Positions 1 to 64,000 of a stretch of DNA of 64,000 nucleotides are shown here, one piece after another. The position numbers were made by a program, and so were the translations under genes. Origin of the DNA: Lamellibrachia columna. Lineage: Eukaryota; Annelida; Polychaeta; Sabellida; Siboglinidae. A model generated the notes under the pieces. That model searched no databases, was not told where the DNA came from, and saw nothing but the letters and a program-made list of their open reading frames with translations. Location: positions 19,848,438-19,912,437 of the forward strand of contig OY759267.1 of assembly GCA_963662155.1 (NCBI GenBank), read 5' to 3'. Position 1 is the stretch's first letter; each line of letters begins with the position of its first letter.

Positions 1-99
1 GATTTGTTGCTGCATGTTTCATTTCATAAAACACAGATATGGCAGTGCATTTCCATTATTCATTTTCAATACCAATTATAAATTTTCTGGTTTTGTACT

Positions 100-485
100 T
101 TAAAATGTAGTGATTACGAGTTTTTTTATTTCCACTGGTAATTTATTCCATAGTTGTGCCCCTGTTAATTTCAAAGAGTTCTCTCCAATCCGATTTTATA
201 TGTTGGTATAAATGCATCCTGTCTTGAACTTCTCATCCTGACCTCCCTATTAAGTTTATAGAATTGATTGAATAAACAAGGGAGCAGATTACTGCTCTGT
301 TTATACACAAATATAAGAATATTAAGTGTATATAATTCAAAATCTTTTAGAATATTGTAGTGTGATGGTACTATCGCGACGTTTACGTTTAGCTAATGTT
401 TTAAGTAAGAGATTTTGGGCAACTTGTATTTTTGCGAAGCTTGTTTTACACGCAGCCCTGTATAATTCAATCCCATAACTTATAT
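100..485 (-). mobile_element. LINE reverse-transcriptase C-terminal remnant
   Basis: Read on the minus strand with a few frame breaks, this stretch gives the tail of a non-LTR retrotransposon polyprotein. Recognisable pieces are GIELYRAACKTSFAKIQ, then further down LTGAQLWNKLPVEIKKL, which match the usual 'YGIELYG...LQ..QN' and 'LWN.LP..IK' motifs found after the RT domain. Stops and frameshifts interrupt it, so it is a dead fragment. Clade is not assignable beyond a Jockey/CR1-like group. Confidence 0.65.
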
Positions 486-2680
486 GGGGAAGTACATATA
501 TATACTAGTATGTATACTACTCTATCCGATCCTTAGGACTGTTCAAAGCCTTTTACACTACACCCTCTGGCAAACCTGCTCATTCCACCACCAACTTGGC
601 TCCTGTTGAAAGCATTCTTAAGTTTAACATATCAATGGAGACAAAGGAAGATTTTAAAAATAAATTGCTTATTGGTCCTTTTTCAATTATAAAGTATAGT
701 GCGTTGTGCCGCAATTAATTAAGTAATTCTCAATAATAATAATATGAATTTAAATAAATTTAATATGAATTTATATAAAATAATATGTTCTCGGGAGCTT
801 TATGTAAAATTTCGTAGGTTAAATGTGTATATGTAGTTAAGAGGATAAACTGTATAAAACAGACAAGCTGGTTAAAACATCTTATAAATTTACACCAAAA
901 AGGATAACACTTTAAAATTATAATAAATCTATAACATATATTACATATACATAAAACATTTAAATGATATATATATATATCTTGTTCATTAAAAACACAG
1001 GGAAAGTGACATATTCAAATTGTTACACATAGGCTAATTTAAAAAGATGTACTACAAGTGTGCCAAGGTCAGGCAAAAAACATATTACAAAACTGTTAAA
1101 CTATACACAATGATAAATATAGCGCGAAATAAAAAATGTTTTTACTATTTATGCTGAAGTCTGACGAGTCTGAATGTTTTGGATTGGATGATCTTAACGT
1201 AACCAGTAAACGGTAGCTACATTGATATGTTCTGTTGGCAGGCTGACAGATGCAGAGCCTCAGAGTAAAACCGTTGAAAGTTTGAAATCTACGAGCGATG
1301 AAGGTAACAAAAGTATCTGATGGTAATTGCAATGTTTGTGTCACCCATATATGCATTGTGATTTTAAACTCATGATGCACTTGTGAGCACTGAGAATGAA
1401 AATGATTTGAAATGGCAGCAAATGTACCAAATTAATTATCTTTATCTAAGAATAGATAAATATGGCACACAGTGAAATACGTCATCAATCTGTTGAATCT
1501 CTTCACAATGACATCTGCTATGCTGTATACAGACTTCATTCATACTGCCATGTTACATGTGTGTGCCATTTATCTATTACTATTAGCTTCTTTTAACAGG
1601 TAATTCCAGGAACATAGTTGTCAGTGATGCTATCTTTAATATCCCTTGGAAAGCTGCTGCATTATCATTTGTCAACTTATACTTCAATAACTTATTTTAG
1701 TTGCATTTTGCAAAATATTCCTTCCATGTCCTCATATTTTCTCATCAGTTACATTTATTTCTGATTTTACTTTTATGTAAAATTGGATTTGGCTTTGATC
1801 ACTGTTGTGCTACATTAACAAGCATATTATATGTATCCATTTGTTATATTTTATGGTTACACTCATACAAAGGTTAATGACCTGCCCATTAATTTCTACC
1901 TCTGTACATTTGTTGTGGTAACTGACAAGGACTTGTTTGGTTTGTAATCGTATCGAAGAAACGCAGCACAGCCAAAGCTGAAGAGTCAACAATGCCTTAG
2001 ACGCTAGCCTGTATGAGTTTAATTTCGCACACCGTTCTGATCACATTGGCAATATTTATGTCCTACACTTTTGTTGTTTGCCCAATGCCTTATGGGTGTC
2101 CGTGAAGCCGTGTCAATAATAGAACACCCCCACTTCTTGTGTGGCGTGTTTGTCGGGCGCGCCAGTTCAATTACACGAGACCTGGACCAACTCTGCTTAT
2201 CCTTCTGCGTGTCTTTCACTCCTGAGCCACCAGTGTCTGAAGAATTGCTCATTAAATCCAGGCCATTCACAGTTAGATATTGGAAATGCTGTGTCATTCT
2301 ACTGATACAAATTCGTGCCTGTATCCAGGTATGCCCTCTCAAGGTTTATCTAATGTGTTGGTTGAACGAGGTCAATATTTTCCAGTCACTAACCTGTAGC
2401 CACTACTTGCAAAATTAAAAAGTATGCAAACATGTTTTACTTTCCCTTATAAGTTGTATTAGTCCACCACTTATAGGGCACATATCGCTTAACTTTTTTA
2501 CCTCTTACGTTTATCCTGATTACATTTATTTATTTTTATTCATTTAGTGAGCAAAATGCCACATTTTTAATGTACCGTTTCAATGTCTGTTATGCCCTAT
2601 TTATGCATGTGAAGACTTAATTGTTAATTCTAAATAGAATTCTACTTTGAAGAAAATATGTGTTTGTGGGTATAGTGTAC
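486..2680. other. AT-rich 5' flank, no supported gene
   Basis: AT-rich sequence upstream of the transglutaminase. Positions about 515-610 match the distal part of a SINE also seen near 62440-62540. Open frames near 2020-2420 on both strands have no recognisable motif, so I do not call a gene. Any 5' untranslated or N-terminal exon of the transglutaminase could lie here but cannot be located from sequence alone. Confidence 0.5.
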
Positions 2681-2684
2681 ATAA

Positions 2685-3471
2685 ACACAAACTCTGTGTG
2701 GCCTTGCCTATGTTTCATCGCTAAGTACAAGCTATATGTGGCCTGACCTATGTTTCAGCATTAAACACAAACTCTGTGTGGCCTGGCCTATGTTTCAGTG
2801 CTAAGCACAAGCTGTATGTGACCTGACCTATGTTTCAGCATTAAACACACTATGTGGCCTTGGTTATGTTTCATTGCTAAACACAAACTCTATGTGGCCT
2901 TGCCTGTATTTCAGCATTAAACACAAACTCTGTGTGGCCTGGCCTGTTTCTGTGCTAAACACAAACTCTGTGTGGCCTTGTCTATATTTCATTGCTAAGT
3001 ACGAGCTATATGTGGCCTGACCTATGTTTCAGCATTAAGCACAAACCTGGCCTGTTTCAATGCTAAACACAAACTTTGTACGGCATGGCCTATCTTTCAG
3101 TTCATGTGTCACACAAAGTCCATACATGTGGCATGTGTCATGCAAACTCCATACATGTAGCCTATGTCATGCAAACTCCATGTGGCCTGTATCATACAAA
3201 CTCAATTTTCCAACTGAAAAATGGAGTTTAACACTTGCTAAGCACAAACTATGTGGCTTGGCGTATGTTTCAGTGCTAAGCACAAACTCCATGTGGCCTT
3301 GCCTATGTTTCTGTGCTAAATACAAACTGTGTGGCCTGACCTGTTTCAGTGCTAAGCACAAACTCTACGGCCTGGCCTTTGTTTCATTGCTAAACACAAA
3401 CTCTGTATAGCCTGGCATGTGTTTCAGTGCTAAACACAAACTGTATGGCCTGACCTGTGTTTCAGTGCTAA
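2685..3471. repeat. 40-bp minisatellite, left block
   Basis: About 20 units of roughly 39-40 bp. The unit core is CTAAACACAAACTCTGTGTG followed by GCCTGGCCTATGTTTCAGTG. Two alternating variants, one with CTCTGTGTGG and one with CTATATGTGG, suggest growth partly as dimers. Almost every unit ends in TATGTTTCAG, a good 3' splice-site sequence. The array resumes at 4829-4902 after an inserted transposon. Confidence 0.9.
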
Positions 3472-4828
3472 GGCGTAGGCGAAAAAAGGTGTGTTTCCGG
3501 TAACCCAACACTACCTAAAAAAACGGGCTGACCCTAATCTTTTTATTTGATATTTCAATCAATGTTCGTTTTGTTACATTTAGTTAGAACTAATAAAACA
3601 ACACTTGAGTAAAATTCGACCTTCGTATTCAATGACATGTGTGCACTACCGAACTTATTTGGGCCTGCAGGCGTGATTGGAGGGATCGTTAATATTTCAC
3701 CAAATAAGCGGTCTTGTTACACGCTGAATCACGTTGGCTAGGGATGGCAAGATGGCACTTGCGTCTCTAGTCTGCGTAATAAAACGCCAGTGCTTATTCC
3801 ACAGGAAAATCCTACTCGGAAATTTGTTATACTGTCAAACGAAATGTTTGACAGCATTACCAAAGAGTATGGCTGCAACGATGGATCGTGTGAAATCGCC
3901 ATGGCGGAACTGGAGGACGGACGTGTTGTTTACCTCGCCGACGCCAGTCATAAACGTGGTTATGGCACTTAGATGTAAATTCATCATGATCTCATGCACA
4001 CTGGATCCTGCCAATACCGGCCCTTCAAAGTGGCATCAGCTTTTAAGGAGCAAGCAGGCAAGGGCAGGGGCAAAATTTCTGGCAAGATGCCACCAAAACA
4101 CTTTGCAAAAGCTCCTGCTTCTAACGTCAAGCAACATGATGAGGACGACACGTCAAGCACACCTCACTGCGCAAACAGCCCGACTGCTCACAGAGTGTGT
4201 TGAATGTCAGAAAACAAGAGTTGTGTACGGCAGAAGCCAACTGTCAGAATGGCAGAAAACTATGTTTGCTATGCTACTGTCACAGCTTGACTACACTTGT
4301 GGTAGCCACATCACACCGCCGAGTCACTCACTGCATGGCATCGTCGTAGTTAGGATGGACATCAACTGTTCAAACCCAGTAGAAGCCTCATTCTACAGCT
4401 CTGCCCTGGGGCAAGGGAACATGTGATTTTACTCATTACTGTGGTGCAGACGGGGCTGAAAGAGACGTGAAGCTGAAACATAGTTTCAAAACAGAGTTTC
4501 CCATCTGTGCTGGGTGCAGCAGGGATGGCTATGTGAAAGCTGTGAATCGCAGTTGGAACATTTCTGGCGAAAGGGTGTTGCGTCACATTGTAATTTTTAA
4601 AGATTTAGTTTAACAGTATTCATTGTTTTAATTAAACTAACTTTATTACGTGATATCTACATTCAGCACTGACTATTGCCATTGGTACAGATGCTTTATT
4701 TTTATTTCAGTGTAATAAAGTGCATCGCATAAATTTACAGTAGTGTTAAAAAAATATAATAAAAAAATATTTCCGTACCTAAGTTTTTTGGGCCCGTTAC
4801 CTGAAACACAAAATGTTTTTGTTTAGGC
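3472..4828 (+). mobile_element. 1.36-kb DNA transposon with Cys-rich protein remnant
   Basis: The insertion splits the 40-bp minisatellite. CTAA stands on both sides (3468-3471 and 4829-4832), consistent with a 4-bp target duplication, although CTAA is also part of the repeat unit. The ends form an imperfect inverted repeat: GTGTTTCCGGTAAC near the left end, and GTGTTTCAGGTAAC when the right end is reverse-complemented. Inside is a broken coding region on the plus strand. It resembles an unclassified transposon-associated protein that I know from repeat families in invertebrates and fish. Confidence 0.65.
3734..4612 (+). pseudogene. frameshifted Cys-rich transposon protein
   Basis: Three plus-strand frames must be joined to read one protein. 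The first part, from about 3790 to 3972, includes PTRKFVILSNEMFD. The middle part continues to about 4426 and carries CVECQKTRVVYG, DYTCGS and INCSNPVEASFYS. The last part, about 4427-4612, carries HYCGADG and FPICAGCSRDGY. The spaced Cys pairs suggest zinc binding. The order and motifs fit a repeat-associated family whose biochemical role I do not know. Internal stops and at least two frame changes show that this copy is dead. Confidence 0.6.
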
Positions 4829-4902
4829 CTAAACACAAACTCTGTATGGCCTGGCCTGTGTTTCAGTGCTAAACACAAACTCTGGTCTGACCTATGTTTC
4901 AG
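4829..4902. repeat. 40-bp minisatellite, right block, abutting an exon
   Basis: Roughly two more units of the array seen at 2685-3471. The last unit ends in CCTATGTTTCAG at 4902, which is also the 3' splice site of the first recognised transglutaminase coding exon. Confidence 0.85.
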
Positions 4903-5124
4903 TAATGCCACTGCTTCTCGTGAAGAACGTTGACATGAATGCTGAGGAGAACTCAAAGATCCACCATACAACGGACTACGTGATTGCATCACCCCGGGTG
5001 ATAAGAGAGAACGTCACACCAGGGACGTTGATCGTGCGTCGGGGGACAGAATTCACGGTTAAGGTGCTATTTAACCGGCCCTACAATAAGGAGAAAGACC
5101 GGTTGCATTTCGTCTTTGAACTAG
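4903..5124 (+). CDS. transglutaminase exon 1 (first recognised coding exon)
   Basis: The acceptor TATGTTTCAG lies at 4902 and the donor G|GTGACT at 5124/5125 (phase 1). It encodes the start of the N-terminal domain: LLVKNVDMNAEEN, HHTTDY and TLIVRRGTEFTVKVLF are typical of the family. ATG 4905 is two bases into the exon and aligns near the usual family start. The strong acceptor before it means a 5' UTR or N-terminal exon probably lies upstream. Confidence 0.88.
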
Positions 5125-8100
5125 GTGACTAGTTAATGCCCTGCAGTGCTTCAACCAATAACTTATAGTAATAATATTTCAGTGCACAATATTGACCAAT
5201 CACCAAGAAATAACTAACGTCGAATGTTACCAGATCTAATGATAATTGTTACAATGAACTGCATTAGAAATCATATAGATTGTACTTCAACTACAGTCGA
5301 GCCTCGTTACTATGCAGGATTCAGATATAACGTGGTTGGTCGTGGATCCTGATTTTCTATGCCGGGGGGAACAGGAATAGCTGTCTTTTGGAGGGTCTTT
5401 TGCCCGTGTTCGTGTGCCAATGGTACGATCGCCGCACCAATCTATTTCCTGACTAGCTCTTGTTTTGCGTGATGTACTCCTCGTGTGTGTCAAACCTACT
5501 TAGAATTGCTTTGACAGTTCTCAATATGAACAAGTGGTGAGGTGTTGTTTCAGTGTTTGTTCAGCGCTGGCATCAATCCTTTATGCTGCTTGCTTCACCC
5601 ACACCTCAGTGGTTTGTAAATTGCAATCAAGATTCACAAATATGCCTTCAATAAGAATCAGTCAAATAGTCTTAAATGCTATTTAGTAGCCAACACCAGT
5701 ATGAAACGGGTGAAATGGCATACTTCTGTTGCATCGTAAATCTAAGTTTTTGTGGTGCCAAACCAAGCTCAAAGCAGTGTTATGGGTGCGCAAAAATCCA
5801 AATTCGTCATCTGCATATGAAACGGTGAATCAGTGGTACGGGAGATGTTCGTCGTGATTGTATTCGAGATCGGTTGAAAGACGAAGTAAAATAATTAATG
5901 ATGCAACCTATAATTGTTTTCAATGTTTAATCAGCTTTCACACTGCATGTTTGCTTACTCAGATCCAGGTTATTATTTTTGAATCAAATTAGTCAATCAG
6001 TCTGTACCAGTTCATCATAGCAAATTTATTCTATAACTGAACATGTGTATTTTATTCAGTTAAAAATTCAACAGAGTGTACTATTTAAAAAATAATACAC
6101 ATGAAGCTGTATTAACAGCGTATAGACTGCTCGACCAGCACACAGTGGCAGTGGCTTCTACAGCATTCTTGGTACTGGAGGGGGTGGAGATATCTGTTGT
6201 TTAATAGTGCCCTGGTGGCAGATATTGGAACACCTAACACGCTTCACTTACAACACAGTCTGAAATCGTGTACCCCGACCACCACGAGTATAACGAGGCT
6301 CAACTGTACAAACCTTATAGGCTAAACAAATTTGGAAAGAACTAAAAAACATTGGACATTATTCTGAAAATGTAGATGTTACTGTGTTTGGAAGTCCAAC
6401 TACGAATCAAATGCGAGTAAAGAAAAATTCAAATAAAATACGAGTATAGAAAAATTAAAATCAAATACGAGTAAAGACAAATTTATATAAAAATGGCTAA
6501 ATGATCTTAACATTTTGATGGAGACTGATGCGATCCATGAGAGACCCGTTTGTGACTAAATAGCTCTCTCTAAAACCCATTTACAAGGTATCGACATTGG
6601 CTTAGAAACAACACCTTGATCAGTGACAGATTTTTACCAGTCTTTTCCGGTGCAAATGAAGCTAGATGAGGTAGCAATTGAAGAGTCCTTTTAGTATCAC
6701 ACATTGGTATGCAAGACTATGTTGAAGTGCATGAATCTAGTGAGGTGATTGTGATATGGTTTGTGTTGACTCGTTCCAGCGGGTGATGTGGCAAAGGTGA
6801 GTAAGGCGAACCTCTTCTCGCTGGATGTCAAGGAAGGCCTCAAGTTTGCCAGCTGGAGCGTGTGCGTCGATAACGAAATCAAGGAAACGAGCACCGAGGA
6901 GTTGGCTGAACAGGAAATCATCATGGTCATGATGCAGCCTACAGACATGCCCCCCGTGGACCAGCCAACTCCCGAAGGAGAGACGGAGGAAAAACTGGCG
7001 GAAGAAATACAAGAGAAAGGAGAAGAGACGAAAGAGGAAGAAAATATTGAGGTGGAGGTGAACAGAGAAGATGAGAGAGTAAAGGTGCCCGTGGACACCG
7101 GCCATCGGTGGCAGTCATTTATTGTGCGCACGCCACCAGATTGCATTGTAGGTAGGTGGATGGTGAGCATCGACACGGTTGACAAGGCACCGACGAGTAG
7201 ACGCCAGAGAACGCTGCATCGCTTCACGTACAAGTATTCTCTGTATATTCTCTTCAACGCCTGGAATAGAGGTAATGTCTTGTTCTTGTAACTATTAGTT
7301 AATTATCAAACTAATTATTAATTAGTTACTGCCACACATGCTTGTGATTTTTTCACTTATATATATATATATATATATTATTTTTTTCACATGGATCTGC
7401 AGTCTAGAAACCTAAATATTGTGCAACACATTTATTATTATTTATTTATTGACATATTCAACTTTTTAGAACTCGCTGAGCACTGTGTGTGATTCAGGTC
7501 AGAATGGCAAGGGTGGGAACGCACATGCCTCACTTCATGTCTGCAATGTCAACAAGCTCTTAATGATCTTAATAAATAACCCATCTATGTAACATCGACC
7601 CTGCTGAGGAAGGGAAGTCATGTTTTCTTTTGAAAATGCCCGTAATTGAATCGCACACATGCATGCACGCGTGCTCAAGCACATCAAATGATACTGAATT
7701 CACGTATTAAGCCTGAACATTGCATACAATTTTCTACTTCTTAAGTATATAACAAGTGCACTGAGTTGAAGCAGTTCGCACTGGGCGTGTGGTTTGTTTC
7801 AGCGGACCAGGTGTTCATGGAGAATGCCAATTTGAGGGACGAGTATGTGTTGAATGAATTTGGGAAGATTGTGACAGGCAACTACAAACAGGTCACCGCC
7901 AAGCCATGGCTCTTTGGCCAGGTAGGACCTTCCATATCTTGGCAGTTCTCGGCTGGCATTAACATCCACTGCTAGTGTGATTAAAAAGGCTCATATGAGT
8001 CATAATTTCCATCACATCCAGCCAAGTTCTCGTTTCTTCAGCGGTGGTTACAAAGGCTGTTCAGACTCCTAATGACAAAAGTGAAAGTTTTTTCGACCGC

Positions 8101-11100
8101 AGTTTTCTAAATTATGTCCAACCGTTCATAGCTCAGCACTGATATTGGAATATATAATTGTTCTTCGGCATCCTACTGTCTCTGTTACAATTCACATAAA
8201 GACAGCAGTACTAAATTATATGTCCAACCATTCATAGCTAAACACTGGTATTTGAATATACAGTCGAACCTCGGTATTATGGTCACCCATGGGACTGCGT
8301 CAAAGTGACCATAATAGAGAGGTGACCTTAATAATGAATATGGCCACTGAAGCATCATAATAATAATAATAATACTATTTTTCTATAGCGCTAATTCCCG
8401 CATGGCGGATCGATGCGCTGTACAAGAAATATAATACATGTATATTAATAAATATAAATAGATAAACTGTAACTTATTAAAAATATCTATATATCTATAT
8501 ATGAACACTGGTTTTAAGACGTACAATACTAAAAAGAGGAATGTAAATTATATAAATAAAATTAAACTTTGGTTTTAAGACTTACAATGCTAAACCTTTG
8601 TATGTAAATTATATAAATTAATTTTAAACAAATTAAACACTGGTTTAAAGACGTACAGTACTATGTAAATTATGTAAACTAATATAAAAATAAATAAATA
8701 AATACTGTACCAAAAATGTGTATGTAAATTATATAAACTAAACTAAACTAATACTGTACTAACAATTTTTATGTAAACTATAAATTAATATAAAAACTAA
8801 ACACTAATTAAAATGTATATAACACTAAAAAGAAATTATAAAGCAATGTCCATCATTTCAAAACAATTTGAATTAATTAAAATGTCTAATAAAAAGATGT
8901 CTTTAAACACTTTCTAAACACAGAAAGTGTCCCCAATGCACGAATGTTCACAGGTAATTCATTCCATAGTCATGGTGCTGCTGCGCCAAATGCCGAATCG
9001 CCAATACACTTCTTTGTTATGCCTTGGTGCAGTGTTAGCGCATAGTTCTGGCGTAGGCGTCCGTCACGTTTTCGTGGTTGAACAAGTTCTGCAAGATAAG
9101 ACGGCGCCAAACCATTGATGCATTTATAAGTCATTACCAACATCTTGAAGGCGATTCGGCTCTCAACCGGCAGCCAATGCAGCTCCTTCAACACTGGTGT
9201 GATGTGGTCGTGTTTACTGGTGCGTGTTATTAGCCTGGCTGCATTGTTCTGGACACGTTGCAACCGGGCTGTCTGTGATAACCGTATGTTATGCAAGAGG
9301 GAGTTACAGTAGTCCAGGCGAGAGGTGACGAGTGCATTGACAGCACTTTTCGCGGCTTCAGTTGTTAAATAGTGCCGTATTGATGACAGTCTGTACAGAT
9401 GGTAGTTACATGCGGCACACACAGCAGTCACATGATCTGTCATCGTCAGATGTTGATCCATGTGAACTCCCAAATTCCTTATGCGATCTGATGGTGAAAC
9501 CGTATCGTCTCCGATTGTCAAGGAGCAGCCTCCGTACATCCTGAGATGATGTTTTGATGTAAAGATCATCATCTTTGTTTTTTCGTCGTTTAGTTTCAGC
9601 ATGCGCAGCGCCTTCCATTGTCTGGCTTCCCCAATACAGTTTGCGAGTCGCCTCGCAGTTTTCACTTGGTCGCCTGATGTAGCGGGATTGTACGACGCAT
9701 ATAGTTGAATGTCGTCGGCATACTTATGGTATTTTATGCCATGTCTTTTGAATATCTGCTGCAATGGGGTGGTGTATAGAGTAAACATAACTGGCCCAAG
9801 GACCGAGCCCTGTGGCACACCACTCTGTAGCGGAATAGTCGCGGATGTTTTTGAGTCTATCTTGACACAGTGGGTGCGGTCTTCCAAGTACATCCGGAAC
9901 CATGATAACGCTATTCCACACACACCGTATTCGTCGTGCAATAGTGTCAGCAAATGTTCATGGTTCACTTGATAAGTCCAGCATGACAAACAGCATTGCA
10001 CGATTCTTGTCGAGTACACTAGTAATGTCATGCTGAACACGCAGTAGAGCTGTTTCTGTACTGTGAAGCATCTTATATGCCGATTGGTATTCTTCATGCA
10101 GCCCATTCAAGGTGAGATGGTCAAGCAAACGACGAACTGCCACTTTCTCCAAGACTTTGCCGACGAATGCTATATTTGATACTGGTCTGTAGTTCTTTAA
10201 CATGTCTTTGTCGAGAGTGTCGGATTTCAGAAGTGGTTTTACTATTGCTGTTCTCAACGTGATCGGAAAGAGTACTTGCTTAAAGCTGTTATTCACTATT
10301 GCCACCAGATAAGGAATGTGCACACCAACTGTTTTCTTCAACAGATCAGTGGGGCAAGAGTCCAGGCTGCATGTCTTTGATGGGCATAGGCTGATGATGT
10401 TCTGCATTTCCTCTTCACTAGTAGGTAGCAGTCGATTGAGTTCGTTCGACAAACGTTGGCTTTGGCTGCCAGAGTCGATAGCACAACAAGAATACTCTTC
10501 GCCATTGGTCAGCTTTGTGTGTATCTGCATTCTAATTCCTTGTGTTTTCTCTGCAAAGTAGGTTGCGAAGTCATTGCACAGTGTTTCAGTGTTACTGGAT
10601 TGTGAATTATTCCCGGTGGGTTTAGCAGAGTGTTAACCACACGAAAGCATGTTCGCTGGTCAAGTGATGACAACACTGACTCGTAGTGAGCACGCTTCGC
10701 TCGCTTGATCATGTTGTTGACCGCTGTTCGATGCTCAACAAAAATCTGCCGATGCACCTCGAGTTTCGTTGTTCTCCATCTGTTCTCGTTTGCACGTCTT
10801 AATGCCCTGGCTTGATGAATGTCGTCATTGTACCACGGTTCCTTGCGTCGGCAAGCTTTCATTATCACAGTAACTGGGGCATGCAAGTCAATAGTGGATA
10901 AGACTGCATGCTCGTACTGGCCGACCATGGTATTCACATCTAGAGTAGTATCTATTGATGCAAGACGCGAAGAAAGGTCAGTTTCGAGGCGAACCAGATC
11001 AAGTCCGCGAAAATCACGCAGCTGTTTCATGACACGAGCAGACACTGGGCTAGCAGACGACAGACGGAAAACGACACTAGTGATCTGACTTGCTGTTCAG

Positions 11101-14100
11101 GATCGAACACGAGTTATCCACCAGAGGCACCTCAGTTTATTTTGGGAAGCCTATATTATATAACCACACATGCTACGTATCAGGATTATTGAATTTTTTT
11201 CACAATATCACATCATTTTATTGTACATATACCAAATTTTATCCAATCACGCAAGAGATTTATTACAATTTGTAATCATCTATACAAAGTAGATATCAAA
11301 ATCAGTAATGCAAATTACACCAAACTCGTTGAATGCTGTGTTGATAGCTTGTCGCTTTCTGCTGGCTGGTTCGTTGCTCTCAAATGCATCGAGATATTTC
11401 CTTTTGTTTCTCAAAATGTTCCCGACTTGTGATCGGCTGATATTGTACCGTTCAGCTAACTGCCAATCGCTTTTGCCATTGCTATCTCTGATTACATCGA
11501 GCTTTGCTTTTAAATTAAGCTCGTTCCTAACACATCTTTTCGTTTTCACTTCCATTTAATTTTGGTTCGTTATGCCACTTATTTTGCAACATTTGCCACT
11601 TGTAGGGCCTGCTATTCCTACAAGTGCTCATTGGTGTTTAAACAAACAGTAGGACTTCTTGTAATACACAGTGTCCTATTGTTAGTGTCGATGACCAAGC
11701 TGTCGACAGCGCCGTGTTTTTCAATGAAATTTACTCAGCCGCTAAGCTTAGGCCTCAGATTTTGCCTTCAAAGTGTTAATTAAAATGACTGGTGTCTTAC
11801 TTCTTGCATTGTTTTCTGAAGTGTGTAAACACACATACGCCAGTGCATGGCTTCATATTGAGATCGCCTTTGATGGAATGGCGGCCAGCCCGTGGCAGCT
11901 TGCTGTAGCAGCCGCCAAATCTTGGCTTCCCGTCTGTGACTGACCGTAAATGCGGGGTTAATCTGCGGGCAATCTCGACGTTTTGCACTGGGTTACTGAA
12001 AATATTCCTCAATAGTGAGGTGACCAGATTAGCAGGACTAACGTCCTATCTTTTACTGTGGAAAACATGGCGGGGTGACTGTATTACCAGGGTGACCATA
12101 AACCGAGGTTCCACTGTATAATTGTTCTTCAGCATCCTACTGTCTCTGTGTTACAATTCACATAAAGACCGCAGTACTAAATTATATGTCCAACCATTCA
12201 TAGCTCAGCAATGGTATTTGAATACAATTATATTATAATTGTTCTTCGACATCCTACTGTCTCTGTGTTACAATTCATATAAATAACCCTGTGGTGTCTG
12301 TTGTGTTTGCAGTTCGATTCTTTCATCCTTGACTGCTGCCTACATTTACTGGACACTGCGGGCTGCGCCCACCAAGTGAGGAAAGATGCAGCGGAAATCT
12401 GCAGAGCTTTGGCCAACGTTGTACGTATGCGACTGCAGCTCATAAATGCCCCCCCCAAAAAAAACTTCATTATATATGCCCAAGTAAAGTTACTGATGCT
12501 TCTTGCCAGTCATTTACTATTTAATGTTAAATCCAGGTCACTATTATGTCGAAGTTTTTCATGCATCTTATTCATACAAATACATGTGTTTGCATGTATC
12601 CATATATGCTTGCATACATACATACTTTCATACATACATACATAGCTGCCAGCCCTTCCATTTTTCCCGTATTCTTTCCGGTTTCACAGTCTGTATGGAA
12701 ATATGAATTATATCGCGTTTTCTGAAAAATTCCGCTCAATAATTTTTATTAGGTCGTTTTTTTCTCCGATCCATATTCTACAATGCAGATATACCCTCCG
12801 CACATGCGTGAGTGGCTGTGCGGCTTCCTGTTTCTTTGTTGAGTGCTCACGGTGTGAGATCAGTACAGTACTAAAACAGCGTTTCCTTGTGCGGTACATT
12901 TTGCACGGTCTGTCGCTGTAATATCAACATTTCCCACGGAGGGCAGAACGACATAATGCAGCATACAAAGTCTTCAAAACATGCGCAGAATTAAAAAAAC
13001 CGAGGAATTGTGTGCAACACGCAGAAAATTTAAGTGTCTTACTGTTTTAGCCTGTCAAAAGACTTATTGAATGTTGATTTGAATTGTATGCATTCTTTGA
13101 GTTAGTTAAAGGTATCAGGAAAAGTAATCTTGAGTGTTGTAAATGGCATTTTTTCTTCAGCCCCCTGACCCCCGCTTATATATGCAAACTTCCAAGTCAA
13201 TAATCTGACATATGTCACCCTGGCACCCTTGAGCGTTTTTGTATAAACCTATTAATATGCAAATTAGTCATTGCCATTAAAATAAATACTACTTTCCTGA
13301 ATATCTTGAATAGTAAACATCTAAACAATCAAAATGAGGTGTCCAAACGCTTGTTTTCAGAGTATTGGGTTATGATTACGTCAATGAACAAATTATAATA
13401 TGCAAATTTGTTGCATGAATATGCAAATTAGCTCTGACCACTATATCTCACTCATTATCATCAGTCTTCGTCACTGGCTAATGCTGCAGCTGCCTGTGTT
13501 TGTTCATTCCTGCAGCCCATTTCGACAAGCACACTGCATGGTAATTTGGTTGCTGTACACCGACATTGCACTGTGTAGAACAGCTTGTCTGAGGAACATC
13601 CACAGCGAATCATCTGTAAGATTTCAGATGGTGCAAGGGTGATATTAGGCACAACGTAATCGGAATTAGTGACCTCGATGCTTCATTGCGTGCCCAGCTG
13701 TACTTTGTTGGATCCAAAATTGCTTTCCATTGTCAGACTGCATTGAAGTTCAGTGAAGTGATACACAAGCAAGATAAATACATCTGTATCACCACAAAGC
13801 ACTTTGATGCTTTCCACCCCGTCGTTGGCAACTTTATCCACTTGCTGAATCATGATGACATTTGCCTCCTCGTTTGTCATCTTCAGATCGTCACAACGCC
13901 TTTGCAACCCTCGATGATTTTCTGTCGGGGAAGATTCCTGGCCTGTAATGACGAGCCTGTGATTGGTCGGCTTTCCTTGTTGACTTGCTGTGATCAAATG
14001 ATGACAAATTATTTCAATCAGCTGAATCTTGTTTTCGGTCAAAGTAAGAACAACCTTCTGTGTGGGAGCGGGGTCTGCAGTCTCAGCTTGTAAGTATATA

Positions 14101-17100
14101 TAATACCTTTCTGCCTTCCCAAAGATGAAGCTAGTGAAACTGTCCACAAAGTCTAGCACAGTGCCGCTGTTAGACCAGTGAATCACCCAGAGGATCGCAC
14201 AGCCATCAATGATGGTAACATCAGGCTGTGGAGCCAGTCTCGATGAGGTTTCTACCTGGAGATTCTTCTTCAGTGTCGCCTTTGTCTTTGCTATTCTAAT
14301 CTCTCCATTCTCTGCGAAAATCGATGCCGGCACCGGTGCAAGCTCATTCTGCAGAACGTCACTGAGCTTAATGTCGTGAGATTGTTGCATTCCTATCACC
14401 CTCGAGTAGATTAGATTTATATCAAATACTGCAGTAGCTCCCACTCGCAAGACTTTCCGTGTCACTGCCATGGTTACAACCTCTTTAGACAACGTAGCAT
14501 TGAATCCTTCTGGCCAGCTTTCTTCATAGGAACGCATCTGTGTTCTTTCTATTTCAACCGCATTTGGCACATTCACCTTCTCTGGCCCAATTCTGGCAGT
14601 GACAATGTTGATGACCCTATCCGAATGATCGGCCGGATCAAGAGGATCGATGCAGGACTGGAGCATTTCCCTTACCTTTTCTCTGTCCTCCTGATTTAAT
14701 CGTATACGAAATGGCATCTCTTCCTTATGGGTAGTCACCTCTATTACCGTGTGACCCTCTGACATAGCTGTAAGGTCATGGACATTCTGACTACACGTGT
14801 GGTCCATTTCTTCAGTGCAGATGGTTTCATCGTAATTCCAATGATTCCATGTGGGCCATGACCGTAGAGCATGAAAGTTGACTCTGTACATATCCGATCA
14901 GATGCTGAAATGCAAACCATTATGATTTGGGCGTAATCATTACGATATGTGGCCCTCCATTACACAATTACGGCATATCATTCAATAATTACTCTCCCTG
15001 TCCTTTCCCATACAAAATATCTTAAGTCAAGTATTTCCCATGACAATATTGTCAACAGCCATTGTTTTCCGGTCCCCGCCCACCCAGGCAACTACTAGCC
15101 AATCAGCGACCATACACTTTCCAATTAGCATATTTCGACTACAAATTACGTCAGGTTTACTACGCATTCATTTATGCCAGCACAAGAAATGATCAGCAGA
15201 ATTCCAAAATGGCATTTGCGGCAACGTTTTAGAAGTTGTCATTGTCTTTATGTACGAAATATCGCAATATATAACGCTGATACACACATCAGAGATATAA
15301 CAAATTGATATTCTTACACAATCAATACATTTATTATAGATGACACTTTGGAAATGCACAGAAAACGAACTTTGAATCAAAATGCGACATGCGCGACTAT
15401 TGTATTGGCCAATTATGACTCATTGAGTATACTGGCGATAGCCGCGGGAAGCTGGACTCCGGGCGAGTGTACTCACATGCGTAGTTATGACATTTATATA
15501 ACTTGTAATTATGACATTTATATAACTTGTACTCTTCGTTATTGATAATATCTACGTGCCACATGCCTATGGATACGTCGCTGGGATGTTTGACAGTGAC
15601 TTGTGTTCTTCACAATGGATCACACTTGATCATTGTTATTTATAAGTTAAAATGCATGTTTTAAAATACATGTATGGCATGATGCAGTGTGCATTCCTTA
15701 TATAAATTTACACCAGTTCAGGCTTCTGTACTCCACGTTCAGATCTTGATAATGATGTTTTTAAGCACATTTTACTATTGGAATGAATGCCTGTCATCTA
15801 TTAATGAAACCATTTGATAAGGCATTATGAAACGTTGATGTTTAGTGAAAATTATTAATATTTTTCTTTAAAAATTTAATTTTGGACTACCCAAATTAGT
15901 GCTCAGATGGCTCTTAAATGCATCAATGGAGCATCATTACCCACTCCTCCAATGGGAGAGGGGATACTCCCATACACTCCCCCAGTGGGAGAGGGGATAC
16001 CCACATACACTCCTCCGCAAACACCTTCAACGTTTGCCGCGACTGCATTCGTCAGTCACCGTCAGGGCTTTGCTGCAACATCATTACTCCAACTTTTGGT
16101 TGGAAGTTGGCATCTCTGCTGATGCTGTTCCATAAACCTTTCTTGTGACACATTGCATGTTCTCCCTTCATGAGCCTTTCAAGAATGTCGTCGTGAACTC
16201 TCTCCATCGAGCGAAGGTAGTACAGCCCATATCCAGCGTAGTTTTGGTGTCCGGCGGCGAAGAAATATGGGAGCATTTCTGTAACAGCCCAAAGATGCAA
16301 CAGCCAGTCACCTTTTCGTTCAGCCCGGACGAACATCATCATGATGAATACATCATGTCTGTCTTGTCCTTAGCAACCACCTTGAAGGGTCAAATATACG
16401 GAAATGCGAAAGATGTAACGATCGTCTTTGTTTTTTAACTTTCGAGGTTATAGTAGTCAGAGCTAATTTGCATATTCATGAGACAAAATTGCACTATAAT
16501 TTGTTCACTGACGTAATCATAACCTAATACCCTGAAAACAAGCGTTTGGACACCTCATTTTGATTGTTTGGATGTTTACAATTCGAGATATTCAGGAAAG
16601 TAGTATATATTTTAATGGCGATGACTAATTTGCATGTTAATGGGTTTATACAAAAACGCTCAAGTGTGCCAGGGTGGCATCTGTTGGATTATTGACCTAG
16701 AAGGTTAGAAGGTCACAAAAATGCAAACAAAACACTGCAGACCCTAATACATGGTCCACCTTCAAAAGGAGTTTGACTGCTGGACAACTAACCCTCCATT
16801 GATTACGCGCGTAGCTGGTGACGATCTGTATTTGTTTTATTAAATAATTAAAAAGCAATGGGCCCCCTCTTGTCAATCGTAACCTGCCGTCGGTCGGTGT
16901 TGTTTTAACCCGGCAGACCTTTTGCGACATCTGATTAGCACAGGCGCCGTTGCTTGTTGCCAGGGTGGCGACTAAATATAGCACAAGTTTTACCCGTGCT
17001 TTCAACCTATGGACTAAACCAAGCGTATGTAGTTGGTGGTGTAAGGATTAAATGTGCCACGAGTAGCGGAAGACTTGACATTGTGGTGTAATTATCTGGT

Positions 17101-20100
17101 TCGGACAGCGTTTTTAATGTAGTTAGTTTTACAATTATCGTCTTAACAGAAGTATGGCAGAATGCCTGAACACGCCACCACAAAAGAAATTGAAGGGAAT
17201 CCCAGCAAAACAGAAATACAAAATGGAATATTCACATAAATGGCCAGTTCTTCAAAAGTCTAAGTTTAGTGGCAGTCACGTTTATTGGCAAATGTGTCGA
17301 GCCGATATTAACATTCGACTCAGTGGGTTGTACGACTGTCAAAAACATGTTGAATCAGCGTGGCACGTACAGGCCGCTGGCAAAGCATGTTCTAAAATCG
17401 ATACTTTCTTTTCAAAAGATACCGAATTTGTCACAATCAATGCTGAGACACTGTTCACATCATTTCTTATAGAACATAACATTCCAATGTCAGTAAGCGA
17501 TCACACCGGACCTCTTTTAAAAGAATGTTTCCAGATTCCAAAATTGCCACTCAATATGCCAGTGGCCGAACAAAGACAACTGCAATTGTGGAAACGCTTG
17601 CCAAGGAATGTGATTATAATATTAGCACCATTCTTCAGAAAGGACCCTACAGTATCGCTACTGATGCCAGCACAGATATGGAGAGCATAAAATTGTTCCC
17701 TCTTGTAGTGAAGTACTTTGACAGTAAACAAAGCAAAGTTATGTGCATGTTGTGCTTAGTGGAGTCCAGGGAGCCCATGACAGGGGAAAACTTTTTCGAA
17801 TTATGGACCATGCTTTGGAAGAACGAGGCATTACTTGGCAAAATTGCTTGAGTCTGGGAGCAGACAATGCCAATGTTATGCAAGGGCTACTCAAGGGAGT
17901 TGCTGCATTTGTGAAGCAGATTCAGCCAAGTGTGTTTGTGCTTGGATGTCCATGCCACCTCATGCATCTAGCAGCAGAAACAGCATGTAAACAGCTACCA
18001 GTTGTTGTTGAAGACATCTTAATTGATGTCTTTTATTACTTGGGCAAGAGTGCAAACAGACACCAAGACTTAGAAGGATTCCAGTCTCTGTGCGGGGTAG
18101 AAACCTGTAAGATGTTGACACATGTAAGCAACCATTGGCTGTCACTTGGAGAGTGTATTACCGGACTCCTAGAGCAGGTGGAACGTCTTCATGAATATTT
18201 CAAAGCTGAAATTATTCACAAAACGCTGAAGACAAAAACAGGTGTCAAATCTCAACAAACACAAAGTAGAGGTTCTGGTAAACGGAAAGATAAAAAACAT
18301 AGGAAAGGGAATGCTTCTCAGTCGTCCCCAAACTCTGAAAGCACTTCAAAGGACTCTTTCGTGAAGTCAAGCTGCAATACTGCAAGTAACCCCAGCAAGA
18401 TGTCTGACCATGGCCAAGCTAGCACCAAACACACTGTCACCAAGACAAACAGAGAGGACACTGCAAGCAACCCCAGCAAGATGTCTGACCATGGCCAAGC
18501 TAGCACCAAACACACTGTCATCAAGACAAACAGAGAGGACACTGCAAGCAACCCCAGCAAGATGTCTGACCATGGCCAAGCTAGCACCAAACACACTGTC
18601 ACCAAGACAAACAGAGAGGACACTGCAAGCAACCCCAGCAAGACGTCGGAACATGACCAAGCTAGCACCAAACACACTGTCATCAAGACAAACAGAGAGG
18701 ACACTGCAAGCAACCCCAGCAAGACGTCGGAACATGACCAAGCTAGCACCAAACACACTGTCACTAAGACAAACAGAGAGGACACTGCAAGCAACCCCAG
18801 CAAGACGTCTGACCATTGCCAAGCTAGCACCAAACACACTGTCACCAAGACAAACAGAGGACACTGCAAGCAACCCCAGCAAGACGTCGGAACATGATCA
18901 AGCTAGCACCAAACACACTGTCACCAAGACAAACAGAGAGGATACTGTAAGCAACCCCAGCAAGACGTCTGACCATTGCCAAGCTAGTACCAAACACACT
19001 GTCACCAAGACAAACAGAGAGGACACAGCAAGCAAAGTGAGCAGTGATTCTGTTAACAAGACTAGTAAGGACAGTAAAACTGGAAAAGACAACGGTGTTA
19101 AGGCGGTCACTTCCTCTCAGTGTATAACTCTGAAATGTTAACACCGATGTCGCCAAAACTTGCATGTTTAGCCCATGTGCATAGTTGTTTGAAGGAAATT
19201 TGTTTTGGGGACCACTCTAACTTGCACATACATATATATATACATACTGTACATACATACAGAGATATTGTGCGTTCAGATAACGTCAAGTGATAACAAG
19301 ACGGGACTGCTATTGAATGCGTGGACTGGTCAATACGGTGAGACGGGTGTGCCTCCGACTTCGTGGACAGGTAGCACATCAATTCTTGAGCAGTATTGGC
19401 GCACCAGGAACCCTGTAAAATACGGCCATTGCTACGTGTTTGCCGGGATCGCAACAACCAGTAAGTGCAACAGAATAAACTTCTGGTGCCTGTTTCACTT
19501 AGATTAAGTGAACATCCAGCATAAATTGGAATTATTCCTTAACTTTTATGAGCTTTTTGAAAATGCATTTTTCTAAGATGCTCATAAAATCTGTCGATAA
19601 GCATAGGAGTAAAATTTCCATCATAAGCTTGTCATTAGAAAAGAACATTTTGGGGTGATTTTAATTATGCATTCTTAGTAAAATTCACTTTTCATTGTTT
19701 TTCAAAACTTCCATTGCAAGCACCCTTTAATTTATTAAATCGTACCTCTTGTTGTGACTATTCGGTGATGATGCATGCCCTGATGTTGAAAGAATTCACC
19801 AGCGCCAGCTGTTGTTGACAGTCTGCAGAGCACTTGGCATTCCATGTCGACCAGTGACCACCTTCAGTTCTGCCCATGACTGTGACCGCCTGATGACCAT
19901 CGACACACACTGGTGCATCAAGGGCAACCCCATCCGACAGCTCAATGAAGACGCCATCTGGTGGGAGTCATTTTCATCAATACTCCACCAAATTAACCAA
20001 AAGTGCCAGGCATTAATTATTTCTAGGTAGAATGATGACAGAAGCTTAATTCATGGTTGGCTTTGGCAGTAACAAAGTTATTTTTGGCATGAAAGATATC

Positions 20101-23100
20101 CTGGGATGTTGTTGCGATTCTTATATTTGGTTCCTAATATTTCTCAAGTCATGGTTAGCTGCTTCTTCAGAATATAGATAGTAAATATAGTCGAAATGGC
20201 ATAGGCGAAGCTTCCGTAGTTTGCAATGTGCACATGCTCATCATTATTGTCAGACAAGAGTATCTTGATCTTCAACGTTTTTTTTTCATAAGTCTATTGG
20301 GTAAACATGTAAAATGTGAGAACAAGATTTTAACGTAAAAACAACAAAAACAAAAGCAACAAAAATGTATGATACCAGTAATTCTGAATTGAACTTTGGC
20401 ATTTATAATACAAACAGATCAGTTAAAAAACCTAGAATACATCATCAGTTATAAGTTGTTTACATCGTCATCACCGCCACCGAATAGCATTTCTAGTTGT
20501 TTCCAGCACTCGGCACCGTTCTATTAACTGACTTGTATGTGTATTGTGGTTAGTACAGTTTAATTTTTTACGAGGTCTAGCCAGCGTTTTTCAGAACATT
20601 ATCGCCAAGCCAACCTTTATATGCTGGGACTGAGGGTGGTCACTGAGGGTGCATGTCCTCAGTGAATAGCGTGATCATCCGAGTCATGAGAGATACACAG
20701 TCCCCAATGTTGAGAGCCAGGTTTGTACACCAAACATACCCATGCCTGTTATGGGTTTTGAATCTAGAACTCTGGCACGTAAAGTGTATGTGCTAACCAC
20801 TGCCCTACCGTGCCTCTCGTGGATGACAGGCACTTCAATCACCCCCTTTTAAAGCTGCCTATTGCTGATAGCTGAATGACCATTGCAGGAGTTTCCATGT
20901 GTGGAACGAAGCGTGGATGAAGAGGCCAGACCTGTTTGAGAATTATGCCGGGTGGCAAGCCTTCGACACAACACCTCAGATCACCAGCCATGGTACGTTT
21001 CAGTCAGACGTCAGTCTGTCCGCCCACTAACGTGATGATTACCCACTACCTTTTTTTTGAAGATGTTTCTTTCAAAATATAGCCTGTTGCACGCCAAAAG
21101 TTTGTAGTCTAAAAATGTTTATCAACATGCAATTCACAATATTGTTTAATGTAATCTAGGTGCTCATTGTGGTTAAGTGATTGACAATTCATTTGCGTTC
21201 TTGGACGCTGCGCAAAGAGGATATCATCGCAGTTACAGTTAATGTAATGGGTGTAGTGTTCCCTTTAATTTTTTCGATCGTACATTAGCAACGCTTAAAC
21301 CTTATCCACTATTCATCTAGCCTATCGCAAATCAGGTTAATTATTTTTCAGATCTGTAGTGCATGAATACTCATGCCCAGTCATTTTAAATATTAGAATC
21401 ATTAAAAGATTTGACTTTGGTCGTTAGATTGGGTAACTTTTGAAAGTGTTGATAGTCTTACTTCATAGTATGTAGAGCCGGACAAGATGTGCACTTTTTG
21501 CTGAATTTTGACCAGATACAGTAAAATATTATTTAATGGTTTGTCTGATGGCCGACACTACATAAAAGTATTGTACCAACGAGCTAGCATGTGATAGTCA
21601 GTACCAGATTTTTCGTGAATGGACAAACGAAACAATCTAATGGAGGATGTACCTTCAAAGGGAAACAAAACTCATGTTTTTTGGCCTATGCATCTATAAG
21701 AGTTACTAAAACATAACCATTTGTCACTACAACTAAGAATGTCATGCCAGTGGTTTACTAAGAAAACCTTGCTGAAAACACGTCTTAATTTCATTGGCTG
21801 TGCCAAACTGTTAAGTAACCCTACGTCAAGAGTGTGGTATTCTGACAATATTGATTCGACAAATGAAAATATATTTGTATATACCTATTCCTATACTTAT
21901 CAATATGATATGGCCATGCTATTTGCATACAAACTCAACGTATGTAACATATTTTAGCCTTTGTTTATTAAACTAGTAAAAAAAACTGGCAAAAACACAT
22001 TTGTTTGAGACTTTGCATTGGTTCTGTGTATGCCGGCCTCCCTTAATACGTCACTTGTAGTCTAGGTTACCCCGATTTCATAGAACTGCGCATGCGCATA
22101 TTGGTCGCGCTGGTTAACATGTCAGCCTTCGGTCATTCGGAGAAATGACGAGAATCTCCCACTTTTAGAACATGTTCTGAGTAAGCCACTGCCGTGATAT
22201 GTGGGAGTGACCACTGGGCCGAATTCAGCCCGCACGATTTTGGTATCGCTCTGTAGGAACAATTTTCATTTCCGTCACCCGTACCTCACACAGGAACAAA
22301 TGGTATCATTGGAAAGCTGAATCACTCTTTGTTCTGATTCACATTTATTCGTGAGCATATTTGATAACTAATGACGACCTAGCTTACAAAACACATCACA
22401 TAGTTGGTGCCCATATTTAGCTGCTTTTACTATGCTCCGCAGAATAACTTTCCATTTCCATTAATAGTATCTAAATATATAATACCTTATACCTTTGGAA
22501 AGCTCTATGATTGGCCTATTCGAATACATGTGAATGAGCGAGCAGGCTATATGCAGCAAATGAGCATCTTTGTCACAGATGTGTTGTCTGGGCCGTCTGA
22601 GCTTTTTATTTACTAGTCGGCCATTTTGTTTTCTCACTTCGTTCTGTGCCAGTTCACTTCAGGCCGGATTATTTCAAGTTTCTGTGTAAATATTTCGGCA
22701 AATTGAATGACAGCATTAGTGAATCACGTTATTATACTCAGCCAGTTACGACGATGTTGTGGGCTTTTTTGAGGTAAATATCAGCATGTTGCCATCGCGA
22801 TTTCTACCGGCTTCGACAGCCAGCACTGCCATGGTAAACGACGCGGGACCAATGGGTCTGTCTGAATCAGCATAGTCCGGTGTTGGAAAAAATCGGAAAA
22901 ATAAAAGTTCTCAACATATTTGATTAATTTTTGTTTTGTTTTATAGCTAATATATATGGCTACGTTGTTTCCAATTAGACATAAGGACATACAGCCACTC
23001 GGTAATTATCTGATTGCTTTCTTTTTTTGATGAAATTCAAAATGTGATATCCCCATGATAAGATTGTGTGCTGTCGTTTTTATCATTTTATAGTAAAGAG

Positions 23101-26100
23101 TCTTTAGCAACAAAATGATACCTCAGCGATGTTATGATTTTTTAAAAGCACCCTTATGAATAACTCTGATTTGTGTACACCGTGGAAATTTATCATTGGT
23201 CACTCCTAGGGTTAAAGAACCAGTTACTGCAACGTGCACCCTGTACCCCTGTAGGTACGGCCTTTGCTGGTCCAAGCCCAGTGAAGGCCATCAAATCTGG
23301 CAATGTGAACATCCCCTTCAACACAGAGCTGTTCTTCACTGAGATCAACGCAGACATCATCAACTGGTTCTTTGAGGAGGACGGCTACTGGAAGTCTCGC
23401 ATTGTCAAATACAGGTACATCTGTCGCAGTCATTGCAAAGTCAAACAGCCATTGTCGGTGTTTGAGCTGCAAGAAAGAACCTCTGTGGCTCCAGACCTGT
23501 CCTTTTGGGAATTTTTTCGATGTTAATGTCAGTTAACCTGAATTGTGTTTAGATTAACACAACTGAAAGATGTTTATGAAATGTATCGTAAGTAATTATT
23601 GAATTAGACACTGCGTTTAATTTTCCTGCATGATGTTGGGGGTTATGTCAAGCAGTCAAGAATGTAAAATTAAATGTATAACAGTTGATTACACGGCAGT
23701 TGATAGAGAACCGCAGTATACAGGTATCATTCATAACCCTCAGAGAGTGCTTCCTTCTCCACCAGGTCTGTCGACATGAATTCCATGTATATGAGCAAAA
23801 GCATGGTAATGTGTTACAAACCTGTAAAAGGCATCAAAACTTACCTTTTTAATAAGTTAAGATGACAAACATTCAGGGTTCACTAAGCTCAAAACGGTTA
23901 CATGAACATTACTTAGGGTTTTTTACCTTGAAAAAAGTTGTGTTAACATACGTCATTTTTGACGGACAAAAATTAAAGAAAAGTATTTTTTCATCACAAG
24001 TACCAATCATTATTTACAAAATGCTTAAATTTGCAGTGTAAGGTAAATAATCCAACAATATAACACTATTTATATGGCAAAGTTATCAATTACTAACAAT
24101 TCATACAACACTCACCGCTACCGAGAACAATTGTGGTAATCACTGAAAATGTAATAATTCACCTGCTTTAAATAAAAGAAGGTACTATCTAGCACTTTGA
24201 CTGGCTAGTGGAAATTATCTATGACATGGAGATGCTTAGAGCTGTCCCATTTGCTTATTAAGCCAAGTATGTTATATTTATCAGACAATCTATCTGTATG
24301 GAAGAAAAGATTAGAAAACAAACAAAATGCACAATGCTAATACTTAAACTTTATTGTAGCAAACGCTGTAACCATCACACGCAAGATCCATCAGTTGTCA
24401 AATTGTCTGTGCAACAAAAGAAACTGCAGTTACATTTCAGCCTGTTACATATGAAAGCCTGTGGCAATGTCGACTTCTGCGTCTCATTAACAATCGCCTG
24501 TCCGATTTAGCCTGCCAACGCACTAGCAAACTTACTAACTAAAGAAATCACACCAACAGACGATTGCAAGAAAATGTTAAGAGCTGCAAGTGTCATTTGA
24601 ACTGCTACCCACCCTCCACCTAAATACGTGCTTGAGACAGCAGGACACTTTGTGGACAATGATCAGGGTCAGGCTGACATATCCCATTAGAGCCTTGCAC
24701 TGGGAAGCCACGTCCACTTCTACTGCCAGCGACACCGGAGGAGGTTGATGTGTCAAAGAAAATGGTACATTGTTCAATATATTCTTAATGTCTTCCTGAT
24801 TAAGAAGTGCTTATGCAGAAACTATTTTGCATAACAATAACCGTAAACAACCACTTTTAGAGTTATGAAGATAGTTTTCGGAATGGTCCAAATCAATAAA
24901 AAAAAATCGGCTTCCTTCGGATGTAAGGTGACTGCAATCAGTACATATTTGTGCGGCAATTTTTACTCTTCTTGGTTGCACACAGATGCAATATGATTTA
25001 GAGTGTGCAGCTTGAGGATGATGTCTGTGCAAGATTCATTCATTCACTGGTTCAGTCTATTCTTTCTTAGTAGGAGAACATCAACAGGCTTTGACATCTG
25101 GAAGACCCTGAACTTGATTGCATCTGTTTCCGGATGTTTCGATTTCCAAATTTCATACGCCATGGCCACTGTGACCTCCATGATTCGTCTTTGGCGTAGG
25201 TCCTTTTTGACTGTCTGCACAGTTAGCATCTCCCGGGACACTTCCTGGCTCCTGTAGACATCTTGGATGCTGTGCACAACATTGATGCATGTCATATCCG
25301 AGCGATTTTTTTTTAAGTTGTCTGACTGACCTGCAAGTTCCTTTCGAAGTCGATACTTCTTCTGAATGAGCAGTGAACCAACTATGGTCCTTCTTTGACC
25401 TTTTGCCTTATCGGTCATTTGCTGTTTCAGTTTACATATGCTGTTTTGCAGTGCCTTCCAATCAGCATCTCTTGCAAACTGTAGTTGTTTCTACACTCCA
25501 GAGATGCCCTATCCAAGCCTTTTGACTGTAGTGCCGCCTTCTTCCTAGGTGTTAGTCGTTTGGTATTCAAAAACTCTGACACAATTTCTGTAAATTTATT
25601 AGGATCAGCAGGAAGCTCGGACCAGATGCGTGACACACCTTTCCGGGTTGAACCAGATATCCTGGGTTGTGCTACATTGGGTGTACTTCAGCTCTTTCGC
25701 TGTGCTGCCTCTTTTTCTCCAATCTCTTGGCTCTTCCTATCTTTATCTTTAATCCTTTCCTAACACTTCTTTTGGACAGAATTCTTTTTGCGACACGGCT
25801 TGTCGATCCTTCCTGCACGCTGGCTTTTATTCTCAGCACCTAGGTACTTTCATGGTTGTTGCTTGAGATCTTCCATTCAGCTTTTTTCTGTTCTAGTATT
25901 TCCATGATCGGGCAGCAGCTGTTTGCTTGTCCTTAGCTTTTTGATCTGCATTATGATTTTTCCTTCAGTTACGATGCCATTCTGCCTCGGCAGCCTAATG
26001 ACATTGCCAAGTTAGTGGATCTTGTTTAATCATATCATGTTTTTTACACATGCTTCTAGCTGATGCTGATCACACATTGACCGAGCTGGTTTTGTTGTGT

Positions 26101-29100
26101 TACACAGTAGCTTGGTGCTGGGGGTGACATCTCAAAGAAACAAATTCAGTGATGAGTATCAAGATTACAACTGCTGATAATATGAGAGAGAGCACTTAAT
26201 AAAGATTGAAAGCATCTTGGTGTATTTGTATCATGGCACAGATGGATGGCAGAAAGATGGTGGGATGAGAAAAATGTGTGTTGATCTTTTGTGCAAAGTA
26301 GTTATCTCTACAAAATAGAGAAACACAGCGCAGTTTAAATGAAACAAAGGACAATCTGTCCATCAGTCCATCGAAGAACATCAACAATGTCCATCAATTT
26401 ATGACCAACATAAAATCTGTCAAATTCTCACGAACGTGCACATAAATATGCTGCCATGCAAAAATAGCACAAATAATTGTACGGACATTGGAGACATTTG
26501 TTACAATCACTTTACATCATCGTACGTTATATTTTATCAAATGCGCTAACTTTGACAGACGCATTTTCCGACGAGATAAATCTATTTACGTTACACATAC
26601 TATTAAATGGTGTCAGCAAAGGTAACGTAACACACACGTGTGTATGCTTCCTATGTCATCACTTTTGTGGCTATTTTTTCTGGGAACTACCACACAGTTT
26701 CTTGTTCGTCATTTCTTGACAGATTGATCTGCTGCAGTAGTTTACCATTGGCATTTCATTTTACCAAGACTGGAAAAGAAAACTGATTCACATAACTAAT
26801 ATTATAAATCGGCAGCGATAGAGAGCATAATGTTGATTTCCTGCCATATTTTACTATGAGTATTGATAGAGATCTAAAAAAAAAATTTTTGACAGACACA
26901 CTTGACGTACGTGAACAAGCCAAATAAAAAATTGCAAAAAATTTATGCACATTTCCAACTAAAGTGGTGTGAAATTGATACACATTTCCAACTAAAGGGG
27001 TGTGAAATTGATACACATTTCAAACTAAAGGGGTGTGAAATTGATACACATTTCAAACTAAAGGGGTGTGAAATTGATACACATTTCAAACTAAAGGGGT
27101 GTGAAATTTATACACATTTCAAACTAAAGGGGTGTGAAATTATGAAGAAAATACATTTGTCTCTGTAAAACATTTCTTTTACTCACTGTACCGTTGTGTC
27201 TTCTAGTGCCGTTGTTGGATATGGTGTGTATTGGTGGGGCCTGTTGCGCATTGCTAAGTTTATGTAACAATAGAAAAAACACATTATGGTTGGTAAAATG
27301 GCAATGCCCTTTAATTACACATAGTAAAACAGTCATATGCATGACAGTATGTATTGCCTAATTAGATATTAAAAGCAATTCCCCTTTCCTAGTAATAACA
27401 AGTGGTGCTTATCTGTCGATGGGATCGCCAATAATTAACTGGCTAAGTGTAATAAATGTGGGGCCCAGAAATCACCACTACTGTAGATCCAACAAATAAC
27501 GGCACTGTTGCAGAACTTGGGGAAGGAGGGTGGGAAAGTTAACAAAAGAAGAGCGACAATGTATACCCGGTACACTGCTTCCGTGAGTGGCCAGTGAAGT
27601 CTGCTGGCTGGATCGCTCTAGCAGTGATTTGATGATGCCTCGCCGCTTTGTGCTGTGATACCATATAAGGAGTTGTGTTCTGTGTCCCGATAACGCCCCG
27701 TTACCTGACACTGCTCTGTTGCATTCCAGACTAGTGACAAAGGTAGACCGTCTAGCCCCCCGCCCCCCTGTACATAGGCAGGCACGTTGCGTAAAAGGTA
27801 TTATAATTCATGCTGTATTAAATAGTGATTTATTGCATGAATCTGTGATTGCCAAACAAATTTTTTAGCCGTATGTAAATGACCTTCGTGAGCATGTCGC
27901 AAAACGGACATGACTTTTTCACCACTTTTTGTTAGTTAAACATGAAAATAGGAAAAACTAAACCTTTTTACACAGCAAGGCTTGTTTTTCCTGTTACATA
28001 ACACTTATAGCTTATAACATGACAGAAGGAAAAACATAGATTAGGTTCTTATAAATTGTTATGGCATGAGATGCAAACACTACCACATGGTATACAAATA
28101 TAACACATTACCATGCTTTTGCTCATACACATGTTTATTTCGGTGACATTTTGAGCCAGGATTGTGACGGAAAATTATAACAAACAAAAAACGAATAGGC
28201 ATGACGACAGTTCTAACATTTCCTTATAACTGTAATCCATAGCTGGTTAACTTTTAATTGACTAAATTGTATTGAATGTTCAATCCACTGTGAGGTTTTG
28301 TGTGTATCTGGTCCATGCAGGACAGGAAAGGTGTTATACACAAAGAAGGCACGTCCGTCAAACAGACGATTTCTTGCCATTCGTACGATGAAGATAAGTG
28401 ATACCAAAGACCTTGATGACATCACGACACACTACAAATTTCAGGAAGGTACACTATTATTTTTGTATGATATATACCCCAAGCGACCCTAATGCAGGAG
28501 TTTTTTTAGCGAGTTTTACAGATCGAGATCACCAGCTCTGTGAGTTTATCCCCTGTGTAGGATCTTTTACTTCCCCTGGCGTAGACAACAGGTAGAAGGG
28601 ACCAACAGCCTTTATTGTCTCATCTGAAAGACACAGACAAAGTGGGGTGAAAAAATTGCCCAAGTTTTGAAACGGCAGCAGATGGACTCGAACCCTGGTC
28701 CTCTCGATTGACAGTCCAATGCTCTAAGGACTCGAACCCTGGTCCTCTCGAATGACAGTCCAACTCTCTAAGGACTCGAACCCTGGTCCTCTCGATTGAC
28801 AGTCCAACGCTCTAAGGACTCGAATCCTGGTCCTCTCGATTGACATTCCAACGCTCTAAGGACTCGAACCCTGGTCCTCTCGATTGACAGTCCAACGCTC
28901 TAAGGACTCGAACCCTGGTCCTCTCGATTGACAGTCCAACGCTCTAAGGACTCGAACCCTGGTCCTCTCGATTGACAGTCCAACGCTCTAAGGACTCGAA
29001 CCCTGGTCCTCTCGATTGACAGTCCAATGCTCTAAGGACTCGAACCCTGGTCCTCTCAATTGACAGTCCAACGCTCTAAGGACTCGAACCCTGGTCCTCT

Positions 29101-32100
29101 CGATTGACAGTCCAACTCTCTAAGGACTCGAACCCTGGTCCTCTCGATTGACAGTCCAACGGTCTAAGGACTCGAACCCTGGTCCTCTCGATTGACAGTC
29201 CAACTCTCTAAGGACTCGAACCCTGGTCCTCTCGATTGACAGTCCAACGGTCTAAGGACTCGAACCCTGGTCCTCTCGATTGACAGTCCAACGCTCTAAG
29301 GACTCGAACCCTGGTCCTCTTGATTGACAGTCCAACGCTCTAAGGACTCGAACCCTGGTCCTCTCGATTGACAGTCCAACGCTCTAAGGACTCGAACCCT
29401 GGTCCTCTCGATTGACAGTCCAATGCTCTAAGGACTCGAACCCTGGTCCTCTCAATTGACAGTCCAACGCTCTAAGGACTCGAACCCTGGTCCTCTCGAT
29501 TGACAGTCCAACTCTCTAAGGACTCGAACCCTGGTCCTCTCGATTGACAGTCCAACGGTCTAAGGACTCGAACCCTGGTCCTCTCGATTGACAGTCCAAC
29601 TCTCTAAGGACTCGAACCCTGGTCCTCTCGATTGACAGTCCAACGGTCTAAGGACTCGAACCCTGGTCCTCTCGATTGACAGTCCAACGCTCTAAGGACT
29701 CGAACCCTGGTCCTCTTGATTGACAGTCCAACGCTCTAAGGACTCGAACCCTGGTCCTCTCGATTGACAGTCCAACGCTCTAAGGACTCGAACCCTGGTC
29801 CTCTCGATTGACAGTCCAACGCTCTAAGGACTCGAACCCTGGTCCTCTCGATTGACAGTCCGACTCGAACCCTGGTCCTCTCGATTGACAGTCCAACGCT
29901 CTAAGGACTTGAACCCTGGTCCTCTCGATTAACAGTCCAACTCTCTAAGGACACGAACCCTGGTCCTCTCGATTGACAGTCCAACGCTCTAAGGACTCGA
30001 ACCCTGGTCCTCTCGATTGACAGTCCAACTCTCTAAGGACACGAACCCTGGTCCTCTCGATTGACAGTCCAATGCTCTAAGGACTCGAACCCTGGTCCTC
30101 TCGATTGACAGTCCAACATCTAAGGACTCGAACCCTGGTCCTCTCGATTGACAGTCCGACTCGAACCCTGGTCCTCTCGATTGACAGTCCAACGCTCTAA
30201 GGACTCGAACCCTGGTCCTCTCGATTGACAGTCCAACTCTCTAAGGACACGAACCCTGGTCCTCTTGATTGACGTCCAACTCTCTAAGGACACGAACCCT
30301 GGTCCTCTCGATTGACGGTCCAACTCTCTAAGGACACGAACCCTGGTCCTCTCGATTGACAGTCCAATGCTCTAAGGACTCGAACCCTGGTCCTCTCGAT
30401 TGACAGTCCGACTCGAACCCTGGTCCTCTCGATTGACAGTCCGACTCGAACCCTGGTCCTCTCGATTGACAGTCCAACGCTCTAAGGACTCGAACCCTGG
30501 TCCTCTCGATTGACAGTCCAACTCTCTAAGGACACGAACCCTGGTCCTCTTGATTGACGTCCAACTCTCTAAGGACACGAACCCTGGTCCTCTCGATTGA
30601 CGCTCTAAGGACTCACTCCAGTTTCTGGTCAAGCTCCTTGTAAATCTCCAAGTTAATTATCAGTGCCTGAAGTGCATTACTTTTTGCACCACTGTGTCAT
30701 CACACTGAGGCAATCTGATGCTGCAGCATCCTAGCTGACATACGGGTTAATGAGACCTTCAAGGTTTCCCTCTGTATAAGGCATGATGGATTCAGAGTAC
30801 AAGTCATATCTAATAACATAAAAATGTCTTGGAGCAGGCCTAAGACGTTACATACCTGACTAGGGATGATCTTAAAACACTGATATTTTAAGAAAAACAT
30901 TAGTTTCAGGGGGTAGCAGCTGTTTGACTTATACATACATCAATGTATTTTTTCCAAAAAATATCAGGTTTTTGTGATCACAGTTCATAAGGGTATTGAT
31001 TACATGCGCATGAATAGCTGACTGTTATTCTGTAAACATGCTGTTTCTATGCCTGTTGCATGTTCAGGCTCCGAGGAAGACCGTAGCGCCATCTACAGGG
31101 CCGATGTTGCTGCCTGTCACGCTGGACTCGTTGATTTGGGAAAGCCGGTCAGTGCTGTGTAATCTGTGTGACGGCCATTTACAGTGCAAGACACGGTATT
31201 GACGGTGGACAAAGATAGCACTGTCACGTATACTGGGGTCTTTTGTGGGATGACTGAACCATAAGAACAAGCCTAAGATGGTGGTTACAGCTGAGTAGCC
31301 TTGATCGAAAGACAGTTTCAGTTTAGCGATATGTCTGCTTGCAAAAACAGCAGATTCACCGTCTTTAGGTGTGCATGTCTCCACTGATGAATAACTGTGA
31401 ATGAGAATACTTTTATGAACATGTAATTTAGTTATTTATTTATTATAATTATATTTATTTATTAGTGTTAATCGAATACTCTGTTTTATTATATATTTTT
31501 AGCTATGATATATATTTATTATTTTTATGATTCCATGTATGTTTTGTATGCGCCCATGAATGGACTGGTCCTAGATATATGGCGCTTTATCAGTTTTAGT
31601 AATAATAATAATAATAATATACACATGGTCATTGCTAAGTATCTGTTGGGGAGGCTCTTTGACAAGAGATCAGTTTATCGAAAGGAGAAGGCGGAAAAAC
31701 ATTTTGTGTCCAAACAAAATTCTTTTGTATTGCATATATGTGCAGCTTTTGAAATGCCGCAGTTTACATTACATTTTTTTAATAATAATTTGAATCATAG
31801 CCCATTATATCTATGAATCCTGACAAGAAATATATCGGAGTCTGCATCACCGAACATGACTTTCCAGTGTCTGTGTGTAGGATGTAAAGTTTGAGATCAA
31901 GCACCTCGATGATATTGTCATCGGCAATGTCTTTGACATCATTGTAAAAGTACAGAACCAGAACCGAAAGTGGCGTACCATCAACCTGACACTCGAGCTG
32001 TTCACGGCCTACTACACGGGCGTCCAGAAGAGTCGCATTAAGTATGAGACATTCCACTTTGAGCTCGACGCCATCAAAAGTATGTACACCATTGTCTGGG

Positions 32101-35100
32101 AAGTCTGCCATTTGTAGAACTATTTTTTTAAATAATCCCAAGCAAGGATAATGATAATAATAATAATAAAAATGTATTCACGATAAACTTGATAAAATAT
32201 ATATGTTGTCTTCCTAAGGGTCATGAGTTCAAGATATAAATATACAAGTAAATACAGCACTGCTTACGATTAAATAATTACAGTTGAGAGTATATTTTAA
32301 AATGATGTAAAGATAGATTTTTAAACAGCATTGAAATAAGTTAAGTAAAAATATATAGCTTAGTGATTTAAGAAATGTTATGGGTAAGATACATAATATC
32401 AATAAACTAAGCAAAAAAAACAGTTAACATGTCACGCACATTACTCTTGTTTAATTAAAGATATTGTTCAGACAACGTCTTAAAAACACATATGGAGTTA
32501 CAGTTTTGTCGTACTGGGCTAAATGTGGTCCAGATGTTTGCACCTGTAATTGGTATAGAGTTCTTGAAGATTTTGAAGAGAATATAGAATGTTTGAGACG
32601 TACCCATCCCAAGTTGAGGTCATTACAGGGGGACCAGCATTCTTATTCATTTTCCTATATTTTAATTGCAATTCCTATATTTTCTTATATTAAACAAATC
32701 TTAGATTTTCCTAATGATTCTGGAGTTTTTGAGGTTTCTTGCGATTCAGCTACAAAAGTAAATGACCACCTGTGGATGCGGATCTGATTATGGTATGGTG
32801 CGAGTCACTCCATGCCAAAATCAGATCTACAAATTTTGCAATGTAATATTGAAAGGTGACATTCTTTCAATGGTATTAGCAGAAGTACGCTCTCTTTTAT
32901 TAAGTCGACTGTGCGTATTATTTAAAATATTCACACACTACAAATTTGAACATCAATGAACCTGATTGATAATGAGCTAAATCAGTTGAGGCAGTTTCAG
33001 TGCAGGCTAATCTGTGTGTGCAGTAATGGCTACAACACTACGTTCCATACTGTGTAGCCTTTCACTATTGTGTTTGTCTTGTGGCGCAGCGGAGGAAGCA
33101 GTGGTGCATGTGGTGGCCGAGGAGTACCTGCACCGCATGGCTGACCACTCCTGCTTCAAGATCAACGTACTCGGCACCGTCCTCGAGACAGGCCAAGTGT
33201 TCTGCGAGCAAGAAGACTTCCGTCTTTGCAAACCAGAGCTGGAAATAGACGTGAGTAGAAAGTGGACTCATTATTACAATGACTTGTTTAAGAAGCCAAG
33301 TTGGTGTTAACGTGAAGAGTCTGTTATACACTGAAAGATGAAAACAGTGAGCCAGTTATGAACAGATCTACACTGTCAGCGGGGCGAACCATTCAGCGTA
33401 CAATCCCAGAGCAGCATAATAAAACAAGAAATCAGGATGTGGATCCAAGTTGCCATGCTGTACTGGGCACTTTATCCTCTCCATATGAACACAAATGTTT
33501 TGTCTGTTGGAAGTATTCAGTCGGACTACATCCAATGCACGCACGGCACACAACAAACTATTCGTCCATGTAATCTCATCACTGCCTAAAGCCAGGTTCC
33601 GCGTACAGTCGAGCCTCATAACGCGGTGGTCGGGGTCCACGATTTTTAACCGCGTTATACGCGAGGTGCGTTAGGTGTTCCCATATCTGCCACCAGGGAG
33701 CTACTAAACAACAGCGATTGCCGCCCGCTGCACCAAGTCCAAAATCCAGGAAGAACGCTGTTGAAGCCACTTGCACTCTGTGCTGGCTGCACTGTCTATA
33801 CGTCAATACGTAGTTTATACAGCTTATTAAACGAGTCAACTAGCATCAATGTGTATTATTTTAAAATGTCGAATTTTTAACTGAATAAAATATGTATATT
33901 ATGCATACTGTTATGGAATAGATTTGCTACGATGACGATGTACTGGACCAATAGGCCTATGGATTGTAGGCCTATAATAACCTGGATCTGAGCAGCTGAA
34001 AACATATGAGTTGACACATGCAGTATGAAAGCTGATTAAACACAGAAAGCGACAATAGGTAGAATTAATAATTGTTTCACTTCGTCTTTCAACCGATCTC
34101 GACCGAAGTTTGAATTCACAACGCACCACTTAACATCGATTCACCGTTTCATATGCGGATGATGAATTCATATTTTCGTGCACCTGTAGCACCTTGTGTT
34201 AGGCATTTGGCATGTTGGTTTCACATCGCGAAAATTACTAGATTTACGATGTAATGGAACCATGCTATTTCACCCAAGTGTTATATTGGTATTCCATACT
34301 AAATTGCATGTAAGACCGTTAATTTGATTCTTATGTGAGGCGTATTTGTGAATCTCGATTGTCATTTACAAACCGCCAAAGTCAAGCCAGCGTCTGTGAT
34401 TGATGCCGACGGCAGCACAAAGCAAACAACACTTCGCTACTCATTCATTGACATTGTTCACCTAATGTTTATTGAGAATTGTCAAAGCAATTCTAAGTAG
34501 GTTTGACAAACACGAGGAGTACATCCCGCAAAATAAGTGCTAGTTATGAATTAGATCAGTGCGGTTATCATGGTATAGGCACACGAACGTCCCTGACAGA
34601 CAGGCCCTTTTAGCGTTTCCCTCTGGCGGCAGAAAATCAGGGTCCACGACCGACCGCCTTATATCCGAATCCGCGTAGTAACGGGGCGTGTAATAACGAG
34701 GCTCGACTGTATAGAGAAGGCAAAAGTGTGTTAAGAGTCAAGTGCTCTGTTTTCCAATACAGGAAAGCAGTAATCTTTTGTTTTATGAAGTCGTAGTATA
34801 TGGTGCTGGGTGGTTAGAGCACAGGACTCTCAGTTGAGAGGAGTTCAAGTCCACCATGTTGTTGCTTCGAAGTTTAGACAACTTCATGCACCCCACTTTG
34901 CCTGTGTCTTTCGGAAGTGACATTAAAAACCATTGGTCCCTTCTACCTGGTGTCTATGCGAAGACAAGTAAATAATCCCACAGTGGAAAATGCAAAAAGC
35001 CTGTATCCTCGATCTATAAAAACACCTCATTTGACTCTACAAGAGCTTGTCATTGATCATCGTCAGTAGTGGCTTCTTACCATGTAAAGGTATCGCAGTC

Positions 35101-38100
35101 AGTATTGATGTACCATTTCAGATTCCACGGAAAGTAATCCTTGGCAACTCCTTTGATTGCAAGATCCACTTCATGAACCCCACCCCAATCAACTTGATGC
35201 GGTGCGAGTGGATCCTCGAGGCGACGGGCATACAACGGAGCATCAAACTGATACAGCCGTATGTGTCAGCTGTTTCTAACAACGAGCTACTGCATTTAGT
35301 TTCTTTTTTAGGCCCATTTACTCACTGGGAGCATAGGTCGTCAAGACGATCTCCACTGGATCCTGTTTTGTGCCATCTTTGCTAGTTCATTCCTGGTGTA
35401 ATGCATCCTTTTAAGGGGTCAGACCACAGTTGAACTTCCTGTTTATTGTTTCACACAAATGTGGGGCGTATTAAATTGTGATAATATGTGAAATTAAGTG
35501 ATTCATATGATGTGACATAAGTGCAATTGAGCCGACGTATTCACAGGTTTGTTTGTAGAAGCTATTGGCTGTGAAATAGTGCATTTTTTTTAGAATAACA
35601 GATGGAGAGATTTATGGGAATTTTTCTGCTTTGGACCACATGGGCACATGAATACATGGATATTTTTGATGGTCAAGTTTTCTTATAATCAGACAAAACG
35701 TTAACATGGCCACCAATGCAATTTTACGCTGTGGTCTGACTTAAAATAAACGGAAGTCGTCACAACACGGTTATAACATTTTTATATGCTTATGTTTTGG
35801 TCATTGTTAGCTTAATTGTGGATAATACAGGTAATTTGGATAAAATGATTAGTTTGTTACAAAATTCTTATCATTTTTGCAATTCTGATAATATAATGAG
35901 GGCTCATATTTTTTTATAACTAAAAACGGTTGCTAACCTGCCCCATGTTGTGTGTGTTTGACTTAGAAAAATTGTCGGTGTCAGGCTAGAAAATAATATA
36001 TTATATATATTTTATTGATTCCATCTAGTCAACAACATCATTACTGGTTAAATGCCACTATTATTTAAACTCTTTTTGCACAAATTTTGCACAATTTGAT
36101 GATTAATGATATTTAATTGTTAATAAAAAAAATGTATATGTTAAAATAGCATGAAACAGCTTGCAGTAAGCTAAAAGCCTACAATAAGCACTTTTTAGTG
36201 TAAACAATAATTCTTGCCTTTCCAAAATGTCTAATCACCACATATCAATACTCATTTCATGTTGTGTGCAGTACTTGGGCACAAGGAAATGAAGGTATGC
36301 AACCCTAACCGTAGCTAACCTCATCTCTAACTAACCCAATCCCTAGCTAGCCCTAACCCTGAAGTGGTTTACAGAAGAAATAACCATTCCCGTAGGCACA
36401 GATTGATAGGAAAAGTTAAGTTTGCTTGGAAAAGGCAGACAGCAGTAGCAATCACGAATAGCCTGGTACAGATGGAAATTTGGTCAAAATTAGGGGGCGT
36501 GAGCATATGACACCAGCATATGAGGGAGCAGGTAGCCAACAGTTATTGGTGATATTTGTTATGTGGCCCAGTGCATTGGTAACATTGTGTAACAAATTTG
36601 AACAGAATAGTTGTATGTTGGTTGTGTCACATCCTCTGAAAGCATTGCGTAGATCAACATTTTAAAATCTGGCCACAACGGGTATCTGGTCATGTGATAC
36701 TCCTTTATAGTGGTGTATCAAAATCAAGCCGTTCGCCTTGTAACTTATCAACTAGAAGCATGAAAGCAGTCATATAAACACCTTTTTTTTCATTGACAGG
36801 CATCGAACGTGGGGGCATTTTAAAAGAGCTGGAGGCATGTGATTTTGACAAAACTTAGTCAGCATGTCAGTGAGATGATGGCAGTTGTAAAAATATTTTT
36901 TATGGTCAAGTTTTCTTATAATCAGACAAAACGTTAACAGTTTTGTACTATGGTCTTACCCCCTTAACTTCTGCTGCCAGTTGTTTCATGACTATCCTGT
37001 TCTTCGCTTCCCCATACATGTTAAGTTTTTAAGCCATTTCTGAAACGTAAAATGCAGAAGATTTATGCGTTAATCGGAGGGTCTCTGGGTCTCGGAGAAT
37101 TGTTCGTAAATCGGAGGGTCACAGGATATCACAGAATTGTGCATAAATTGGAGTATTTTACATCCTCGTCATGCATAAAATTACCACTAGATCAGCTTCA
37201 GTTTGAAATGCATTGCACATATATTATTAAGATTAATGGCTGACATGTTAATATAAACACTTTGGCAGTAGACAAATTCTTTATGGACTAGTAATTAAAA
37301 AAACATGTTTACTTACCTAAGTAGAATAACATGTATTAATAGGCATTATTTGAATGAATATTTGACAGATTGCACACCGATGAGCGATAATGGGGGACTG
37401 TTTGTTTTTGCAACGCATATTATACACAATGCAGCAGGCAAGGCACAAGGATACTGTTTAGTCAAGCCTCCGTTGTCTGCACAACACTTAATTGAAATAA
37501 TATCTGCTATTGTTGTGGGCGTGATTAAAAGGATGGATTGGCGATCTTTTGCTTACTGACGCCACACAAAGATACTTTTTGTTTCATCAGGAATCCTGGA
37601 GATTTGGTCTCCCGGGTAGAGACTGGGAGATATGATAGATTTTCGGGAATCTCCCAGCCATTCCGGGAGCCTTAACATGTTTGCTTCCATGTGACTCATT
37701 GTCTTAACAGATGTACCTGGATTATACACTTATCATTAGGTATATTTATTCAGTTTCACGCTTGAATTTCACACTTATTTATATGTTGCAATTACAATTG
37801 ATTATGATTGCAGCAACATGGAACCGTACGAGATTGCCGACCTGAGCGTAACGTTGACCGCACGCAAACTCGGCACGCAGTACGTTGTTGTAACGTTCAA
37901 CTCACACGAGGTGATGGACGTGAATGGTGTGATGTCAATCAACGTGATGTTGACCGAGGAGTTCGAGGCGGAAATGCACAGCAAGACACCACGCAAACAG
38001 GGGCCTACTAAATTGAACCTAAAAGACAAAATCGGCAGGAAAAATATGTCGGGCAACCAAAAGGCCTCGCAGGTAGAAGATACAGCCTCATACGGCGAGA

Positions 38101-38162
38101 GCAAGGGCTCACATGAAGACAGGGATTTAAAGAATGAAGTAGAGTGTGCTACTGTTAAATAG
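4903..38162 (+). CDS. transglutaminase (protein-glutamine gamma-glutamyltransferase), 14 exons
   Basis: A calcium-dependent enzyme that cross-links protein glutamine and lysine side chains. The joined exons run from ATG 4905 to TAG 38160-38162: 2577 nt, 858 codons plus stop, with matching phases at all 13 introns. Domains in order are an N-terminal Ig-like sandwich (about 1-270), the papain-like core (about 270-590) and two C-terminal beta barrels. The triad is Cys364 (KYGHCYVFAG), His423 (FHVWNEAW) and Asp446 (GWQAFDTTPQ), with nearly the same spacing as human TG2 (277/335/358). The transition-state Trp is kept in PTSWTG, and calcium-site residues are kept in INAD and QEGSEED. Human TG2 has 687 residues; the extra length is a Glu-rich insert (about 137-173) and a C-terminal tail. 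The paralogue cannot be assigned, so no symbol is given. An upstream exon may add N-terminal residues. Confidence 0.93.
5294..6306. mobile_element. 1.0-kb Tigger/pogo-type nonautonomous element
   Basis: TA dinucleotides flank inverted ends CAGTCGAGCCTCGTTA (left) and CAGTTGAGCCTCGTTATA (right, reverse-complemented). This TIR style and TA duplication are typical of pogo/Tigger elements. A second family member lies inverted at 33606-34709 and shares interior sequence, for example GAGTACATC next to CTCGTGTG on opposite strands. No transposase is seen. It lies in transglutaminase intron 1. Confidence 0.75.
6409..6482. repeat. short tandem repeat with AATACGAGTA core
   Basis: Three imperfect units containing AATACGAGTA or AAATGCGAGTAAAGAAAAAT in transglutaminase intron 1. 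Confidence 0.6.
6780..7271 (+). CDS. transglutaminase exon 2
   Basis: Acceptor CGTTCCAG at 6779, donor GAG|GTAATG at 7271/7272, phase 1 on both sides. It encodes the rest of the N-terminal sandwich, ending in the family signature FTYKYSLYILFNAWNR (compare LLFNAW in vertebrate enzymes). In the middle is a strongly acidic insert of about 37 residues, rich in Glu and Lys, that human TG2 lacks. Long minus-strand open frames here are antisense shadows. Confidence 0.92.
7803..7921 (+). CDS. transglutaminase exon 3
   Basis: Acceptor GTTTGTTTCAG at 7802, donor CAG|GTAGGA at 7921/7922, ending in phase 0. It encodes the linker into the catalytic core: DEYVLNEFGKIVTGNYKQ then KPWLFGQ, matching EYVL...G.IY.G...I....WNFGQ of the family. 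Confidence 0.92.
8111..8260. repeat. ~110-bp tandem repeat, left block
   Basis: Units contain TAATTGTTCTTCGGCATCCT, CAATTCACATAAAGAC and TATGTCCAACCATTCATAGC. The same units continue at 12117-12290. The array was split by insertion of a Tigger element at a TA within it. Confidence 0.8.
8355..11090 (-). mobile_element. non-LTR retrotransposon (CR1/L2-like LINE), 5'-truncated
   Basis: Minus-strand reverse-transcriptase ORF pieces cover 8970-11045. The low-coordinate end carries the 3' tail: a (TAA)n run near 8359-8375 next to a TATAGCGCTAATTCC motif, typical of CR1/L2-like tails. About 550 bp between the ORF end and the tail (8376-8969) is AT-rich 3' UTR with (TAAA) tracts. The element is inserted within the Tigger element. 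Confidence 0.85.
8970..11045 (-). pseudogene. LINE endonuclease/reverse-transcriptase polyprotein, broken
   Basis: Three overlapping minus-strand frames give a connector after the endonuclease (11045-10509, with KEPWYNDDIHQARALRR), the RT fingers and palm (10530-9958, with KNYRPVSNIAFVGKVLEK) and the remaining palm plus C-terminus (about 9965-8970, with SGVPQGSVLGPVMFTLYTTP). The catalytic YADD is at 9722-9711. The C-terminus has RLDYCNSLL and RLQRVQNNAARLI, then ELHWLPVESRI, typical of CR1/L2/Rex-type LINEs. A frameshift with a small loss falls at DLS..VNH near 9965, and another falls near 10520. The apurinic endonuclease is absent. It is inactive. Confidence 0.88.
11280..11555 (-). pseudogene. 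pogo/Tigger transposase N-terminal HTH fragment
   Basis: The 91-residue frame reads KRCVRNELNLKAKLDVIRDS, then QLAERYNISRSQVGNILRNK, the CENP-B N-terminal/pogo helix-turn-helix (psq-type) that binds transposon ends. It stops shortly after ASRKRQAINTAFNEF, where the second HTH and the DDE domain would follow. Its position inside the Tigger-type TIRs supports the identification. No catalytic domain remains. Confidence 0.8.
12117..12290. repeat. ~110-bp tandem repeat, right block
   Basis: About one and a half further units of the repeat seen at 8111-8260, with TAATTGTTCTTC at 12119 and again near 12236. The block ends just before the acceptor of transglutaminase exon 4. Confidence 0.8.
12313..12420 (+). 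CDS. transglutaminase exon 4
   Basis: Acceptor GTGTTTGCAG at 12312, donor GTT|GTACGT at 12420/12421, phase 0 on both sides. It encodes FDSFILDCCLHLLD and AAEICRALANV, aligning with the helix after WNFGQ in the core (FEDGILDICLILLD in human TG2). Confidence 0.93.
12421..13180. other. transglutaminase intron 4, left part
   Basis: Intronic sequence with a CATA-rich run near 12600-12640. No gene motif is visible on either strand. Confidence 0.5.
13461..13652 (-). pseudogene. transposon protein, C-terminal Cys-rich part
   Basis: The frame reads ITLAPSEILQMIRCGCSS, then C.C and CSVL with a further GC pair: the Cys-rich tail that closes this transposon-associated protein family. It lies just downstream, in minus-strand sense, of the PIN-like part at 13683-14891. 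The stretch that normally joins them appears deleted. Confidence 0.65.
13683..14891 (-). pseudogene. transposon-associated PIN/XPG-like protein, middle part
   Basis: A 402-residue minus-strand frame. Recognisable motifs are IKLSDVLQNELAPVPASIF, then IIDGCAILWVIHW, QKVVLTLTENKIQLIEIICH, HRLVITGQE, TNEEANVIMIQQV and VLCGDTDVFILLVYHF. The EEA..I..QQ and D.DVF.LL acidic motifs resemble XPG/FEN-type (PIN-like) nuclease motifs. This family is common in invertebrate and fish repeats, but I do not know its reaction. Asp of EEADVI is Asn here. The frame ends soon after DTDVFILL, so the normal C-terminal half is missing. Confidence 0.7.
14892..16051. other. interior of the long-TIR transposon, no clear coding
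   Basis: Contains a short direct repeat (TTATGACATTTATATAACTT twice, 15485-15535) and a two-unit repeat with GGGAGAGGGGATAC near 15950-16010. No gene motif is visible. Confidence 0.5.
16052..16342 (-). pseudogene. transposon protein, N-terminal part
   Basis: The minus-strand frame reads AERKGDWLLHLWAVTEMLPY, then FAAGHQNYAGYGLYYLRSME and a KGEHAMCHKKGLWNSI piece. This matches the upstream half of the same transposon-associated family (the typical FHAAGH..YA..LYL..ME motif). It is separated from the middle part by about 1.1 kb without matching sequence, which indicates an internal loss or rearrangement. Confidence 0.65.
16711..17153. other. transglutaminase intron 4, between two elements
   Basis: Unique-looking sequence between the long-TIR transposon and the hAT-derived locus. 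No gene motif is visible. Confidence 0.4.
17154..19141 (+). pseudogene. hAT-transposase-derived locus with 27-aa repeat tail
   Basis: The plus-strand coding is split across three frames. At 17154-17520, a BED-like finger remnant (MCRADINIRLSGLYDCQKH...H; the first Cys position is Trp) precedes SKIDTFFS. At about 17525-17800, the core reads ASGRTKTTAIVE, SIATDASTDMESIKLFPLVV and KYFD. At about 17795-18370, it continues with LGADNANVMQGLLKGVAAF, GCPCHLMHLAAETACK and LTHVSNHWLSLGECI. These are motifs of the ZBED/FAM200-like hAT transposase relatives. From about 18370 the frame enters eight 81-bp repeats (27 aa, TASNPSK..DH.QASTKHTV). Frame changes near 17522 and 17795 and a 2-bp loss near 18855 break it. 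It lies wholly in transglutaminase intron 4. Confidence 0.75.
18378..19030 (+). repeat. 81-bp coding-type tandem repeat, ~8 copies
   Basis: The unit is 81 bp, starting ACTGCAAGCAACCCCAGCAA and ending CCAAGACAAACAGAGAGGAC. It is divisible by three and encodes 27 residues rich in Ser, Thr, Asn and Lys. Copy 6 has lost two bases in AAACAGAG(AG)GAC near 18855, which switches the frame for the last copies. Both strands stay open in several frames because the unit lacks stops. Confidence 0.88.
19280..19460 (+). CDS. transglutaminase exon 5 (active-site cysteine)
   Basis: Acceptor GTGCGTTCAG at 19279, donor CCA|GTAAGT at 19460/19461, ending in phase 1. It encodes TGLLLNAWTGQYGETGVPPT, SWTGSTSILEQYW and KYGHCYVFAG. 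The catalytic Cys codon TGC is at 19430-19432. The usual YGQCWVFA is YGHCYVFA here, so Gln-to-His and Trp-to-Tyr flank the nucleophile. Confidence 0.95.
19822..19960 (+). CDS. transglutaminase exon 6
   Basis: Acceptor GTTGTTGACAG at 19821; the donor CTG|GTGGGA at 19960/19961 leaves phase 2. The joined codon A+TC gives Ile in ATTICRALGIPCRPVTTFSS, followed by AHDCDRLMTID. This matches the family motif RCLGIP.RVVTN..SAHD. Confidence 0.94.
20620..20835 (-). mobile_element. tRNA-headed SINE-like element
   Basis: On the minus strand the right end reads GGTAGGGCAGTGGTTAGCAC, then about 30 nt later AGATTCAAAACC. This resembles degenerate A and B boxes of a tRNA-derived SINE head. It lies in transglutaminase intron 6. 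The 3' limit is not defined. Confidence 0.5.
20889..20992 (+). CDS. transglutaminase exon 7 (His and Asp of the triad)
   Basis: Acceptor CATTGCAG at 20888, donor CATG|GTACGT at 20992/20993. The first base completes Trp (TG+G), then SFHVWNEAWMKRPDLFENY and AGWQAFDTTPQITSH follow. Catalytic His is CAT 20896-20898 and Asp is GAC 20965-20967. The exon is short and easily missed by ORF scanning. Confidence 0.95.
21290..21640. repeat. interspersed repeat, copy A
   Basis: Shares ordered blocks with 47150-47560 and 47880-48130, for example TAGCCTATCGCAAATC, TTGACTTTGGTCGTTAGAT and TTAATGGTTTGTCTGATG. Terminal repeats and coding content were not found, so the class is unknown. Confidence 0.5.
21641..23254. 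other. transglutaminase intron 7, remainder
   Basis: AT-rich intronic sequence. No gene or element with recognisable ends was found. Short open frames near 21720, 22400 and 22780 carry no family motif. Confidence 0.4.
23255..23414 (+). CDS. transglutaminase exon 8
   Basis: Acceptor CCCCTGTAG at 23254, donor ACAG|GTACAT at 23414/23415 (phase 2). It encodes TAFAGPSPVKAIKSGNVN, then FFTEINADIINWFFEEDG. This matches GP.PV.AIK.G and the calcium-binding EVNAD segment of the core. Confidence 0.95.
23415..24799. other. transglutaminase intron 8, left part
   Basis: No recognisable gene or element ends. Confidence 0.4.
24800..25900 (-). pseudogene. decayed repeat-family protein of unknown function
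   Basis: Minus-strand pieces in order: DRKSQEIGEKEAAQRKS (about 25760-25690), MSRIWSELPADPNKF with EFLNTKRLTPRKKAALQSKG (25636-25500), RSDMTCINVVHSIQDVYRS and RQRRIMEVTVAMAYEIWKSK (25418-25044), then traces down to about 24811. The basic N-terminal part followed by W..LP.DP.KF and TPRKKAAL is typical of an unclassified repeat-associated protein in invertebrate and fish genomes. Stops and frame changes show decay. Function is unknown. Confidence 0.55.
26947..27145. repeat. 33-bp minisatellite, 6 copies
   Basis: Unit ACACATTTCAAACTAAAGGG followed by GTGTGAAATTGAT, 33 bp. It lies in transglutaminase intron 8. The open frame it creates (11-residue repeats, THFKLKGCEID) is a by-product of a period divisible by three. 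Confidence 0.85.
28321..28448 (+). CDS. transglutaminase exon 9
   Basis: Acceptor TCCATGCAG at 28320, donor GAAG|GTACAC at 28448/28449. It encodes TGKVLYTKKARPSNRRFLAI, then MKISDTKDLDDITTHYKFQE. This matches the segment with G..ISTK......DIT..YKYPEG before the calcium-site glutamates. Confidence 0.93.
28500..28690 (-). mobile_element. SINE body whose head expanded into a satellite
   Basis: Reverse-complemented, this matches the plus-strand SINE at 34803-35030: CCCACTTTG.CTGTGTCTTTC, then TTGGTCCCTTCTACCTG. The tRNA-like head lies at the high-coordinate end and runs directly into the 44-bp array. Confidence 0.8.
28685..30615 (-). repeat. 44-bp satellite derived from a SINE tRNA-like head, ~44 copies
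   Basis: The plus-strand unit is GGACTCGAACCCTGGTCCTC then TCGATTGACAGTCCAACGCT CTAA. On the minus strand this is TTAGAGCGTTGGACTGTCAA then TCGAGAGGACCAGGG and TTCGAGTCC, which is tRNA-like from the end of the A box through the T loop. Each unit carries a perfect pol III B box (GGTTCGAGTCC). A nine-unit (396 bp) higher-order repeat is visible at about 29020-29810. The right third holds truncated units and a second local duplication. It lies in transglutaminase intron 9. No unique spacers are present, so it is not CRISPR-like. Confidence 0.92.
31068..31147 (+). CDS. transglutaminase exon 10
   Basis: Acceptor GCATGTTCAG at 31067, donor CCG|GTCAGT at 31147/31148, ending in phase 0. It encodes SEEDRSAIYRADVAACHAG, matching the EGS.EER.A...A segment at the end of the core. 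The second calcium-site Glu is Asp here. The exon is only 80 nt. Confidence 0.88.
31584..31622. repeat. (AAT)n microsatellite next to LINE-tail-like sequence
   Basis: A run of AATAAT follows GGCGCTTTATCAG, like a degenerate LINE or SINE 3' tail, in transglutaminase intron 10. Confidence 0.5.
31881..32079 (+). CDS. transglutaminase exon 11 (first C-terminal barrel)
   Basis: Acceptor TGTGTGTAG at 31880, donor AAAA|GTATGT at 32079/32080 (phase 1). It encodes DVKFEIKHLDDIVIGNVFDI, then VQNQNRKWRTINLTLELFTA and YYTGVQKSRIKYETFHFEL. This is the barrel-1 strand pattern (G.DFDV...N.....Y...L.L.A....Y.G). The long minus-strand frame at 31779-32141 is its antisense. Confidence 0.92.
33090..33250 (+). 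CDS. transglutaminase exon 12
   Basis: Acceptor GTGGCGCAG at 33089, donor GAC|GTGAGT at 33250/33251, ending in phase 0. It encodes AVVHVVAEEYLHRMADHSCF, then INVLGTVLETGQVFCEQEDF and LCKPELEID. This spans the end of barrel 1 and the start of barrel 2. Confidence 0.92.
33606..34709. mobile_element. 1.1-kb Tigger/pogo-type nonautonomous element, second copy
   Basis: TA at 33604-33605 and 34710-34711 flanks inverted ends CAGTCGAGCCTCATAACG (left) and CAGTCGAGCCTCGTTATT (right, reverse-complemented). Its interior is homologous, in inverted orientation, to the element at 5294-6306. It lies in transglutaminase intron 12. Confidence 0.78.
34803..35030 (+). mobile_element. tRNA-headed SINE
   Basis: Starts GGTGCTGGGTGGTTAGAGCA (A-box-like), followed by GAGTTCAAGTCCAC (B-box-like). 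The body has CCCCACTTTGCCTGTGTCTT, TTGGTCCCTTCTACCTGGTG and a GATCTATAAAAA tail. It is the same family as the SINE at 28500-28690 and sits directly beside the Tigger element. Confidence 0.82.
35122..35258 (+). CDS. transglutaminase exon 13
   Basis: The acceptor TACCATTTCAG at 35121 is the one that keeps phase 0 with exon 12; nearby AGs at 35090 and 35099 do not. Donor CC|GTATGT at 35258/35259 leaves phase 2. It encodes IPRKVILGNSFDCKIHFMNP, then INLMRCEWILEATGIQRSI, matching the barrel-2 pattern V...F.NPLP..L..C.F..EG.G. Confidence 0.88.
35411..35744. mobile_element. ~330-bp MITE with TTAA target duplication
   Basis: TTAA at both ends (35411-35414 and 35741-35744) encloses ends GGGGTCAGACCACAG and GTCAGACCACAG (reverse-complemented). 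TTAA duplications are typical of piggyBac-like and some other superfamilies. A second right end of the same family (TCAAGTTTTCTTATAATCAG to CTTACCCCC then TTAA) lies at about 36890-36975. Confidence 0.7.
35745..37813. other. transglutaminase intron 13, remainder
   Basis: Mostly AT-rich. It holds a degenerate telomere-like CCCTAA stretch at 36296-36362 and the second TTAA-MITE end near 36890-36975. A palindromic stretch with GGGAGAT..ATCTCCC occurs near 37610-37665. No coding motif is visible. Confidence 0.45.
36296..36362. repeat. degenerate telomere-like (CCCTAA) stretch
   Basis: Contains ACCCTAACCGTAGCTAACC (with flanking AACCCTAACC) and, at the far end, GCTAGCCCTAACCCTGAAG, with diverged repeats between. 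It is too short and diverged to be a telomere. Confidence 0.4.
37814..38162 (+). CDS. transglutaminase exon 14 (terminal)
   Basis: Acceptor ATGATTGCAG at 37813; stop TAG 38160-38162. It encodes NMEPYEIADLSVTLTARKLG, then TQYVVVTFNSHEVMDVNGV, the last strands of barrel 2. A basic and acidic tail of about 65 residues (from about KTPRKQGPTKLNLKDK to the end) extends past the usual family end. The tail is low in hydrophobics and probably disordered. Confidence 0.92.
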
Positions 38163-39075
38163 GGCAGGAGCATCGCCATCAATGGCTGGTTATTGCCATG
38201 ATGAACAAGTCTTCCCATAGAAGTTGACTTGTCGCACATTTGTGATCCTTTCACAATTGGGAATCGTGAACACTAACATGGCACCAGTTTGAGCATGTCT
38301 AACACCCTGCCATGTTTACTGTCAGGGTAAGTTAACAATGAAATTGTTTAGAATGTAAACTTGGTGTTCCAAGAAGCAATTTCTGTGTTGGTCGTAGAAC
38401 ATCGATAGCACAAATCTGACAGCCACTTTGTCTTTTTCCTTCTAACACATTGTACCCTAGACTTCCTTGTAAAGGTTAACTTTTTCATAGTTGGTTATTG
38501 GTGAAATGTATGTAGCTAAAATGTATATTCTGCAATAGCTACATCATGGTCTCACGCTCAACAGCTTGCATCTATTTAATTAGTGTGATTGACTATTTAT
38601 TCCAATTACTCTACACCCTTGTTACCAGCTAACTGATTTGGGGTATCTACATATAAACAAGGTGCAATTAAATCATTGCATTGCCAGAATGTAGATGCTT
38701 GTAGAACATTTTTGTAATGCATATTTATGCCCAATATTTATTCTAATGCTAATTTATTGATGATACTGTTGATTATACAAAATTATTTTGTAGCAACCTT
38801 GTTATTGTGCTGTTTGTAGGAATGCAAAATTACGTTATTATTCACTGAAGCACCTATACTTATAACTTGCATTTCAGGGGGAAATGTCTGGTGTAATATT
38901 TTCTAATTGATAAGATGGTAAACAAACCCAGGGATGTGATCATAGCCAAAGATACTGTCTGTGTTTAGCATACAGTATGTATGACTCAGTTTAGTTTTTG
39001 AACATTGCTGTATGCTTATACACCTGTATATCGAATTTACTTACATGTATTAAGATGCACTGGAAATAAAATTAT
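38163..39075 (+). other. transglutaminase 3' UTR (inferred)
   Basis: AT-rich sequence without coding motifs. An AATAAA lies at 39065-39070, followed by a T/G-rich stretch (GATTCGTTGTTTTTTC), and is a plausible poly(A) signal. Transcript evidence is lacking. Confidence 0.5.
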
Positions 39076-40741
39076 ATCCTTCACTTGATTCGTTGTTTTT
39101 TCATCTTTGCATGTACCAGGAGTGTAAATGTGGCTGTACTCGGAGTAGGGCCACTGATTTTCCGTTTCATAAAATAACTGTCTTGGTGAGGACTTTTCTG
39201 CAAATCCATGCAGATGCCATAAAATGCGCATAAGAAGGCTATCAAGGTATCTGTTACTCACATCTTATTACAATCCACCGTGTTTGTATATCATGCTCCT
39301 AGATGCTCTGCATCTGGGGCGTCAAACTTTCAGGGGTTCATCTTCGACCCCCATCGTCATCTGTTTTTTTTTCTTCGAAATTCACCCCTTACCTTTTCTA
39401 TGAACAATCGAATTATCCTTTGTAGTTACTGTGTACAACTGTCCGCAACGCAATTCGAACAATTACGTACGATTGTTACCAGTGTCGTATATCGTTACTT
39501 CAACTGTCCAAAGTTATGTTATATAAGGGCAAGGCGTTACACATTTCTGTAACTGCCAGTATTACGTTGTCATTTCAAAGATGCCATAAAGATATTAACT
39601 GGCAGCACAAAGCATAAAAGGGTATTTCCTTGATAAGAACAAGAAAGTTTATTTTCACCCCGTTTACAATACAAATAAAAATTGAGTGACAAACAAAATA
39701 TGTATTAATGTGTTCACATGGAAAAATATAAACACAATAATTGAATATAACTTAAATAATAAGAAGTCAGTGACTCACATAAAGACTTCACAGTCACTCT
39801 CACCAATGATATATAATTAACTAATTCATTTATACAAAGTTATGAGTGTGTGGAGAAAGAGCATGCACGAATATTCATATAATGAAATATGTGTGATAAT
39901 TTATAATATAAATTGTAATAACCATAGTTGTACATTCATATATGTATTACTGATTTAGTCGATTTTGAAGCAATTATAGCAGATTAGTATTGTACACGTA
40001 TCTTCATATTTTTTTAATAGATTATTTTTTGCATAATTTGCAAAACCTCGCAAACTATGAGTTCCTATCTTCTCTAACTATTTTGGGTTATTAATAACAT
40101 GTGGCAAGTTATATCTAAGACACCTTTAGGCAAATTCATGTTTTGTTCTGAATGAATATAATATATCAGTTGTACACTTTGTGTCATGATTGTGTATATT
40201 TTGAGTTTAATTCCAGTTTACTAAGTAGGCAGGTAAGTCTTGGTGCATGTATTTAAAATAGAATTTAAGTTCATTTAACTTTAATAAATCATCTATTTTT
40301 AAAATAATATTTTTTTTTAAAGTGGTTCTCTTTGTGAATTGTATTAACTAAAGGTTAACATTCGAATAGAATTCTTGAATTTTATTCATTCTGCCTCCTT
40401 GGTGACCCCACGCCATGATACAGTAGTTAATACGAGATAACATTATGTATTATATAAAAGAATTTTTATTTCTAGGGGTAACATGCTGTTTGATACTGTG
40501 CATCCTGAAATTGGTCAACACGAACTACCAAGTATCCCATCTGGAGGATGGGCCTTTTTGCTAGTTTTAGTTACCATTTTCATGGTGGTAAGCCAAAATC
40601 TGCATCATGTACTATATTGTAAAATTAGCCAGTTATTTTTACTGCATTTTAAGACCTGCTGAGATCCATTTTTATACTAATTTTTAAACAGTATAGATGC
40701 AGCCATGATAAATGGTAGACAATATTTTTTATACAGTATTT
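39076..40741. other. intergenic, between convergent transglutaminase and TIMM21
   Basis: AT-rich. Apart from a possible isolated exon at 40476-40587, I see no gene. Confidence 0.5.
40476..40587 (+). CDS. possible orphan exon with a membrane segment
   Basis: Acceptor-like TTTTTATTTCTAG ends at 40475 and donor GTG|GTAAGC follows 40587. The 112-nt frame between them reads NMLFDTVHPEIGQHEL, then GGWAFLLVLVTIFMV, a hydrophobic membrane-like stretch. I do not recognise the protein. It could be a chance frame, or an exon of an unseen or alternative plus-strand transcript. Confidence 0.22.
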
Positions 40742-40747
40742 TTTATT
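40742..40747 (-). promoter_or_regulatory. candidate poly(A) signal of TIMM21
   Basis: The minus strand reads AATAAA about 207 nt past the TIMM21 stop codon. Position and hexamer fit; no transcript evidence. Confidence 0.45.
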
Positions 40748-40953
40748 TCATAATGAAGTGCTCAAATATGCATGTATACTCAGTAATACAAGAAAATAGT
40801 TCTCCAAGTTATCCCAAAGAAAAGCGACTCCAAACTTTTATGTATATACAATAATCAGTCAGGCATTCTTGGCACACTGTTCAAACTGTAATACACAGAG
40901 TTGCTCAATGTTGTTTGTTTCCATGACAACAGTGTCAGTGCTGCCACCTACAG

Positions 40954-41043
40954 TTATCTGTTGTCCTCGACAATGATGGTTCTACGTGGGTAGTCGTCCA
41001 GCTCAACAAATATGTATCGAAATTCGTACTTCCCTCGTTCGTT
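40954..41043 (-). CDS. TIMM21: TIMM21 exon 6 (terminal)
   Basis: Minus-strand acceptor TTGCTTTCAG precedes 41043; stop TAA is at 40956-40954. It encodes NERGKYEFRYIFVELDDYP, then RRTIIVEDNR, the conserved C-terminus of the family. Confidence 0.95.
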   Translation of the reverse strand, partial: NERGKYEFRYIFVELDDYPRRTIIVEDNR

Positions 41044-41530
41044 CTGAAAGCAACGTAACAGAATGCCTTTCCAACAACAACAAAAGTGAATCAATGTGGA
41101 ATTTTAATTGACAGATTCTGAGTCTGACATTACAATCCTAATTATGAGCTTCACCTTAGCAACCATGTTTACATATAATACAGTACATTACTAGGGTGGT
41201 ATATATCTGCCAGACCAAACCTTCCCACATACTATTCTAGCTGAAACAACGTTACTCTGTGTTTTCGTTACAAAGACAAACGTCCGAGAGCGGTGGCCAT
41301 GTTTGTTAGCATAGTTGCTAGGATACAGTCGCGTGATGGATCCGTCAATTGAGCAAGTGGTATGATGCTCTCTGTTCACGGGCTATGAAGCACAATCTCT
41401 CAGCTGGGAGATCATTTATAGATACATTACTGAAATACTAACCTAAACTGTTGTTCGAAGCTAATAACTTACTGTCAATGTTAAGTTGGCACCTTGCGTA
41501 ACACACGCACGCATGCAAGCACGCATGCAA

Positions 41531-41578
<48 letters not shown>

Positions 41579-44500
41579 GCACGCACACGTACACACACAA
41601 TTCAACTTGTTATTTGTTATATTATGACAATACTATGGAAATTACTTACCTTCCTTGCTTCAAGATGGACGGTGCCTTTGCGATGTGGCCCTTCCAGGTA
41701 GAACTTCATTCTCATGTGCTTCACTCCCTCCTTCTCATACTCCATATTACTGCAGACACATCAAACACAACTTCATTCTCATGTGTTTCACTCCCTCCTC
41801 ATACTCCATATTACTGCAGACACATCAAACACAACTTCATTCTCATGTGTTTCACTCCCTCCTCATACTCCATGTTACTGCATGCACAGCAAGCAACTTC
41901 ATTCTCATGTGCTTTACTCCCTCCGTATACACCATTTTACTGCATACACATCAAACATAACTTCATTCTCATGTGTTTCACTCCCTCCTCATACTCCATG
42001 TTACTGCATGCACAGCAAGCAACTTCATTCTCATGTGCTTTACTCCCTCCGTATACACCATTTTACTGCATACACATCAAACACAACTTCATTCTCATGT
42101 GTTTCACTCCCTCCTCATACTCCATGTTACTGCATACACAACAAGCACAACTTCATTCTCATGTGCTTCACTCCCTCCTCATACTCCATGTTACTGCATA
42201 CACAGCAAGCAACTTCATTCTCATGTGCTTTTCTCCCTCCTCATACTCCATGTTACTGCATACACAACAAGCACAACTTCATTCTCATGTGCTTCACTCC
42301 CTCCTCATACTCCATGTTACTGCATACACAGCAAGCAACTTCATTCTCATGTGCTTTTCTCCCTCCTCATACTCCATGTTACTGCATACACAACAAGCAC
42401 AACTTCATTCTCATGTGCTTCACTCCCTCCTCATACTCCATGTTACTGCATACACAGCAAGCAACTTCATTCTCATGTGCTTTACTCCCTCCTCATACTC
42501 CATGTTACTGCATACACATCAAACACAACTTCATTCTCATGTGTTTCACTCCCTCCTCATAATCCATGTTACTGCATACACAACAAGCACAACTTCATTA
42601 TCATGTGCTTCACTCCCTCCTCATACTCCATGTTACTGCATACACATCAAACACAACTTCATTCTCATGTGCTTCACTCCCTCCTCATACTCCACGTTAC
42701 TGCATACACAGCAAGCACAACTTCATTCTCATGTGCTTCACTCCCTCCTCATACTCCATGTTACTGCATACACATCAAACACAACTTCATTCTCATGTGC
42801 TTCACTCCCTTCTCATACTCCACATTACTGCATACACAGCAAGCACAACTTCATTCTCATGTGCTTCACTCCCTCCTCATACTCCATGTTACTGCATATA
42901 CAGCAAGCACAACTTCATTCTCATGTGCTTCACTCCCTCCTCATACTCCACGTTACTGCATACACATCAAACACAACTTCATTCTCATGTGGTTCACTCC
43001 CTCCTCATACTCCATGTTACTGCATATACAGCAAGCACAACTTCATTCTCATGTGCTTCACTCCCTCCTCATACTCCATGTTACTGCATACACATCAAAC
43101 ACAACTTGATTCTCATGTGCTTCACTCCCTCCTCATACGCCACGTTACTGCATACACAGCAAGCACAACTTCATTCTCATGTGCTTCACTCCCTCCTCAT
43201 ACTCCATGTTACTGCATATACAGCAAGCACAACTTCATTCTCATGTGCTTCACTCCCTCCTCATACGCCATGTTACTGCATACACAGCAAGCACAACTTA
43301 ATTCTCATGTGCTTCACTCCCTCCTCATACTCCACGTTACTGCATACACAAGCACAACTTCAATCTCATGTGCTTCACTCCCTCCTCATACTCCACGTTA
43401 CTGCATACACAGCAAGCACAACTTCATTCTCATGTGCTTAACTCCCTCCTCATACTCCACGTTACTGAATACACAGCAAGCACAACTTCATTCTCATGTG
43501 CTTCACTCCCTCCTCATACTCCACATTACTGCATACACATTAAACACAACTTCATTCTCATGTGCTTCACTCCCTCCTCATACTCCACGTTACTGCATAC
43601 ACAGCAAGCACAACTTCATTCTCATGTGTTTCACTCCCTCCTCATACTCCACGTTACTGCATACACAGTAAGCACAACTTCATTCTCATGTGCTTCACTC
43701 CCTCCTCATACTCCACGTTACTGCATACACAGCAAGCACAACTTCATTCTCATGTGCTTCATTCCCTCCTCATACTCCATGTTACCGCATACACATCAAA
43801 TACAACTTCATTCTCATGTGCTTCACTCCCTCCTCATACTCCATGTTACTGCATACACAGCAAGCACAACTTCATTCTCATGTGCTTCACTCCCTCTTCA
43901 TACTCCATGTTACTGCATCAAACACAACTTCATTCTCATGTGTTTCTCTCCCTCCTCATACTCCACAATTTTACATACACAAATTCTGTGTCCCTCAACT
44001 TGAATTCATCAATTATAATATACACTGTATTCAGCAGGTATATTTTAACCAAGTACAAAACAGTGCAAAATGTCTAACTATGCTAAACTGATCATAATGT
44101 GTACCCATAAAAAAGTACTTTAAAAACATACCAAAACTAATTTGGTACAACACAGCATTATCTTAATCTGAACTGAACAAAAATCACCAGAGATTCTTCC
44201 ACAACAAGGCACTTTATGCACCCTCGTTTTCTACCCCAGTCACAACGTACCTGACATATCTGCGTCGACCTCTTCTTGTCATTTCCCCATAGGCCTTCAT
44301 TGGCTGCCCGAACGTATCGACCACCTGATGCAAGAAGGGAGTAGATAGCACACGAACAAGAAACACACTTCTGAATAACGGGAATGTACAACAAATTTCA
44401 TTGGTTAACTGAGTTTGTTGGGTATTTTGCATAATTAATATGTCCCAATTCTCTTAATTATAACTAAGTGTAAGCACTGTAAGTGATGCCTCGAATTTCC

Positions 44501-46730
44501 TAGGAATGGAAGCGTATTTGCTAACCAAACTTCCTTTCTTTTTCAATACTATTACTCGTATCGAAAATTGTATATAAGAATGATTGTGCAAAAAGAAAGT
44601 GTAACAAAGGCTTATTCAGCCTCACTAGTGTCAAATTCGAAGGCCAAATATTATGTTACAATATTAACCATTTCATATTTTTGAAACAAGAATTAACATT
44701 TTGTTACCTCATAACTTTTCCGGCAGAGTTTAAAAGCTTTGCTATAGACGCCGCTTGGACTTTGTGACGAGAAGAGCTCGCGTCCAACGGCATAAAACAT
44801 GAGACCTGCAACAAACCTAGACCGTTACATCACCGAAACACAGGAACAAACACAAGGAACATAACATGCAACACACACAGGGTTTTTTAAGGTTCAGCTC
44901 ATACTGGCAGTGCGAGGTTCAATACAGGAACATTTTTTTTTACAACTGGTTTACCTTAAGATGGTTGCCATCCAATGTTATTACCATCAACCCAAAACGA
45001 AAATCAACATTTTCAAGATGATTATATACCTACTGTGTTTTGTGAATTGTGACTGGAATATTTTTGTTTCAATTAAAAATTATAAAACCAATGCCCAAAA
45101 GATTGGAAACTCACAAAATGTGCTTAGCAATATGATCATACTAGCAAAATACAATTGAAGTAAACAAAGAAAAGGTCAGACAATGCAACGATCAATAACA
45201 GAATGTAATACAAAATTAATATTCCAAAATGGTGACATCATGTGAGTGCCTCATTATCATTTGAGATTTGAACCTTATCGGGTTATAAAAATTGCCAAAT
45301 TACAGCATTGAAAGGCAATGGGCGGCAGGCTGGCTGTATGCACAAATATGTGGTTGGGCGTTTTAAAACTAATTATGGAAAGCTTTAAAACTAATTATGA
45401 TCATCATTAGTAGATGGAGTAACTCTTTTCTTGAAGTGAAGATTCATAAAAATTTCGTACGGGCAGAGCAATTTGCCTATGTCTGACGCCTTAAAAAAAG
45501 CCCTGGACATGCATGAAGTGTTGCAGGCAGGTTATGATATCTGTAACAGAATAGGAAATGAACAAAAACAGTTCTAAACATATATCTAAACCATAGGAAC
45601 TGTGATTATATTTGTTCAACCAATATAATCACAGAAAACATGACATCTGTGACATATTAACAAACCCAAACAATGACGTGTGACATAGAAACATGCAGAA
45701 CATGACAAACAGACATGACATGCACCTCTACTAACAAATCATGTTACAAGTCTTTAAATTCTGCAATTCCCTCTCCTATAAAAAACAATTACTGCTCTAT
45801 TTGACAAAAAAGCATTTTGTTTATCTAAACAATTATGTATATACACCCGCATGCATCCATGTATGAACAGTGTACTCACATGTGACACCAACACCCACGA
45901 CAATGATGCCTGTGTAAGTCGCATCTTTTCCCACCCTGGTAACTGTCGGAAGAAATAAAAGAAATAAACCAAGGATGGTATACAACATAATCATTACGAC
46001 AGCAACAGTCATTGCAAGAAAACGATTTTGGATTACGAAGTTAAGCTTTGCATTGCTTACTATAGACTTGTAATGCTGCAGGAGGGCAGAGTATCTCTCT
46101 AACATTATGTGGACAATTTGCCCAGTCCGAAAATAACCTTATATTACAGTTGTTCTGTTTCTGTAACAAATAGGTGTAATAATGTTACTTTTCAACATTT
46201 CAGTAAATTCATGATTTATAATTGATCAACATTTTCTTATATGTATGCCACAATATTTAAATTAATTGTACGTTATGTTGCATTTCTACCCAAAAATCGC
46301 ATTATAATGTAATCTGTGATAAAACATGTCAACAAAAACAATTAGTTTTCTCCCCATGGCCACTGGCACTGGTCAAACATTTTACTCCCTAGAAATATGC
46401 AGTGTTTCGGCCCTTCAAATAATCAGTCACAAGTCATAAGGTAATATATATACCTTTTTGGCCTATGGTTAATTCAGAAAATGTTTTCTGCTCAGTTGCT
46501 TCGACAATCTGCCGTTGTGTCTGGTTGCTTTTAGACTTCGGTACAGGTGTCCTGCGTGCAGAACTTGTATGCAGCAGTTTTCGACAACCTCTCTTCTCCG
46601 ACACTACCACTTCTCTACGACCCAGTGAATTGATGGGAAGGCATGCTTCACTTTTAGACAGAGACGATAAGAAACAATAGCTGCATTTGTCAAAAGTTGT
46701 CAAGGTTTGACGGATACGTCGTGCCGCCAT
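40954..46730 (-). CDS. TIMM21: TIM21, subunit of the mitochondrial TIM23 presequence translocase, 6 exons
   Basis: A single-pass inner-membrane protein that links TOM to TIM23 and helps respiratory-chain assembly in animals. Exons (minus): 46730-46454, 45942-45880, 44805-44708, 44324-44251, 41749-41650 and 41043-40954. They sum to 702 nt (233 aa; human 248) with matching phases throughout. Residues 1-30 are basic, hydroxylated and lack acidic residues (MAARRIRQTLTTFDK), as in a matrix presequence. One membrane helix lies at about 97-117 (GIIVVGVGVTCLMFYAV). The intermembrane-space domain follows, with RELFSSQSPSGVYSKAFKLC, FGQPMKAYGEMTRRGRRRYV, MKFYLEGPHRKGTVHLEA and YEFRYIFVELDDYPRRTII. The gene is convergent with the transglutaminase and divergent from UTP4. 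Confidence 0.95.
41503..41592. repeat. (CACG)n microsatellite in TIMM21 intron 5
   Basis: A run of GCACGCAC tetranucleotides with some GCAA units. Confidence 0.9.
41650..41749 (-). CDS. TIMM21: TIMM21 exon 5, with its 5' end amplified upstream
   Basis: Minus-strand acceptor TGTGTCTGCAG ends at 41750; donor AAG|GTAAGT is at 41650/41649. AG from exon 4 plus T gives Ser, then NMEYEKEGVKHMRMKFYLEG and PHRKGTVHLEARK, aligning with EY.KDG.KH...KFY.EG...GTV of human TIM21. This copy has an extra AAG (Lys) that the array copies lack, which marks it as the one continuing into coding sequence. Confidence 0.94.
41705..43980 (-). repeat. 64-bp minisatellite built from TIMM21 acceptor plus exon-5 start, ~35 copies
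   Basis: On the minus strand each unit reads TTGTGCTTGCTGTGTATGCA G | TAACATGGAGTATGAGGAGG GAGTGAAGCACATGAGAATG AAG: the intron end with its AG, then the first ~43 nt of exon 5. The copy nearest 41705 runs on into the rest of the exon. The others are followed by another unit. The plus strand has no stop in any frame of the unit, which creates a spurious 725-codon open frame. A few units are 2-3 bp shorter. Confidence 0.95.
43981..44250. other. TIMM21 intron 4, distal part
   Basis: Unique intronic sequence between the minisatellite and exon 4. Confidence 0.6.
44251..44324 (-). CDS. TIMM21: TIMM21 exon 4
   Basis: Minus-strand acceptor TTGCATCAG at 44325; donor TCAG|GTACGT at 44251/44250 leaves phase 2. 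It encodes VVDTFGQPMKAYGEMTRRGR then RRYV. This is the FGE...GYGE.TRRGRR signature of the family. Confidence 0.95.
44708..44805 (-). CDS. TIMM21: TIMM21 exon 3
   Basis: Minus-strand acceptor GTTTGTTGCAG before 44805; donor GAG|GTAACA at 44708/44707. It encodes the end of the membrane helix (LMFYAV), then GRELFSSQSPSGVYSKAFKL and CRKSYE. Confidence 0.94.
45880..45942 (-). CDS. TIMM21: TIMM21 exon 2
   Basis: Minus-strand acceptor TTCTTCCGACAG before 45942; donor ACAT|GTGAGT at 45880/45879. It encodes VTRVGKDATYTGIIVVGVGV, the start of the membrane helix. The exon is 63 nt. Confidence 0.9.
46454..46730 (-). CDS. TIMM21: TIMM21 exon 1
   Basis: ATG 46730-46728 was chosen over the in-frame ATG at 46790 because the sequence from MAARRIRQ onward forms a typical presequence and TAATGG gives a reasonable start context. 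The donor AAAAAG|GTATAT is at 46454/46453 (phase 1). The exon holds the presequence and a Gln/Thr-rich matrix linker. Confidence 0.85.
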
Positions 46731-46790
46731 TACGGCGCAAGGGGGCGACAGCAAGCGACTGATGGTAGGACATCCGAAATACATGGTCAC

Positions 46791-47149
46791 GATGATGGTG
46801 TCGCCTGGCTAGAATCGCTGCATTCGACACTTACGACCATGTATCACCACGTTTTATTTAATGCATTTAATAATATGTAATGTATGATAGTGCACAACTG
46901 CAGCGCACTGTTAAAATACGCGGTCAGGAAGCATGGTTATAGAATACTGCAAAGAATCGATGCCGGGGAGCGTGCAGGGGACAAACACAATCCCCCATAG
47001 CAACCTTGACCTTTACAAGGCAGCCGGCGTCTGGAATGCGGGTATGATCCAGGCCTGTTCTCGGGAACACATATGTTGAGCCGACTTTAAAATTAATCCA
47101 TAAAATTGGGGGAGCCTGTCGCGGATTTTATGAAGTAAATATTAACACT
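46791..47149. other. TIMM21 5' flank
   Basis: Presumed promoter-proximal sequence. I see no definite core promoter element. Confidence 0.4.
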
Positions 47150-48130
47150 GCTTCCTCAACTGATTTAGCCTATCACAAATCTGTTTCATTGTTGTCCAAA
47201 TATGTAGTGTGTGAATAGTCTATGTAATATCCGCAGTCGATTTAAGAAAAAAATAACTATTTTTGTTAAAATCATCGAAAGAATTGACTTTAGTCGTTAG
47301 ATCTGGTAAGGATCAAAATAGTGAATATCCAAAATGGTAAACACTGTGTGGGTTAATGCTGATCATGGGCGTGACCTTCATCCTCTCGCCCATCACAGGA
47401 CAAAGTTAAAAAATTTCGCCATGGAACAAAATCATGATGTTTGAGCATTTCGATTTTCACTCCAGTAAATGCTTAAACAAGCATTAACTAATTTAATAGT
47501 TTGTCTGATGATTTCACAAAAACTACATACAAAGTTGCACAAACAAGTTAGCGTGTTGTAGTGGATACTAGGTAGGTTTGTTTTTTTCACAAACTTAATT
47601 TGAAATGAGACTAGCAAAAAATCGAATTGATTAAGCATCTTTAAAATGTTATAATCCCGCCAATGTTCCTCGAGAATCTAGCATATTCAAATATAATAAG
47701 CTATTCAACATTTATTAAATATAATAATGTACATATATTCCATAAATAATAATTGTTAATTAAAGCTAATCGACTGACCAACAGATTAATGAAATAGTAA
47801 AACTCCTTTCGCTCTTTGTTACTAGCAGTGATTATGACTCACAGTCGAAAACGAGGCAGTGCATGAAGATGCCAAATGATCCACATCAAGTGTAATTACA
47901 TCGTGAATCCGGTTCACTTATGTCCATATGTGTAGTGTGTGACTAGTTTAAGTAATGTACACAGTCTGTTTAATAAAAAATGCATATTTGAAAAAATCAT
48001 CGGAAGAATTTAATTCAGTCGTTAGATCTGGTAAGGATCAAATTAGTGGATATCCAAAATAGTAAACACTGTGTGGGTCAATGCTGATCATGGGCGTGAC
48101 CTCCATCCTCTCGCTGATCTTGTTATTAAT
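47150..48130. repeat. interspersed repeat, copies B and C
   Basis: Two diverged copies (47150-47560 and 47880-48130) share GTCGTTAGATCTGGTAAGGA, AAACACTGTGTGGGT and AATGCTGATCATGGGCGTGA. Related sequence occurs at 21290-21640. Class unknown. Confidence 0.55.
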
Positions 48131-49744
48131 GTCAGCAGCTATACATAGCGCTATGCATCTGTGGCTTGCTGGTGGAGTACTTTCGTTTTATTACCATGTT
48201 CAGAGAAAAGCTCTAATTGCTACATGCATCGACGAAAACGTGATGATGGTTTAATTTTTTTCATAGGGCACACACAACATGCATTGTGCTATGTCTAATG
48301 AAGGTGATGATGGTCTTTGTCTTGGAGCAGAGCCAGTTGATGTTGAAGAGCTTTCTGTCCATTCAGTGAAATATGCCAATTCCAGGGGGGCTTGGTAATG
48401 GTATGGTGAGGAGGAGGACGACAGCGAGGAAAATGAAGAAATTCCTAAATTTACATGAAAGGTTGCAGAGAACAATTCAATGCTAAAAAAATCTCGATAG
48501 ACTTTGACATTCCGCCATAACCCTTTCAGGGTTTCATGGGATCACATGATTTGTAATTTAATAAATTATTAATGAAATTTTAAATAGTGTATTACTGACT
48601 GATTTATTATGTATGTCTTACATAAAGCTGATTACTGTGCATTAGATATTTTTTTAGTGTATTGAGAGAGTCTCGCCTTTTTCTACTCCAGATGTTTCTT
48701 GGCCTTCCGCGTTTTCTCATATTGTCATAAAAAGTGGTGACAATAATAATATAACAATAATAATTGCTTCTTTTGCCTTCTCCGTGTGTTCGCTGACCTC
48801 GTCATAGGTTGGATGTGCACCGAGGTTATCTTTGGTGGGTTTTCAAGGGATGTAGTCGACATTACAACTAATGTAAGACATTGGAATTACTGTTCAGACT
48901 GTTCACCTGAGTTGCGTTGGTCGACTCATTGTATTTACTGAGGGGTGTTGCAGGAAGTTAGTTCTAAAAATAGGTGGGTGGTGGGAAGTGGACTAACAAA
49001 TGATGGGAGGTTGGCCCCCAAAACAAGTGGAAGATGTGAGGTTGGGCCCCTGTTCTAGTTGTAGACTTGACTACTGCGTATTGTGTCAGTTGCTTTGCCC
49101 CACTTGCAATGCTGAGGAGCAGCGCTGATACAGGAAGGTACATCTCAGGGAATCACCAGAAAGTCATGGACCAAGATCGAATTAAGGTACATGTATTATG
49201 TTAATAATGTAGTGAAAAAATATGCTATGGGCTCCTTGACATTTACACAGGTTTATTTGCAAAATGAAGCAAATGTTGTAAGAGCCATTAATATATTATA
49301 GCTATGTAGTTTATTGTTGAAGGGGTGTCATGTTTCTATTGAGCTGGTGCTGTTAAATAAATATATTGCCTCTTAGAAATGAATGCCGAGACCTAAGCCA
49401 TGCTTAATATCATGAAATGTGGGAAAAGGCATACGACAATAATTGAGCACAAACCATTGGTATCGAAATAAAAAGGGACATTAAATTCTTCATTACACAT
49501 TTGTTCTTTTCTTTCAACAACTTTAATTACGAGAAAACTAACAACACTACTACTTGCCAATTAATATTGTCAGAATTAAACCGCGAGCAGTCATGCATGT
49601 GTTACGAGACACAAAGGTAACATCCAATGCAATTATGACGCCCTCGAATATAAAAGTGTTACATATATCAGCCTTCGTCTTCTTCTCCTAACATCCACTT
49701 CTACTTCTAGTTTCTTTTTTTTAAATATCTTACCACCACATTGT
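48131..49744. other. intergenic stretch without recognised gene
   Basis: AT-rich. A short plus-strand frame near 48290-48460 rich in Glu and Asp has stops and no clear family match. Confidence 0.4.
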
Positions 49745-50245
49745 TGTATGTGCCAATTTTCAAACTACCATCGTTTTCAGATGTGCATTTTGAAAAAGCT
49801 GAAAGGGAAAGTCCTGAGAACGTATGTTATACCAGCATGCCTGTGTGGTCTGGAGACAATGGCATTGACAGAACAACAACAACAGAAGCTGCAAGTTTGT
49901 GAGAACAATTGGGTTCATCGAGAACAAAGAGGGTAGACAGAAGAAGGATGAATGACCTGAGGAAAGAGGTTGGGATGCAATGCAGCCTAACAGGAAGATT
50001 TGTGAGAAGCAGGATGAGATGGACAGGCCACTTGGTAAGAAGAATGGATGCAAGCAAACTAGCAAAGAGAGCAGAGGTGGAAAAACATCAAGGATGCAGG
50101 AAAAGGGGAAGGCCACAAGTGAAATGGGAGGACTGTGTGAGGAGGACATGAGAAGATCGGGGGAGGATGAAAGATGGTGAGAGGGGGCGGCCGATAGAAA
50201 ACTATGGAAAGAAAGAACAGAAAGAGTGGCTCAACAATACTTTAC
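49745..50245 (+). mobile_element. LINE 3' fragment (RT C-terminus)
   Basis: Two overlapping plus-strand frames give GKVLRTYVIPACLCGLETM, then LQVCENNWV, VDRRRMNDLRKEVGM, RMRWTGHLVRRMD and RKRGRPQVKWEDCVR. This is the C-terminal segment found in RTE/craniofacial-protein-like LINE products. A frameshift near 49930 and stops show a dead fragment. Confidence 0.8.
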
Positions 50246-50450
50246 CTGATCCTCACCCCTGTACAGCAGGGAACAAGGAGGAATAGCAAAGAGATGCATC
50301 CATCACTGTATAAAGCCATGTACTCATTCATACTGCTGAGTGAATTAAGGCAAAAAAATTAGCCAAACTCCAAAACGACACCAAGACGATTTGTACCCAG
50401 GCCATACCAATTGAGAGTCAGACGTTTCAACCACTATATATGTTTGACTT
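50246..50450 (-). mobile_element. SINE, same family as 62437-62750
   Basis: Shares TGTACTCATTCATACTGCTG then AGTGAATTAAGGCA, and a tRNA-like end (minus strand: GTGGTTGAAACGTCTGACTC, then CTCAATTGGTATGGCCTGGG). Confidence 0.6.
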
Positions 50451-52793
50451 CATTTCCGTTACTTTTTTGTTACAGGGTCGAAAACAGTGGATAATACAAT
50501 TCAAGGTTTTTGCCACAACGTACATATATAAATATTTTATTTTGATATGCTGTGAATATAACTGAAAATCGTATTGTTGCAGTCTGACTGTTGACAGTAA
50601 TTAAATACTAATACTATGCACACAGTAGCTGTATGTTGAATAGTAAAAGAAAGTAAAATTACTCAAATAGCATCCGTCTTTTGCACTTTTTTCAACAAAA
50701 GCAGTCATCAGTGGTATGTACTCTATAAATGATGCTAATGCTTTACAACATTTTATTTCCGTAACTTTTTCTTTGTGACTTGATGTTCTAAATTTACAAC
50801 ACGATCTTCTCTTTATTCCCAGGCAATACACGCTGCTTGAACGTGTTTCAGCACGTTTTCTTGTTTTGGTAAGGGTATTTGGTATTCCTAGAGCAAACCC
50901 GCATTTTAAAATCCGTCCCTTTTAAACCGGAAGTCAACTATGACCATTACTAGCATGGTTTGCATTGGCTTTTCCACGTGTTCCAAAACAATTTTTGTTG
51001 TTTCCTAGATCTGTGTGTTGTCACTTTTACGTTGTTGCTGCAAATATAACTGTTTCGGTATACCACTGTTTCTTATTTTCAAAATAATGTGTTATCACCA
51101 TTATAAATGAGAGAAGTACAACGCTTAGCCGAGCGATATTACATCGATCTGATGTGTATTACACGGTCTCGATCAAACCAGACAGAAAGAAGGTAGTCCA
51201 TATCCATAATGCATACAACCCTATAGCCAAAATGCAGTATAACAGAGTGTTGGGCAATTTTTCACATGCGGTCACACCTCGATTTCTCCGTTATTAACAT
51301 ACGTATATATGTATAGTAGCCATTCACAATACTGAATAAAATACAGTATACAATTGTACACATGTAACATATTGTTTTGGTTTCATTGGTACACCAGCAG
51401 TCTATGCGAAAAGTCTCCAAGCGTCACAGGACATCAGGTCCTGTGAACTGAACAGTTTACAGGACCTGCTGATTTTTCACATGACCTGATTTTACCTAAA
51501 AATATTACTAAAACGGTGTCACGCACGCCACATGGATATATATAAGTGGCACTGTGCCAGCCTAGAGAAACTTTAACCAGGTTCCCGATTAATTCACCAG
51601 AAACATTCCGCTCACTATGTGGATATATATATATATATAAAACCGGCGCCACACGGCACCAAGACTATTAATATGACTGGTTATTATTTCGGTGTAGAAT
51701 GACCATTCAGATACATGTTGAGCGTCGATGTGGTTGATTCAAAATACAATGAATGCTCCCTATTGGTATCTCTGGCTACGGTTTGGCAACATTTCTTGCT
51801 ATGTCAAACGTGTTACAAACACATGATTTATTGTTAACATAAATGCGATATAGCCAGGACAACACTTCTGAGATGTTTATTAACATTCCGTTTATTTTTG
51901 CTGCGTCTAAAATATTGCAGCTCTGTAAATATTTCGAGTTGCCATGTGGGCCACTGTAGTCAAAGTTGGTGACTAGGCGACCACTAAATCTCACCCCTGA
52001 ACATGTAATTTAGTAAGCATGGTGTAAAATACATTTAATCACCTTTTTATGCTTGAATTCGCATATTTAAATGGCTTTGAGCACCATCTTGCCTATTTTA
52101 TTCGCAAGATAATGCTCGAAGCTAGTTAAATATGCGAGTTCGAACTTAGAAAAAATTTAATGTGTTTTTATGCACACTACAGGCATTTTTTTTTATATAT
52201 TATGGTACATGATGACAAACAAATATCATATAGGCAACATATTATATTTTATTGATTATTTGTAGTGAATAATTTGAGTTAAAATTTACATGATGTAATT
52301 GAAAAATAATTGAAAATATCAATTACTTTTTTCATCTACTTTTAAACACAAAACATAAATTCCGGAATTGGTGTTCCATTTACAATGTAATTGATTCTGG
52401 TTCTTTCAAATGCATCTGGTTTATGCTTCTTTTTGACGTTTTTAGAAGATATGAAACAAGGGTCATCGGTTAAAATACATAAATTTACATGTGTTGCTAG
52501 TGGATGACATAATTTGAATAAAATAATAAAAAATTATTCAAATGTCAGATCAGCCAGCTATGTAGCACCAGACATGTTGACATCCATCCTACATTCAACT
52601 TTACTGGTAGGGAATTGTAGGGTTTTAATTGTATGCACCATGGCAAAAAAATAGGGAAGGTATATGCCCCATCTTCACCCATGAATATGTATATCTATAT
52701 AGCTGTAAGTGAAATAGGATCAAAACACCAGTATAGAAATGTGCATGTGTGTATGGTTGTGAGTGTTTGTTTTATTGTAGAAAGTGATGAAAG
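50451..52793. other. intergenic and UTP4 5' flank
   Basis: AT-rich, with a short palindromic stretch (ACATCAGGTCCTGTGAA..TTTACAGGACCTG) at 51430-51475 and (TA)n near 51625. No gene motif. The UTP4 promoter must lie at the right end; no clear TATA box is evident. Confidence 0.45.
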
Positions 52794-52897
52794 ATGGAAG
52801 AATTCCGGGTACACCGTGTTCGATTCTTTCAGTACCAACCCAATGCCGTGCACTGTCTTGCCTACGATAATGCCTTTCAGAAGCTCGCTTTATCAAG
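52794..52897 (+). CDS. UTP4: UTP4 exon 1
   Basis: ATG 52794-52796 starts MEEFRVHRVRFFQYQPNAVH, matching the human start. Donor TCAAG|GTGAAC at 52897/52898 (phase 2). Confidence 0.93.
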
Positions 52898-55800
52898 GTG
52901 AACATGAAACATGAGTATATGACTAATAATATGAACTACTTATGTATTTTACTAGCAGATTTTGAGAATCGTCAACATTGTTATGTATGAAGGTGGTAAT
53001 TTCAGCATACACTGTATAAGGAACCTGATAGATGATCATCGAAGGTTTCCGCATATCGTACTTTCTACTGCTCCAGGAATTGTTAATTTTTTAAGCTATT
53101 ATATTTTTTTATCATATAATTCGTAAGATACCAAAAGCTGCCATTAAAAAACGAGTAATCCAGTTTCCAAGATGTCTTTTTGAAAAATAGGATTTATTTT
53201 TCTCTCCGCATTGGCAGTTTTACCAGTGCCAGACATTTAAAGAATGAAGTTTATTGTTAAAACCAGGACTTAATGGCTACTTGTATTGAATCTATTGATA
53301 ATATTTTGGTTGCCTGGACTTTTTACAGATCCAACGGTTCAGTAGAGATTTGGAGTGCGAAGGATAACTGGTATCAAGAAAAGGTTAGTGCTCCTTTATA
53401 TGTCTGGCAAATTTGTGCTTGGCAATAGCAATAGCAATAGCAATCTGGGTCATTCCATATAAAATCAACCAACAATATTTTGAACCCCCTCCAATTTTAA
53501 TGAAATGTGGCACACATGTTGGACCTGTTGTGAAATTTACCTATAAAAATTTCAGACAGTGAAATTGTGAGTTATTGTGTATTAGCGATAAATACAATTT
53601 TTTATTCATTAATGTGCAATAACTGTAAAACTATTTCACCCACAAGCCTTAAATTTGGCATAGATAAATTTTATTAAAATTGGAGGGGGTCAAGAATATT
53701 GCTAGTTGATTTCAAATGGAATGACACCATTGTTCCAGAGCACCTTGTTTATCAAGTACGCAAATCAAATTTAAATCTTTGTAATTTATATGCAGTTCTC
53801 TAATGTACGATAGTAGTGATGTGATGATTCATATATCAAGTGGCAATGTCAGTGTATTTTGTGTGAGTTACCAAGTCAACTGTTTGGAAGTTAGTCCAAG
53901 AGACGTGTAACCAACAGAACATTTATCAGAAATGTACAGCATTTTTGTGAAGACAAATTTCCACCCATGACAACCATATTATCCAGTCTGACATGTGACG
54001 ACTGCTTACTGTAGATTATTCCCCCAACTGACGGGGGTTCTGTGGAGGCGTTGCTGTGGTGGGAGGGTCGCCTCTTCTCCGCTGGTCTCCATGGCAATCT
54101 GCAAGAGTACAACTTGCGAACATTGACTTCAAAGGTACCAGTAACATCAGATACACTGTGCTGGTTTGTATGTACACATTTGGAAGAATTAACTTTTTTT
54201 AAATAGGTGTCATGTATAATAGCGTATCTTTGCAAGTTCAGAATAGTTTGTACTTAATCACTTTCATTTGAGCCCACACACAAATACTCACACACATATA
54301 TATAGCATTCTCAGTTTCAACCAAGACTATGCATGAATGAGTTGTATGTTTTGTCCTCATCATATATATATAATAAGTTAAGCATTTGTTTTAATTTAAA
54401 ATGCTTTCTCTGCTTTCCAGTATGCTGTACCTTGCAACAATGGCGCCATCTGGTGCCTTGCATTAAACGGTGATCATTCACTGATTGCGGCAAGTATTGT
54501 TTGTAAATGAGTCATCACTTTTGAGTAGGCGTATATTCTATATATGGGTTGATTAATTTAGACCATTTTATTTAGAATTTTTTAAAACAACTGACGTCTA
54601 TATGGCTAGTCGCCTAATAATTAGTTGTATTCAGGGCTCGCACAGATCTCCGAATGTTTTTGAATGTTGTTGAATTTGACTTAAGTACCCTTAGCTGTTC
54701 TTGAATTCGTGGCAGTGTTCTTGAATGTTCTCGAAAACAGATTTATGTGTTGCTATGTGAATGCACCAACTCACTGGTTGCATGTTTTGTACTTGTGGTA
54801 AATTGCTTAAATTATTTTAATTTAACATAATTAATTAAGTCTTTTCTCCGATTGCCTGGGAGGCAGCCGCCAGTGCACATGATGTTTATTTTACTTCGTT
54901 TTCATTACAAGTTGTTAGATTAATTATTGATAATCACTATGTCAAGAGCTGAGAACAATTATAGTGTGAGACTTGAGTCATTATTGGACGATAAATATAA
55001 AAATTGGGTCACAAAGTATCGCAGAAATTAGCATGATTCAAGGTGTGTACTGACTGTGGCAAAATGCTGTTTGGTAATTTTACAAAAATCTGGAGAAACT
55101 GGTCCAAGGGATCAATATTCTAAATAACTAACTCGCTGTTTCTTTGATTGAGTGCAAACAAATTGTTAGAAAAGTTGTTTTAGTGAAATATTTATAAAGT
55201 AGAAGATGAAAACACATTTTGCAGAAAAGACTCCAGCACATAAAATTGTTTTACCATGGCGTTTGTGTTTCGAAAACGCTGTGCAGATGAAGTTACAGCA
55301 TTTCAGCAGCTTCCACATTTAGGCTAAATCCCAATTGTTTGCCAGGCGTTGCTTATTAACATTAACAAAACTGTAAACATCCTTAACTTCAACCACTCGG
55401 ATGAGTAATATTTTTACTTATTTCACAGTCAGTTTACCTTTTTCTTCTCGTGACATTTTGATTGTTATCAGCAATCTTCTTCAGACGACTACCACTAGAT
55501 GGCAACACAGTAGTTATTCTATGCAGACATATCACTCTGATATGTGCCCCCCGCGGCCGCGCCCTGCGTGGCCCTTCAGGAGATAATTTTTTAACAAGGT
55601 TGCCACCCCAAACAACAAGTTCCCGATGGCAAGTGGACAAGGAAGCCATTGGCTTATCGAAAGTCCAATAAATTTCTCATCTATGTGTAGCCCGCCCTTA
55701 TCAAATATCTGTCAATTCGATTTTTAAACACTTTCACACTACTAGCATTAACACAATCATTTGGCAGTTTGTTCCATTCATTTATCACCCTCTGTGAGAA

Positions 55801-58800
55801 AGAGTACTTTCTCATGTCCATTATCATAGATGTGTGAGAGTCGGTATCGGTCCTCATCTCGATTCATGCTGTCTTTGGTTTTTTCTTATCCATATCGCTT
55901 CTTTGATGCCTCTAGTTCTCCAGTCCAACACCTGTCTACAAATTTGGCCCCCTCCCAGTCTACTATGTGATTCTGTTGAGTTGTGATCTGTGTTCGCTGA
56001 TTTATGCATCTATTTTTCTAATGTTTTTCTATTGCTTTCGGTGTAGGGTCTGCTACTTGAGTACAGATGAGAAATGAACAAATTATTATAAGTAAAAACA
56101 TACAGGAGTCAGTGATTCCTATTAAGACAAACTTGTTGCTGTCAATTAGCTTTTTCTCGTGTGCAACTGCATGTGCTGATAGATACACAAGTGGCATAAA
56201 CAGTCTAATTGAAATAAACCTTTAATATTTTAAAGTTATTTCTTAAATAACGTTCAGACGCTTCGGAAAATGTTCTTGAAAAAGTGCCGTTTTTTCCCCC
56301 CAAATGTTCTTGAATTTTTTTAATTTTGTGCTTTCTGTATGAACCCTGGTTTTATTACACCACAAAATACCATTTTCTGGTTTTTACATATAACTTTGGC
56401 TAAACAAAATTACAGGATATTTTTACTGTGCTGTCTATGACTACATTTTTGTAGGCCAATATAAAATGCAACCAGTGTGAATTTAAATGTAAATTTAACA
56501 ATTTATTTGCCATTTAAATTATTTCTTAAGCAATATAAAAAATTTTTATAATAAAATACGGTGGTAAGATGGGTATGTTTTTTTTCGTATTCCCAGATGA
56601 GGAATGTCAAAACAATATCATTCCATGGGGTTAAACAGAGAGCATGACCCTGTTTTATTTGTGACAGATGGGTACAGAAGACGGATGTGTCGTTCTCTTT
56701 GAGATCACAGCCATTGGCGTAGAGTACTACAGAACACTGGACAGACAAGAGGGTAGGTGGACTACTGAGTGACTAGGAAAGTGTCATGAATTTTATTAAT
56801 CAACGAAGTCAAAATCATACTGCAGTTTAATTTTTTTCAACATATTGAGTACCATGGCTGTTTGTTTTTTCTATGATGTGTTTGAAAAAATTATTGTTTG
56901 CTGCCGGTTTTAGCCCAGAAATTATTATGTGCTAATAAATCCAAAGTAGTGTGGACATTTAAAAAATCAGCAATGAATCGTTGAGAAATGTTGCAAAGTC
57001 TGAATTTATATTTTGTATTACTTTGGCACTGTGGGAAATCAACGTATTTTCTGTCACCAGGGCGCATCTTATCGTTGGCGTGGTACGATCCGGAGAATGT
57101 TATTGTCACTGGTGGTATTGACAACATCCGCATATGGAGCGTGAAGTCTGGGCATGCCATCCAGAGATTGACGATGGGGCGACTACTACACAACAAGGAG
57201 ACGATTGTGTGGGCCCTCGCCGTCACAAGGTATCATTGTGACCCTTGTAGGAAGATTTACAGGAATTTTTCTTCTTCCCCCTGGTTCCATGCGGGGTGGG
57301 GCCACATCACTTAGTATGTTCCGCCCTCTCGACGAGTCGTCTCCATCCATTGTGATCTTCTGCCATTCTCTCCCACTCTCGGCTGTTCACCTCCGCCCTT
57401 TCAAGATCTCTCTTACCCCGTCCCTCCATCTTAATGTAGATCTTCTCCTAGCACCCTGTTATCTTTTCCATTCTCTCTTTGTCAATCTGTCACTTTGTCA
57501 ATCAGTTTGGGCCAGAGTAGTTTTATTCACTTTAGCGAGTTCCTGTAAAAAAAGGACTCATAATTATGTGCAGAAGTGAATGTAAAAAAGAAATGGTGGT
57601 TTCTTTCAGAGATTTCACTATAGTGAGCGGTGACTCGCGCGGCATGACAAGCTTTTGGAATGGCCATCAGGGAACGCTGATTAAGGTATTCTGAAAGTCT
57701 GTCAAATTGACTAATAAGCATGGTAAATAAAATACCATAAATTGCTACCAGCATAAGATATTGGATGGGTATCTGTCATCTAATATAGAAGTCTTATTGT
57801 TATGTGTATTGGCTTGTTTTTAGAACAAAATGTCAGGGCAGTGTGTAAATGAACTTTGGCTGTACATCACTGAAATGAAATCAAGTGCTTCATGTTTATA
57901 AATCTATGAGAAACTTGTTATGGTTGTATGGATGCACACACTGAAATCTGACTTCCCTATGGATGTCAGCCATATGCTATGTATAATATGAGAAGCTTAG
58001 ATTGTCGTGTATTACGTGTATCCGTGTAGCAAATTATGTTACTGCCTGGACAAGAACATCTTCATGGATATGCATGCACTATCCACATGTTGATGCTATT
58101 CGGTCTGAGGTTAAATGACATCGTTTAATGTAGGGTTGTACATCGATGTTTTGAGATCATCGATTAGGCCTATTTCTATTTTCACCTTAATTAACACTAA
58201 CCATTATTTTTAAAAACAAATAAAAGTTCAAGTGATGTTACATTTTCATGCGCGTATGTTAACCGCAAATGAGTATCACATCACATCAAAATGGCGACTA
58301 AAAACGATGAAAGTTGATTGGCGTAGTATGTTTCCTGCTTGTTCATGTGAACTTTCCCGCTTTTCCTTGAGCAGGTGTTGACACCGATGATGATGTGTCA
58401 TTTTATGTTACCAACATCATTGTCCTTGTTATCCCAGGCATTTCAGAGTCACAAGGCGGATGTGCTTGCGTTGTGCGTGGACGCCGCCGGCACATCTGTA
58501 TTCACGAGCGGAGTAGACCCTGCCGTTGCCCAGTTTGAGTTCATGCCCGTGAGCGAGACGAGCGACTGGTCGATCTGGGTGCGCACGACCGTGCATTCGC
58601 AGCACAGTCATGACGTGCGTGCCCTTGCACTTACTGACACATGCCTCGTGTCAGCTGGTGGGTTTACTGCAAATGTTGCGATAACGTTTTTATAAAGTGA
58701 CCATATATCCAGAATAAAAATTCTGTTCAGGGATGCACCAATATAGGATTGATAAAATGTTACCATTATACTAAAAAACATGCTTACATTGTGAACAGAT

Positions 58801-61800
58801 TTGATAAAAAGGTGTTGTCTGTGGTGTATGTAATGCTGGTGTTGATCATGCAATGTGTTCGTGTATTTTTTTAAATCATCTATCTGTGCTTGTCTGTGTT
58901 GGAAGGTTACTATGAGTAAAACAATTTTGAAAATAAAATAGAAAAAATCCCCACCGCAATTCATAATGTGTGGTGGAAACTGCATGTATGTTTAGAATAC
59001 ATTTCCATACAACATTTCCATCAGTTGGTTTATTATTCCGTGTTGAAATACTAGAGAAATGGTTATATGTCACCAATTCACTTAGTTGGCGTAGAAACTT
59101 ATGTGGCTGTAACTTAGAATCCATGTCCAACTAGTTAGCACTGGACTGGCATTGTTGGGAACAAATGGAGGATTGTGAAGTTTGTAGACTGGACATTCTT
59201 AGGTACCGGTAGATAGAAATAACTAGAAACTGTATCATTTTGGACAACACAAAGATTTTTATATTATGTAATAATGAAGAGCAATCGGCTTCGTTTTGCT
59301 CTTTCTGAGCTGTAACCTATTTAAAATAATTTTTTTTAGCTTTTTGTAAAAATCCGTAATTGACATGTCTTTGGCAGGTGTCGACTGTCAACTGATCGTC
59401 AATGAGCTGCAGCTGACGCAAGGCATCCGCATGTGTCGGCATCATCCCCCAATACCACATGTAGGTACCCGACATGTGTTGGCATCATCCCCCAATACCA
59501 CATGTAGGTACCCGACATGTGTCGGCATCATCCCCCAATACCACATATAGGTGCCCGACATGTGTCGGCATCATCCCCCAATACCACATGTAGGTACCCG
59601 ACATGTGTCGGCATCATCCCCCAATACCACATGTAGGTACCCGACATGTGTCGGCATCATCCCCCAATACCACATGTAGGTACCCGACATGTGTCGGCAT
59701 CATCCCCCAATACCACATGTAGGTACCCGACTTGGGGTCAATTACATTATATCAGTTCCAATTACACGCCAATTACAAATTCCAACCCCACCTCAATATA
59801 AACGCATTTACCTAAGTAAAACAACCCCGTTCAGAAATAAAAAATATGAAATATTTTTATGACCAGTTTCAGACATTGCAGTGACGTCACAAACGTATTG
59901 CAACCCACAATCGCAGTTTTATTCTTAGCTGACAGGTGTGTATATTGTCTATTGTTTGGTTGTGGCCAATTGGCAATGCAGTATCAGTTAAGTTGGTGCA
60001 TCTGCTATATACAATGACTGTTGTTTCAGATTCCTCTCGTACACACAGCCAAAGCGGTCAAGATGGTTCTCCTTCAATACGCCACTGACCTAGAACTGTG
60101 GCGACTCGGCTCCACGGACAAGATATCAGGTGGCGTAGTTTCGTCTACCAAGATTTCTTGTACCAAGTCTTCATTTATGATGCTCAGTGATTCTGGTTTA
60201 CTGTGCCTCTGAGCTCGATTCCCTGGGGATTTAGGCGTTATTGAAGTAGCATTACTATATTCTGCATTGATTATGTACTGGCCTAATGGCGCTGTTCATG
60301 AATGCTGTTTTAAGTTTAATTCCATATCATGAAATAATTAGCACTTTTTCATTTAAATAAAAAAAACTGCCTTCTGCTCTCAGTGATGGTAAATTATTGT
60401 GTTTTGGAAAAGTTCCCAAATACCATTGAAGTCCATACCTCGATGTGACCTTATTAATGGATATGTCATAGTGTAAAGTTTAGGCCAGTTTGATTTAATA
60501 ACTAATTGTATTAAGTCATTAGGACGCAATTAATCGATATATTAAACACCTAGATTGACAACAGAAAGACGGTTCAAAAAGGATGTAGCTTAACCACCCA
60601 AGTGGATATTGTCAAAGTCTGTATGTGCCAATGATTGATGATAATATTAAAGAATTTCCTTAATCCCTTCAGGGAAACAAATAACGCCATTTTTAATCCT
60701 GGCATTTGCTAAATTGCTTTGACCTTGGAGATCGATGAAATTCGGGAAACAGAAAAGCCCAGGGAACCCTGGACTGGCCCAGCTCCAAAAGTTAATTTGC
60801 AAATTTGGCATGGGCACTTCCAGAAGACATCACAGTCCAGTGATTAATAGTGTGGTTTGGCAAGTTGAACCAATGGGAAGGCGTACCGGGTACTTATGCT
60901 ATTGTAGCTCCTGTAACGACGGCATCTGAATTGTGTAAACTCAAGAGTATATTATCCCCTGGATGAGGGATTCCGAGTCAACACAAAATGGGTACTAATG
61001 TCCAATGCTTGTTAAAACGTGTCTTGTTGGTTCAGTTGGCTGTCTTATCGCCAACTTATGTACATGATTAAAATCAACTCATCGAACCTGGAAAAATGCA
61101 TTGCCTACACTTGTGTAGAACTAAATGTACTCATTGGTAGAGTTAGTACTCATTGGTAGAGGTGAATAAAAATATGTCGTTAATAAATCTCAACCTGGCA
61201 ACCATTGCATACGGCCCAGCATAGGGTTAATATGGGAAGCTATATCTTACAATGGGTTTTAGAGCAAAAGCAAATGAATGGCCTATATATGTGATGTGCA
61301 ATGGCACGTATAAATGAACTGACTGGCTTCTCTGTTGTAGAGAAGGACGGAGAGATTCTGCCCCTCTCATTAAACCCCCTCAAACTTCTGCAGTTGACTT
61401 CTCACCACGATGAACATATTGTCACCAGCGCCATTTCCAGTGATGGTTGCTCTATTGCCTACTCGGACAGACACTGTTTCCGACTGTTCAGCCTCACCAT
61501 GGTTTGTCACCTTCATGGTTACAACAGGGTCCATACGGGGCCCTGACAATTTTGATATGAAGTAACAAAATGGCGACTCCTATATCATCATTCTTTAGGA
61601 ATTCTGTCATTTCTCTGGCAACATCAGACTACCAGTTGTTTTGTGCGATCACATACCATAATGTCAGGTTCACTGTGAATGGTCTCTTATGTTGCATACT
61701 TTTTTTTCGTCCTTTTCCCATTTCTTTCCATTCTAGGAGGTATTGACTCGTACATCTGTACCAGAAAGAAACACTGCACTTACATTACAAAAAATGTATC

Positions 61801-63593
61801 GTTTTATCCTGTCATAATCTTTTTATCATGTTATCTGTTTTTCATTGGGGTGTAGCACCATATGATATAATTGTCTAGATTATGTATATTTTGTATCCTA
61901 TAATGATAACTTTTTAATTAATATTTTAACTTTTTATGAATGGCACCACAGAATATCATTGTAAACATTTGTGCTTTAGAGAATAATAGTTCACTTGTCT
62001 CCCTGATGAAATAATGATCACATAGAAGCTGGGTTACATTTGTCAGATATTGTCATATTGTCAAGATAGTTGTCAGTATAATCCTGATTAACGCTAACTT
62101 TTGTACCTGTTTTGAAATGTGCTGTTGTTGAGCTGTGTGACAAGACGTCTTACGTTTTCCGCGGCAGAGACATAATAGTTTGTCTTACTGTCTTAACAGG
62201 AGAATCCTACAGACGCATTGCCAACGATTCAACTTAAGCGCATTCGAATGCAACCTTGTCCACTGCCTGCTCGGAGCCTCGCTTTCACGGAGGATGGGAG
62301 TCATCTGTTGTCTCTGACTTGTGAAGGAACAGTACAGGTGTTTGACATGACTGGAGAACAACCCAAGTTGGAAGCAACTTTACAGTCTCCATCAGGTAAG
62401 ACAATATAACAGTAGATAAAAAAGTTACGTTCTTATATGGTGCGGTATCCAGTCCTTGAGACTACTCAAAGCACTTTACACTTCACCCCGGCAAACCTGT
62501 TCGTTCCAACACCAACTCGACTTCGCTGTGAAGCATTCAGCAACACTGCAATTACTGCACAAAGACTATTCATTCATATATCCCCCACTGCATATAACCA
62601 GGTACTCATTTATACAGCTGAGTGAACTGAGGCAATGTGGAATAAACAAAATTGTGTAAGCATTGAAACGGCAACAAGAGGATTTGAAACCAGGTTCTCT
62701 CGATTGAGCATGTGCTGTTCTAACCACTTTGTCACAGTGCCCCACAAATTGATTATATATCAGAATGCATGTTTGTATATGTTTATGTGCATTCATGTGT
62801 TATTTGTGTTTTTGATACAAATGTACATATATGATGCATTATTATACACATGTATTATATCGAAAATATAATTTATTTATAACTAAAACTGTCCTTTCGA
62901 ATTCTCTGCTAAAAGTTCCACGTTGAATGAAACCTGCATGTTGATTTAGCTGTGACGTTTAATCTGGATCAACAGTGTCATTTTTCCAGATAGCTCCACT
63001 GGAGTTCATCTACTTGTTGTCAACTCGACGGGCAAGTACATTGCAACAGGCGACCACAGTAACAATGTACATGTGTACAGTCTGAAGAAACTGAAGGTAC
63101 AATGATTGTTTGCTTCCTGTTTAAACCATGAGACTGTTCAGTACAATTTATAATACATTCTCCAGTGGATAAGTTCACTGCAACAACAGCTCAAATTCTC
63201 TGTGATGTCTTCTGCTTCATTTTGATCACTGTACAAAACCTTTTCAGCAAAATTCAGCAAAATTCTCCCAGCAACAAATGTTGAATTTATCCCAGACAGT
63301 TTGGGGCATTTACAAAATATACTTGTCAATGATTTCATGCAAAGGTAAGCTAGTAATATGCTAGAAATTGCTACAAAACCACTGAGCTAATCAAGAAGCG
63401 TGCACGCATACAGGTCATCATTTAGAATAAAATATTGTACAAAGACTTTGTGTTCATAGTTTTACAATAAATGTACCTGAGTTGTCTTACCTTGTAGCAT
63501 GTCTGTTCGTTACCACAATATGCATTTCAACCGACTGCGATGGCGTTCCATCCAAGTGCACCCGAGTTGGTTGTTGCATACAGCGACCGAAGG
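52794..63593 (+). CDS. UTP4: UTP4 (cirhin), small-subunit processome WD40 protein, partial at window edge
   Basis: A nucleolar t-UTP subcomplex protein needed for pre-rRNA transcription and 18S maturation. Fourteen exons (1641 nt, 547 codons) are visible, with matching phases from ATG 52794 to 63593. Human cirhin has 686 residues, so the last ~130 lie beyond the window. The start MEEFRVHRVRFFQYQP aligns with the human N-terminus. WD40 blades follow: SNGSVEIWS, EGRLFSAGLHGNLQEYNL, GTEDGCVVLFEI, TGGIDNIRIWSVKSG, SGDSRGMTSFWNG, SQHSHDVRALALTDTCLVSA, then LELWRLGSTD and a second propeller with ISSDGCSIAYSD, GTVQVFDM, GDHSNNVHVYSLKKLK and FQPTAMAFHPSAPELVVAYS. Odd points are a GC-AG intron 4 and a donor minisatellite at exon 9. 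It is divergent from TIMM21. Confidence 0.95.
53329..53383 (+). CDS. UTP4: UTP4 exon 2
   Basis: Acceptor CTTTTTACAG at 53328, donor AAG|GTTAGT at 53383/53384. It encodes SNGSVEIWSAKDNWYQEK, matching DGTVEIYNLS.NYFQEK of human UTP4. Confidence 0.95.
53447..53729. mobile_element. ~280-bp MITE with ~57-bp inverted ends
   Basis: The left end GTCATTCCATATAAAATCAA with GACCCCCTCCAATTTTAAT-like sequence is repeated inverted at the right end (GTCATTCCATTTGAAATCAA when reverse-complemented). It lies in UTP4 intron 2. Confidence 0.75.
54015..54134 (+). CDS. UTP4: UTP4 exon 3
   Basis: Acceptor GCTTACTGTAG at 54014, donor AAAG|GTACCA at 54134/54135, phase 0. It encodes GGSVEALLWWEGRLFSAGLH, then GNLQEYNLRTLTSK. 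This is the second WD40 blade. Confidence 0.95.
54421..54489 (+). CDS. UTP4: UTP4 exon 4, followed by a GC donor
   Basis: Acceptor CTGCTTTCCAG at 54420. It encodes YAVPCNNGAIWCLALNGDHS then LIA. Ending at GCG|GCAAGT (54489/54490) gives phase 0 and joins to MGTEDGCVVLF. The canonical GT one step later (GCGGCAA|GTATTG) would put exon 5 out of frame. GCAAGT is the usual form of GC-AG donors. Confidence 0.85.
54632..56348. mobile_element. 1.7-kb hAT-type element with nested LINE fragment
   Basis: The ends CAGGGCTCGCACAGA (left) and CAGGGTTCATACAGA (right, reverse-complemented) are hAT-like. Flanks GTTGTATT (54624-54631) and GTTTTATT (56349-56356) form an 8-bp target duplication with one mismatch. 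Interior traces such as MSRAENNYSVRLESLL near 54940 are too decayed to call. It lies in UTP4 intron 4. Confidence 0.7.
55660..55870 (-). mobile_element. LINE C-terminal remnant
   Basis: The minus strand reads MDMRKYSFSQRVINEWNKLP, then NASSVKVFKNRIDRYLIRAG. This is the typical C-terminal 'RK..FS.RV...WN.LP...V.A.S...FK..LD' of non-LTR retrotransposons. It lies inside the hAT-type element. Confidence 0.8.
56668..56752 (+). CDS. UTP4: UTP4 exon 5
   Basis: Acceptor TTTGTGACAG at 56667, donor GAGG|GTAGGT at 56752/56753 (phase 1). It encodes MGTEDGCVVLFEITAIGVEY, then YRTLDRQE, matching GCEDGSVKLFQI...F.R..DRQ. Confidence 0.92.
57061..57229 (+). CDS. UTP4: UTP4 exon 6
   Basis: Acceptor TCTGTCACCAG at 57060, donor ACAAG|GTATCA at 57229/57230 (phase 2). 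It encodes RILSLAWYDPENVIVTGGID, then NIRIWSVKSGHAIQRLTMGR and KETIVWALAVT. Confidence 0.96.
57230..57609. other. UTP4 intron 6, pyrimidine-rich
   Basis: A CT-rich stretch (57270-57500) of uncertain origin, possibly an old retroelement. Only an unsupported open frame is present. Confidence 0.4.
57610..57685 (+). CDS. UTP4: UTP4 exon 7
   Basis: Acceptor TTTCTTTCAG at 57609, donor AAG|GTATTC at 57685/57686. It encodes DFTIVSGDSRGMTSFWNGHQ then GTLIK, matching DGTIISVDSAGKVQFWDS..GTLVK. Confidence 0.95.
58438..58657 (+). CDS. UTP4: UTP4 exon 8
   Basis: Acceptor TTATCCCAG at 58437, donor GCTG|GTGGGT at 58657/58658 (phase 1). It encodes AFQSHKADVLALCVDAAGTS, then VFTSGVDPAVAQFEFMPV and HSHDVRALALTDTCLVSA. 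Confidence 0.96.
59378..59460 (+). CDS. UTP4: UTP4 exon 9, with its 3' end amplified downstream
   Basis: Acceptor CTTTGGCAG at 59377. The first donor CAT|GTAGGT at 59460/59461 gives phase 0, matching exon 10. It encodes GVDCQLIVNELQLTQGIRMC, then RHHPPIPH. The last 30 nt and the donor are repeated downstream. Later donors change frame or meet a stop at 59547, so the first donor is the functional choice. Confidence 0.88.
59431..59730 (+). repeat. 43-bp minisatellite of exon-9 end plus 5' splice site, 7 copies
   Basis: The unit is CATGTGTCGGCATCATCCCC, CAATACCACAT | GTAGGTACCCGA. Copies of the exon end finish at 59460, 59503, 59546, 59589, 59632, 59675 and 59718. The next bases are GTAGGT in six cases and ATAGGT at 59547. 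Confidence 0.95.
60030..60129 (+). CDS. UTP4: UTP4 exon 10
   Basis: Acceptor GTTGTTTCAG at 60029, donor TCAG|GTGGCG at 60129/60130 (phase 1, a weak donor). It encodes IPLVHTAKAVKMVLLQYATD, then LELWRLGSTDKIS, matching LLLFQFAHHLELWRLGST. Confidence 0.92.
60130..61340. other. UTP4 intron 10
   Basis: AT-rich. Nothing recognisable on either strand. Confidence 0.5.
61341..61501 (+). CDS. UTP4: UTP4 exon 11
   Basis: Acceptor CTCTGTTGTAG at 61340, donor ATG|GTTTGT at 61501/61502. It encodes EKDGEILPLSLNPLKLLQLT, then HIVTSAISSDGCSIAYSDRH and CFRLFSLTM, matching ..IICSCISPCGSWIAYSTVSRFFLYRL. Confidence 0.95.
61502..62199. other. UTP4 intron 11
   Basis: AT-rich. Nothing recognisable. Confidence 0.5.
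62200..62395 (+). CDS. UTP4: UTP4 exon 12
   Basis: Acceptor TCTTAACAG at 62199, donor TCAG|GTAAGA at 62395/62396 (phase 1). It encodes PTIQLKRIRMQPCPLPARSL, then AFTEDGSHLLSLTCEGTVQV and FDMTGEQPKLEATL. Confidence 0.95.
62437..62750 (-). mobile_element. tRNA-headed SINE, minus orientation
   Basis: On the minus strand the head reads GGCACTGTGACAAAGTGGTT, then AGAACCTGGTTTCAAATCC (degenerate B box). The body to 62437 matches 515-610 and 50246-50450. It lies in UTP4 intron 12. Confidence 0.75.
62990..63096 (+). CDS. UTP4: UTP4 exon 13
   Basis: Acceptor TTTTTCCAG at 62989, donor AAG|GTACAA at 63096/63097. It encodes SSTGVHLLVVNSTGKYIATG, then DHSNNVHVYSLKKLK, matching MCLLAVSPDGNWLA...GVHVYNVKQLK. 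Confidence 0.95.
63097..63497. other. UTP4 intron 13
   Basis: No gene or element recognised. Confidence 0.5.
63498..63593 (+). CDS. UTP4: UTP4 exon 14 (last in window)
   Basis: Acceptor TACCTTGTAG at 63497, donor AGG|GTAAGC at 63593/63594. It encodes HVCSLPQYAFQPTAMAFHPS, then APELVVAYSDRR, matching P.YNFPVTAMAIAP....LVIAHSD. The remaining C-terminus lies outside the window. Confidence 0.94.
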
Positions 63594-64000
63594 GTAAGCA
63601 AAATACCGGCTGTTACATTGAAAGCATTATACTAATTAGTGGAGAACTACTCCAAAGTCAGTTACTTCAAAACAAAGCTCCATTAAATAACAACTATGGT
63701 TTATTTGGGTCTACATTGTGGATCATGCTGTTTGTGTAATGCAATTGGAGACTAAATTTTGTAGATGTTTGGTTTTAGTTTCTCAGAGTATGTTCATGGT
63801 TTATGGGAGAAGTCATCACACATTTGCTTTTGTTGGGTGAGACAGTGGTGTAAAAGCACATAGGTAGTGTCAGTACTTGGTAAAAACAGCAAATGTAACA
63901 GTTGAGAAACCAAGACAATCGTAGAATCAGATTTCTTATAATGTCAAACATTTCTTTCTAAGAGAATCAACAACGCAGCATTTTATCTGACATGATTCTG
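63594..64000. other. UTP4 intron 14, cut by window end
   Basis: Intronic. No further exon recognised before the window ends. Confidence 0.5.

Follow-up and report, generated by a model that had tools for sequence, protein, structure and literature searches.

We report that the boundary between intron 4 and exon 5 of the TIM21 gene of the annelid Lamellibrachia columna is present as an array of 36 tandem units, and that exon 4 thus faces 34 acceptors, i.e. 33 decoys and the true one (all positions below refer to the window, which is the whole 64,000-nucleotide stretch of DNA that was analysed). The array probably represents a boundary minisatellite, a so-called 'mirage', which has expanded near-neutrally and in which the true exon is chosen by exon definition. 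Arrays of this kind are known as such, while the phylum and the large copy number are apparently new for mirages. The locus offers a natural competition test of splice-site choice in a gene for mitochondrial import, where a single correct acceptor competes with 33 nearly identical decoys.

The TIM21 gene was rebuilt from the window sequence. Six minus-strand exons, exon 1 (46454 to 46730, counted from the Met used in this reconstruction), exon 2 (45880 to 45942), exon 3 (44708 to 44805), exon 4 (44251 to 44324, ending in phase 2), exon 5 (41650 to 41749, 100 nt) and exon 6 (40954 to 41043, including the stop codon), join into an open frame of 233 residues; an in-frame Met further upstream of exon 1, near 46784, agrees with the start of the Ridgeia model. 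The product covers the whole Pfam TIM21 profile PF08294 (positions 1-145 of 145; 158.3 bits versus a cut-off of 24.1; E 1.5e-46) and is weakly matched by solved TIM21 chains (best E 2.4e-5). The complete six-exon frame and the whole-profile match confirm that the gene is TIMM21, as stated in the original prediction, which also placed the exon 4 donor correctly at 44250, where it begins next to exon 4. The top one of 59 protein matches is from Ridgeia piscesae (79% over 91% of the query), and 13 of the 59 were aligned together with the query. Lamellibrachia satsuma was not named among these 59 matches, many of which are nameless, in a search that limits length. According to their tags (NP493_18g10000 and NP493_18g10014) the Ridgeia TIM21 and UTP4 models are on one contig. 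A tubeworm-like TIM21 (P0002), encoded on a 1519-bp contig, reads exons 2-6 in a single frame and differs in sequence from the window. The public Ridgeia TIM21 model (P0001) departs from the exon 6 frame that the window shares with P0002 and with further TIM21 proteins, and from this comparison P0001 is probably mis-spliced at its C-terminus.

The array is located at 41702 to 43965 on the minus strand, where TRF gives a period of 64, 35.6 copies and 91% matches. When the minus strand is divided at each exon core, 36 units result, 35 of which lie upstream of the true exon within intron 4; the copy number is that of one haplotype, as assembled. A normal unit is composed of the 19-nt tail of intron 4 ending in CAG, GTGCTTGCTGTGTATGCAG, followed by 45 nt, TAACATGGAGTATGAGGAGGGAGTGAAGCACATGAGAATGAAGTT, which represent the start of exon 5 with a single codon missing. 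The exon-side unit, u36 (41702 to 41768, with the true acceptor TGTCTGCAG), is the sole unit that runs on into exon 5, and it alone carries an extra AAG (Lys) codon (0 of the 35 others); YEKEG is read in both Ridgeia piscesae P0001 and P0002, i.e. the Lys codon is common to the relatives. All of this agrees with the initial description, which was of about 35 near-identical 64-bp copies of an intron end plus exon 5 head with a single Lys-bearing copy continuing into the exon. The number of acceptors facing exon 4, given there as about 35, had to be corrected to 34: the acceptor AG is kept in 33 of the 35 upstream units, the exceptions being the outermost one (u01, 43926 to 43985) and one unit that reads CGG.

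Two side observations concern the array sequence itself. The only inner unit in which AG is changed to GG, u04 (43793), acquired through this change the array's highest-scoring donor-like site, GCG/GTAACA (4.8 bits by the splice-site matrices described below). The plus strand has an antisense ORF of 728 codons (41485 to 43671) that spans the array; it is mechanical and no gene, since with a unit of 64 nt an open frame passes through all three frames in turn. When 190 residues of a plus-strand array ORF were used as query, a protein search gave no match at E 0.01 among 6328 candidates, which carries little weight as such ORFs are not genes. Among bacterial and archaeal genome contigs, 38 pattern matches to related loci were obtained and none was confirmed.

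Joining exon 4 to each of the 33 AG-bearing decoys leads to a stop in every case, after 22 residues in 27 of them, after 21 in one and after 29 in five, the last because the next unit is 62 nt and the frame is shifted. The full TIM21 frame is obtained only via the last acceptor (41749). The expectation that any distal acceptor gives an early stop and that the last one alone yields TIM21 therefore holds, with the length to the stop revised from about 20 codons to 21-29 residues (mostly 22). The decoy stops sit ahead of the exon 5/6 junction. In animals, a stop ahead of an exon junction usually sends the RNA to decay, and products of wrong-acceptor joining are therefore likely to be degraded.

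How the true site is chosen is not evident from the acceptors. Using approximate matrices made for animals other than this one, the true exon-5 acceptor scores 4.5 bits and has the lowest value among the five acceptors of the gene (the others 6.7-9.3), the acceptor of the penultimate unit, u35 (41769 to 41832), has an equal score, and the remaining decoys range between 0.8 and 4.1 bits; the choice is therefore not accounted for by the strength of the acceptors. With the same matrices for other animals, the exon-5 donor AAG/GTAAGT (at 41649) is the strongest of the five with 12.1 bits (the others 5.0-10.5), and GT sites within the array have at most 2.6 bits, except the one at 4.8, which is near the weakest real donor, that of exon 1 (5.0 bits). 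We consider it likely that the exon is defined by its donor, which takes the nearest upstream acceptor, and that this explains the choice of the true site.

From the observed anatomy, stops, Lys codon and relative scores we infer a course of events that involves a duplication mechanism, exon definition, decay and a displaced branch point. The 64-nt stretch of intron 4 tail and exon 5 head would have been duplicated in tandem, and either unequal exchange or slippage may then have enlarged the array, pairs of units being copied jointly as blocks. The 35 upstream units, as part of intron 4, would evolve like intron sequence, the exon-touching unit being the real one. In the pre-mRNA, the exon-5 donor would be recognised and paired with the nearest upstream acceptor to give the 100-nt exon, while the decoys, having hardly any adequate donor within the length of an exon, would be passed over. 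Any use of a decoy would meet the early stop before the exon 5/6 junction and end in RNA decay, such that leakage would be unproductive. Because a unit has just 19 nt of intron tail, the former exon sequence of u35 probably contains the exon 5 branch point; the motif YTNAY is a poor guide here, as exon 5 has it only at A -12 and exons 3 and 4 have none within 60 nt. Against this scheme stands u35, equal in score and 64 nt away, since exon definition must favour an exon of 100 nt over one of 164 nt. If the exon-5 donor takes the nearest acceptor, u35 would be the likeliest site of leakage.

Divergence among the units bears on the history of the array. Units two apart are more similar (0.939) than neighbours (0.911), a lag-2 value reached by 0 of 2000 shuffles; similarity is likewise raised at lags 3, 4, 5 and 7 (p from 0.0075 down to 0.0005) and not at lags 1, 6 and 8. 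Mean identity to the other units ranges from 0.74 to 0.94 and is lowest for u01 (0.738), which is the most diverged and without AG, as would be predicted if its acceptor had ceased to be needed. The inner units mostly have 0.89-0.94, with u31 (0.871) and u33 (0.858) also low. For the 34 inner units, the mean minor-letter frequency is 0.068 in the intron tail and 0.031 in the exon-derived part. There is no clear sign of coding constraint in this small sample, where 5, 4 and 6 of 15 columns are variable at codon positions 1, 2 and 3, respectively; the distinct variants comprise 5 silent and 15 changing ones versus 17 and 118 possible (plain counts, no transition weighting). The absence of AAG in the 35 upstream units and its presence in P0001 and P0002 make it probable that the copy from which the array expanded was already without the Lys codon, which the exon retained.

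Moreover, the window has a second clear boundary array, in UTP4 (cirhin), 18 kb away and of opposite polarity. It consists of seven 43-bp units (59430 to 59731, plus strand; TRF), each with the end of exon 9, the donor and the start of the intron, and exon 9 (59378 to 59460) ends inside the first array unit, as judged by the junction in the Lamellibrachia satsuma protein P0060. This protein, possibly a gene model that lacks RNA support, reads PPIPH/IPLVH over the exon-9 junction. The identity of the gene follows from collinearity with P0060 in 14 exon blocks on both sides of the array; 9 of the 14 blocks are 94.6-100% identical in tblastn, and the alignments of the other five overrun the exon ends and are less identical. 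The joined UTP4 query is 94% identical to the L. satsuma UTP4 over its whole length, and the human UTP4 chain 7mq8_LN also matches (E 7.9e-24). With Ridgeia piscesae nearest in TIM21 and L. satsuma nearest in UTP4, the proteins place the DNA in a siboglinid tubeworm of or near Lamellibrachia, and amphioxus was rejected as its source. The donor CAT/GTAGGT is intact in six of the seven units, and the frame is kept by the first donor only, the other five intact donors leading to stops. TIM21 and UTP4 thus form a mirrored pair, many acceptors versus many donors, in which the exon-touching copy alone keeps the protein frame; this fits the prediction of exon definition, unlike a choice of the shortest intron.

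The large number of acceptors might alternatively act as a dial, diverting pre-mRNA to unproductive forms such that array length sets TIM21 output. The retained AG in 33 of 35 upstream units, each of which as a decoy gives a stop before the exon 5/6 junction, speaks for this idea, which we nevertheless regard as improbable. The retention is unexceptional, in that the CAG columns of the inner units (minor-letter frequencies 0, 0.029 and 0) vary like many exon-derived columns, and a young homogenised array would keep its AG without need of selection. Decoy use is without any sign here, and the UTP4 array, which has the other polarity and belongs to a gene unrelated to TIM21, points to a mutational process of a general nature and not to a TIM21 regulator. 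The original interpretation is accordingly upheld in part: anatomy, stops and gene are borne out, and of its two readings the choice of the last acceptor fits better than the tuning of TIM21 output, given that the exon-5 donor is the strongest and that the array has almost no usable donor. That interpretation did not recognise the structure as one of a described kind, nor the further arrays of the window in UTP4 and, probably, in a transglutaminase gene.

It is quite improbable that the copy number, or the whole array, was made by misassembly, even if one mirage was misassembled in the draft according to the amphioxus globin paper (PMC3087553). The units differ (0.74-0.94) and show an ordered two-unit pattern, which a mechanical repeat of one read would not give, and a second array with another unit is present in UTP4. 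Stepwise splicing, or small cassette exons formed via weak donors inside each unit, is highly improbable: GT sites do recur (GGA/GTATGA in 30 places, GGA/GTGAAG in 20), but these two have at most 2.0 bits versus 5.0-12.1 for the gene's five real donors by the matrices above, and the acceptor is followed by T (TAA) where a recursive site needs GT.

The preferred reading, a near-neutral boundary minisatellite with the true exon set by its donor, finds its closest counterparts in amphioxus. For the globins BflGb6 and BflGb9 and for Adh3, minisatellite copies of an intron/exon boundary were termed mirages, and RT-PCR suggests that regular splicing is undisturbed (PMC3087553). There, BflGb6 has repeats of the intron 3' end and the 5' part of exon 2, like TIM21, and BflGb9, with a unit of 157 bp, has repeats of a 3' exon boundary, like UTP4 (PMC3087553). 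The amphioxus arrays likewise have many copies with splice signals, and edge copies escape homogenisation (PMC3087553). In our window, the units span an exon-intron boundary both in TIM21 (19 + 45 nt) and in UTP4 (exon end plus donor), many but not all splice signals are kept (33 of 35 upstream AG and 6 of 7 donors, respectively), and the raised lag-2 similarity together with the low identity of u01 points to homogenisation that leaves out edge copies, but u31 and u33 are low too. The differences are that the host is an annelid and not a cephalochordate, that TIM21 has 36 units compared to 6 and 3 in two BflGb6 haplotypes, that its unit is 64 bp compared to 150-160 bp in the amphioxus globins and 10-72 bp in Adh3, and that splicing was tested by RT-PCR in amphioxus while the TIM21 array is described here from genome sequence (amphioxus data from PMC3087553). 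Mirages are thereby carried from amphioxus to an annelid, and they may occur widely while escaping gene prediction.

Intron gain is reportedly also possible by tandem duplication of sequence that bears splice signals (the Rogers model, cited in PMC3087553). TIM21 shares the tandem duplication but has no new intron; a new intron within a former exon was not found, as the six exons form an uninterrupted, complete frame and the array is located within intron 4. Human internal tandem repeats at exon-intron boundaries, boundary minisatellites as in TIM21, affect splicing patterns; they occur in genes that were duplicated recently and can give rise to new introns or to alternative transcripts, whereas in TIM21 an old boundary was multiplied and is apparently still used once (PMC2812944). 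In two further papers, PGBD5 repeats are likened to mirages with troponin C also mentioned (PMC3902484), and intronic motifs in minisatellites are found near alternative splicing in C. elegans (PMC4039745). The Ridgeia genome paper (PMC9921365) does not use the term 'minisatellite' in its main text, and among the openly licensed papers listed by literature searches none was recognised, from its title and abstract start, as a description of annelid arrays of this kind, which is weak evidence of novelty.

A third boundary array is probably present in front of a transglutaminase exon on the plus strand, going by the sequence. An array of 38-40 bp units (2682 to 3472; TRF), 10 copies of which end in TTTCAG, precedes the exon, and inspection of the sequence reveals two more such units (4829 to 4902) that abut its probable acceptor. 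The exon (4903 to 5124, ends inferred from AG and GT) encodes Transglut_N (Pfam E 2e-15 on 4905-5129) and had no PDB match at E 0.001. The case is just probable because the unit, in which the acceptor is present, has no clear exon sequence and the exon start is unproven.

Counting loci with a unit of at least 30 bp and at least five copies, and taking the two transglutaminase arrays as one, three of the six minisatellite loci of the window carry a junction, one of the three only probably. With the TIM21 array left out, the probability that at least two of the other five span a junction is 0.021 for 65 junctions (10 in TIM21, 27 in UTP4, partly approximate, one in transglutaminase and 27 guessed) and 0.0075 for 38, for a small post hoc sample in which one of the two is only probable. 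That vestimentiferan genomes often form such arrays, preferentially at splice junctions, is a tentative and rather doubtful proposal. If true, it would mean that a mutational process tied to splice junctions is common to amphioxus and annelids, and that the spliceosome ignores dozens of equal decoys through exon definition alone.

Finally, the window has other repeats and elements. A 44-bp array of approximately 45 copies (28684 to 30601) resembles, on visual inspection, a portion of a tRNA or of a tRNA-derived element (minus-strand sequence GGTTCGAGTCC); ARAGORN with the bacterial code and Rfam found no tRNA or Rfam content in the window, this array included. An 81-bp (27-codon) array of eight copies (18379 to 19035) is open in the frame of the ORF at 17728 to 18897, for which there was no Pfam match. 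On the minus strand, reverse transcriptase ORFs at 8970 to 11096 indicate a LINE-like element (RVT_1, E 6.2e-15 for 8970-10106).
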